Shown here: positions 1-64,000 of the stretch, piece after piece
Layout of the letters: every line of letters begins with the position of its first letter
How positions within the stretch are numbered: the first letter of the stretch is position 1
DNA from: Phoenix dactylifera
Taxonomy: Eukaryota > Streptophyta > Magnoliopsida > Arecales > Arecaceae
Direction: 5' to 3'
Assembly: GCF_009389715.1 (NCBI RefSeq)
Contig: NC_052404.1
Span: 8,578,745 to 8,642,744, forward strand
DNA length: 64,000 nucleotides
The notes under the pieces: model-generated
The model's database searches: none
The model's input: only the letters and a program-made list of their open reading frames with translations
What the model was told of the DNA's origin: nothing
Position numbers and translations under genes: made by a program

Positions 1-768
1 TGCCAACATGAATTACTGAGTCAAACAATTGGTGTAACACCTGCCAAAATCTGAACACAGAAACTACTCCATTGACAGGAGGGTTGCAACCACTAGGCTA
101 TGGCCTAGTTTGTAACCATATGGACACTCTCAAAAGAAATTTGTATAAAAGGACAACCTGAATAAATCTATTAATAAATTATGAGTTGATGGAACATAAA
201 ATGAGTAAGCTCGTTGAAGAATTTAAGAAATTGGAGTGCTGCCAATAACCTAGTATTTTGAATATGGTCTCTTCGATTAACAGTTCATTACAAATAGTTG
301 TTATCGATAAAAAAGATATACTAGATATCAATATTGTTGGTTTCTTAAGGACTGATTTTGATGCCTGAGTGCCATGGGATTTGAACAGAGGATGTTGGAA
401 AATTGCAAGTCAGAAGGATCCAGAGGAGACTGTGATTACATGATCTTAAGTTACTAAAAGTCACCTTTAAAAATTCATGCTTTTGAGCATACAGGAATTG
501 GGGGATCAACAACCATGAGTTACCCTTTCCACCTGTTCATTTCCTTAGCCTTCTCTTATTGGCAACTCCCATGTGTGAGAAATATCAAGCAGGTTCAGGA
601 ACCTGCATCCAAGCAGGGGCTAAATGTGTTCGAGAAATAAATAAAAGCATTGAGAAGTATCAATTGTCTGCATTGTAATACTCAAGCCAATACTAGAAAT
701 TTCTAGTTGGTGCACTATCAATTCCACTTAACTTAGAGGGATCTTGTCTGTATATAAGATGCACTTAC
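1..768. other. Probable first intron of the minus-strand gene; no exon seen
   Basis: Read on the minus strand this follows the donor site at the end of the lysine-rich exon (769-996), so it is probably intronic. I found no second exon, RNA gene or intact transposon here. The remaining exons must lie beyond the left edge. Confidence 0.4.
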
Positions 769-996
769 ACACTTTTCTTCGTAGACTTTATGCTTCTCCA
801 GCTCTATGTCAGATTCCAACACCCCGGCAATTTGAACATCTGCATTACCCGAACTGTGTGCATGGTGATTCTCCTCAGTGGCCGGACTATGGTTCTGCTC
901 CTGCATTGTCACTTCTCCTGCATTGGCATTAGCATCTTCCGCAGCTTTACTCTGACTGCCTTTCTTTTTCTTATTCTTCTTCTTCCTTCCATCCAT
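769..996 (-). CDS. First coding exon of a lysine-rich protein of unknown function (partial)
   Basis: The exon starts at ATG 996-994 and encodes about 76 residues beginning MDGRKKKNKKKKG. It continues with an Ala/Asn/Glu/His-rich hydrophilic stretch and ends near KHKVYEEKC. A good donor, GTGTAAGT on the minus strand, follows at 768; beyond it the frame soon stops, so this is one exon of a longer gene running off the left edge. The basic N-terminus could be a nuclear or nucleolar signal (inference). Plants have many coiled-coil proteins with a K-rich start like this, but I do not recognise a named family and assign no function. A leader probably lies upstream at 1537-2170. Confidence 0.6.
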
Positions 997-1560
997 ATTT
1001 CAGCTGGACAACAAATCAACAAAACTAATCCAACCTCTCCATTCAGCACCCAGTTTTGTGTCTCTTGCTGCAGTCATTAGAAGGCGTGTCAGATAGTTAT
1101 GGTTCGTATGTTACTAACTAAACGATCGAAGTAATTATATTCCTTGACAAGAATCTCATGTTATGCATATATTAGAGGAAAAAGTATTCAAACTTTAACA
1201 GGAACATAGAGTAAAATGGTGGTAATCCATCAGGATTCAAATTTATTGACAGAAACATGATTCATTCTAAGACAAATCAAGAAATCACAACAAGTTTCAT
1301 AGGCCAACATATCAACCAATTTGTTTCGAAGAAAGGTAATATTAGTCTAAGCTACCCAATCCTCCAGACACGAATATTATGGCAGACACAATGAAGTCCC
1401 AACAAATCCACACATACGCCGCATTGATCTGACAACGTAACGACTAATTCATGCAAATACAAGAAAAATCTGAAAAAGAAAAAAAGAATGAATGGATCGA
1501 ACGCTAATCCAACAGTACATCAGAGATCAAGAGTACCTAAATGCCCCGAAGAAAGAAACC
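997..1560 (-). other. Leader or leader intron of the minus-strand gene
   Basis: No coding sequence is visible. A plausible minus-strand splice donor (TTTAG then GTACTC) lies at 1537/1536, so most of this segment may be an intron inside the 5' leader between 1537 and the start-codon exon. This is inference from splice-like motifs only. Confidence 0.35.
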
Positions 1561-2110
1561 CTCCGATTCCGAGATCTAAAGCTGCAAGAACAAACCCGAG
1601 CTTAGCGATCAAGAATCCCCGGAACCAGAAAGATTAACAAATTCGCCCATTAACTGCAATTCTTGACGAAATCTAACCCTAAAACCAAGCTCGAGGATGG
1701 ACGGAGCTTGGATCGGAGGAAGAACGACGAGTTCTTGAGGTGCCCTCCGATTCTGAGATCTAAAGCTGCAAGAACAAACCCGAGCTTAGCGATCAAGAAT
1801 CCCCGGAACCAAAAAGATTAACAAATTCGCCCATTAACTGCAATTCTTGACGAAATCTAACCCTAAAACCAAGCTCGAGGATGGACGGAGCTCGGATCGG
1901 AGGAAGAACGACGAATTCTTGAGGTGCCCTCCGATTCCGAGATCTAAAGCTGCAGGAACAAACCCGAGCTTAGCGATCAGAATCCCCGGAACCAAAAAGA
2001 TTAACAAATTCGCCAATTAACTGCAATTCTGGACGAAATCTAACCCTAAAACCAAGCTCGAGGATGGACGGAGCTCGGATCGGAGGAAGAAGGACGAGTT
2101 CTTGAGGTGC
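1561..2110. repeat. 184-bp tandem repeat, three copies, in the gene's leader region
   Basis: Three consecutive units start with CTCCGATTC at 1561, 1745 and 1929, a period of 184 bp. They differ by a few substitutions and one missing base in the third unit, so the duplication is fairly recent. Each unit, read on the minus strand, contains a polypyrimidine-AG run (TTTGTTCTTGCAG) resembling a 3' splice site. The array sits between the promoter side and the start-codon exon of the minus-strand gene. It could offer alternative leader exons, or be neutral. Confidence 0.9.
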
Positions 2111-2514
2111 GATTCGACTGCGATCACCAAGAGCCGCGTGAAATTTCCGCTTCAAAACCCATCTAACGGCTCTTTGTCAGGGCTGCGAGACGCGATATCG
2201 CGGTGATAGGCCCGTCGAAGCCTCTCACAAAGTCAACTTTCGTTCGTACAATCCAAGCCGTTCATTCGGTGCATCCATCCGATTTGTGATTCCCGTGATC
2301 TTCCAAGTTACATCGGGAAAAGCATCGTAGAAAACGAGAGATTGGATGCGACCCGATCCATTTTCCACGGGAAATTTTAGCCAGCCTGCGACTCGATTGC
2401 GTTTATATCCCTCGGTAGGCACCGTACGGCGTGACGAGGGATAAGCGCAATTGATACATCATAGCATTTTAGCTAAATTTTTTCGATCAGAATATGTCAT
2501 AATTACATGAACAA
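2111..2514. other. Probable promoter side of the minus-strand gene
   Basis: This is moderately GC-rich, gene-proximal sequence upstream of the leader repeats. I see no recognisable gene, RNA or transposon. It ends where the duplicated 7.1-kb block begins. Confidence 0.3.
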
Positions 2515-5500
2515 ATGATCACAACACTCCGTGGATGACAAATCCTGCCTCTAAGTGATACTAAGGATATCATATTTATGGATCTTTTAAGTAGATGGAT
2601 GACTTCTCAAAATATATATAAATAATCAGATTATTCATTATTGAAGTGTTTGTGATGGCATTTTTTTTTGTTTTTGTTTTCTTCTAGATCATGGTGTCGT
2701 TGGTTGGTTTTTTTTTTTTTTTTTTGTTGTTGTTGTTGAATGGAATGAGACTGAGCTTAGAACCTTAGTAAAGATGCAAAAGGGTCACAGTGCGTCCTAA
2801 AATTTTGATCTCAATATGGTACATAAATGTTTACTGAGACCCAAATCTAGATGACCCTCTCGCGCCAATGATTGCTGCTAAAATGTATAAGACCGATAGG
2901 GCAAAGCGTGAGACCACGGCTTGTAGCTGGACACAGAAAAGTATTCCAAAGGATGAGTTTAAAGTTGCCGATATCGTTGTAAAAGTGTTTTGGCCTCATT
3001 TACAGGAGTTTTTGGAGAGCCAAAAAGCACTTTATAGCCCTTCAAAAGTACTTTTATATAAAATAGAGATGTTTGATAGAATTTTCGAAAAACTATTTTA
3101 GCTTTTTCAGAAAGCTGAATACAGCTTTTTGAAAGAAGCTTCATTTTAGAGCTTTTCGAATGAGCTTTTTCTATATACTAAATAGTCATGCTGCATAAAC
3201 TCCTTATTTTGTTGCTATTGAAGTTCTTTCGTTAAATGGGACAATGTTGTGTATTTGTTTTGATGCTTTCCCGTTGATGAGCAAATAAGCATAGTCTTAT
3301 TGGTGGCATTGTTCTTGATCTCCTTAAGATGAAGTATAAACCACAAATGTGCATTTGTGACACCTGGATTTGGAACCTACTAATCCAAATGGATAAACAA
3401 CCAACTAAACACGCTCATACAGACTTTGTTGAATTGATTTGACCCTTCATTGTTTGTTAGATAACTCTAAGAGAACATAGTTAATCTTACGATGCACTTG
3501 GTTCGAATTCACAAATATTTGCATTCAAACTACAACACACTATAGATGCAACATGACCTGAGCCTTGCATGTATGTATTTCTTAGTAAAAGAAATGTGAT
3601 ACATAGGTTTCACGTGCCCTCAGATGTATTAAACAATATTTTTGATTGAATTAATATAAAACTTCAACTAAAGTGATTAACAGAATGTTCATAATTATAT
3701 ATATGAAAATTTTCATTGTCAACGAATGCCTACAACATGCTACATGGAGTAGATCGATTGTGCTGACCCAAAATATAGAACAAATACCAAACAAAAAATA
3801 GAAAAAAGATGTTGGAAGAAAACTAATTAGGAGAAAAAAAATATAATTAAAAAATTGAATCATACAAAAAAAACTCTCTTTCACTTTTTACCAAGAAGGA
3901 CAACTTTCACTCTCTTATTTTTTATTTTATACAAATACTCCTATTCTTCTGACACCATTAATATGAATCATATTTATTTTAATTAAAATAAAATAAAATT
4001 TCAAAATTATTTTTTTGTCCTCCATCACGATCGCTTTATAAATATTTTCTTTTGCACATCTACCTATTAAGAATATTTTATTTATTTTAATTTGAAATCG
4101 TTAATTTTTTAATGGCATTAAATGGTGTGGGTACATGCAAAAATAGGGATAAAAAAAAGGTAAAACAACAAAACAAGTGTTTTAGGAGGATATACATGCA
4201 AATCAATATTTAGGAGGATATTCATGCAAAAAATCTCTAAAGGATAAATATTCTTGTATAATAAACCTAGAAATAGAATTTTAACGAATAAGCAATGAAT
4301 CTCAATGTCCATGCTAATCTCACAATCCAGATTTACATTTTTTAAGCTAATCAAATTTAATTTGTTACACGCACCAACTATCAAACTTTTTCTAAATTCC
4401 TCATCTATTACATCAAAAAGAAACATTGCAATGGCCACCAAAGATCATGCCTGAAACTTTGATGACGGAAGAGTTTTAAAAGAGCATTTAGCAAGGAACA
4501 TTACCTGGTTGCCACTTATTACCCAGATTGCAACATGCACCTCCATTTGGGCCCAACAGACGCGGTTGCTTCTGCTTCAAGCGGAAGCTCTCGCGTCTTC
4601 TTTAAACAAAATCTCGCCTTCCATGAAAAGTGAAGAAGGTACAAACAGACCGGCCTTCCTTGCCAACAATTTTCATGACTTAGGTTTTGTATTCAGTTTG
4701 CATGCAAGATGAAAGATTGCAAAATACTTATATACATACATATATGTATGCGCGAGCTTGTGATGAATGTGCCTACATTGTTTTAGACTATGTTGCAAAA
4801 CACATACATGCATGCATCCGTGAACGCACGTTGAAAGATGCATGCATGAATGCATCTACAACATTTTAATAAAATACTTAGAATCACTGTGTAAAAAAAT
4901 ATAGAATATATAAATAAATTTATCTTATCTATCTACTTAAGTTTTTGGGATAAATGATGATTTTAATATAGTACCAAAGCAGAGATCCTGAGTTCGTATT
5001 ATATTTTTACACTCTTTAATTTTATTATTAAAAATTTTACATGTTGTGCTCATCTATTAAAAAAATATATATATAGCACTGAAAAAATATAAGAAAATAT
5101 AAAATATATAAATAAATCTTATTTTAACACATTATTTTTCAATACTTTCTCGCCACGGTTTGGGAACGACGTGGAATAGTGTTTTACTCATGATTTGTTT
5201 TGAGCGGGCAAATTTTTTTACCAAAAGAAAAAGAAAGAAGGAAGCAGCATCATCGAATGCGTCACCTCCATCGGACGCTTCTGAAATAGGGGAAGTGGGA
5301 AGCTTTGCCTTCATCATCACGTGAAATTGTTTATCCGGAAGACTTTTTGGACGCTCAATCATTTGATTTAGATGAGCGGTCGATTACACATCTGAATGCT
5401 CGTACATGTGACTTGCTTCTGAACTCCCAACATTTTAGGTTAAATGCTCGCGTGCAAGGAAAAAAGAGCTCCGACCCAGTCCGAATATTGGACTGTACAC

Positions 5501-5826
5501 TTGTCACTTGACAGCATTATATATATTTGATGAGTACAGAAAACCTCACTCTTTTTCTTTTGGTAAAAGAAAACCACAGTTGTTCATTAAATATTTTTGC
5601 ATATCATCGATCAAAGCCTACCAGTTTGGTGCTCTTCTACCTGTGGAGGTGGTCTAGGGTTCGAATATCATCATATGGTCCAAAAAATTTTATAAGGCGA
5701 TTTTCGCACCCACATCATTCATTGCATAATATGATATGTATATTAACGATATCTTATTATATTGTGGAAATGAATAAAAATTATTTGTCTCCAAAATAAA
5801 TGATGTGATGGCCAAAAGATGCAGGC

Positions 5827-6122
5827 GTGGTAGTCTAGTGGTAAGGGGATGATAATTCCGTCCAAGTTGCCCGGGTTCGAAACGCACGGACGTCGATTAA
5901 ATTAGGGGCGATTATGCTTTCCTTCCACTTGTACCAAGGTGACGCTAGGGTGACGTACCCACACGTGTGGCGGTGAGCCCACGGGTCGGAGAAGGCACGC
6001 GAAACCTGCGACCTGTATCGAACATTCCCTGATGGAAGGGGGGCCCAGTGGGAGCTGCTACGCGGGTGGGCTGGTCCCTCCCCCTCCCCTCCTATTTTGC
6101 ACCAAAAAAAAAAAAAAAAAAG
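5827..6122 (+). mobile_element. tRNA-derived SINE with 12-bp target-site duplication (copy A)
   Basis: The 5' end looks like a tRNA gene with a pol III A box (TGGTAGTCTAGTGG) and B box (GGGTTCGAAAC). A body of about 230 bp and an A18 tail follow. The perfect 12-bp repeat AAAGATGCAGGC flanks it at 5815-5826 and 6123-6134, as expected after LINE-assisted insertion. It shares body motifs (ACGCGCGGGCGTCGATTAAA-like) with the elements at 18853, 32600 and 36501, so this is a dispersed family. It is not a functional tRNA, because the cloverleaf 3' half is replaced by the SINE body. Confidence 0.88.
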
Positions 6123-6896
6123 AAAGATGCAGGCCCTGTAGGATCAAGTGACTAAGGTGAAAATTTGATGAAGCTAAGTATGTAATAGAGTATAAAAAAT
6201 AGGGACAATGATCTGGTACTGTGTGTTAGCTGTATTCCACACCGACATTTTGTCATGGCTCTTTGACGTTAACGCGTATCTATCAAATTCTGTCGCTGGC
6301 TCGTCATTCACCTATCTGATCTCATGGGCGCAATGCAACTTCCAGTAGAATAAATGGATACGTTATAAAATAGATTTCTTGCTCCTTTGTTGCTTGAGGC
6401 CCAAGGTTGTTGTACTTGGTGACACACATGCTTGTACTATTACTTAGGCCCCAAGTCTACTAATATTGAGAGATTTACGTGCCAATGAGATCATCACCAA
6501 TGATTGGACGTTATATAAATAAAAAAAACAAATGATGTGGCGAAAAGATTATGAAAAAGTGAGAGTGATCACGCTTCTCTCATGTATTAAAGAACTTAAA
6601 TTAAAAGTAAAAACACAAACAAAAAAAATGCATCCATGCATGAGGACACAAGCACAAAAAATGCCATGCGCGATCCTCGTGTGTGTGTGTATATATATAT
6701 ACCTTTTCGTTTCTATCATTTACGAAAAAGTAGAACTAAAATTAAAATTAAAGAGAAGACATAAGAAAGCAGAGATCAAAAACGCCATTCTACGTTGCAC
6801 CTTTTTGAATTGGCCTTGTAACTTGTCTCCCATAAGGGACTTCTTTTTGAGTATTTTTTTGAGCTACCATAGCCTCGCTAAGATTTTGATGGAAGG

Positions 6897-7306
6897 GTGA
6901 TCTCTAGTGTTTGGAGTGCTTATGCAAAATACCACAAAGGTAGGGCGGGGCGGGGCCATGCTCGACGCGTGTTGCGGGCTCGAGCAATCATGCTGGAGAG
7001 TGATTCGGCTACGGTGATCGGTTGGATTCAGAAAGGCATCGACAGTGTGGGTGGGTGTCATCCTTTGCTTCAAGACATCTGAACTATGGTTAGTGGAGGC
7101 ATGGCATTCCAGGCCATGTATATTTATAGAGAGGCTAACGGAGCAACGAAGTAGGTGGTCTTGTATATGGCCAATCATTCGGAGGTGTCCTGTGGATTGG
7201 AAAGAGGGAGCTGCCTATAGCGCTCTATGATATTTTTTTTTTGAATATTTTCATACTAAAATTGTATGAATCAACCATTTTAGCCAAAAAAAAAAAAAAA
7301 AAAAAA
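6897..7306 (+). mobile_element. 5'-truncated LINE tail with dead RNase H-like domain (copy A)
   Basis: In two frames the sequence encodes pieces typical of the C-terminal RNase H-like domain of plant non-LTR retrotransposons: MLESDSATVIGWIQKGIDS, then CHPLLQDI, then after a frame change YIYREANGA and YMANHS. The frame shift after LLQDI and an in-frame TAG after the REANGA motif show it is dead. A short 3' tail ends in A21 (7286-7306), as LINE insertions do. Confidence 0.75.
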
Positions 7307-7854
7307 GCCACGGAGGCAGCAAGTCAATAGCTACTGCTTAAGAAATTGGGATACTAAGTGCAAGTAAAGGGATATCCATCTGGCTGTTTATATATATACT
7401 CATACAGTGCAAGGCGCGTGGTGGATCATGCTCTTGTATGGAAATTTCATAGAGGTTGTCTCTATACAAGCATTAATTTTTTTTCAAGGGAAGGAAATCA
7501 TATGGCATTGCTTTCGTTTTCACATTTGGCACCAACGCAGGAGAATTACCGTAAAGTAAACAAACTCAAAAACCCTTTTTAACATACTAGGATGGCTCAC
7601 TCAAAAAATTTCAGTTGCACTTCTATGTTCTCAGAGTTTACTTAAGGATTTGTAAAGCCAGGAAGTTAATCAAATAAGATTTATTATTGCGTATCATATA
7701 TCGATATCCTTGCAACTTGCCTACTTAAAATCGTTTTCCATTGAGCTCATATGACTGCATTTTTCTAATGTTACATATTAAGAGACCTCTGGTGCTGAAA
7801 GTTGCAAAAATTTCAAACTGTCGTAGAAAAATATGATTCTCCTCAACGTTTCTG

Positions 7855-8040
7855 AGAGCATTTGGTATAGAATAATTTTTCCAAGATCAAGAATGATATT
7901 TGGTTGCATCATGGTAATTCTACATAGCACCGATGTCAAATTGCCTCCACTCAAATCACCATCAAACCCAGTGATGGAATACAAGTCCTTGAGGTCGGGA
8001 TCCAAGAGCATTCTAGAAGAGTGATCTAGGCCTGAAATTT
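7855..8040. repeat. GCATTTGGTAT-type dispersed repeat (copy A)
   Basis: The segment starts GCATTTGGTATAG and contains TTTGGTTGCATCATGGTAAT, then CCCAGTGATGGAATAC and CTTGAGGTCGGGAT. The same order of motifs occurs at 54258-54480. The two are diverged copies of one non-coding element, probably a MITE-like or other non-autonomous transposon. I did not find clear terminal inverted repeats. Confidence 0.6.
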
Positions 8041-8107
8041 GAGAATAAAAATTCCTTCAATTCAGAAAAAAAATTGATATATCAACATGCTAATAATATA
8101 TTATATC

Positions 8108-8129
8108 AATTATTTATATATATATATAT

Positions 8130-8166
<37 letters not shown>

Positions 8167-8200
8167 ATTATATATATATATATATATATATTATATTTAT
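8108..8200. repeat. Compound microsatellite (TA)n(TG)7(GA)10(TA)n (copy A)
   Basis: Consecutive runs of TA, seven TG, about ten GA and TA again. Copy B has one GA unit more, one of the few differences between the two 7.1-kb blocks. AT-rich non-coding DNA follows to about 8500. Confidence 0.95.
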
Positions 8201-8519
8201 GATATATATTATACTATAATATATTTATATTATTAATAAATTAATAAATATATTTTTATGGAATATATTAATGATAGTTTTGGTATTTATGGCCAATGAT
8301 TACAGGTTACTCAAGAAATCTTTAATTGTTGAAACATGGTGTATTAAACACGATGATCAAAGATTAAATTACTCAAGATAAGAATTATTAATGATTTAAG
8401 ATTACTTTGATGATTCCATTTGGATGCACAATTGTCTCAGGCTTGTTGACAAAACCAAAACCAAGCGGAAGCGGTTGAACCGTTCGCCCCTCGCTATCTT
8501 CTTTCGTGCTGGGTCGGAT

Positions 8520-9635
8520 TTGTCGTGCCACGTCTCTTTCCGAAACGCGCACGTGAAAATCCAACGGCCAGAAGTCGCAGCTCTTCTACGTGGCATAATC
8601 CTATGCCTAACATCTTGCCCGCAACGACAAGCCTACATAAGTGCTGACGTGGCATCAAACCAAAAGACGAAATTACCTCTTCTAATTGTTGTATTTCGTT
8701 CCACTACCAGGGTTCCATGAATCAGACGGCCTATAATCATTGATGATCATTGATAGAGATACGCGTCGCATCAAATGCACAGCGCCGCACTAAACGAATC
8801 GTAATAGTAATAGAAAATTGGAATTTTTTATTAATTAAACGGTTCAAACGAGTCACTGGTCCAGCTTTTAGATTAGTGGGCTCGAGATGTACCATGAGAT
8901 CAGACGGTTTCGGCGGGCTAGACCGGAGCCTCGAACCGAGATGGAGACCATGGCAGCACGCCGGTGGACCCGACAGCGGCGGCTGGTCCTTCCTCGTGCC
9001 GAACTGATGACGCCTGTCGCTCCTGAAATTACCAAAATGCCCTTCCACGGGGTTGCTCCTCCCGAAGCAGTTACACCGTTCTCTTATTACGTTGTAAGTT
9101 TTGATTGGTTAGTCCGGCAAACAACGTTGGTGGGCTCCACAGGAGATGAGAACGGCATTCCTGAGGTTACGCTCGTTTCCGTAATACAGATCTGGGATGT
9201 ACGATCAGAGCCGTTGAAACCATGAGTCCCATTCTGAGACTACAATTAGTGGAAAGGGGGCATTTCGGGAATTGAGTAGATGATAAGGTCGCAGTACCTC
9301 GCCACTCCCCCACCTTCAACCTTTTCCTTTATTTGTCCACTTCTCTGCTCCCCTCGTCGCGCGCTCTCTCTCTCGCCCGAGATCCGGTTGGAACTCTTCT
9401 AGGTCTGTGTCTCTTAATCGAAAACTAGTGTGTTCTCCAAAGAAAAAGAGTGATCGAAGCTTCTTTTTTTTTCCGTTAATCTTGGGGATTTTCTGGATCT
9501 TTGAGGTGGGAATAATTAAGAGATGCCTCTCTAGTGATTTTTACTGTATTTTTTTTGAAATTTTTGATCCTTGAGCTGTTCTCAACTCGGGGTTCTTGAA
9601 ATCGTTTTGAGAATTCTTTTGATGAAACCGCGAAT
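8520..9635 (+). promoter_or_regulatory. CRF promoter and leader, copy A (truncated by gap)
   Basis: This is the same sequence that lies directly upstream of the CRF gene in copy B, but here it ends 34 bp before the start-codon position because the assembly gap intervenes. It includes four ACGT-core motifs and a pyrimidine-rich leader (CTCTCTCTCTC near 9363). No coding part of the CRF gene is present on this side of the gap. Confidence 0.7.
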
Positions 9636-9735
9636 NNNNNNNNNNNNNNNNNNNNNNNNNNNNNNNNNNNNNNNNNNNNNNNNNNNNNNNNNNNNNNNNN
9701 NNNNNNNNNNNNNNNNNNNNNNNNNNNNNNNNNNN
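9636..9735. other. Assembly gap of exactly 100 N
   Basis: The run of N is exactly 100 bases, the conventional placeholder for a gap of unknown size. It lies precisely between the end of block copy A and the start of copy B. Confidence 0.99.
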
Positions 9736-12700
9736 ATGATCACAACACTCCGTGGATGACAAATCCTGCCTCTAAGTGATACTAAGGATATCATATTTAT
9801 GGATCTTTTAAGTAGATGGATGACTTCTCAAAATATATATAAATAATCAGATTATTCATTATTGAAGTGTTTGTGATGGCATTTTTTTTTGTTTTTGTTT
9901 TCTTCTAGATCATGGTGTCGTTGGTTGGTTTTTTTTTTTTTTTTTTGTTGTTGTTGTTGAATGGAATGAGACTGAGCTTAGAACCTTAGTAAAGATGCAA
10001 AAGGGTCACAGTGCGTCCTAAAATTTTGATCTCAATATGGTACATAAATGTTTACTGAGACCCAAATCTAGATGACCCTCTCGCGCCAATGATTGCTGCT
10101 AAAATGTATAAGACCGATAGGGCAAAGCGTGAGACCACGGCTTGTAGCTGGACACAGAAAAGTATTCCAAAGGATGAGTTTAAAGTTGCCGATATCGTTG
10201 TAAAAGTGTTTTGGCCTCATTTACAGGAGTTTTGGAGAGCCAAAAAGCACTTTATAGCCCTTCAAAAGTACTTTTATATAAAATAGAGATGTTTGATAGA
10301 ATTTTCGAAAAACTATTTTAGCTTTTTCAGAAAGCTGAATACAGCTTTTTGAAAGAAGCTTCATTTTAGAGCTTTTCGAATGAGCTTTTTCTATATACTA
10401 AATAGTCATGCTGCATAAACTCCTTATTTTGTTGCTATTGAAGTTCTTTCGTTAAATGGGACAATGTTGTGTATTTGTTTTGATGCTTTCCCGTTGATGA
10501 GCAAATAAGCATAGTCTTATTGGTGGCATTGTTCTTGATCTCCTTAAGATGAAGTATAAACCACAAATGTGCATTTGTGACACCTGGATTTGGAACCTAC
10601 TAATCCAAATGGATAAACAACCAACTAAACACGCTCATACAGACTTTGTTGAATTGATTTGACCCTTCATTGTTTGTTAGATAACTCTAAGAGAACATAG
10701 TTAATCTTACGATGCACTTGGTTCGAATTCACAAATATTTGCATTCAAACTACAACACACTATAGATGCAACATGACCTGAGCCTTGCATGTATGTATTT
10801 CTTAGTAAAAGAAATGTGATACATAGGTTTCACGTGCCCTCAGATGTATTAAACAATATTTTTGATTGAATTAATATAAAACTTCAACTAAAGTGATTAA
10901 CAGAATGTTCATAATTATATATATGAAAATTTTCATTGTCAACGAATGCCTACAACATGCTACATGGAGTAGATCGATTGTGCTGACCCAAAATATAGAA
11001 CAAATACCAAACAAAAAATAGAAAAAAGATGTTGGAAGAAAACTAATTAGGAGAAAAAAAATATAATTAAAAAATTGAATCATACAAAAAAAACTCTCTT
11101 TCACTTTTTACCAAGAAGGACAACTTTCACTCTCTTATTTTTTATTTTATACAAATACTCCTATTCTTCTGACACCATTAATATGAATCATATTTATTTT
11201 AATTAAAATAAAATAAAATTTCAAAATTATTTTTTTGTCCTCCATCACGATCGCTTTATAAATATTTTCTTTTGCACATCTACCTATTAAGAATATTTTA
11301 TTTATTTTAATTTGAAATCGTTAATTTTTTAATGGCATTAAATGGTGTGGGTACATGCAAAAATAGGGATAAAAAAAAGGTAAAACAACAAAACAAGTGT
11401 TTTAGGAGGATATACATGCAAATCAATATTTAGGAGGATATTCATGCAAAAAATCTCTAAAGGATAAATATTCTTGTATAATAAACCTAGAAATAGAATT
11501 TTAACGAATAAGCAATGAATCTCAATGTCCATGCTAATCTCACAATCCAGATTTACATTTTTTAAGCTAATCAAATTTAATTTGTTACACGCACCAACTA
11601 TCAAACTTTTTCTAAATTCCTCATCTATTACATCAAAAAGAAACATTGCAATGGCCACCAAAGATCATGCCTGAAACTTTGATGACGGAAGAGTTTTAAA
11701 AGAGCATTTAGCAAGGAACATTACCTGGTTGCCACTTATTACCCAGATTGCAACATGCACCTCCATTTGGGCCCAACAGACGCGGTTGCTTCTGCTTCAA
11801 GCGGAAGCTCTCGCGTCTTCTTTAAACAAAATCTCGCCTTCCATGAAAAGTGAAGAAGGTACAAACAGACCGGCCTTCCTTGCCAACAATTTTCATGACT
11901 TAGGTTTTGTATTCAGTTTGCATGCAAGATGAAAGATTGCAAAATACTTATATACATACATATATGTATGCGCGAGCTTGTGATGAATGTGCCTACATTG
12001 TTTTAGACTATGTTGCAAAACACATACATGCATGCATCCGTGAACGCACGTTGAAAGATGCATGCATGAATGCATCTACAACATTTTAATAAAATACTTA
12101 GAATCACTGTGTAAAAAAATATAGAATATATAAATAAATTTATCTTATCTATCTACTTAAGTTTTTGGGATAAATGATGATTTTAATATAGTACCAAAGC
12201 AGAGATCCTGAGTTCGTATTATATTTTTACACTCTTTAATTTTATTATTAAAAATTTTACATGTTGTGCTCATCTATTAAAAAAATATATATATAGCACT
12301 GAAAAAATATAAGAAAATATAAAATATATAAATAAATCTTATTTTAACACATTATTTTTCAATACTTTCTCGCCACGGTTTGGGAACGACGTGGAATAGT
12401 GTTTTACTCATGATTTGTTTTGAGCGGGCAAATTTTTTTACCAAAAGAAAAAGAAAGAAGGAAGCAGCATCATCGAATGCGTCACCTCCATCGGACGCTT
12501 CTGAAATAGGGGAAGTGGGAAGCTTTGCCTTCATCATCACGTGAAATTGTTTATCCGGAAGACTTTTTGGACGCTCAATCATTTGATTTAGATGAGCGGT
12601 CGATTACACATCTGAATGCTCGTACATGTGACTTGCTTCTGAACTCCCAACATTTTAGGTTAAATGCTCGCGTGCAAGGAAAAAAGAGCTCCGACCCAGT

Positions 12701-13046
12701 CCGAATATTGGACTGTACACTTGTCACTTGACAGCATTATATATATTTGATGAGTACAGAAAACCTCACTCTTTTTCTTTTGGTAAAAGAAAACCACAGT
12801 TGTTCATTAAATATTTTTGCATATCATCGATCAAAGCCTACCAGTTTGGTGCTCTTCTACCTGTGGAGGTGGTCTAGGGTTCGAATATCATCATATGGTC
12901 CAAAAAATTTTATAAGGCGATTTTCGCACCCACATCATTCATTGCATAATATGATATGTATATTAACGATATCTTATTATATTGTGGAAATGAATAAAAA
13001 TTATTTGTCTCCAAAATAAATGATGTGATGGCCAAAAGATGCAGGC

Positions 13047-13342
13047 GTGGTAGTCTAGTGGTAAGGGGATGATAATTCCGTCCAAGTTGCCCGGGTTCGA
13101 AACGCAACGGACGTCGATTAAATTAGGGGCGATTATGCTTTCCTTCCACTTGTACCAAGGTGACGCTAGGGTGACGTACCCACACGTGTGGCGGTGAGCC
13201 CACGGGTCGGAGAAGGCACGCGAAACCTGCGACCTGTATCGAACATTCCCTGATGGAAGGGGGGCCCAGTGGGAGCTGCTACGCGGGTGGGCTGGTCCCT
13301 CCCCCTCCCCTCCTATTTTGCACCAAAAAAAAAAAAAAAAAG
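13047..13342 (+). mobile_element. tRNA-derived SINE with target-site duplication (copy B)
   Basis: Counterpart of the element at 5827-6122, flanked by the same 12-bp repeat at 13035-13046 and 13343-13354. It differs by one extra A just after the B box and one fewer A in the tail. Confidence 0.88.
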
Positions 13343-14115
13343 AAAGATGCAGGCCCTGTAGGATCAAGTGACTAAGGTGAAAATTTGATGAAGCTAAGTA
13401 TGTAATAGAGTATAAAAAATAGGGACAATGATCTGGTACTGTGTGTTAGCTGTATTCCACACCGACATTTTGTCATGGCTCTTTGACGTTAACGCGTATC
13501 TATCAAATTCTGTCGCTGGCTCGTCATTCACCTATCTGATCTCATGGGCGCAATGCAACTTCCAGTAGAATAAATGGATACGTTATAAAATAGATTTCTT
13601 GCTCCTTTGTTGCTTGAGGCCCAAGGTTGTTGTACTTGGTGACACACATGCTTGTACTATTACTTAGGCCCCAAGTCTACTAATATTGAGAGATTTACGT
13701 GCCAATGAGATCATCACCAATGATTGGACGTTATATAAATAAAAAAAACAAATGATGTGGCGAAAAGATTATGAAAAAGTGAGAGTGATCACGCTTCTCT
13801 CATGTATTAAAGAACTTAAATTAAAAGTAAAAACACAAACAAAAAAAATGCATCCATGCATGAGGACACAAGCACAAAAAATGCCATGCGCGATCCTCGT
13901 GTGTGTGTGTATATATATATACCTTTTCGTTTCTATCATTTACGAAAAAGTAGAACTAAAATTAAAATTAAAGAGAAGACATAAGAAAGCAGAGATCAAA
14001 AACGCCATTCTACGTTGCACCTTTTTGAATTGGCCTTGTAACTTGTCTCCCATAAGGGACTTCTTTTTGAGTATTTTTTGAGCTACCATAGCCTCGCTAA
14101 GATTTTGATGGAAGG

Positions 14116-14526
14116 GTGATCTCTAGTGTTTGGAGTGCTTATGCAAAATACCACAAAGGTAGGGCGGGGCGGGGCCATGCTCGACGCGTGTTGCGGGCTC
14201 GAGCAATCATGCTGGAGAGTGATTCGGCTACGGTGATCGGTTGGATTCAGAAAGGCATCGACAGTGTGGGTGGGTGTCATCCTTTGCTTCAAGACATCTG
14301 AACTATGGTTAGTGGAGGCATGGCATTCCAGGCCATGTATATTTATAGAGAGGCTAACGGAGCAACGAAGTAGGTGGTCTTGTATATGGCCAATCATTCG
14401 GAGGTGTCCTGTGGATTGGAAAGAGGGAGCTGCCTATAGCGCTCTATGATATTTTTTTTTTTGAATATTTTCATACTAAAATTGTATGAATCAACCATTT
14501 TAGCCAAAAAAAAAAAAAAAAAAAAA
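14116..14526 (+). mobile_element. 5'-truncated LINE tail (copy B)
   Basis: Counterpart of 6897-7306 with the same frame shift, the same TAG in the RNase H-like domain and an A21 tail at 14506-14526. Confidence 0.75.
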
Positions 14527-15074
14527 GCCACGGAGGCAGCAAGTCAATAGCTACTGCTTAAGAAATTGGGATACTAAGTGCAAGTAAAGGGATATCCATC
14601 TGGCTGTTTATATATATACTCATACAGTGCAAGGCGCGTGGTGGATCATGCTCTTGTATGGAAATTTCATAGAGGTTGTCTCTATACAAGCATTAATTTT
14701 TTTTCAAGGGAAGGAAATCATATGGCATTGCTTTCGTTTTCACATTTGGCACCAACGCAGGAGAATTACCGTAAAGTAAACAAACTCAAAAACCCTTTTT
14801 AACATACTAGGATGGCTCACTCAAAAAATTTCAGTTGCACTTCTATGTTCTCAGAGTTTACTTAAGGATTTGTAAAGCCAGGAAGTTAATCAAATAAGAT
14901 TTATTATTGCGTATCATATATCGATATCCTTGCAACTTGCCTACTTAAAATCGTTTTCCATTGAGCTCATATGACTGCATTTTTCTAATGTTACATATTA
15001 AGAGACCTCTGGTGCTGAAAGTTGCAAAAATTTCAAACTGTCGTAGAAAAATATGATTCTCCTCAACGTTTCTG

Positions 15075-15260
15075 AGAGCATTTGGTATAGAATAATTTTT
15101 CCAAGATCAAGAATGATATTTGGTTGCATCATGGTAATTCTACATAGCACCGATGTCAAATTGCCTCCACTCAAATCACCATCAAACCCAGTGATGGAAT
15201 ACAAGTCCTTGAGGTCGGGATCCAAGAGCATTCTAGAAGAGTGATCTAGGCCTGAAATTT
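15075..15260. repeat. GCATTTGGTAT-type dispersed repeat (copy B)
   Basis: Counterpart of 7855-8040 in the second block, related to the element at 54258-54480. Confidence 0.6.
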
Positions 15261-15348
15261 GAGAATAAAAATTCCTTCAATTCAGAAAAAAATTGATATA
15301 TCAACATGCTAATAATATATTATATCAATTATTTATATATATATATAT

Positions 15349-15386
<38 letters not shown>

Positions 15387-15746
15387 TATTATATATATAT
15401 ATATATATATATTATATTTATGATATATATTATACTATAATATATTTATATTATTAATAAATTAATAAATATATTTTTATGGAATATATTAATGATAGTT
15501 TTGGTATTTATGGCCAATGATTACAGGTTACTCAAGAAATCTTTAATTGTTGAAACATGGTGTATTAAACACGATGATCAAAGATTAAATTACTCAAGAT
15601 AAGAATTATTAATGATTTAAGATTACTTTGATGATTCCATTTGGATGCACAATTGTCTCAGGCTTGTTGACAAAACCAAAACCAAGCGGAAGCGGTTGAA
15701 CCGTTCGCCCCTCGCTATCTTCTTTCGTGCTGGGTCGGATTTGTCG

Positions 15747-15876
15747 TGCCACGTCTCTTTCCGAAACGCGCACGTGAAAATCCAACGGCCAGAAGTCGCA
15801 GCTCTTCTACGTGGCATAATCCTATGCCTAACATCTTGCCCGCAACGACAAGCCTACATAAGTGCTGACGTGGCAT
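15747..15876 (+). promoter_or_regulatory. Cluster of four ACGT-core motifs upstream of CRF
   Basis: CCACGTCTC (about 15749), CACGTGAAA (15771), TACGTGGCAT (about 15808) and GACGTGGCAT (about 15867) fall within 130 bp, roughly 1 kb upstream of the CRF start codon. ACGT cores, especially ACGTGGC, are binding sites for plant bZIP factors, including ABA-response factors. A role in regulating this gene is inference from position and density. Confidence 0.45.
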
Positions 15877-16889
15877 CAAACCAAAAGACGAAATTACCTC
15901 TTCTAATTGTTGTATTTCGTTCCACTACCAGGGTTCCATGAATCAGACGGCCTATAATCATTGATGATCATTGATAGAGATACGCGTCGCATCAAATGCA
16001 CAGCGCCGCACTAAACGAATCGTAATAGTAATAGAAAATTGGAATTTTTTATTAATTAAACGGTTCAAACGAGTCACTGGTCCAGCTTTTAGATTAGTGG
16101 GCTCGAGATGTACCATGAGATCAGACGGTTTCGGCGGGCTAGACCGGAGCCTCGAACCGAGATGGAGACCATGGCAGCACGCCGGTGGACCCGACAGCGG
16201 CGGCTGGTCCTTCCTCGTGCCGAACTGATGACGCCTGTCGCTCCTGAAATTACCAAAATGCCCTTCCACGGGGTTGCTCCTCCCGAAGCAGTTACACCGT
16301 TCTCTTATTACGTTGTAAGTTTTGATTGGTTAGTCCGGCAAACAACGTTGGTGGGCTCCACAGGAGATGAGAACGGCATTCCTGAGGTTACGCTCGTTTC
16401 CGTAATACAGATCTGGGATGTACGATCAGAGCCGTTGAAACCATGAGTCCCATTCTGAGACTACAATTAGTGGAAAGGGGGCATTTCGGGAATTGAGTAG
16501 ATGATAAGGTCGCAGTACCTCGCCACTCCCCCACCTTCAACCTTTTCCTTTATTTGTCCACTTCTCTGCTCCCCTCGTCGCGCGCTCTCTCTCTCGCCCG
16601 AGATCCGGTTGGAACTCTTCTAGGTCTGTGTCTCTTAATCGAAAACTAGTGTGTTCTCCAAAGAAAAAGAGTGATCGAAGCTTCTTTTTTTTTCCGTTAA
16701 TCTTGGGGATTTTCTGGATCTTTGAGGTGGGAATAATTAAGAGATGCCTCTCTAGTGATTTTTACTGTATTTTTTTTGAAATTTTTGATCCTTGAGCTGT
16801 TCTCAACTCGGGGTTCTTGAAATCGTTTTGAGAATTCTTTTGATGAAACCGCGAATCGAATCCTATAGTTTGATCTGTGGCTCCGTGCG

Positions 16890-17663
16890 ATGAGCCGCAG
16901 GCCAAGTATCTCCGGCAAGCCGGAGAAGTTCTCCGAGCACGTGACCACGACCAGGAAGACGGTTTCCGGCAACAAACTTGCTGGAGATCTGAAAAGACAT
17001 GGGGCGGAGGGGCGCTGCCTGCGGAAGGTCGTCCGGATCTCCTTCACCGACGCGGATGCTACAGATTCCTCGTCGAGCGACGAGGAAGCCGGCGGAATAG
17101 CCCGGCGGCGGGTGAAGCGGCACGTGCACGAGATAGGGATCGAGGTGGTCCCCACGGCTCGCCAGGTACCGCTGCCGAAGCGGCCGGCGAGGGGGCCGGA
17201 GGCGAACGATCGGAAGAGGTTCCGCGGCGTCCGGAGACGGCCATGGGGCCGCTGGGCGGCGGAGATCCGCGACCCGACTCGGCGGAAGCGGGTGTGGCTC
17301 GGGACCTTCGACACGGCCGAGGAAGCGGCCGCCGTGTATGACAGCGCCGCCGTCAAGTTAAAAGGAGCCAACGCCGTCACGAACTTCCCCACCGAACCGG
17401 CGGTCGCCGTCACCAACGACTCCTCCGGCAAGAGCGACGATTCCTCCTACCCCTTCCCCTCCCCGACGTCCGTCCTCCGTCTAGGCGGAGACCAGAGGCC
17501 GTTCGACTTTCTCGGCTACGGCGACGTGGACGCCTTCGGCTTCAGTGTGGAGCCGCCGTTGTGTTGGACGGACTTCTACTTACCCAAGCGGCAGTACTGG
17601 GAAGCGGATGAGTTCGGCGACTTCGACGCCGACGATTTCTCGCTCGAAATCGTTACCTTCTAG
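16890..17663 (+). CDS. CRF: Cytokinin response factor, AP2/ERF group VI transcription factor
   Basis: Intronless gene of 257 residues. The CRF domain lies at about 45-85 ([20 protein letters not shown], then VKRHVHEI). It is followed by a single AP2/ERF DNA-binding domain at about 110-167 ([19 protein letters not shown], then [14 protein letters not shown]) with the Ala and Asp typical of ERF rather than DREB proteins. SPTSVL at 191-196 matches the SP(T/S)-type putative MAP-kinase site found in CRFs, and the C-terminus is acidic ([11 protein letters not shown]), suiting an activation domain. CRFs act in the nucleus downstream of cytokinin two-component signalling and bind GCC-box-like DNA. 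The ATG at 16890 is the first one followed by the full family architecture. The coding region is much richer in GC than its flanks, which gives long false antisense frames. The leader is inside the duplicated block; the coding sequence is present once. Confidence 0.93.
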
Positions 17664-18852
17664 TACTTCCAAATACGAGGACGAAAATACCCTAATCACA
17701 CTCAGGTGCCAGCGTGCATCCTCCATGGGTAGTATCGTCTTTTCCTATTAGCAATTTTCCCCTGTTGAGTGTGTAACGGCGAGTTTTTGTTAGTGGAGTG
17801 GCGATAGTTTCCTGGCTATTTATTCATATTATTTTATTTTAGTTATAAAAATGGTTAAATTAACACATTCTTTTTGTGTGTGTGGGACACGCGGACGTCG
17901 GGGGGAAGGATACCGTTCCTTAAATGCCACGCCTCTCCCGCGTGGAAAAGCCGGAGATCTCTCCCTTCTTTTCTAAAAAAAAAATTTAAGACAATTGTAC
18001 TCTAATAGCAATAAAAATTGTGAAATGATCACGTTGCACGATCTCTGCCGTGTGATAAGAGTGATGGTGATGAAGGAGTCTTGCACTCTCTCGCCTGACC
18101 AAAATTTTCTTAACTCAGTTGGCAGCTATTATCTTCTTCTTTCTTTCTTTCTTCTCCTCCTTCTTCTTTTTATTAACTCAGTTGGCAGCTATTAACTCAG
18201 TTGGTAGTTTAATTAAATAAGCTACGGATACATGGTACATCGTATAGGCTACTCCAGTGGACTACCGGGTGAGGGCAATTTCGTAGATTTTCCGAACGTC
18301 GATGGCGGTTTCTAGCGAAAGCGGGGGTCGATGGGGACGTGGCCTAGTTGGAGGCACGATCCGGGGGTCCATCCCACATCCGATGGTCCTCGATCTAAGA
18401 TGATTTAATCACGTGTGGAATAGGATACCTCAGCTCCCGCTTGATTTGAGATTCTGTGGAGCCCACTGCTCACGATAACGCCAGTGGGCGACACGGATCG
18501 GTTCGCACCAATCGCTTCTCCGACCCACATGTGCCAATAGATCTCCACCGAGAGAGTAACGTGGGTTTAGGCGGCACCCAACTTTCCCTGCACGAGTGAG
18601 GCAATCGTCCTGGCACCATCACCGCAATTCGAGCTTGTATCTGTTAAGTAATACTTAGAAAACATAAAGAAAAATGTATTTTGATTTGTTTATATTAGAA
18701 ACTTTTTTTTTTTTTGAAAACAATCTATCAAATAGTACTAATACTACTCCCATGTGAAGCCCAGGTGGATTGGACCCGCTACATCTTACCCTCTTTAGCT
18801 CAAAGAGGAAAAGGCAGAAGGAAGTAGAGAGCTGAAGAAAGATACCGTCAAC
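17664..18852. other. CRF 3' flank and intergenic DNA
   Basis: It contains the CRF 3' untranslated region and AT-rich DNA. TTAACTCAGTTGGCAGCTAT occurs about three times at 18111-18205, separated by a pyrimidine run of TTC units. I see no gene or intact transposon. Confidence 0.5.
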
Positions 18853-19093
18853 CGGTGTGGTCCAGGTTTGAAACGCGCGGGCGTCCATTAAATATAGAGA
18901 CCGGATGCTCCTCGTCTGGACGCGCTCGGTAGAAGCGGTTTCTGATCCAGCTAGCACTAAGATGGCATTGGGGTAACGTACTCACACGTGTAATAACGCA
19001 CGGGTCGGAGAGGGTATGAGTGTATTGTCTATTCGCATGGAACATTCTCTCGTGGAAGAGGAGCCTCTTTATTTTAACGGAAAAAAAAAGAAG
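18853..19093 (+). mobile_element. 5'-truncated SINE with target-site duplication
   Basis: Starts inside the tRNA-like head (GGTCCAGGTTTGAAACGCG) and carries the family body motifs, including CACACGTG, CACGGGTCGGAGA and GGAACATTC, ending in an A-rich tail. GATACCGTCAAC (18841-18852) and GATGCCATCAAC (19094-19105) flank it as a slightly diverged 12-bp target-site duplication. This places it in the same family as 5827 and 36501, older than the 5827 copy. Confidence 0.78.
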
Positions 19094-19105
19094 GATGCCA
19101 TCAAC

Positions 19106-20284
19106 GTAATTTAGTGTGGAGATTTATGTGAAAATAGTTGGCCCACCAAAGACCAGATCGAGGCATTGCCCGGAAGAAAGAAAAAAAGGGACGGGACTGA
19201 GAGAGACAAGGACATCCAAGTTCTGGTAGGTCAATATTGGTTCACATGCTTTGATTTATTACTGAGACAAAATATGCATCAAGGACGACATGCCGTAGAA
19301 ACAGGCATATGAATATATTTGTTTGGCAGAAGGGAAGATGTGAGCTATGATTTGTATTTCCTGATCTTTGAATAGATTTTGGATGGAATAGAATGGCAGA
19401 TAAAAAGCAAATGTGTAAAAATAACCCCCTCCCCATAACCGGGAGAGAGAGAATCGTGCTGTTGGGCTGCTTGGTAGAAAATAACAGGAACGATTGGCAT
19501 AACAGAGGAAGGGGTTATTTGCATGTTGATAGTTCTGCAAGAGATCAATGTTTTCAAACTGCTTTCGAACATTGGTCCTTTGTCATATTGGGGACCAAGA
19601 TTTGTTTAACTTTTTAGCTTCAGCAATGTGGATATTGTACTTTTAGATGACGACGACAATGACGACTACGACACGGTATATTAACTTTTCAAGCAAGTGT
19701 TTGTCTAGCTTGTTGGTTTAGCAACATGATCTCCAAAGCAAAATATCAATGATCATAAACTCAAAAAATAATTAAACTAATGCTAAATCTGGCCGCTCGA
19801 GAGAGTAGATTTTCGTCTATCACCATAAAGTTTGGGTTCTTAAAAATAAAAATATTTTTTATTTGATTTTTTATAGAGAAAGCCTGGAAGATTTGCCGTT
19901 ATTATAATTATATAAATCCGAATTTTTGGAGATGCACCATTCAAAATTAGTAGATACGTATTATTATTAGTTCAAGATGCGTTGATGCTGGAAGTGTATT
20001 ATAGCCTACACTCGTAGATAAAATTACTGGTAGAATATGGATCTAATGACTTTTATTATGAAATTCAACGTAATTCCTCATCTCTTATTCAAAGATGGGG
20101 CATCAATAATAGAGCAAATATCATCTCTTATTCGTAAAATTAACGTGCCTCAATTTGTTTCCTCCATAAGTCGGACGCATTTGATGACAGCCGCAAGATT
20201 ATCGTAGGCGTAGGTCACGTTTTCAGGTCAAAAACGTCGGCCCAGAGGAGTAAGGCGACATTTTTCGGCTTTCGCCCGAATTTA
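19106..20284. other. Intergenic DNA upstream of the thioredoxin gene
   Basis: AT-rich sequence with no supported gene, RNA or element. The final part, from about 20150, becomes more GC-rich and is probably the thioredoxin promoter. Confidence 0.4.
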
Positions 20285-22574
20285 ATGTTAGCGCTTGCCG
20301 TCAACCCCACTTTGACATCGTCGTTCTTCGCTCAGATTTCTCCTCCTTGGCTCCTTCCCAAAATCTACGGTTTCTTCGATCAAAATTATCGTTGGATTCT
20401 TTTGCCGAGAACAGTATCTCACGGCGAAATTGGCGAAGAGATTTTTAGGTATTTTCCTTTCCTTGTCAAGGCTTAAATTTCCATGTTTTCGGATCCTGGA
20501 GAGTTCGAATTGCTTCTTGGTTAAATCAGCGCATGGTTAGATGTCTTAACGGACAGGCTCTTTGTTTAATTGATGCAGATGGTTGTGTGAAAAGCTTCTT
20601 GGTTAAATTTACCGGTAGTTTAGAGATGTTAGTGAACGGGTTCCATATTAGCCGCTTAGTTTACGTTTATATTGGTTAAATTAGTGCAACCGCATCTGCC
20701 TGTGTCGTAATTTTAATGCTGAGCAACTCAAGAATGGCACATGAGATGATTGGTGAAATGTTTGACACGGTTGGAAGTTATAGTTGATGCTTTATTCTTC
20801 ATGGGTTCTGAAAGTTGCTGGTAAGTTGTAAGGGTAAAACCTGCTAATCTTGCTAGCTGAAGGTTGCCTTTTCTGGCAGTCATTTAGTTTTGCAAATGAA
20901 CCTCTTGATGACTATCGACTATAATTCAGAATTTATGTTATGTGTTAAGCGCAATTGTTTTGTCCAGTGGATCTAGCCTTAGACTGTATTTTAATGCCAC
21001 ACAGAACATAATTTGTGAACTCTTATGCATCACAGCATTTTTATCTTTGTCGATTCTTTGCACTGTGTCCTTTTTTATGTATGTTTTATTTTTTTGGTAA
21101 AATTTGATATAAGTTTTCTCAGTTCGAAGTTAACAAGTAAAATGTGCAAGTTTTTGAGGTCCATGAACCATAACAAATGACTGAGTATATTACAAATATC
21201 GTGACAAGCCTTATTCCGTCTATCTAACTTCGACATAAATATCGTAATCTTGACCACAGCTAAATGCGCGATGATGCATAATATTGTTAGAAGATTGTCA
21301 TACAAAATGCAGCCATGGACATAGAAATAATCAGTGATAATTCAAAGTTGAACTTTGTGGGCCATGTGTTTCCTTTTGTTCTACTCAAGATTTTTGCTTG
21401 TTTTGCAACTATTATTACCAGATCTCTTTTCATAATATTCTTAGTTGCATCCCACCTTCTCAACTTACATTCCATTTGATTGCTTCTTTCGTTGGAGCCA
21501 TTTACACACATGCTGGAACCTTATAAACTAGTTTTCATCATATAATCCCTGCTATACACCTATCTAAGTCTCTTTTGGCGTATTTATTTGCACCTTTGCA
21601 CTACTTTATGGTGGGACATTACGGATCATGGTTTCCTTTTTGTTTAACTCAAGACCGATATCTATTTTGCAACCAGTTTCACCAAAACCGTTCTCGCAAT
21701 ATTCTGGAATGTGTGACTACCACTTTAGTGCCATATATCATCTGGTGCAACCGAAAGAGCCTTATAAACTGGCTATCATCACTTAACCTCTGTCATACTA
21801 TTGGCATTTCTTTTGGTGAATTCACTGTGCATCCTTTTTTATTTTTCTAGTTTTACAACAATCTAACCAAAACTATCATGTTGTTTTTTTACTAATCATA
21901 AAACTAAAGCCATGCTAATAAGTTGTTTTCTGGTACCTCTCGGTCATCATTTTTTCCCCTGAAGTGTTCTCTCTATGCATATTCCCTCTATAGTTGCATT
22001 CCTTGCACTTCCTGGTGCATTATGTATCCACCTCAGTGTTCTCATCTCTATGGTGTCAATTGCATATTTATTGCCACTATTTTGATTCATAGAACAATGT
22101 TGTCATATATTAAGATATTCACTTAAGTATTATCATATTTTCAATGTTCCTATTTTTCTGGACATGTCTGATTGCCTAAATGTGAACTCACACTCTAATA
22201 TCATCATACTGCTATCCTATAAGATATTGACTTTGTCTCACAAGAAGGTATGGGAAAATAATGGGCTGTTGGAAAACTAATGATAGCATTAATATCTTGT
22301 TGTCATAAGATATTTCTTCAACGTATTCTTTATTTACTTGTCACATATGATCATCACTTGATGTCTGATTAAATAGCCTGATTTCAATAAGAACATTATA
22401 CAAATATCTTCTGGTGGTTCTTTTCAAAGTTTATTTTCAGTTACCTGGAGCATATATGTGGTTATGATATGCAGAATAATCTGTCCTTCTGCTCTTTCCC
22501 TCTAGGTATCTAAACTTTTCAATTCAATGACATTAGTTTTTGCTAATGATTTCTTTGTCATTTTCTATTTCCAG
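20285..22574 (+). other. Probable 5' leader exon and leader intron of the thioredoxin gene
   Basis: A leader exon probably ends at 20448 (TTTTTAG then GTATTTTC) and resumes at 22575 after TTTTCTATTTCCAG, 46 bases before the start codon. That gives a leader intron of about 2.1 kb. The boundaries are inferred from splice motifs and are not confirmed. The intron contains no recognisable element. Confidence 0.5.
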
Positions 22575-22620
22575 AAAAAGCTGGTGATCCTGTTTTCTTG
22601 ACTGGAACTCCTTAGATCTG

Positions 22621-25600
22621 ATGGGAATCTGCTTGGGAAAGGTTAGTTATGATATATAAAATACATGGAAACTATAGCTGATCATGGGCCGAGCAACGGG
22701 CCTAAATTCTATTCATTTTTAATTGGCCTTCAGGCCGGGCCTATTTAAAATTTGATCCTCTTTGTGCCCAAGCCCAGCTCATGATCAGCTCTAATGGAAA
22801 CTCATAACGAAATTCAGTGAATGCAGTGCAATGTGTAGATAAATAACTAGTGTTTCTTGTTATGTGATTTCATAGTGAAACATGGAAGTATGTGGGTACA
22901 CAAATGTGTGTGTTGGGCAATGGAGTGGGTTGGGGGAGAGGGGGCAGTGTACGGGTGATGGTGGCAGGCATGAAGATGAGCTTTTAAGTCACTGTTATAT
23001 GGTCTGAGCTTTGAGCTTCCAAACATCTTCTGTTTAACATCACACTTGTCACATTCTTTGGTTTTTTGACCTTGCAAGAAACCTAATAACATTACAAATT
23101 TAATTGAACACTGGAAAAGATTTCAGTTTTAAACACTCCATTATTCTTGATTGTACACAAGCCTTCTCATCACATGCACAGACAGATATCTATATATTGA
23201 AATATTACGTACAAATGTTTATGCATATATACATGTATGTATGTGTATTTATATTTATGTTTGTATATGTGTGTGTGCTTGTGGGCATGTCTGTCTTTGC
23301 ACATTTGTATGCGTGTGGCCGTGTGCGCATGTACCTTTATACCTGTTGGTTTATCTCGGTACTGGATCGGTGTGTTCATGCTTTCCTTGGCAACCTTTTT
23401 ATAATTATATGACTGCATAGTAAAATAAAATGGTGACCAACTAATAGCTTTTGTTCTCTCATCATTCGTAGTATGGGGGCCGTGGTGACTCTGATGACAT
23501 AGACTTCAGAGCTGGAAATGTGCATGCAATTACTACCAAAGAGAGCTGGGAGGAGAAGATTGCAGAAGCAAACAAAGATGGCAAGCTGGTAAGCAACTTG
23601 ATAGGACCCACAATCTAGACACAGGGGCATATGCATGCAGCGCGCGCGCGCGCACACAAATGTCCATGTGCACATAAACTTAGCACTTTTAATGTTCACT
23701 CTTATGCAAGGTTCATTGTCTCGATACCGGACTCCATACTGGTGCCATACTAGCACAGTATCGGTACAGAGTTTTTAAGTTTCCAAAATCCACATACAAG
23801 GAAGTGGGGTTTTATATAAATATGCTTGTGTGCATGTGGTAATTTAACTGCACATATTAACATGCATCTGTGTGGCCTGCAATGAAAAAAAGAAGTATGG
23901 TAAAAATCTATAAAATATATCATGTGCTTATTAAGAGGTTCTAGCATCCATAAGTCTGAGCACATCAGATTCAATATTGCCAACGTGATTGTTATATAAT
24001 ATCATTATTGTCGGCTCAAGCACCAAAAAATTGAGGGCATTTATCTGATAGTATCAGTCTGAACTCTGGATATGGCCTTGAATACTACATCTAAAGAACT
24101 GGCAGTCTTGTACCAAAAAAAAAAAAGAACTGGCAGTCCAGCTTTTATCAATCACCTTGCTTTAAATACAAACTTAGACCATTTACGAGCATGCAAGATG
24201 CAGATAAACATTAGACATGCATGTCCATGCTAGGTGTTTGAATTCCAAATCATAGCTTCCATGTTGATCAGAGAGTTTGGGAGTGTGAATTTTGACTTTT
24301 TTGTTTAATACTGAGCACACCTTTGTCAACTTAAAGCCCTCGCATGTTTTATTCAATGTTCTAGGTTTTCATGCAAATCACATATATGTTTTCTTCCACA
24401 GGTTGTGGCAAATTTCAGTGCATCTTGGTGTGGCCCATGCAGAATGATGGCACCTGTTTATGCTGAGCTGTCTGAGAAGTATCCTTCTCTCATGTTCCTG
24501 ACAATTGATGTGGATGAGTTGATGGTATGATCTGCTCTTATCTTCAATCTTGCCCTTTGCACGTTCTGTTTGATGCTTTCAACAGCTACTTTTTCTGATG
24601 GTCCGTTGTTTCTTTTTACATATATTTCCAATTAAGCATTGAATGTAGTCTTTTCAGATCTACTTTTTGGTTAGTTTCATATCGGTCTTGGCTGAATTCA
24701 ATCAGTTTTGACTGAAAGGGATTGGTTTTAGCCGAAACTTAAACCTTGGTTACAATTATTGAATCATCATCATCATCATTGTTATCCCAAATGCGCTATT
24801 GATGCTTGTTATCTTGTTCTCTACCTCATGGTTTCCGCCACCTTATTCTTTGTTGTTACAATTGATATTTCTTTCATCTTTGCTTTTGCCTTGGTAATAT
24901 AGCACACCTATTGGTTCAGCCACTAATCCCACTTGGTTTCTTAGGACAAGTGAGATCCCTATTAAGTGGCTAAGGATGTAACCAGAGTTGTTATGATCTC
25001 TCATGTGATGTTTTGTATGATGAGCAAGCAGTTCTGTTATTAGCAGTTCTGTTATTGGGTCATTGTTGACTATGGTTCTCAATTATGAAGATTCAGATGA
25101 AATAGTTGTGTCAGGGAAAGCTGAATAATCGTTATTAAACTTCTGTACTTTGGGGAGTCAGTTGTTTATTAATATTCTAAGTTATAAATTGATGGTTCAG
25201 GAAGAAGGCATGAAATGAGATCCTTCATTATTATTTTAATCTCTGTGGAAGCCTATCAAACCAAGATTCTATTATTTCTGCAGTCAGCTTGGTGCCAGCA
25301 GATCTTTACCATGTTTGTAGTCTTTCGTCATGTTGTATGGCTTCAATCCTGTTTCAGCACCACTCACTCCAAGGGCGAATTGCATATAAAGACAGAGCCT
25401 CAGCTTAGCACATGGAATTTTTCTAGTTTTGTTTAAGCCTTACGATTCTGAAAAAAACTTGTGCCTGAACATCAACCATTGTTTGAGTCAATATCGGGTC
25501 AAATTTTTGGATAACCAACTGAATATTTTGTTAAAGCCCTTGTCTACCAACCTATATGTTGTTTCTCAGACTCACTGCTACGCATACAAGCAACCAAAAG

Positions 25601-26350
25601 CTCCTTTGAACTGCAGACATGGTTTCATTTGATTCACAAGGCTCCATCTTGGTCGACATTTTTCAGGTCATTTACATGGTTGAGGAAGGCGAGTTAAAAC
25701 TAACTTGAACATCAGATATACAACAGAGAATGTGGATGCAAATTGAAGGACATGTAAAAGGTTTCGGGAGCCTTTTGTAAGGTAAAATGTTGAATGCGGT
25801 AAAAAGTATCAAGCTAACCATGATGTCATGCAACCCATCCTGTTCATTGTGCCTCTATTTGACACACTTTCTGAAAATTGTATGTATTGGAGATCTCTGG
25901 ACATATTTCCTGTAAAGTATGTTTTCTATGGACCATTATTTGTTTCATTATTCAATCCAAGAAGATAGGCCAACTGCTTATTACCACAATATAGAATTTA
26001 ATGGTCTGGAAAACCTTGTGCACATATAAATCCGGGAACAATATGTTACACGTAAAACCAACTTCTAGATTGTGGCAAATACTTTAATGTGTTGGCTTTA
26101 GTATACCAAGTCAGATTTGTATCAAGTTTGTGTTTATACGTGGAATGCGTTCTTTGTTGACAAATATGGAGATTGAATTTGTAAATTGTTGTTGCAGGAT
26201 TTCAGTTCATCATGGGATATTCATGCAACTCCAACATTCTTCTTTTTGAAGGATGGGCAGCAGCTGGATAAGCTTGTCGGCGCCAACAAACCTGAACTTG
26301 AGAATAAGTTAAATATGCTTATTGAATCCTCATCCCAGTGCTCCAAGTGA
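22621..26350 (+). CDS. TRXH9: h-type thioredoxin, Trx h9-like, acylated N-terminus
   Basis: Four coding exons, 22621-22641, 23472-23588, 24402-24524 and 26198-26350, all with GT-AG borders between codons, encode 137 residues. The thioredoxin fold carries the redox site WCGPC in [12 protein letters not shown] at the start of exon 3, the conserved DVDEL, and the cis-proline motif [11 protein letters not shown]. It reduces disulphides of target proteins, using electrons from NADPH or glutathione systems. Residues 1-4 are MGIC: Gly2 fits N-myristoylation and Cys4 palmitoylation, the arrangement known for Arabidopsis Trx h9, which sits at the plasma membrane and moves between cells. Whole-protein similarity ([26 protein letters not shown]) also points to the h9 type. 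The tiny first exon carries just the acylation signal, MGICLGK. FERONIA lies tail to tail downstream. Confidence 0.92.
22676..22790. repeat. Short element with 11-bp terminal inverted repeat in thioredoxin intron 1
   Basis: AGCTGATCATG at 22676-22686 is matched by its exact reverse complement CATGATCAGCT at 22780-22790. The 115-bp interval is rich in GGCC/GGGC motifs. It may be a very small non-autonomous DNA transposon, but I found no clear target-site duplication. Confidence 0.4.
23708..23775 (+). repeat. GTACC-rich dispersed repeat, short copy
   Basis: The 5' part of the family: AAGGTTCATTGTCTCGATAC, then CCATACTGGTGCCATACTAG and CAGTATCGGTACAGAG. It lies in intron 2 of the thioredoxin gene. 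Fuller copies are at 35970, 43938, 56225 (reverse) and 62655 (reverse). Confidence 0.6.
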
Positions 26351-28489
26351 ATCCATCTGGCTATTGAGATGCTGAATAAGGCTTTTCCCTGTCATATGTA
26401 TTCATTGATTCTATGTTTGGTTGATAAGAGTACCTCGTATCTTTTTCCTGTCTCTCATACGTGGCTTCTTCGTCAGAATTGCAGTTAGTTTCCAAACCGG
26501 ACCCCATTGTACAGCCTTCCTACTGCTGCCTTGAGTTCTTATAGAACATGAGGTGAAAGGTTACAAGTCAATAAAAGAATAAAGAACTCATTTGTGCATA
26601 TCGCAACCAGGGATCTTAAGTTGGCTGAACCCTCAGTTGTCATCTACTTGATTGGTGGTTCTGACTTTTGAACAGTGGGCCAAGGATACGTTTATTGGTG
26701 CAGTGATTTCCTTTGTCATGTACATTGACTATGTTGGTATTTTTGGTAATGACAAATAGGTTGTTCCTTAGATTTCTTGCAGCTGGTTTTACAGTGTTTG
26801 TGAATATGTCCGCTTCATGACTTGGTGAGAAGATGACTTGCAACATTGCAACCTTTGTTGCAACATTTCTGGGCTAAATTGGAAATGGTTATTTAGGTTA
26901 GATCTACATGCGAAGCCTATTAGCATTTTGTGAGATCCAGATATGAACCTTTGATCAAGAATGAGATGTATTGGTTTGTTTTGTGTTGGATCCAACTTGA
27001 TCCAGTCTGATGAGATCAGTCATGATTAAACATCAGGTCAATGAGGCTTTGCATCTGATTTATTGCATTTGGAGCAGGTGACAAGCCCTGTGACTCCTTG
27101 CTGCTAGGATCCAATAAACAGTAGATTTTGCAGCGGTTCAGTACCAGCAGAACAGGAGAGAAGGATGGTAAGAGGCTGCACAATGAGGGTGTTGAAATTA
27201 AAAACAATTCGCTTATCGTAAACATCGACTTAAGCACCGCTAGAAGGGAAACAGTCCGAATCATAATCTGTTGCAATTACAGACGTCCAGGACTCATCGA
27301 TGAAGTGCTTGTATATTGCACCTATGATTTTGATAGAAGCCCCCTCATCTACCGTACAGCAGTATATTTATAGTTCACAATATATTATAGTTACAATCAA
27401 TTTTGTTGATGTGCCAATTGCTAATGTGGACAGGAAGATTTGTTCTTTTAAATTATGTATTTAATATGTGCCATCACAAGGAAGCGCGGCCAAATTTGAG
27501 GTGAAGGCAGGGCTTGCCTCCAATCCATGTCATTGATAACCCTATTTACTTCCCCATAAATCACAAGCCACCTTTTTTTTTTTTTTTTTTTTTGCTAAAA
27601 TAGATATTTCATAGATTACGAGTTCGGATGCAGTGCTTCAATCTTTTGGTGGCTACGTTTCAGCGGATCCACATCAGAGAGAGACACCCCAACAACGCTC
27701 TCAGAAGTCCAAAGAACAAATGATTTCTTATGAGCAAGTGGTTTAAGTCACCTCCGGTGGAGCTTTCCACCTAAAGACCCAACGAGCGTCCTTTTCCATT
27801 ACTCTCACTTTTCTTCTTTTTTTTTCTTCTTCTTCTTTTTTGCGATAGGCAATCCATACCATTCTAATATGAATATATCTAAGGTCAAAAAATAAAATAT
27901 TCTGAAATACCCATTCCACGGTCGCCTAATCTGCAGCTCTATTTGTCCCGGTGCCTGTCACCTATTCACACAACATGTCAGTACTGGGATGGCCTCCTTT
28001 CCGGCCGGCCTGTAAGCAAAAGACCAGCACCATGCCACCAACCTCTGTAGTCAGCACCCACCCACAAGTCAACGACACTATTTAGACCTGTGGAGCTCGT
28101 GGCTTGAATGGTCCTCTTAACACAGAGAGAGGAAGAAAAACGAGGAGGAAAGTCTAGAAGAAAATATCAGACAGGCAGCTCAGCAGGTCTGAAATTTCAA
28201 GTCATTAAGCTGATGAGGAAATGAAGAAAGAGCATCCAAAGCAAATATTTATAGTCTCCTTAACCGAGAAGCAACAAATTCACAAAATAACAACCCACAA
28301 CTATTGTTGCAACTAACAACCAAAGCATTCTTAAGAATACAAGTCATATATCACATTGAATTCAGGAGATCTCAGCGTCTGATAGAATTACAACATAACT
28401 CATCAAATAGTACTGAATATAGAGATACATAGTAGCTAGTTCTCAGTGTTGAGATACACGATAGCAGCAATCCTCGCCTCGATTTTATC
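26351..28489. other. Convergent intergenic region between thioredoxin and FERONIA
   Basis: It begins with the thioredoxin 3' UTR, which includes AATAAAAGAATAAAG near 26570. It ends with the FERONIA 3' UTR, read on the minus strand, probably reaching about 28200. Between them are unremarkable AT-rich DNA, a T21-type run near 27575 and a TTC-rich run near 27830. No further gene is supported. Confidence 0.5.
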
Positions 28490-31165
28490 TCACCGCCCTT
28501 TAGGGTTCACGATCTCTGAGAACACGGCGCTTGGTGTCAGTCCATCAGAGTCCTCGCTTGCAAGGCTTCGCCCTCCGATGCTCACTGTGGTGGTTGTGGT
28601 TGTGGTTGTGCTCAATTCGACCGACGGCTCATTCGAGTCTTTCTTCCCCACCATCATCAGAGGCGTGCCTCCATCTGATACTGCACCACCAATGAGACTT
28701 CCACTTTCCTCTGCACCCTCTTGTAGCTGGAGTGCAAACTCAAGGTTCCAGAGGACATCACCCATTGATGGTCGCTCGATTCCCTGATCAGCCACACACT
28801 TCTCTGCAGTTTCTGCAAACTTCTTGAAGCATGGTGGAGCAATCTTGCCCTTGAGATAGGGATCGATGATCTGATCGAGAATGCCCTTCTTCTGGCAGTG
28901 CAGTGCCCACTCGGCCAAGCTCACTTGTTCCTTTGGAAGCGTTGGGTTCAGAGCTGGCCGAGCACACAGGACCTCAAACAATACAACCCCAAAAGAATAC
29001 ACATCCGATTTGTCGGTAAGTTGCTGTCGCCGGAAGTACTCAGGATCAAGATAACCAAAGCTTCCCTTCACCACCGTGCTGACATGAGTGTGGTCGAGTG
29101 TAGGACCAGTCTTTGAAAGCCCAAAATCTGAAACCTTTGCAACCCATTTATCATCCAACAGAATGTTGGTAGTCTTCACATCTCGGTGGATGATAGTGTG
29201 CTTGGCACCAGTGTGGAGGTAGTGAAGCCCCCGAGCAGCACCAATGCAGATCTCAAGCCGCTGCTTCCAAGGGAGAGGTGGCTTCTGGGTCTTGTAAAGG
29301 TGCTCGCGGAGTGTCCCATGGGCCATGTAGTCGTAAATCAGAATCATCTCGCAGTTCTCCTCGCAGTAGCCGATCAAAGAGACAAGATGGCGGTGACGGA
29401 GCTTGGACAGCATCTCGATCTCAGTCTGAAATTCATGGACACCTTGCTCAGACATTGGGTTCCCACGCTTGATTGCAACTTCAGTGGAGCCGCCATCTAT
29501 TTCCCCACGGTAGACCTTTCCGAACCCGCCAACACCAAGAAGGAGGGCCTCGTCGAAGCCATTGGTGGCAGCCTCTATCTCTGCAAACGAGAAGTGGCGG
29601 CAAAGGTTGGACGGGAGCGACGGGGCTGAGCTCCCCGTTGTGTTCGTCTTGGCTGACGCCGCTGAGTGCGAGTTGCCATAGAGAGCGAGCGGCAGCCAAC
29701 CTGATGGCCCGTCACCCGTGCCTCCTGCATCCTTCCCTCCCTTCTTCTTTTGCCTGCAAAACCCAAGCAGGCAAAAGCAGGCAGCCAACAGGACGACGAC
29801 CCCACCGATCACCCCACCAGCAATCACCGGAGCTTTACTCTTGAACTTGCCATTATGGTGATTGAAAACCTCATCAGGATTCACATCTGGCTTGGGACGT
29901 GGTTCTGGATTGGGCCCAGCAAGACTTCCATTGCTGTTTTGCAGCTTAAAGACCTCCATCCCATTCAAGATAGCATCATACATCTCTGGCTTGGTTGAAG
30001 GATCAGGATGGAGTGCAACCCACAGATCCATCAAGCCGGTCGCTGAAGGGATCAGCACATAGTCCTTGTACACTGGGATGCCAATTCCATTGCTCCACCC
30101 AATCACATCGGCGCCATCTTGGGCAGTCTGGTTGTTGAGATAGATATCGAAGACCCTCTGGTTTATCTTTGTTGTTGGATACTGGATCTCGCAGAAATGC
30201 AGCCTCACAAGGTGGTAGAACCCAGCATCCACTGGAAGGATCCATGTGAGATTATAGTTCAGATTGACTTGGGCATCAGGCCCCATCGACCGCGCTGTCG
30301 AGTATACATCCACCGGCGCGATATATGCCGGCAAAGTGGTCGGGTACTTGATTGTAACATTCGGGTCGTTGGAGTATGAGACCCCGATCGCAGCCCCGTA
30401 GATGTATGGGGAGTCATCATCCCATGAACGAAACAAGCCAGAATCTTGGATGGGAGAAATGGCTTGCCCGCCCACATTCAACCTGTGGACGGTCTCGATG
30501 GCCCAGTCCTGGTCGATGGGGTACTCTGTGGACGTCCCAGCAAGCAATGCGCTGCCGGTGGTAAAGATGTCAGGGATGGAGACGATCTCGATACCGTTCA
30601 CGAAGGCATAAGAATGGGGGTGGTCGGCAGAAGGGGTGAAGGTGAGGTTGAGACCGCTGGAGGAGACATTGACGGAAAATTCGCGGACGAGGTAGGCAAA
30701 GTTAAGGGCATCGGCGGTGAGGTAGGCGCTGAAGTTTTGGAGTAGGGTGGAGGATGCGGCGGTGACGGAGAAGAAGGCATCGGAGGCGGCGTGGCCGGAG
30801 TAGTTGGAAGGATAGAAGTAAAGGCGAATAAATTTCCGGCCTGCACCGAGGGGGAAGGTGTAGGTGTAGGGGGAGGTGAAGAACCGGGCAGTCAAGTAGG
30901 GGACTTGCGGGACCGACGAGTCCTGGGACGAGGCCGTGAGGCCAACGCCATTAATGGAGGGGGCGTACTTGGAGCCGGCGTCGGCGGTCCAGATGCGGCC
31001 ATCGGTGTCCTTGTCCTGCCCGGAGGCACCGCAGTTAAGTAAAATGTTGTCCCGTGGGACGTAGGTGCTGTTGGTGCTGTCGGCCGCCGAGATTTTGCCG
31101 ACGGCCAGCAACAAGAAGAAGGAAGCGCAGAGAAGGATGGGAGGTAAAGCTCGAAACCTCCTCAT
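28490..31165 (-). CDS. FER: FERONIA-type receptor kinase (CrRLK1L family)
   Basis: Single coding exon of 891 residues, starting at ATG 31165-31163. An in-frame TTG 12 bases upstream lengthens the open frame but is not a normal eukaryotic start. Order: signal peptide (1-28); extracellular malectin-like region (about 40-410) with N-glycosylation sites and RLNVGG; membrane segment near 446-470 ([20 protein letters not shown]); cytoplasmic Ser/Thr kinase with GVGGFG at 544-549, VAIK Lys566, HRD Asp662 and DFG Asp680, all intact. The C-terminus [20 protein letters not shown] and ending NPKGR are FERONIA hallmarks. FERONIA is the plasma-membrane receptor for RALF peptides, sensing cell-wall state and steering growth, pollen-tube reception and immunity. 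A run of eight Thr at about 854-861 in the variable tail is unusual. A leader intron is likely. Confidence 0.96.
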
Positions 31166-31670
31166 GAGGAAAAACAAAGTCTTTGTGGGGGAACAAAAAA
31201 AGAGCTAAGATGACGGCTTCTACTGAGAAATACACAGAAGAGGAGGATTGAGGGAGGTGAGGGTTTACGAAACAGTAAAAGAACGGATCTTTGGGGAACC
31301 AGGGTTTCGATCCATGAGGAAACACCCTAGATCCAACAGATCGGACTTTGGACAACGAATTTAGAGGGGAACCTACGATTTCTAGCAGGAAATCAGCAAT
31401 CTAATTCAGCTAAATTAAGCAGACTAGAAGTAGATCCAGCCGGAAGTAACTGCCAAAAAAACAAAGCAAGATACAAGAAGAAATGGACGATTTAGCTACG
31501 GGAAAAACTCAAAAAAAATCAACAGAAATTAACAAAAATCCAATGATATATGCCATAAAAACGCTGAAGGAGTACCTGAGACGAGCTCCGAGAGCTGAGA
31601 GCGAGGAGAGACGGATAGAAAACAGAAGAGAGAAGGGGGTTTCTAAAACCACGGGATTGGGCTTTCTGTA
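31166..31670 (-). other. 5' leader of FERONIA with probable intron
   Basis: A good minus-strand donor (TCTCAG then GTACTCC) lies at 31576/31575, followed in the minus direction by AT-rich sequence. A candidate acceptor CCTGCTAG is at 31383-31382. An intron in the leader is common for FERONIA genes. The exact acceptor is uncertain. Confidence 0.45.
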
Positions 31671-32097
31671 ATCTTTAGTAAGATCGTTTCTTTTTAGTGT
31701 AATGAATTGGCCAATGATAGAAAATATTAAATAACGTTGGATAATCGGTCTTAAATCTCAAATGGACGCGGTTCGGAGATCCAGCAAAATGAATGCCGAA
31801 CTGGCAATTGGAGGAAAGGGCAAGATCTGATGGCTAAAGCTTGCCAGCCTAGCACCAGGGAGTCGATCGGTGGGATCGTGGGGTCCACCATAGTGGGATT
31901 CCGCTGCTTGGATGATCAGAGCCGTTGGATTACGCAATTTCGTCACGTCGACGCATGGGGATCGGGTCGCAGGGGCTCGCTTGGTGGGTGGCCGTTTGAG
32001 GCGGGGGCGAGCGGCGTACATCTCATTCGTGCACGATTTATCAACCGGGGGTCAACACAGGGAGAAAATATTTCCTATGTACACCACGGCTAATAAA
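31671..32097. other. FERONIA promoter side
   Basis: Upstream flank of FERONIA, moderately GC-rich between 31800 and 32040. No gene or transposon recognised. Confidence 0.35.
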
Positions 32098-32549
32098 GGG
32101 CTCGTTTCGTTTGCGAAAATATTTTTTTTTCTAAAAATATAAATTTTAAAAAATAAATTTTTTAAAAAAATATTTAAAACAGTATTTTTGGCATGTTTGG
32201 TTGACCATTGAAAAGTGACAAATTTTCAAAGTACTTATATTTGGTTGACCATCCACTTTTCTGGAAAAGTTATGTATAATTCCTATTATGCCTTTAATAA
32301 AAATTAGATCTTTAATGCCTCTTTAATACTTCTTTAATGCTGAATAGATTTTTTGGAAAAAAATAAAAATGAAGTGATTTCCGCCTCATGAGAAAGTAAC
32401 TTTCCCATGAAATGTAGGAATCATATTTCCATGGGAATACAACTTTCTCGTCTCTCTCCTTTGAAAACTCCAACCAAACAAGAGCCATCTCATTACTTTT
32501 CCGTTGACCACATTTCCCCCCCTTTTTTTCCCGTGAACCAAACGAGCCC
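32098..32549. mobile_element. Non-autonomous TIR element (MITE), 452 bp
   Basis: The left end GGGCTCGTTTCGTTTGCG and the reverse complement of the right end, GGGCTCGTTTGGTTCACG, form a terminal inverted repeat of about 15 bp with few mismatches. The interior is AT-rich, non-coding, and repeats TTTGGTTGACCAT twice. The ends resemble the GGG(C/T)xxGTTTGG termini of Tourist and hAT-type MITEs. Flanking A-runs prevent a firm call of the target-site duplication. Confidence 0.7.
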
Positions 32550-32599
32550 AAAAAGGTTTTTTTCAGGCTCTTCTTCCTCTCCTTCCTCCCCCTCATTAT

Positions 32600-32925
32600 A
32601 AGGAAAAAAAAGGAGAACCTCACTCGCGTAGCAATCCTCACTGGGCCCCCTCCCCGCTAGAGAGTGTTGGATGCAGACAGAAAATTTTTTACTCATATTT
32701 TCTCCACCCATGACAGAGCCTCACCAGCGTGGCAGTCCTATCTCCATGTGAGTACACCACACCAGCACCTCCTAAGTAACGGTAGATCAGATAACAATTT
32801 TATCGGGCAAACTAGGTAGAGGGCATCCGGTCCCCATATTTAATCGACGTCTGCGCGTTTCGAATTTGGGCCACTCTGGTGAAATCAAAGCTTCATTCCC
32901 ACCGTGCTACCACCTCGGTGGTTGC
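32600..32925 (-). mobile_element. SINE of the tRNA-derived family, minus strand
   Basis: On the minus strand the head has CACCGAGGTGGTAGCACGGT, then CCCAAATTCGAAACGCGCAG and GTCGATTAAATATGGGGACC, matching the SINEs at 36501 and 5827. The 3' half also matches, with CTGTCTGCATCCAACACTCT and GGGGCCCAGTGAGGATTGCT-like blocks. It ends near 32600 beside the MITE at 32098-32549. No clear target-site duplication was seen. Confidence 0.7.
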
Positions 32926-34059
32926 ATATTTTTCTAAATATCGAATTTCATATAAATATTTTTTTAATATTAATATATATATAATACTTGTGTTATTATT
33001 TTATTATTTTATTATTATTTTACATATATATTTACATTATCTGATGTTGTTAAAAAATTAATAATTTTAAATTAAAATAACTAAATATTTTTAATACATA
33101 AATATTCAAATACAGATGATCGCAATAAAAAATAAAAAAATAATTTTAAATTTTTATTTTATTTTTAATTAAAATAAAATAAAATTTTTATTAACCGTGT
33201 TAGCAAAGAACGGTTATGTTAAGAGGGTATTCACATAAATGTGACTTTTTAGGAGAATATTTGTGGAAAAAAAAACTTAATAAAGAAACACACATCAACT
33301 GAGATTACCATCCATAAAATAATAATATAACAAAGGTCTCCAAGAGGGATTCGAAGGAATGTGAAGAGCACCGCGAACGCCGCCACCGCCGCCAACTGCG
33401 GCTAGGCGGAGGAGAAGAAGGAAGAGGAAGGGAAGAAGCTGTTGCCGGCGGCACCGCTTGGAGAAGTAGAAGGAGAAGGAAGAGGAAGGGACGCGCGGCG
33501 TCAAAGCCGAAGAGCGGCGGTGCCATGGCAAATAGGAAGCGGCCGGCCTTGATGCCATTGCGTTTAGCCTCCTTGACAGGTCCTGCTTGGAGAAGCGGCG
33601 GGCGGTAGAAGAGAGACCAAAATTGGATTTGAAGGAGGCAGATGAGGAACGGAGAAGATCTCGGAGTTTCGGTTTATGAAGATGGGCTCGCTGTCTTCGT
33701 ACGCCCAGTCGGAGAGGCCATGAAAAGTTTCTCCTTCGCAAGGTCCGATATCCGTTCACCTTCGTTTCTTCTCCCCAAAAGTTATTAAAATATATTTTTT
33801 GTGGCTCTCTCGGAGAGACAATATGAAATGGAAGAAAAAAAATACCCGGCTAAGTTTGGGCAATTTATATTTGTACTTTAAAAATTTAAAAAATATTAAT
33901 TAGCTACTAAAATTTTAAATTTGATGTAATGTGATAGCTATCTATTTTCCTTACAAAAACGTCATCATCATATGAGGGTCCCTTGATAACTAATTTTTTA
34001 TAAAATTTAAGAATTGCCTTTTCCGATAACTTAGCAAAGGATTTCTGTTTTGGCGTGAA
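32926..34059. other. AT-rich intergenic DNA with a GC-rich island
   Basis: 32930-33290 is very AT-rich and resembles the AT-rich segment at 3960-4250: an AATTAAAATAAAATAAAATT run, then a GGAGAATATTTGTGG-like phrase. The island 33300-33760 has overlapping minus-strand frames, one of 73 residues that looks like a signal peptide followed by low-complexity sequence (MAPPLFGFDAARPFLFLLLL). No conserved domain is visible, so I do not call a gene. It may be a gene relic. Confidence 0.35.
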
Positions 34060-34905
34060 TTAAAAGAGATGAGAAGGAAAGTCACGTGAACATGGCGCTT
34101 TGAGATCTGTATGAAATAGATGATTGACAAATACTGTGTGCTTTGAGATCGGTGTAAACAGATAATGACAAAGAATGGATTGCTTTTGAGATGCGTGCAG
34201 GGGGACAAATAATAGAGAATGAAATGCTTTAAGATCTATTGTTGATTTGAGATTTATTGTTAATTTGAGATTTGTGCTATCAAATGGATGGCAATGACGG
34301 GGTTGCTTTGAGAGTTGTGCAGTCAAACAAAAGGTAGAGGATGGAGTGCTTTGAGGTCTATGTAGATGGATGAATTAGAGCGAATGGAGCGCTTTGAGAT
34401 CTATGTAGATGGATGGATGATAGAATATAGTATGCTTTGAGATCTGTGTAAGCGGATGAATGAAAGAGAATGGAGTACTTTGAGATCTATATAGACAGAT
34501 GGATGACGGAGTATGGGTCGCTTTGAAGATTGGTGCAGGCTGACGAATAGTGAAGGATGGAGCATTTTAAGATCTATGCAAGCAGATGGATGATGGAGGA
34601 TGAATAACTTTGAAATCTATGCAGGCGGAAAGATGATAGAGGATACAGTGCTTGAACATCTATGCATCGGATCGATAATAGAGAATGAAGTGCTATAAGG
34701 TCATTGTAGATGGATGGATGACAAAGTATGGAATGCTCGTGATCTATACAGGCAAATGGATGGCAAAGGATGTTGTGCATTGAGATTTATGCAGATGGAT
34801 AAACCGCTTTGAAATCCATGCAAGTTGATGATAATATAGAATGGAGGGTTTTAATATCTGTGTAGCTGGATGAATCATAGAGGATGAAGTGCTTTGTTAT
34901 TGCCT
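34060..34905. repeat. Degenerate 43-bp minisatellite, about 19 units
   Basis: Successive units follow the plan GAGATCTATG TAGATGGATG-GATGATAGA-GAATGGAGTGC-TTT with a period near 43 bp, for example the boundaries before GAGATCTGTG near 34440 and GAGATCTATA near 34482. Some units are shortened. 43 is not a multiple of three, so the open frames on the minus strand (34060-34326, 34574-34780) are by-products and not a repeat protein. Confidence 0.88.
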
Positions 34906-34984
34906 GAAAGCTGTGATTCAGGCTTGTCGAATCAAAGAAATTTTGGTATTTTTTTAGTTTGTTAATGGTGTCAGGATCCTAATA

Positions 34985-35587
34985 GATGGCTGGGTTATAT
35001 TATAACAAAAAATGAAGTTTTAGTGGCTAATTGAAACTTTTAAAACTTTGGGGGTCGAAGTATAACTATTCAAATTTTGAAGGGTGTCTTTGTAATTTTA
35101 TTTATAGAATATTAAAGTTTGTTTTGTACCCAAAAAAAAAGAAAAAAAAAAAGGATCCACCAACTCCAAAAGGAGTTGAGCAGACCAATGACAGTTAACA
35201 TCAAGAAATAAAATTTAATAATTTTTGTTTTGCGAAAAGTAAATGAATTCAATGATAGTTAACATCAAGAAATAAAATTTAATAATGGATGGCTGGGTTA
35301 TATTATAACAAAAAATGAAGTTTTAGTGGCTGATTGAAACTTTTAAAATTTGGGGGTCGAAGTATAACTATTCAAATTTTGAAGGGTGTCTTTATAATTT
35401 TATTTATAGAATATTAAAGTTTGTTTTGTACCAAAAAAAAAGAAAAAAAAAAGGATCCACCAACTCCAAAAGGAGTTGAGCAGACCAATGACAGTTAACA
35501 TCAAGAAATAAAATTTAATAATTTTTGTTTTGCGAAAAGTAAATGAATTCAATGATAGTTAACATCAAGAAATAAAATTTAATAACT
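34985..35587. repeat. 300-bp direct tandem repeat, two copies
   Basis: GATGGCTGGGTTATATTATA starts copies at 34985 and 35288. The copies stay nearly identical through an A-rich run and CCAACTCCAAAAGGAGTTGA (35158 and 35458) to about 35587. Within each, AGTTAACATCAAGAAATAAA is itself repeated. The near identity indicates a recent local duplication. Confidence 0.9.
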
Positions 35588-35969
35588 TTTGTTTCACGAA
35601 AAGTAAATGAATTCATTAATTTTAAGATGTAAGTGACATAAATTAGACAACAACATGTACTTCTCCTCACCTATTCTCCCTCATAATATGTATAAAACTT
35701 TCAAGAATAGAGATAAAGAAACTGGTACAATTTTCCCGATGCCAAGAATAGAAAATAATATAATTTTTTGCAAAAAAAAAAATATTTGCTTTTTTTTTCT
35801 TCATATACAAGCGTTTCCATCACTAGAGTGGCCAAATATTCTCAAAGCTTGGCAATCAAAATGCAAGCATCTTAAGATCTCCCATCAAATGAATGTTCAA
35901 TGATCCTTGTATGAGAAAATAAACCAAATACAAAAAAATTATATTTTAAGAAGACAAAAACTATTTTAA
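35588..35969. other. Intergenic AT-rich DNA
   Basis: No gene, RNA or element recognised; short A and T runs only. Confidence 0.3.
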
Positions 35970-36125
35970 AGCAAGATATACCATCTTGATACCGGATCTT
36001 GTATCTGTACCATTCTATTAAAATATCGGTACATTAAACAGTACAGTAAGGTGCACATCAAGTGCTGATACAGTGCAACACCACATTCTAGTTCGGTATC
36101 GATATGGTACGGTACTGATCGATAT
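35970..36125 (+). repeat. GTACC-rich dispersed repeat
   Basis: Starts ATACCATCTTGATACCGGAT and carries many GGTAC/GTACC and GATACGG-type words, for example CGGTATCGATATGGTACGGT. Same family as 43938, 56225 (reverse) and 62655 (reverse). Confidence 0.65.
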
Positions 36126-36500
36126 GAAAAATTTTGTTTTAAAGTTTTGTCGAAATATTAAGGAATGGCATTTCATGTAGCTTTCAACTCCCCACAATCA
36201 GAGCCTTGGGCGGGTCTTTTGTGGTTATGGCAGAGATGCAAAGAATTGTGAAAAGGGAAGAGAAATGATCTCATTATAATAGCGACGGAGATGTGGTTTT
36301 GGGTCTGTTAGTGCCATATCCATGTCCAAAATCAATTTTTTTTTGTTAAATCCAACCCAAATAAGATTATATAACTAACATCAAACATAAAAAGCTCATG
36401 CATCATGTATCAATAGGTTATTTAAGAAGTTATATTGCTATGTTTTTGAACTATCTTTTTTAAAAAAAATATACTGCACCCAAAAGCTATCTTGGGAGCC

Positions 36501-36914
36501 ACTGAGGTGGTAGCTCAGTGAAACTGGGCCTTTACTTTCACCCACGCGGTCCAAGTTTGAAATGCGCGGGCATCGATTAAATATGGAGACCGAATGCTTC
36601 CCGCTTAGACACGTGGGATGGGATGGCTTATTGATCCGCTGATAGCCTCGGTGGTGCCGGATGTGATGTAGTCACGCAGATGGTAATCGTGCCGGAGCCC
36701 AGAGGGGTAACCGAGCCGGGCCCACGGATGAAGATGATATGAGTAAAAACGGCCGGCGTGCCCAACACATGGTTAGTTCTGTCCGCATCAAACATTCTTC
36801 TGGAGAGGTCGAGGCCTAGTGGGGGCTGCTATTGGGGGTGGGCTTGTCCCTTCCTCCCCCCTTCCCTTTTTCTTAAGCAAAAAAAAAAAAAGAAAAAAAA
36901 AAAAGAAAGAAGAG
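36501..36914 (+). mobile_element. Full-length tRNA-derived SINE with 15-bp target-site duplication
   Basis: The head GAGGTGGTAGCTCAGTG is a tRNA A-box region and GGTCCAAGTTTGAAATGCG a B-box region. The family body and an A-rich tail interrupted by G follow. GCTATCTTGGGAGCC (36486-36500) and GCTATCTTGGGAACC (36915-36929) form a 15-bp target-site duplication with one mismatch. At 414 bp it is longer than the 5827 copy, suggesting two subfamilies. Confidence 0.88.
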
Positions 36915-36929
36915 GCTATCTTGGGAACC

Positions 36930-38320
36930 ATAAAACATGGAAAAATGTTATAAATAGATAAGTAATTACATCTAAAAAAATAATTACTCAATTATTATTT
37001 TCATTACCAAACATCCATACAATCAAAAATCATAAAGAATGAGAAAAATTCTAAAATTATCAAACTTAGTATAAATATTGATATATTATAAAAAGACTAT
37101 CATAAATGATATGGACAGAATTTTGGTGTAACAAGATAGGTTGCGGTTTCACTAATCACTGCTTGATTTTTTTTTTCTTTTATGTTCGAAAAGAAAAAAT
37201 GATTGATACATACAAAAAATGCATGAATACATATATTCATATTTTTATGTATACGATTATATTTGTATGTATGCCACGTAACCTAATTGGGTTTTTGGTT
37301 TTCCGGTATAAGTTTTCCCAAACCCAACCCAATGAGACTTTAGGTAGAATTTCAGAATCCAAACCCAACCCAATAACTTATTAGGTTTATCTTCCATATG
37401 CAAGTCCTATATTTTCGTACTATTGCTAATTAGGCTAGTGGGTTCTTTGGCCTCCATTGATGCATCTGAATGTAGTTTTCTTTTCTTGAGGGTTTTGTGG
37501 TGATTTTATGGTAGTAGGTTATAGGGGATATAGATAATTGGAAAGTATTTAAACTGGGGTTACGAGGGTTACTAAATTAACTCCACCCTTGATTTGTTGC
37601 ATGTGTCATCAGCGTTTTTGTCCCTTGATTTACTAACCACTTATCATCTAGGACGAAAAACACGAGATTTCTGATAGCACTCGAATGGGGAGAACCCGAA
37701 GACATAACGTTAGAGTTCGAATGTTTTTAGATGGTAATTCGCTCTTACTCCTTCGTTTGATTGCTATTACATTTCACTACTTGAAATTTTCAACAACTTC
37801 GAAACCGGAGCAAACAAGCGCGTAACCAGCGACAACTAGATACTATTGATTAATTTGACCTAAATACATGGTCATAACCAAATGCAGAGCATCTAACAAT
37901 CAATCATGATGCAAATGGATGTGAATCTAACCAGCAATCAATGCGATCTCAACTCGGCCTAGATCAAGTTTTGGATCCAAATGTTGCATTCACATGTACA
38001 CATGTACAACTTATTGGTTATAATTGACAACCTCTAATTTTTTTTAAGGTCAAAATTTCGCACATTTAGATGTAAAAGAAAATCTAGACAACAAAAGAAG
38101 GTAGCTCTTTGCATTTAAATTGGACGTGTTTGATAAGAACTTGTAGATCCACCAAGCAAATTGGCTCAATTCAGAAAACACAACCAAAAGTACATCGTGT
38201 CCTGGTCCTGGTCAAGCTGGACCGGACGAAAGCCAATTAAAACCCCACCGGATCACTGAACCGGCGATTCAACCGAACCGTATCCGACATCCGCTCCTAG
38301 CGATTGCCCTTGCCTAACCC
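36930..38320. other. Intergenic DNA upstream of eIF2 beta
   Basis: AT-rich sequence with a phrase AAACCCAACCCAA repeated near 37320 and 37360. Nothing codes convincingly. From about 38200 it becomes more GC-rich, consistent with the eIF2 beta promoter. Confidence 0.4.
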
Positions 38321-38765
38321 TGTATAAAGCGGCGCCTCTTGCCGAAGCTTCTGTCCGGAATCACTCGCGCAGCGACTGAAATCTCCGGATGCTCATTTCT
38401 TCTTCCAAGAATTGGTGGATTCGTGATTGTTAGAGGGATAAAGGTTTTCCGATCTATTATCTATATTTCCACATGCTTCAATAATTTCTTGTTTTTTTTT
38501 TCCTCCTGTTTTTGCTCATTGAAAAAGAGCTAGGTTTAGATCGTATTTGTTCGAGATTTAGGCTTTTCCTCGATCTGATGCATCTGACGGCTGGATGTTT
38601 TGATTATTCTGCCGTTTGTTTGTTTGTTTCCTTAATCGTGACTTAGGGTTCGATGATTCCTTTTTTCTATTTAAACTTGTTAAAAGAAATGGTACTGATT
38701 CTTTCCAGATTCTTATTTTTAGGGTTAGGTGTGTTCTTGTCTGAGGATTTGAAGGGACGGTCAAT
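38321..38765 (+). promoter_or_regulatory. TATA-like box and leader of eIF2 beta
   Basis: TGTATAAAG at 38321-38329 is a good TATA-box match, followed by a GC-rich stretch where transcription could start. About 410 bases remain to the ATG. A leader intron is possible (AAAG then GTTTTC near 38442; TTCTTTCCAG at 38699-38708), but this is inference. Confidence 0.5.
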
Positions 38766-41700
38766 ATGGCTGACGAAAAGCCAGCCGAGATGAAGGAGGA
38801 GGTGCCGGAGGTAAGTTTCTGGACTATTTGTTCGGCAGTTTCCCTTTTTTTTTAAAGAAAGATTCTTCATGTATCAGACATAAGGCTTGCCGTTATGGGT
38901 GTAAGATTAGGGTTAATGTACAATGGGAATAAGAATGACACTTTGTTTGATTCTCTGTTGATGCATCAGTAATGGCTTTGCCACGATTTTGCCACGATAA
39001 TTTGTCTTCTCCTTCTTTTTCGTATTCTTCTTCTTATTGTTCTTCTTATTATTCTTTTTGGTAAAAGATCTGTGTCATTTATTAGTGGTAATTGTCTTGT
39101 AGGTTGCCCCCTTTGATCCTACAAAGAAGAAAAAGAAGAAGAAGGTGGTAATTCAAGATTCTGCTGAGGAGGTGGATAAACTAGCTGAGAAAACGGAAAA
39201 TTTAACAGGTGCGTGCTTGTATTTGAACTGGTTAAAAAATTTCGAGTGCAGTGGGGAAGGCAGAATGAATGTATTTCTAGGCATACATGATTTTTTTTAT
39301 TATGCATAAAGATGACTATTATGAAGTTACCTCTGTATTCTGATGATGCAGTTGCCGAGTCTGGCGAAGTAAACTTTGTCGGCATGAAGAAGAAGAAGAA
39401 GAAACCGGTCAGTTTGCACCCAGATCTTATGATGTTGAGTGAATCTTTTGATCTTCAGACAGCATCCTTGGTACGATGATGTGAACTTTATGGTGTTATG
39501 TGATTTCAGGTAGAGACTGATGAAAATGGGGATGCTGGAGAAGACCTTAGTGGTAAGGACTCTTGAATTCGTGTGTATGGTGCTCTTTGTAGAAAAATGA
39601 GTTAATTTTTTGGACCCAAAGAACCAGGAGAGTTTTACTTAGCATGCTCCGTCATAGTAGCATATCTGTTAAATATCCTAAATTAGTCCCATTTACAGAA
39701 CAAGCTACAATTTTCACTGATGTTCAGGTGACCAAATTGGAGAGGATGAGGAAGGGGAGGGCATCGTTCTAGGAGGTGCCCGATACCCCTGGGAAGGAAC
39801 TGTTCGGGATTATAAGTATGAAGAGGTTGGTTGTCTCATTAAATTTGTAAATTTGATTGTTGGGCATTTCTTTGTATATGCTTTGTTCTTCGGAGGCACT
39901 GACACTGACAATAAGATGGTGGTTTCTTATAATTCCATCTTCTTGGTATTGTAGTCTTTAAGTATTAATTAACTTTCAAGGTTTGACTCTTAAGATACTT
40001 CTGTTGTAATGCAGTTATTACAGAATCAAAGTTTTAGCAAGAGATCATTGGTTATTGATATTGACAGTTGGATGTATTCAAAGGTGCTAACTATGATATG
40101 CCAACTCAGGGTGATGCAGTACATTAATAGGCTAGAGCAGCAAAATGATGGGCCACCAATTAAAAAACAAGATATAAAGCTGGGGAAGGAAGAATGGTAA
40201 CTTTGAGATATACCAGTAAGAAAGATAATTAGAACAGGCAAATGTATTTAATTTGTTCATAAATATACGATATAAAGCTGGAGAAGGAAGAAAGGTAACT
40301 TTGAGATATACCAGTAAAAAAGATAATTAGAACAGGCAAATGCATTTAATTTATTCATAAATATACAATTTCTGTATCATGAGATGCAACCCTAACATAT
40401 ATAGGCTGACTGATTATTGATCTTGATCTTCAATTTGATCAAACTAAGGTTGTCAAATTGCTTAGGCAAAGCCAGACGGTAGAAAGCTTTATGACCTTGG
40501 CGAGTGCCAAGGTGCTTGGGTAGTTCGTAGGGAGGAAAGCCTTGAAGCGTTATTATGAATTATTTTGGTGATATACATAAATTAGTATATTCATATTATC
40601 ATATATGCACTCTTTTTTCCCAATAGATGGCATCATAAAACCTTTTTCGACACTTAAAAAGACCAAAGAACAAAATTTAGAAGAGAAAGGAGAGGGCTCA
40701 TAGAATTTTTGCTGCTGCACCAACCGGCTTGCTATAGGACCATGCAGTCCGCACCAAACAAGGAGTATAAGAAGGAAGAAGAAGAGAATGGTAGAGACGT
40801 AGCAAACAATAGATTGCAGGGCTATATCAAACACCGGTCATGAAGAAGAACAAAAGGAGATGGAAAAAGGAAAACAGTGGCTAGCAAGCAAGAAGGGCAA
40901 AAGGTTCATGTTTTTTTTCCAGCAAATTTTTTACAACCATGAAGTCCTAGTTATATGAAACACGGAAGAAAAGTTCATGTTTTTTTAATTGCTTAATTGG
41001 GTAAAAGTTATGAACTTAAACATCTGGAAAGGCACCAGATCTAGGAATCACAAAAACTTTAAGTTCTATCATTTAACTTGATTACTATAATTGCATACAG
41101 GATTTCCACAAGCTTAATTCGGAACCAAATTCTGCCACTTAATACCCTCGAGTCAAGGAACATAAAACATTGCAATGTCAGTGTACATGGACATGTGTAT
41201 CCATATCTGCCGAACCGACCGGTTCCGGTCCGTTCAAGCTGTACCGAACCGATGCCGACAGCTACCGGTACGGTTCGGCTGTGAAAACTGGTACCGAACT
41301 GAAACTGGTGCGACCGGCACCGGTAGAAGCAGGGAAGAAGAGGAAAAAAGAAGAGAAGAAGAAGAGAAAGAGGAATAGAAGAAAAAGAGAAGGCAAGTAC
41401 CGGAAAAAGGAGAATCTCTCTTCCTTGCTTGCGGGCGGGACCTCTCTTCCTTCCTTGCTCATGGGAGAACGGGCGGAAACCGGAAAAGAGAGGAGAAGAG
41501 AGAGGCGATGAAGGAGGGTTCGGAAAGAAGAAGAGGAGGAAAAAAATAAAGAAAAAAAAACCCAGTGCGTGGGGGCAAGTGGGGAACCGGGCACGAGTGG
41601 AGAACCGCAAACCTGCTCGCGTTCCACGCTCAAGGAACCTCGCCCGCACGCGGTTCCCTGCGCTGGCCGCGATTCCCCATGCGGGCTTGCCGCACGGGGC

Positions 41701-44139
41701 TTTTAATGCCACATAGAGTGGCATTTAACGCTGACGTGCGCGCCTGCGCGTCCGACGCGTTTTTTTCCCTATCTCGACCGGTTCGATACCGGTTCCAATC
41801 GGTACTGGTCTTCACTGGTACATCAGTGCTATCGGTACCGCAGACCTTATATGTATCTGGTGGTAACATTTCTCTCTTCAAACAACCAGGACACCTAGTT
41901 TATACACTTTCTTGTTTTCTTAATTGTTCATCTTGTGCAATGTAAACAATACAAATCATACTTCTGCTGCATAACCATCATAGCCACTGAGTCTGGTCAT
42001 AACTATTTGGGGCTGGCTTTACGTATCCTTGTTTGCCAAGCAATCCTATTTAGGGCTATAATCGATTGTACCTTTCAAGTGATCCATGTATTTCTTTGCA
42101 CTGGAGTGCATGTATAACTGTTCAAAAAAGAGTTTCTGGCTGTCATAAAAGAAAGAACAGGGCAACTGTGGAAGTCCCAAATAAACTGTTTTGATGGTGC
42201 ATGCTATTTAGAGCTGTGCCAAAAGCAGATGAATTTTCAAAACTCTCCCAATTTCTTCAAATTTTTGATTCTGTCTTCCGATGGGCCTATGTAGATGACT
42301 ATGCGACAAGGAGATAAAAGTAACAATATTTCTTAAGCAAAGCAAGAAATTGATTGTGACAAATGACCAAGATTATTAATGAAAATCTTGGTTCAACATG
42401 CATGGGATTTAAAGTTGGAGAGCATGTGATCAAAAAACTGTTTTCCATAGTAGGTGAGTTCCTTTAATAGATCAAAATTGAATCATGGAGAAGAGAGGAA
42501 ACTAAAAATTTATTTCAAACTGTTATGGTGCTCACTTCTGTTGGCAGGCAAAAATTACTGCATTCAAGCTTACCTTCTTCTCAATCAGGTTCTTTTATAA
42601 TATATTTGCAAACAGTAGCTAGCTATTATGTTGATTATCTCCAACATCTATTGAGAAATCCTTGCACATTTTTTCTTTTTTTTATTTTTATTTTTACAAT
42701 CTATAGTGTACTTTTATCACTTTAGTGAAGGGATTGTGAGGGACTATGGATTAGAAGTTGCAGATGGCACTTCAACTAGCATGTTCTGACTAGAATGAGG
42801 TTTACATCATTCATAGAATTGTGCTTTTATAGTAGTTCTAAGTGTGGAACTAAGTTGATTTTTATGTCAGTGCATTGCTGTAGCATGTGATGGTTCTTTC
42901 TTTGTTCTTTTGCATCTGTTTTGTGGTTTCTTACATATTCATGCTTCACCCCTTTAAAGAATCTTAACTCTTTTATATTTAGTACCAGAAGGTTGATGTT
43001 TATTTTGGTCATGCAGCTATTGGATAGAGTGTTCAATATATTGCGAGAAAATAATCCAGATCTTGCTGGTGATAGGCGTCGAACGGTGATGAGGCCCCCG
43101 CAAGTTCTTAGGGAAGGAACTAAGAAGACTGTATTTGTGAATTTCATGGACTTATGCAAGACGTATGTATTGGTTCTTTATTATGGATGCCCATGTTTTT
43201 TTTATCTTTAAACCAAGATATGATGATATTTCCAAATTTTGAAAAGACATCTCCAAATTTTGAAAAGACATCATTTTTATCCCCTTTGGACAATTAGTGA
43301 TGGAATTTCAGCTTGCATATGCTTATTTCTAATGAAATGTTGATGTTAGAAGGAACACTGGAAGGTGGGGAGGGCATATTATTTGGGAACAAACAGATCT
43401 CATTAGGTTTTCTCTTTTGGTCGAAATGTAAATATTAATTTTGATACCTGTTAAATTATTTCTTATTTTTGTAAATTTTTGAATTTATTATGCTCCATGG
43501 TTGTTGATAAGGCTTAGGAGATACTTTCATAATAGGGAGAAAAGAAAAGAGTCATTAGGGAAGCAAAATTTTGCTTAAGTGGATTTTAAGTATATTGTTC
43601 TTTGCTGATGCAAATGCTTGTCCTTAGACGACAATGATGGTGTATGCAAAATGTAGGGATGTTGAGCAAAAGTGAAGTTGCATGGAGGTCCTGTTTGTTT
43701 ACAGAGTAATTGTACGTTATCATTATGTGATGGAAGGAAAATCATGATCTTTCTCTTTTTTGCAAGTGCTAATGTAGATTTTGAGAGAGAAATAAAAGGT
43801 AGATTATAAGGTATGTATTGGTAGAAATTTTTTGGCTGCTTAAAGGTGGTCAGATTGCAGTGAATTAGCATTTTGCTCCATGTATAGAACATTTTGAGAA
43901 TGTGGTCAAGGTAGTATGCACAAAATCCTAATTGGCCAAGGTTCGCCGTCTTGGTATTGGACCCCGTACCGGTACTATTCTATTACAGTGTCGGTACACG
44001 GTACGATATGAGATGGCAACGCATACCGAGTGTCGATACGGTATGAGACTACATAACAGTTTGATACTAAGATGGTATGGTATCGGCCGGTATGACGTAC
44101 CTTGTGATTGGCTGCTGGTATATTTGTTACTCTTTATTA

Positions 44140-44171
<32 letters not shown>

Positions 44172-47100
44172 GTATATGCATGCATATATATGTGTGTATA
44201 TATGTGTGTGTATATATATATGTATGTATATGTTACATTATTGATTGTGACTTGGAAAAGGTGGAAAAGTGCAGTTTTTGAATGGGATCAAAATGGAGGA
44301 AGAGTGGTTGGTAGAACCTTTTATCACTTGTCAGAACTGTTCTTGATTTTGATATTTGATAAGCTTAACGAATGACGGCTGTTTGTAAGTTTTCTGTCCT
44401 TTAGATCTAGCCATGTGCTTTTTGAACCATGGCATTTGTAAGAGTGAACTGGACCCCCATTGTGAGACCCTTCTGGAAGTTGCTTTGTTCGTAGTGGTGA
44501 TTTTAAATGATTTTGTGGATCTGCTTTTCTGTATGGCTACACTAATTTATGCTTAGGCATTCACCATCTTTATTCTTTTTCCATGTGTTCCTTTAAATTC
44601 GGGTTCTTGGAACTTATATCCTATAGCTACCTTGTAAGAATTTTGGATCTTAGTGAATACCTCATACATATTGAAAGCATAAATCACGAAACAAAGGTGA
44701 GAGTATTGTGGCTTTGAGGTCACCTCTCTTGTCAGGGTATGTTTATTTAGTTATCTTGTGTTCACAATCATAGATCTCTGTTACAATGTTCACTGTCACC
44801 TCTTATCAGGGTTGACTTAAATGCGGTTTCTATTTTGTTATTGTTAATAGTAGTTTTCCTCCCATGCTTTTTTAACAAAAGATAAGAAGGAAATCTAGGT
44901 GTACAAGAAACATTACGAAGACAAAAATATTAAATAAATATTTTCCAATAAGTAGCGACTTGGTACCATGGCACATACCGGCAGGTGGCTGGTTTGGCAT
45001 GGTACGGGTCTGTATTCTGCCGTTTTGGGGTATATTGTAATAGGGAGGGAGGGGGAGAGGAAAAACTGGAGAGGGGAAGAGAGAGGGAGGGAGGGGGAGA
45101 GAGAGAGCAAGAGAGAGGGTGAGGAGCTTCAAGATCTTCGGATAGGGAGAGAGAGAGGGAGAGGGACTCATTTGCTCGAGCAACCAAGTGCTTCAGAGAG
45201 GGTTTCAAATAGGGGAATCTGCGATTAGATTTTCAAACAAGGAGGGCTTCGAATGGAGAGTGGGTGAGAGAGAGAGGGAGAGAGGGTGGGGGGATGAAGA
45301 GAGGAGGGACTCATTTGCTCGAGCGACTGAGGGCTTCGGGGAGGGTTTCGAATGGGAGGACCGTCTCTTATATATGGAACTGAGGTGCTAAACCGTGCCG
45401 GTAACTGACTGGGCTGGTTTGGCCAACTGGTTTGGCATGGTTCAACAATCCTTGATATAGATTTTTGCTATTCCTGCATTCATAGAATGATGTAGCTTTC
45501 TGTTAGCTAATTGCTCCATTAATGTTTTAACATCTTCTTTCATCCGACTTATTGATACTCTTAGTACTTGAATCGTTAGATGGAAGAAGATGTTAAAACA
45601 TTACTGGAGCAAGTTGTCAAAAATTAAGATGGTATAACTGGTGTAACATTATCAACCTATTAAATCAACAACTTGCCTTATGATCTTCAGGTACCAAGAA
45701 TATCAATAAATTAGATGGAAGAAGTTGTTAAAACATTTCCAGAGCAAGTTGTCAAAAATTAGCAGCGGTATAGCTGGTGTAAAAGTACCTTGTACTTAGT
45801 ATTTAATTCCTATAGCATTCTCTGTATCATTACTGACGGAATATATTATCCTGACCATGTACAAGTTGCGATTCAGAAACTAGTAATTTGCTAATTTTTT
45901 GAATTGCTTCTTAGCAATGATCACAAGAAGATTCTGAAGAAGCTAAATCAGGGGCAAATTTTGCCCTTCATTAAGTAGTGAAACTATTTAAGATTTGTGC
46001 CAGGCGATCTCCTCCTTGAATATAATGAGTGGTTTTTCACCTTGTAGTTCTTGACTAGGATATATGTAATAATTCCATTCTTAATGCAATAGAGCAGTTG
46101 GGATAGGTTTAGCTACAGAGCAAAAAGTTATCTGAAGTTTGGGGGGTTGGGGGGGGGGCATGTTTGTTGGGGACTGTGAAATGGTAATAAAATGTGTAAT
46201 AGTGATTGAATCAGGTCTAGAATATGCATGATGGACCGAATAAGGAGGAATCAAAATATGCATGATGGACTAAGGGTGTCAAGCGTTGTTGGAACGAACC
46301 AGAAAATTTGAGCTTGAATCCTATTGATAGGATGCAAGCTCAACTTTCTCTGCGTGTGTGCATGCACCTTAGAATTGAAGTTCCATGACATTTGGTATGA
46401 AACTGTTTCCCAAATTGAATATAGTCTACTTGTTTATGTTTTTTGGACTACAATGAGTTGATAACAAAGAAGATCTTGCTGTTCCTTATGTCCCTTATCA
46501 CTCTGGCAACTTTTTTCTTTTCGTGAAATTCTAAGCTGCTAAGATTAAATCTTCTATCACTGTGAGAACAACAGAAGAGCCAGTTGGAGTTATTTTGGAT
46601 TTTTTTCCCTTTGTAACTATTACTGAGAGACAAAGTGGAATTAAGCATCAACTTTTTTGCTACCTGTTCAAAATTAATATGATACCTTTTGTTGAAAATT
46701 TCTGATGAAGTTTTGGGGCATGAAGTGCAACTGTGTGGTCAGGAACGCAAAGCCAGGTCATGGTTGTGTTTTCTTAACTCCTGTGGCACATGGTGCTTCA
46801 TGAAACATTTTGGCAAGGCAGTTGAAGATATCTTTTCTTGTTCTCCATATCCTGCTTGGTGCCAAATTATTTATTATGATTAGTCAATCCTGAGCCATGC
46901 CATATAGATTATGGGTTGAGATACAAGCAACCAAAATTATCTGATGTTGCATGAGTGGTGATTGCTTTTTCATAAATTAGATGCACTATTTACTCTTGGA
47001 AAATGTTGTAATGTCAGGAAATTGCTATGTCCTGTCTATTTCAAGTCGTTTATGATTGCTATGCTTAAGTCATGGTTGTGAACTGAAGTTTTTCTTTGTA

Positions 47101-50100
47101 TACCAATCAAAAGAAAGATTCTCTATTGTTGTAAATTGAATCTCTGCAGCAAAAGAATTCTGGATATTCATATGATCACTTTTTTAGATTCATTTTTTGT
47201 TTTTTTCCTCTTTTTTGAGATCCTCACTTCATATGCAGCACAATTTCTGCGTAAAATCATGGCCATTGTTGAATACAGCACACTTGAAAGATGTTTTTTT
47301 TTTCCCATTTTAAGTTATTATTTAACCTAATATTTGTTTGGTCTTCATTTTTTCCATTTCTACATTTTTCAGTTGTTCTCATGATGAGATTTTAATGGAT
47401 GTCCAGGATGCATAGGCAACCAGAGCATGTCATGACTTTCTTACTTGCTGAGATGGGAACCAGTGGATCCCTTGATGGACAGCAGAGATTGGTTATTAAG
47501 GGAAGGTTTGCTCCAAAGAATTTTGAGGGTATCCTTAGAAGATACATCAGTAAGTATACTATCCTGATGTTAAAATCTACATTTCCGAGTGATGTAGCAC
47601 TATAACATTTTTCTTATTGTGTATTCTAATTTGGAAGGGAATCTAGTTCTATATCAGCAACTTTGATGACTAATTATTTGTTTTACATAAAAAAAATTAT
47701 TTGTTGACAGATTTAAGTGTGTTTGTTGTGGAAGCAAATATGTTCAGTGCTGCATGTTAGTTGTACTCCGGCAACTATTGTTGTTATATAATGAAACTCT
47801 GGTTATTTTCACTATTCTAATGCATTAATAAGGCAGAGAAACATCAGAAGCAGAACCAAAGCGTTATGTTCATAAAAAAATCTTCTGGCCTGGAAGTTCA
47901 AGTCTTTTGATCAAAAGTAGATTTTCAATGATAGTTTCAAATTGTACTATGCTGTCCTTGAGTTAGTTTATTTTAGTCAAAATGGACTGGAGCCTCGATG
48001 AAGGCCTTAAAAAATAAGAAATCTTGAAAAGCCAATATAGTGATATGCAGAGAATATGATAAAAGCAATGAAGACATGCTTTTTCCATCATCTGTTACAA
48101 TGTTTAATTGTTTAGCATATTTTAGTACGTTATAAACCATTTACAGGTAATTATACATAACACATAAGGTATAGATCCTCAATTTTTTTTTTAAATCATG
48201 ACATGTTACATGAGGGATAAGTTGCTTGATGTAAATATCTTTAAAGTAAAAGTTTTACAGCATCAATTCTTATCAAGTGTCACATATTTAAAATCATTGA
48301 TAACTACCTTAGTAACTTTTGATTTCTGCAAAGACTAATTATCAGTGATGTAATAATAGTAGCTGCTGTTAGAAGAAATATGTATTCTGCTCAACCACTG
48401 AATTGGTCACTCAAGCCGGTTTGAACTAGTTCAAACTTATGATCAATTTATTGTTTTGCCTGCCTTAGTTACATCAACACAAGCATATGAAGTTGACAAA
48501 GTGCTCCTAGTATTTGCAGATCCTTCCATATAACCAGTTACGTGAAGGACAATATCATGAAAATTGAATGATGTGGAAATATCGACGTTGGTGAAGGCTC
48601 ACGCTTATAAATTGTTTGCTTCACTGTTAATTATGGATACATCACACATAAATATGAAGCAAAACTAGTAATTTGCCGAATGTTCCATAGTTTTGGGTGC
48701 TTTCTGCACCGGGAAACTAGAAGTGGAGCCTTGTAATTGGATACTGGCTAGGCTCCAGATTTTGAAGTTGATAAAAGAAAGAGTGTAAAATCTAAAGTAC
48801 CATTAACTCCTCCATGCATGCCAATAGTTTATTATGCAGATGCTAAATGTTTATAGAGGTTAAATTTCACCAGTGGTGTTGCTGTGTTACACTTGAAAGC
48901 ACTAAGAAATTTATGTGTGTTTTTGGTCCCAGAAAGATGTTGGCCATCTTTAATTTGTCTAATTTTGACTCTTTTTTCCCAGATGAGTATGTTATATGCA
49001 ATGGCTGCAAAAGTCCTGATACAATTCTTTCTAAGGAAAACCGTTTGTTCTTCCTCCGCTGCGAGCAGGTGGCCACTCAGCTTATTGTTTTCTTTATATG
49101 CATTTGTTAAATTTTTGAACTTGCTGTTCACTCTGACTTTACAAAGAGGTACTTGCGGCATTTGTCTTATTTTCTTTGTTTGGTGAGGCCTATTATGATT
49201 AACCAATATGTTGCCTTCATCTCTTTATTTAGTTGTATGATAAGAATCTCCTGTCATTCTGAGGCTCTCCTATGGGGAAAGTAAGGAACTGATATCATGC
49301 CTCAGGCTTCCCACCCCATACATAAGAGAGAGAGAGAGAGAGAGAAGAAAAATGTCAAAATGAGCACAACATGACTTCTAAAACTCATTCTGTTTTATAG
49401 GGTTAGGCATTTCAGAGGTTCAAATGGTCTGCTTGGTTCTAGACCTCTGGAAACTTGTATTCATGGTCGGCGGAACCGTTTCGAACCGCCTGGTTTGGGG
49501 CGTACCGGGACGGTTCCGGCAATGAAAATGATAAACCGACGACGAAGGGCAAGAAGGAGAAGGAAAGAGAGAGGGAGAGGAAGAAAGAGAGAGGGAGGTA
49601 AAGGCCGGCCAATGGAGGGCTGGCGGCCGCTGTGCAGAGGAGGTGAAGGAGGCGCTTCACCTCTTATTCTCCTGTTTCGTTCGAAACAAGGGTCCCGGAG
49701 GGGGCTCCTTTTTATTTTTACGATTTTAAGTGAAAGTTGGCAAATCTCATGCCAACTTAACTTTTTTTTTTTTTTTTTTTTCAAACGGCAAGGAATTTGC
49801 CGACTTTCACTTAGAAGTTGCAAAAATAAAAAAGGGCCCCTCTGGGTCCCTGTTTCAAACGAAATAGGGAAACTAGAGGCGGAGCCCCTCCTCTGCATGG
49901 CTCGTAGGCCCTCTGCCGGCCTCCCTCACACTCCCCCCTTCTCTCTCTTTTTTCCTCTCTCCCATTCTCCCTATCCCCCGCCCCCTCTACTGTGTCAACA
50001 CAGAATGGCACAGAGCCATTTGACCCGTGCTGCCGGAAAACCGGTCCGGGCCCCGGTTCCGGCCTAGCGGTCCTTGCTCGTATTCTATGTTACTAGGATT

Positions 50101-52702
50101 GATATGATTGGATTTTAGTCCTCGCACTACCTCAATGAATTATAGGCTTTCTTTTCCCTCCCTGTTTTCTTGCAAAGGATAATTGTTGTTAACAGGACCC
50201 AACTATTTTCAGTTCTTGTCAGTTTGGTCTTGACCTTGGTCGAAAAGGCAATGTAGTAGTTTTGGGCTTGCCAGTTTCTGTTTTTTTAAAACTGTTTGGA
50301 TTCTTGATACTACTTTTACCCTTAGTTAATGAGGCCTATGATGATCAATATATTGCCTACATTGCTTGATTCAGTTGTATGATAAGAACATCCTTTTATT
50401 CTGAGGCCTTCTCATAAATAATCAAAAAGAAAAAATATTCTATTTTGTATGTGTAGGCATCTCAGAGCTTCAAAAGGTCAGATTGGTTCTGCACCTCTCC
50501 AAGACTAATGTCCCATATCACTAGGATCATCATTGTTGAATTTTAATCCTTTCACTACATCAATGAATTTCTGGCATTCTTCTCCCTCCCTTTTTTCTTA
50601 AAAAAGTTAAGATTGCTGTTACAGCTCAGACCCAACAATTTTTCATGTTCAGTCAGTTCGATTTTGAGTCTTTTGACCGAGGCATGTGGTATTGTCCCAT
50701 GCTAGCCATACTGTATGCTAGTATGGTACCAAGGTTCGGTTCGGTATATTAGCCAAATTGGTCCGTACTGGTCAAAATGGGGCGAAACCACCCTATATAG
50801 ATCCGATTTTGGACAGTACCATAGTTGGGAGTGAGAAAACTGTTAGAAGCCGTCTTGTTACCGAGTGCGTACTATATTGTACCCGACTGTACCATTTCAA
50901 ATTGGTACGCTTTTTTGTACCAGTTTTGCGAGCTTTGCTTTTGACTTTGGTTTGCTTTAGATCTTTTGTAAAAGGTGATTCAGTTTTGGGCTTTTTTATT
51001 TATACTTTTTCTTTTTTTTCTTTTTTCTTTACAAATAAATCAGTTTGAATTCTGGTTACTGCTTTCATCTTTCTGTAGGGTATGAGGTCTATGATACTCA
51101 ACCAACATGTTGCCTGCATTGCTAGATTCATTCGCATGATAGGAATTTCCTCTTTTTTTGAGGCCTGTGCATGCCATAATATTGTGCGCGCTCTCACTGA
51201 ACCTGGTTGTTTTGGAGGTACAATCAGGTTTAGTCTGGCTCTCTTGATTGTGGTAAGATATCAGGACATAATATTGGATTTCTTTCAATCCTTTAGATGG
51301 GGTTCCTTCATATCGTTTTCCTGAAAATATTGGATTGCTGTTATGATTTGAATGCACTTGTTTTTAGATCCAGTCAGTTTGGGTTAAAGATGGGTTGGGT
51401 CTGAATCTTTTAGAGAGGGCGGACTAGTTTTTGAATCTTCATGTTTTGCCCTTTTTTTTAAAATATGATCAGTTTTAGTCCTCCTTTCTTATAGCTCCCT
51501 TTTTTCAAAAAATATAAAAACCTATGATCATCAACTAGTATATTGCCTAGATTGATTTATTTGTTTGATAAGAATATCGTACCATTCTGAGGGTTTTTGG
51601 AAGGAATACAAGGCATGAATGTCATTATGTGTTCTATCTTGCATCTCCCTCATGCTGTTTATATGGTTGGACCTTCCAGCAGGAGATCATGTTGGGTTTG
51701 GAGGATCTCTTATTACTGCGGTCCTACATCAAGATTGGATTTTTCTGAGAGTTTTGATATTGCTGTTTTCCGGTTTTGACAATTTGGTTTCAGATTGGGC
51801 TGAGTCTTAGTTTTTAAGAATAGGTTGTATGCTTCGTAGGCGGTATACTTCATAATTTTTTCCCCTTATCCCTCCTTTGCCCCTTTTTTTTTCACAAGGA
51901 TTGCTTTTACTGTGTCACATGTGGTCAACCCAGCCCTCAATACTGGCCTATGATGATTGCAGAATTTTTGCCTACATTGTTTGACTACTTCATTGTGATA
52001 AGTGTTTGCTTTGCAAGTTGCAACTCTCCTGAGGCCAGCATATAGATGACCTGTTCTGCTGTGGTTATTTTTCACAATTTTGCTGCTCTGTTTTGATGCT
52101 AAAATTGGGATTTAATCATATATGTCGGTTGAATGCAAATAAGTGGACTCCATCAGGCTTGTCATGGCAATTCTTGTCTGGAACACCAGGATAAGTAGAT
52201 ATTTGTTTTCTCGTTGGATATTTTGCAACAGCGATCAGAAAGGTGTGCTTTCAAATTGCTCTAACATCATTTGGTGGCTTTATGTTTCACCAAAAATAAA
52301 AAAAAGCAGCCACATGTTTCACCCCCAAAAAAAAGCAGCAGCTACATGAGTGCACCAAATGTATACTCAAAAAGATGGTGAATTATAAACATGTTTTGAG
52401 GAGGAAAAAGTTACACAGAGAAGCCACTATGTATACTGTAGTTAACTATTGCCCTGCTCTTTTTTCAGCTCACCTAAAGCATCAAAGACCAAACTTAGCA
52501 TTTGTTTACTTGGTCTCAAATCATTTACCGTCTGAATTCCATATGGATTTTGTTTTGTGCCTGTGGCTGCTGTTGATATTCAAATTCTTTTTTAATATTG
52601 AATCAATTTGTTTCTTTCTTTCAGTGTGGTTCTGCACGGTCCGTTGCACCCATCAAGGCTGGCTTTGTTGCAAGAGTTGGACGTCGGAAGGCTGGGACGT
52701 GA
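38766..52702 (+). CDS. EIF2B (beta subunit): Translation initiation factor eIF2 subunit beta
   Basis: Nine coding exons: 38766-38810, 39103-39208, 39352-39407, 39510-39552, 39728-39825, 43017-43162, 47407-47549, 48983-49068 and 52625-52702. All have GT-AG borders and consistent phase, 801 bases in total for 266 residues. eIF2 delivers initiator Met-tRNA to the 40S ribosome; the beta subunit binds eIF5 and eIF2B through lysine blocks. Two such blocks are visible (seven Lys in exon 2, six in exon 3). The conserved core runs from [18 protein letters not shown] through [27 protein letters not shown] and [18 protein letters not shown]2-C2 zinc finger follows (CNGC then, 18 residues later, CEQC) and the C-terminus is [11 protein letters not shown]. 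Length matches other plant eIF2 beta proteins. Introns 5 (3.2 kb), 6 (4.2 kb) and 8 (3.6 kb) are swollen by repeats. S6K lies tail to tail downstream. The symbol here means eIF2 beta, not eIF2B. Confidence 0.95.
40171..40366. repeat. 98-bp tandem repeat, two copies, in eIF2 beta intron 5
   Basis: GATATAAAGCTGGGGAAGGA at 40171 and GATATAAAGCTGGAGAAGGA at 40269 begin two units with a period of 98 bp that match almost throughout (AACTTTGAGATATACCAGTA in both). The first unit overlaps the end of a 62-codon frame at 40015-40200. Confidence 0.9.
41195..41870. repeat. Large GC-rich element of the GTACC-type family in intron 5
   Basis: Both ends are crowded with words such as CCGGTTCCGGTCCG, ACCGGTACGGTTCGG and CGGTTCGATACCGGTTCC. 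The interior is a purine-rich run of AAGAGG repeats and then a GC-rich part. The 221-codon minus-strand frame across it is low-complexity and not a gene. Confidence 0.5.
43938..44105 (+). repeat. GTACC-rich dispersed repeat in eIF2 beta intron 6
   Basis: Begins AAGGTTCGCCGTCTTGGTAT and continues CCCCGTACCGGTACTATTCT, CAGTGTCGGTACACGGTACG and CGATACGGTATGAGA. It is the clearest copy of this family in the window. Confidence 0.7.
44138..44232. repeat. TA/TG microsatellite in intron 6
   Basis: Alternating TATATATA and TGTATA/TGTG runs over about 95 bases just downstream of the GTACC-type repeat. Confidence 0.9.
44955..45435. repeat. GTACC-type element with GA-rich interior, intron 6
   Basis: The ends carry GGTACCATGGCACATACCGG and GTGCCGGTAACTGACTGGGC-like words. 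The interior is dominated by GAGAGGGA runs, with CTCATTTGCTCGAGC repeated at about 45167 and 45308. It resembles the larger elements at 41195 and 49466. Confidence 0.5.
45511..45612. repeat. 102-nt perfect-geometry hairpin in eIF2 beta intron 6
   Basis: TTGCTCCATTAATGTTTTAA begins a 34-base arm (45511-45544) whose reverse complement is at 45579-45612 with two mismatches, leaving a 34-base loop. A direct copy of the right arm plus about 35 further bases recurs at 45714-45785. The geometry is like a small-RNA precursor, but expression is not shown. Confidence 0.85.
49466..50076. mobile_element. 611-bp foldback element in eIF2 beta intron 8
   Basis: Two arms, about 49590-49746 and 49795-49935, are imperfect reverse complements. 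For example, TAAGTGAAAGTTGGCAAAT pairs with ATTTGCCGACTTTCACTTA, and TGCAGAGGAGG with CCTCCTCTGCA-like sequence. The loop holds a T22 run. Outside the arms are GA-rich and CT-rich tails and CCGGTTCCGG-type termini. CTTGTATTCATG (49454-49465) and CTCGTATTCTATG (50077-50089) may be a target-site duplication. The 190- and 145-codon frames crossing it are by-products of the palindrome. Confidence 0.75.
50715..50935. repeat. GTACC-type dispersed repeat, intron 8
   Basis: Contains TATGGTACCAAGGTTCGGTT, GGTCCGTACTGGTCAAAATG, GACAGTACCATAG and AATTGGTACGC. A diverged member of the family seen at 43938. Confidence 0.55.
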
Positions 52703-53196
52703 TCTTATATTGTCTTTGTTATTGTTGATCCTCTCTGACCATTAAAAAACGGATGTTTGTCGGGCTTCACCTGTCTTTATCTTCTCATTCAAATTTGCTC
52801 ACAGTTTTGCCCTTGAGTTTTGTTATAATCTTCTTTTTATGTGCTTTATTTACATGATTTTAAATTTGACTAGTTTGACAGGATACATACGTGAAGATGC
52901 ATTTTGATCAAGTTTGATAATTAGTAGAAATGGTGCACCTTAGTTAAGATCCTTAAATGATGTTGAAAGATTCAAAAATTCTCGGACTAAGTTTCAGCGT
53001 CGGAACTTCATTTTGGTGCTTGCAACCTCATTGTTTGTGGAATGAAGGCATCAACTGTAGTCTCTTGAATCATCTAGTACACCTGGTTCCCTTCGTGCAT
53101 TTGATAGTTATTTGGATTTTGTTTTTTTTTTTTTGTTTTTTTTGTGGTAAGCCCTGAACAAGTATTCCTTTTAGGTGGATGGCTAAGCTGTCTCCT
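52703..53196. other. eIF2 beta 3' UTR and flank
   Basis: Sequence after the stop codon without further coding potential. The first few hundred bases are probably 3' UTR. A T-rich run lies near 53120. Confidence 0.4.
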
Positions 53197-53722
53197 AGGT
53201 GGTATTTGGCGGCTCAAATAGGATTATTATGACAATCTTAAACCATTGGTGTTCTTCATCCCTGGTGATCTAAGATTATGTTATATTTTAGTAATTAAAA
53301 TTTTTTAAATATTGGTAATTAACATGTTTGATATGCTCATTGACCATGTAATATCAAAATTATATGTAATATCAAAATTATATTGATGTATTCTAAATAT
53401 TTTGCAATTAGTAAACTGAATTTTTAAATAAATCATAGAAAAATATAAATGAATATAAGTCAAATTATCAAAATCTGTCAAACCAGCTCCATAGGATCAA
53501 AAGTTAATCAAAACTGATCAAATAACTTCAAGGAATTACTGAATCTTCCTAACAAGAAGAATTTTTATTTTTTTTTGCAGGATTATCAAATTCTTCTGAA
53601 CTTATTTTTCCCAAAGATTGGCATTTTTTTGATGTTTCGTGCTGGATGGGGGGTAATCAAATTCATCTGCATCTACATCATTGTTAATCATAGAGTCATC
53701 ATCCTATACCAAACGCCACCTT
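53197..53722. mobile_element. Possible non-autonomous TIR element
   Basis: The left end AGGTGGTATTTGGC and the reverse complement of the right end, AGGTGGCGTTTGGT, match at about 11 of 13 positions. The interior is AT-rich and non-coding. TTAGGTGGAT occurs on both outer sides, which could be flank duplication or chance. Confidence 0.4.
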
Positions 53723-53901
53723 AGGTGGATATGCCATTGAGGCATTAGAGAAGCTGTAGACTTGGTGTTTTTACATGCCGTTTCGTTCAATTCTATTTCT
53801 TATTTGGGAGGCTGATTTTAGCCGACTGTTGTTGGAACAACAAGTTTCAACTAGGCTGCATTTGGCGCGAAGATGGACGACATCCCTGAGGTGAGCCTTG
53901 C

Positions 53902-54258
53902 GTGCCGCTCAGGAGTTTTCTTTTAATAATAGACAAACTTGTTTGTCTTAGCCATGGTATATGTCGAGCAAGTCGAGCCTTCCTTCTGATGGTAGCTTAT
54001 ATATTAAATGTTAGGGTGATTGTTCTGTTTACGACCGATGCAACTGAGGCTTGTTTAAAACTTTGGTACCGAGCAGCTGCAATTGCCCTTATCAGGCATA
54101 TTCGTCGATTTAAATTACCTGTTTCGTATTGGAACTTATTTTGTCAAATTGTATTTGATCGTGTCAGCCTCACATTTCACGAAGCCCATTTCCTTTCTGA
54201 TAAAGTGGCCGCATGTTTAACCGCGGCCGACGTGGGAACAAATGGGCTAAATGCATGA
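53902..54258 (+). pseudogene. Possible LINE RNase H-like relic
   Basis: A 118-codon frame whose end (SYWNLFCQIVFDRVSLTFHEAHFLSDKVAACLTAADVG, given here in parts: SYWNLFCQIV, FHEAHFLSDKVAACL) loosely follows the W-C-H-R/E-D-LA spacing of the RNase H-like domain in plant LINEs. The key REGN and AD motifs are degraded. The call is weak. Confidence 0.3.
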
Positions 54259-54480
54259 AGGGGGCATTTGGTATGGGGTGATCGTTTCAGGACCAAGAGT
54301 GATGTGGGTGGAGGTGATGAGATCACCGTGTTTGGTTGCACTATGGTGATCCTACGTGGCGGTGATTCTAAATCATCTTCACTATTTAAATCACCGCCCA
54401 ATCCGGTGATGGGATATCCGTCGTTGAGGTCGGAAATTAAGGATCATTCCGGAGCAGTGATCCTGAATTGAAATTAAAGA
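54258..54480. repeat. GCATTTGGTAT-type dispersed repeat (second locus)
   Basis: Starts GGGGGCATTTGGTATGGGGT and carries GTTTGGTTGCACTATGGTGA, then CCGGTGATGGGATATCC and GTTGAGGTCGGA in the same order as at 7855-8040. A diverged copy of the same element. Confidence 0.6.
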
Positions 54481-54707
54481 CAAAAATACCCCTCAATCTT
54501 TTTTTTACGCTCGAGCTCGAGTCGTTACCTCTTCCATCTCTCCGCTTCTCTCTCTATCGCGCCTTTTTTACCTTTTTTTTAACTGAAATGATCTATAAAA
54601 AAGAAAAGCCTCCGCCCAAAGGAAGGCTTCCGGAAGGCAAAGAGAAGATAATCACATAAGGAAAGAAGAAGGCAAAAAGTCCCAGACTGGTGATGAAATA
54701 AAGAGAG

Positions 54708-54711
<4 letters not shown>

Positions 54712-54775
<64 letters not shown>

Positions 54776-54793
54776 GGGGGGGGGGGGGGGGGG
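54712..54793. repeat. (GA)29 microsatellite followed by a G21 run
   Basis: GA repeats run from 54712 to 54769, then 21 consecutive G from 54773 to 54793. The leucine/serine-rich minus-strand frame here is an artefact of the repeat. Confidence 0.97.
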
Positions 54794-55665
54794 TGGGAGG
54801 GTAGGGAGGTTCCTTGCCCTTGTTTTGAGCCTGCTAGATCAGGTTGTAATGCTATCAACTAATTTAAAAATGATAGGCTTCTTTTATCCACCAAGTATCG
54901 CCAAGGCTTGTAATCAGAATGTTCGTTGTTAGCCGAACGGTTGGTACGTTTCTCATTTGTAGGTGTCATAGATGGTGATTGCTTCGCATTGGCATGGTTG
55001 CATGGTACGATAGGGTCTTCTTTTTCCGGTGGTCGCGTCTCTACGGTGTTCGAATCTTGGATGATGGTGCATCCTCTCCTCTTCCCTCCCTTTCTTGATG
55101 GATGTGTCAGAGGACGATCTTTCTTTTGTAACAAACTGCCTTAATATGAATTAGTGATGGATGTGCGAAGAGGATAATAGTACATGCATCGTCATATCTT
55201 TTCCCTTAAACAAATTGCCTGGTCGAACCAATTTTGTTTTATTTTCTAGAGAATAATCTATGGTAGGTTCCGAGAACACCTTCTGTGTTTTTTTTTTTGC
55301 TGCTCATGGTCGTATCAAAAAAAACTTCTGTTTATAATAGTAGTTTCTGCCTTATCTTCTGTTTATAATAGTACTCTCTGCTCCCGTAGAGCATAACGTA
55401 TAGTTAACCTACTAACCATTGTTTTGAGGGTAATTGAAGTAATAACTGAATAACCTAGAAATTTAAAAAACAGAAATCTGAAACATAGAACACAAATAAC
55501 CAAAATGGGAGGTTAATATAGATCACACATGCCAGAGTAAAACTCCCGGGGTAGGAACAACTAAAGTGTCATCGGTGTACATGCACTTGGAAGCAACACA
55601 AGAAATTTTGGATAACTGATTAGACTAAAACCGCCATGTTCTAATTGCAAACTATTTTGGATGCT
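54794..55665. other. Intergenic DNA and S6K 3' UTR
   Basis: The region separates two convergent genes. The last 100-150 bases are probably S6K 3' UTR (minus strand). TTCTGTTTATAATAGTA occurs twice near 55330-55370. No gene is supported. Confidence 0.4.
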
Positions 55666-59646
<3,981 letters not shown>

Positions 59647-62140
59647 CTCTAAGAATGCTAAGTGGATGGCAGTTGTGATATGAATAGTTGCAGACGGTTC
59701 CTGCTAAAGCTAGCTCCCTCCACAAATCTCCGAGACAACAACTGATGAAGTAGGAATCCTGACAATGGCCTTGAACAACTGGAAGTTCACGTATACAACC
59801 GGAGCTCCCAGGAATGCTGGGAGTAAGCAAACCAAAATCCAGAAGTTGCCCTTGTTTCCCGAAGTACAGGAAACAGTAGCTGCCACAGTGCTTATAGAAT
59901 TCATGAAGAATGAGCTGTCTGAAGCTGTTGAGTAAAGTAAAAAGATTATAAGTCATATGACATAAAGATAGAACCAGACTACCAGAAGCACTCCAATGTC
60001 ATTGATGTACCACAAGGAGAAAACAAAAATGCAGCAAAACATGAAAACATTATCAGACTCCAATATAAAGTATGACAAGGGCACATAATGAAGTTATAAT
60101 AGTCGCAGTAATTTCTGTTGATCATCTACAACAACATGTATGCATAGTAGATGATTCCTTTCCTGCATCCTTGCTGTATGTGAACCATGTTCATGGCCAT
60201 AGTCCTCTAAGACATGGATGTTTTATGTTAGCCATGTTAATGGTCGTAGTCCTCTATGAATCAGAAGTAGGAGGCACATTTTAAGCCCTTGTGAGTTTTT
60301 GGCTACACATTTTGTTGTGGTATCTTAAAGAAAAATATGCCTATATCAAATATATACACAGCAAGTGAGGCATGGATGGAAAGGAGCAATCTGAGCTTGA
60401 TAAAGCAACCAAGTGTGTGCAAACTGAGACAATTAGTTAGAGGAGAACCGGGAGTCGGCAGCAACAGAAAAATGAAGAATAAATAGCAAAAGAAAATCCA
60501 TAACAGAATTACATATATCTAACACACCCTGTGCGATAGGTATATAAGAATAACTCTTCTCACATCAATATGAAATGGGATGATAATAACAAGGAGGGAA
60601 AGTGAAACCAAGTGACGGTCAAACAGAATATTGCATCATTGGTTGGGGAAAAAGTCATAAAACTAAGGCAATAATGGTCTCCTTGTGCTTACAGACAAAA
60701 AAAAGCAGCCTATATAGATTGACACAATAAAGTTAACATATAAAATTGTTCTTGATGAGTTAAGCATAACAGCTTTGAGAAATAAATGACTGCACAGATA
60801 ACAGACACTTTAGCATGAGGGTGATCAGATCTGACAAGTTGTTCAAACCTCATCAACAACTTCATATTCATTTGTTTGCATAGAGACAAGCATTGGCGCA
60901 TCACTGAAATAGTGATTGCAAAGTGTTTACTCAAAGCCCATCTACAGTTTTACTCCTAAAGAATTTAATGAACAGAAAAACAAAAGTTAGATGAAGTGCA
61001 CAGGGGCATCTAATTTGATTAGAGGAAGTCAATGGGAAGAATCTGCACCAAGTATATGGGAGTCAGATGTTAAAGCATCTAATATGCACCTCAAGATCTC
61101 ACAGTTGCCTCTCAAACCTTAATTTTCCACTCAACACCGTGCTAAAAAACCAAATTACATGGAACCCCTTTAAAAATTCCATTGTTCCCGTACACACAAG
61201 TCATATCCTAATGCCCCTACCCTAGGAATTTTCTCCCCCTGCACCTCCCCAGCTCTGGGGAGGAGGAATAAAAACAAGAAGAAAAGATGGGGGAAAGAAA
61301 CACACTTAAAAAAAACCCTCTTTCCAATTGCAAGATCCAAACGCCCACGCCTCTATTAACAGCTAACTCATGATCCCTAACACTAACGCCAAGCCTTCAC
61401 CCAGAGTCGTCTCCTTTGCTCTCTCCAACTAACCATCTCTCCAAATAACCAGAGGCCCTGATTATTATCAACAACATTTCCGCTCAATTTTTGGGCAAAA
61501 AAGGCATGCCAAACCTCCACAAATCCATCCACTTCACCAAATCCAACCACATTAACTCAAAACCTCCCTTTTTTGTCCTGAACACGCCTCAATAAGATCT
61601 ACCAAGAGGACCAACCGAATCGCACGAGATTTCCAAAGAACAATATTTGAGGAAAACGGAAAGAAAAGAATCTTATTTCCCCAATTCTTCAACAAAACTA
61701 TCCAAATTTTCCATGAGAGAGGTCACAGAACCGATTGATTAAAAGAAGGCATCTTTATGAGGCAGAATCTACTACCAACTATGTAATTGAAAGAAAAAAA
61801 CCCTAAATAAACGATGCTATTAACCAAATTAGATCGGATTACAAAAAAAAACTAGGGAACTAAAAGAATAAAGATCCAAGATTTACATACAATAAGCAAA
61901 ATAAACACATGTAAATCGATCAAAACAAAGATCTCGCATACGCAATCGAATTGAAGCGCGTTTAAAAGCCAAAGATCCCGATCTGAAGCCCTCTAAACAC
62001 AAATTAAAAAGACAACAAAACAAAGTGGAAAAGGGGGTAGAGAATTCCCTCACCTTGGAAGGGAGCGACGATTCGATCAAGGAACCGAGGGCTTGCTCGA
62101 CCACCGCTTCGCGCGATCCACTCCGCCGCTCTTATTCGGG
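59647..62140 (-). other. S6K 5' leader with 2.1-kb intron
   Basis: The leader exon next to the ATG probably begins at 59924, after TTTACTTTACTCAACAG on the minus strand. A first leader exon probably ends at 62054 (TTCCAAG then GTGAGG). The implied intron is 59925-62053. Apart from the uORF in the inner leader exon I see no gene or element in this 2.1 kb. The boundaries are inferred from splice motifs. Confidence 0.55.
59710..59904 (-). CDS. Upstream ORF of 64 codons in the S6K leader
   Basis: ATG 59904-59902 opens a frame of 64 residues (MNSISTVAATVSCTSGNKGN, then a hydrophobic middle WILVCLLPAFLGAPVVYVNF) ending in TAG at 59710. It ends 63 bases before the S6K start, and no other ATG lies between. 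The context is weak (T at -3, A at +4), so leaky scanning is likely, whereas the S6K ATG is strong. It falls entirely inside the inferred leader exon 59647-59924. Whether it is translated is unknown. Confidence 0.5.
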   Translation of the reverse strand: MNSISTVAATVSCTSGNKGNFWILVCLLPAFLGAPVVYVNFQLFKAIVRIPTSSVVVSEICGGS

Positions 62141-62490
62141 TGGGGCGGCCTTCCGCGCATCAAAGCCGAGCCGATGGAGAACACGTGGAGAAATGCTACT
62201 GGACAATCCGAAACACCCCGTCGCTCGTTATTCGGGAATATGCGTTCTTATCGGGTGGGCGCTCGCCGAAAGCAACGCGCAAACAACGTGCTATTTTTTC
62301 GGGCGTGGCGGCCTACCGCGAATCAATACCGAGCCCGATGAGGACACGTGGCGAAATGCTACTGGAAGATCCCAAACCCCGCGTCGCTCCTTCCAGGGGA
62401 GTATGCGATCTAATCGGGTTGGTGCACGCTGAAAGCAACGCGCAGGCAACGTGGGCCGTCCGATCGGATGGGGCGGTCCCTTTCCCGCGT
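62140..62490. promoter_or_regulatory. 163-bp tandem repeat carrying G-boxes in the S6K promoter
   Basis: Two units and the start of a third. ACACGTGG occurs at 62181-62188 and 62344-62351, and AGCAACGCGC at 62271 and 62434, both 163 bp apart; GGGGCGG-type starts lie near 62142, 62305 and 62469. The array lies just upstream of the inferred S6K leader. CACGTG is a G-box bound by plant bZIP and bHLH factors. A regulatory effect is inference. Confidence 0.75.
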
Positions 62491-62546
62491 GGCCATTGAC
62501 CTGGCTTTGGTCTGGCGTTCAAGGAGTCGTGCGGGACGCGGGGAGT

Positions 62547-62571
62547 GGGGGGGGGGGGGGGGGGGGGGGGG
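62547..62571. repeat. G25 homopolymer
   Basis: 25 consecutive G, then T and GGGG. Such runs can form G-quadruplexes and are also prone to sequencing and consensus error. Confidence 0.97.
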
Positions 62572-62654
62572 TGGGGTCAGAGAATTCGTTGTTTAAGCAA
62601 AGGAGATGCGGAGTTGTCCCGCTACCGTCAGAGCCTGGATAAGTGGATAATGTT

Positions 62655-62840
62655 GAGATCATGATATATTATACCGATCCAACCAAGATAGTATAAGACC
62701 GTGCCATACTGATTCGATATCTATATTCAGTATATATGGTATATCGACATTTAATATATCAAAAAAAAAATTTACTGTACCGTATTGATACTGTACTAGT
62801 GTGACACCGATATAGAGTCCAGTACAAAGACAACGAATTT
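62655..62840 (-). repeat. GTACC-rich dispersed repeat, minus orientation
   Basis: The complement reads AAAATTCGTTGTCTTTGTAC, CTATATCGGTGTCACACTAG and CAATACGGTACAGTAAA, parallel to the start of the copies at 43938 and 23708. Confidence 0.65.
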
Positions 62841-64000
62841 TGGTTGAGATATACTTGATGTATCATGTCTAGATTTGATAAGACTCGATTCCACATCTCA
62901 TTGCATGCCAAGTTCACTTCTGCAAGCCCATGCAGTGCATGGAGCATGCACAAGAGATGGGGAAAGTCACAAGCTATGAAATTATTCTGGCAATTGATTC
63001 ATTACATCCTGGCTCTAATGGTAAACTTTCACATGGATGCAAACCCAAGTTGTAGATCTTGAGGTTCTTAAATGTTGACATTTTTTGACCCGGATTGCGG
63101 CCCATGGGCTATGGATACGGTCGTCACATCCATGAGCTCCTCCGGCCTTGCCCAATATACCACACTCGGATATTAACTCAGGTACATCCTCCTGAGGAAA
63201 CACACCCGGATACTTAATATTTTATATGGTGTTATTAGGTGCATTATGTTGACATTTTTCGCTCAAATGTGAAAGTTAACTCAATCATTGACTTTCAGAA
63301 ACAAAGTTCTATGCAGTTCATGCAAGATGGTGGACTAACTAGAGACGTTTATCTTTGTACTAGTCTATTGTTTATAAAATTGTTTTGCTAATCTTTTTCC
63401 TATGTCGAGATGGAAATGGATCTATTGATCTATACACTGTTGCAATAAATAAGAAGAATAACAAAAGAAGAAGAAGAAAGAAAAAAAGAATAAGAGTATA
63501 CAATATTTATGTGATTCGATTATTGACCTACGACCAGGAGCCGATACAAAAGTTTTGCTATAGAAAAATGGAGATTGCAAAATATAAGGTTTCATCTCAA
63601 ATCCTAGCCTAACACTCAATTAATTATTTTCTTTTTGTAGGATTACAAAAAGTGAATATAATATAATAAGTCGATTTGGACTTGAATAATCAAGTTAGTT
63701 TGGCCTGGGGGGGGGGACTTTTTTCCCCTCCATTCCACTCCTTTGGCTTACCTTGCTTCGGAAAAAATGTCTCTTTTTATCTCCGTAAAATTTGTAAAAC
63801 AAAGCATACTCAACAAACAGCCAAGATGAATAGTTGGCAAAATAATTAAGATTTCCTACCTTAGAGGGCAGGACCGCAGGAGAAGGAAATGAGAGTTGTT
63901 ATTGGCAAAATCTTAGATACCGACATAATGATGCATTCTCTTCATCTTTCCTTCTGTCTCTAATCCAAGCTTCATGTTTCCTTCTATCTCAATCCGGGTC
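62841..64000. other. Intergenic DNA at the right edge
   Basis: No gene, RNA gene or transposon with defined ends was recognised. An AAGAAGAAGAA run lies near 63465, a G10 run at 63707-63716, and two short CTTCTxTCTC phrases at the very end. Confidence 0.35.

Follow-up and report, generated by a model that had tools for sequence, protein, structure and literature searches.

In the part of the work of Rhie et al. (2021, PMC8081667) that deals with false duplications, overlap-layout-consensus assemblers are described as giving rise to false homotype duplications, "overlapping sequences at contig boundaries", which are often about as long as a corrected read and of which one example was ascribed to a FALCON bug. 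The corresponding sections of Ko et al. (2022, PMC9516828) describe false duplications as being separated by assembly gaps, with homotype cases lacking heterozygous k-mers, and point out the risk that genes or regulatory DNA are counted twice.

The assembly of the BC4-male date palm, a tree obtained by fourth-generation backcross to one cultivar, Barhee, was produced from PacBio reads with FALCON-Unzip, polished with Pilon using Illumina reads, and anchored with ALLMAPS on a low-resolution genetic map; by default, ALLMAPS writes 100 N between the pieces that it joins. The genome comprises 773 Mb in 2,391 contigs, and the window (the whole 64,000-nt stretch analysed here) lies on C13 (C13:8578745-8642744), which is probably linkage group 13. 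Among the 8 of 906 papers listed in a literature search for remarks on false duplications in this assembly, none names date palm, which is no proof that no such remark exists.

Within the window a 7.1-kb sequence occurs twice (blocks A and B). Judging from the assembled letters, this repeat very probably corresponds to one locus written twice, that is, to an unmerged overlap of two neighbouring contigs, and would thus be an ordinary assembly artefact without any real duplication. As far as the class is characterized in the sections cited above, the pair fits false homotype duplication at contig boundaries. Like the cases in PMC8081667, it consists of copies of what appears to be one locus at facing contig ends, with a scaffolding gap between them and FALCON as the assembler; those cases were judged by read depth and k-mer copy number, whereas the date palm pair was judged by assembled sequence alone. 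The gap between the copies is also shared with the cases described in those sections of PMC9516828, which in contrast concern vertebrate assemblies checked with linked reads. A Pfam scan of two ORFs lying wholly inside block A gave no family match; one further ORF is present in block B (12963-13367).

Two blocks and the join between them

The blocks are of equal length (7,121 bp each) and are written in tandem in the same orientation (Table 1). The end-to-end alignment of the two contains no mismatch and seven indel events amounting to 8 gap bases (99.89% identity). The window holds a single N run, exactly 100 long; the last base of copy A adjoins it and the first base of copy B comes directly after it. 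In this respect coordinates and alignment agree with the original prediction, which had reported two 7,121-bp blocks flush to exactly 100 N. Facing contig ends thus bear tandem copies on either side of an assembly gap, the arrangement of a homotype false duplication, and each inner border falls on a contig end, at variance with a true duplication, whose borders would lie independently of contig ends and often share homology or microhomology. No head-to-tail junction is observed between the copies, where only the 100 N are present, and a comparison of the block borders revealed 0 bp of microhomology and no match longer than 9 bp between border regions. A 30-mer spanning the end of block B and its right flank has one occurrence in the genome, at this locus.

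Table 1. Features of the window; paired positions refer to block A/block B.
Feature	Position	Strand	Basis
Right-hand end of left contig	1..9635	.	Final 7,121 bp are block A; N run from 9636
Block A, probable terminal overlap of left contig (redundant copy)	2515..9635	+	Alignment; two segments matched full-length only in A and B
100-N join, fixed size, true distance not encoded	9636..9735	.	N count; ALLMAPS default padding
Block B, probable initial overlap of right contig, continuous with downstream AP2 ORF	9736..16856	+	Alignment; border 30-mer
Left-hand part of right contig	9736..64000	.	No further N in window
T5 to T4 (A to B)	3009/10230	+	Alignment; A run 3009-3013, B run 10230-10233
A1 to A2 (A to B), lone A becomes AA	5886/13106	+	Alignment; B is 13106-13107
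A18 to A17 (A to B)	6104/13325	.	Alignment
T7 to T6 (A to B)	6854/14074	.	Alignment
T10 to T11 (A to B)	7233/14452	.	Alignment
A8 to A7 (A to B)	8066/15286	.	Alignment
(GA)n tract, one GA unit longer in B	8144/15363	.	Alignment
tRNA-derived-looking SINE copy	5827..6125 (A), ~13047-13346 (B)	+	Long dispersed relatives at 80-85%
Dispersed repeat, ~300 bp	3928..4234, also in block B	+	Listed relatives at 76-86%
Dispersed repeat ending in poly-A run	6953..7306, also in block B	+	Listed relatives at 71-79%
AP2-domain ORF, 257 aa	16890..17663	+	Pfam AP2, E 1.7e-14; start 33 bases past block B end

A genome search with the whole block returned, as the best 39 of 7,208 candidates, dispersed repeats exclusively, the window's own copies being unlisted, and it was replaced by searches with the segments 2515-3900 and 6900-8060 (1,386 and 1,161 bp long within the block's 7,121 bp; the best 40 of 1,411 and of 776 candidates scored). 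Among the matches listed, both segments are full-length only at A and B, which excludes a chance similarity of the two blocks and, for these segments, leaves no other genomic copy; the remaining 4,574 bp lie outside this test.

In the proposed course of events, the facing ends of two neighbouring FALCON primary contigs would overlap by 7.1 kb in dovetail fashion and would have been left unmerged in assembly; the genetic-map scaffolder would then have set the two contigs side by side with its fixed 100-N filler, so that one locus came to be written twice. Both sides are presumably FALCON contigs joined by ALLMAPS, and read depth on each block should be about half of normal. Flush ends are what would be expected here because a dovetail overlap yields them automatically, while a real duplication needs two contig ends falling on its borders. 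The 7.1 kb of the block compare with a mean subread of 11.2 kb and a read N50 of 18.5 kb for this assembly, although corrected-read lengths may differ.

Length differences without substitutions

The absence of substitutions (0 in 7,121 bp) limits the substitution divergence of A and B to less than about 0.04% (95% bound), and in this class of change no haplotype-specific variant distinguishes the copies. With the Arabidopsis rates quoted in the relevant part of PMC10731980 (7e-9 for substitutions against 1.3e-9 for indels, or 9.55e-9 against 0.89e-9), roughly 5 to 10 substitutions would be expected per indel, and the probability of seven indel events without a substitution would be about 4e-6 to 5e-8. 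These values err on the optimistic side, three of the seven sites being long, fast-mutating repeats; the other four alone give about 8e-4 to 7e-5 at the same rates. Among six longer tandem arrays within the window's contigs, substitutions were present in all eight pairings compared, including a 300-bp tandem pair in which indels (4) outnumber substitutions (2); short in-window arrays (units of 15-21 bp), which are 100% identical, were left out of these controls. In the 4 kb aligned from an overlap of two other contig ends (C100/C128), there are 47 substitutions as well as 10 indels.

The claim of about seven length-only differences was borne out as regards the zero substitutions and the seven length changes, but the lone A that becomes AA at 5886/13106 is no usual homopolymer change. 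Runs of at least 5 hold five of the six single-base events and make up only 6.7% of block A bases (binomial P ~8e-6). Placement in homopolymers is not decisive by itself, since genuine indels also favour repeats.

Two of the seven differences could be polarised, and both put the deviation in copy B. At the T5/T4 site B is one base shorter than all ten fetched dispersed relatives, and at the A1/A2 site it is one base longer than all six fetched SINE relatives, A keeping the length of the relatives in both cases; the sites lie 494 and 3,370 bp from the free end of the right contig. At 7233/14452, the eight relatives compared vary too widely in length. The element carrying the A1/A2 site shows in the alignment a B-box-like GGTTCGAA plus an A-rich tail, and is labelled here as a putative SINE with a putative B box. 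Most likely the seven differences are consensus errors remaining in contig ends that were each built on their own, equivalent to about Q33 for each copy if divided evenly. Polishing with Pilon and Illumina reads should have cleared many indels; seven left are a little high, yet plausible at contig ends.

One locus or two

It is unlikely that the two contig ends represent two alleles, nearly identical by descent, in a heterotype overlap, which would still be one locus written twice. The fourth-generation backcross to Barhee makes stretches identical by descent expected, and the differences do include long repeats (A18/17, T10/11 and the GA tract), which change fastest between alleles. An allelic false duplication would, however, be expected to show heterozygous SNPs between its copies, and the zero substitutions contrast with the 47 in 4 kb of the C100/C128 overlap and with the 95% identity of the C60/C194 pair; moreover, T5/T4 and A1/A2 are unlikely to be allelic, B departing there from a length kept by every relative fetched. 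The earlier argument that allelic copies would show SNPs holds for the control pair, but is weakened by the backcross, which may leave regions identical by descent. In such a region a pair of alleles would be indistinguishable from one allele read twice, and either reading amounts to a single locus.

Less probable still is a real and very recent 7.1-kb tandem duplication upstream of the AP2 gene, in which only repeat lengths had changed and the assembler had broken at the copy border. The copies do indeed follow each other in one orientation, and an assembly can break where identical tandem copies approach the length of the reads. Against this, each copy stops precisely at a contig end, filler N take the place of an observed junction, the borders are devoid of homology or microhomology, and the longer tandem arrays compared in the window do carry substitutions. 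That a dispersed repeat family or transposable element should lie by chance at both contig ends is hardly conceivable: several dispersed repeats do occur inside the block, but their listed relatives are short and 71-87% identical, and for the two segments searched this explanation is refuted by the full-length matches listed only at A and B. The original prediction of a single locus and an unmerged contig overlap is therefore supported by the flush ends, the 100-N filler, the zero substitutions, the lack of border homology and the lack of a third full-length copy among the matches listed for the two segments.

Other contig ends and consequences for the assembly

The allelic-looking C100/C128 pair resembles A/B in being an unmerged reciprocal overlap of two contig ends of the same genome, flush at both (ends only compared), and differs from it in its substitutions and indels and in a large difference in length, 53 kb against 27 kb. 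The overlap of the C128 start was located at C100:52099-53241, while C100:25500-28500, traced toward the C128 start, gave no match. Of three contig starts searched, two (C100 and C60; not C150) have a second copy over their whole first 4 kb at 95-98% identity, and none of the three has a near-identical one like A/B. An all-against-all comparison of the window, 18 nuclear contig starts and those of C2390 and C2391 gave 10 pairs of at least 400 bp, none above 95.1% identity; with so few of the 2,391 contigs represented, its power is very low. The diverged second copies at two of three starts indicate that the date palm assembly may contain many haplotigs and leftover overlaps, three starts being too few for a frequency.

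The value of the result is that of a correction, not of a discovery. Block B forms the upstream region of the AP2-domain ORF, which we presume to be a CRF-like gene. Left uncorrected, 7.1 kb of C13 would be mistaken for a tandem duplication upstream of this gene, with double counting of the block's repeats and ambiguous mapping of short reads. Merging the overlap would make C13 about 7.2 kb shorter; the SINE copy shared by the two blocks would be counted once, and the AP2 gene would have one upstream region, not two.

Two contig ends carrying nearly the same sequence

The window holds a single run of N, exactly 100 long, and the blocks of 7,121 bases each that lie directly before and after it (block A, closing the left contig, and block B, opening the right one) align over their full length without any substitution. 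This alignment confirmed the block coordinates and the count of differences given in the original prediction: seven length changes, with eight gap bases in total. Six are single-base changes (A/B: T5/T4, A1/A2, A18/A17, T7/T6, T10/T11 and A8/A7) and the remaining change is a one-unit difference in a (GA)n tract; their description as homopolymer or dinucleotide changes held for all except A1/A2, which lies outside any homopolymer.

Copy number was searched with two segments of the block, 2515-3900 and 6900-8060, the other 4,574 bp lying outside them. Among the best 40 of 1,411 and 776 candidates, respectively, each segment has two full-length genome matches, corresponding to blocks A and B, and the other matches listed are short dispersed repeats of 71-87% identity. 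Such dispersed repeats occur within the block, one being a SINE-like element with long relatives at 80-85%. A 30-mer that runs from the end of the block into the right flank has a single genome occurrence, at block B.

Two of the seven differences fall in dispersed repeats conserved enough for comparison. The block A length is kept in 10/10 fetched relatives at site 3009/10230 (10 of the 11 plus-strand rows starting at or before query position 13, from 41 non-self rows) and in 6/6 at site 5886/13106 (the six best rows of a whole-block search, aligned). The deviating copy is block B at both sites, 494 and 3,370 bp into the right contig as counted from its free end, a pattern expected if the consensus is weak towards a contig end and one that new mutations in B would also fit.

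Assembly context and substitution controls

The genome comprises 773,078,369 bases in 2,391 contigs, with C1 of 40,814,151 bp, C18 of 9,812,533 bp and C2390 of 715,001 bp, the last being what we take to be the size of the date palm mitochondrial genome. The final record, C2391 (132,500 bp), has 2,500 N within its first 10 kb, with none in the 19 other contig starts fetched. From order and sizes alone, C13, which carries the window (C13:8578745-8642744), is taken as linkage group 13. Hazzouri et al. 2019 (PMC6794320) describe a date palm BC4-male assembly that totals 772.3 Mb, of which LG1 accounts for 40.8 Mb and LG18 for 9.8 Mb. The plant was a fourth backcross to Barhee. Its PacBio reads, averaging 11.2 kb per subread, were assembled by FALCON-Unzip; Quiver/Arrow and Pilon were used for polishing, and ALLMAPS anchored the assembly to 18 linkage groups using a low-resolution genetic map. 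Because the default ALLMAPS filler between scaffolds is 100 Ns (PMC4305236), the N run most likely marks the map-based placing of two contigs side by side and not 100 missing bases.

One control used six longer tandem arrays that lie within contigs of the window, and substitutions were present in all 8 pairings: 4, 6 and 6 between 184-bp units, 5 in the 98-bp pairing, 4 in the 64-bp, 33 in the 163-bp, 19 in the 86-bp and 2 in the 300-bp pair. Arrays with short units (15-21 bp), some of which the window also contains at 100% identity, are outside these pairings. The contrast with the two blocks is strong but not uniform, since in the 300-bp pair indels (4) are commoner than substitutions. The three 184-bp units (~97%) lie inside the left contig, some 400 bp before block A.

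As a second control, the genome was searched with the opening 4 kb of each of three further contigs. That of C100 matches C128 at 98%, with 47 substitutions and 10 indels, and C128 in turn has its opening 1,141 bp matched at 96% by C100:52099-53241. With each start thus matched in the other, these unplaced contigs (C100:1-53241 and C128:1-27398, differing in length by ~26 kb) look, from comparison of their ends alone, like allelic contigs whose overlap was left unmerged, in a head-to-head arrangement that is flush on both sides. C60:1-4000 matches C194:392336-396355 at 95%; as the tail of C194 (487,619 bp) from the match onward is 95 kb, roughly the length of C60 (99,452 bp), C60 is possibly a haplotig that was left among the primary contigs. 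The genome search returned no second copy of the whole first 4 kb of C150. The allelic-looking duplicates, two pairs only, are 2-5% diverged, unlike blocks A and B.

One locus or two

The original prediction of an unmerged overlap representing a single locus is retained as the best reading, given the flush ends, the absence of substitutions and the two segments with full-length matches in just two places among the candidates scored; an unmerged dovetail overlap, with facing contig ends sharing sequence, is very probably what the blocks represent. Two contig ends of one locus would overlap and be left unmerged by the assembler, scaffolding then turning the overlap into an apparent tandem duplication with a gap between. 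According to Rhie et al. 2021 (PMC8081667), false homotype duplications arise where overlap-layout-consensus assemblers leave overlapping sequence at the boundaries of contigs, frequently of corrected-read length, which scaffolding converts to tandem duplications with a gap between the copies; one of the examples there is ascribed to a FALCON bug, since fixed. Blocks A and B resemble this type of duplication in both the overlap at facing contig ends and the intervening gap.

A real recent duplication is highly improbable. The flush contig ends that a dovetail overlap predicts would then be coincidences, and the border homology or microhomology that a duplication might show is absent, with no match above 9 bp between the border regions (400 bp each side of 2515 and of 16857). 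Under the Arabidopsis rates of substitution and indel formation given in PMC10731980, seven events with no substitution would be improbable as biology, with the reservation that three of the sites are long repeats, which mutate quickly. The blocks could possibly be two alleles identical by descent, since the sequenced tree comes from the fourth generation of backcrossing to Barhee. Whether one allele was written twice or two alike alleles were each written once, the locus is one either way, and that a single locus has been duplicated on paper is almost certain.

Consequences for annotation

Features located in the window
Feature	Position	Strand	Remarks
184-bp tandem array	1559-2110		three units
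Block A	2515-9635		end of left contig
SINE-like element	5827-6125		within block A
N run	9636-9735		100 N
Block B	9736-16856		start of right contig
AP2-domain ORF	16890-17663		continuous with block B
Receptor-like kinase, 895-aa ORF	28490-31177	-	malectin-like and kinase domains
SNORD34 (C/D-box snoRNA) Rfam match	50331-50411	+	45.7 bits, cutoff 38
SNORD34 (C/D-box snoRNA) Rfam match	51942-52039	+	39.2 bits, cutoff 38
ORF pieces	55666-59646	-	protein kinase domain and kinase C-terminal domain

The two SNORD34 matches are 1.6 kb apart, and the kinase ORF pieces may together be exons of a single AGC-type kinase gene. The pair of blocks is most likely an unremarkable artefact of an already described type. 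Merging them would remove 7,121 bp and 100 N. The upstream region of the AP2 ORF is block B, block A being the redundant copy, and repeats in the block, like any upstream elements there, are to be counted once.
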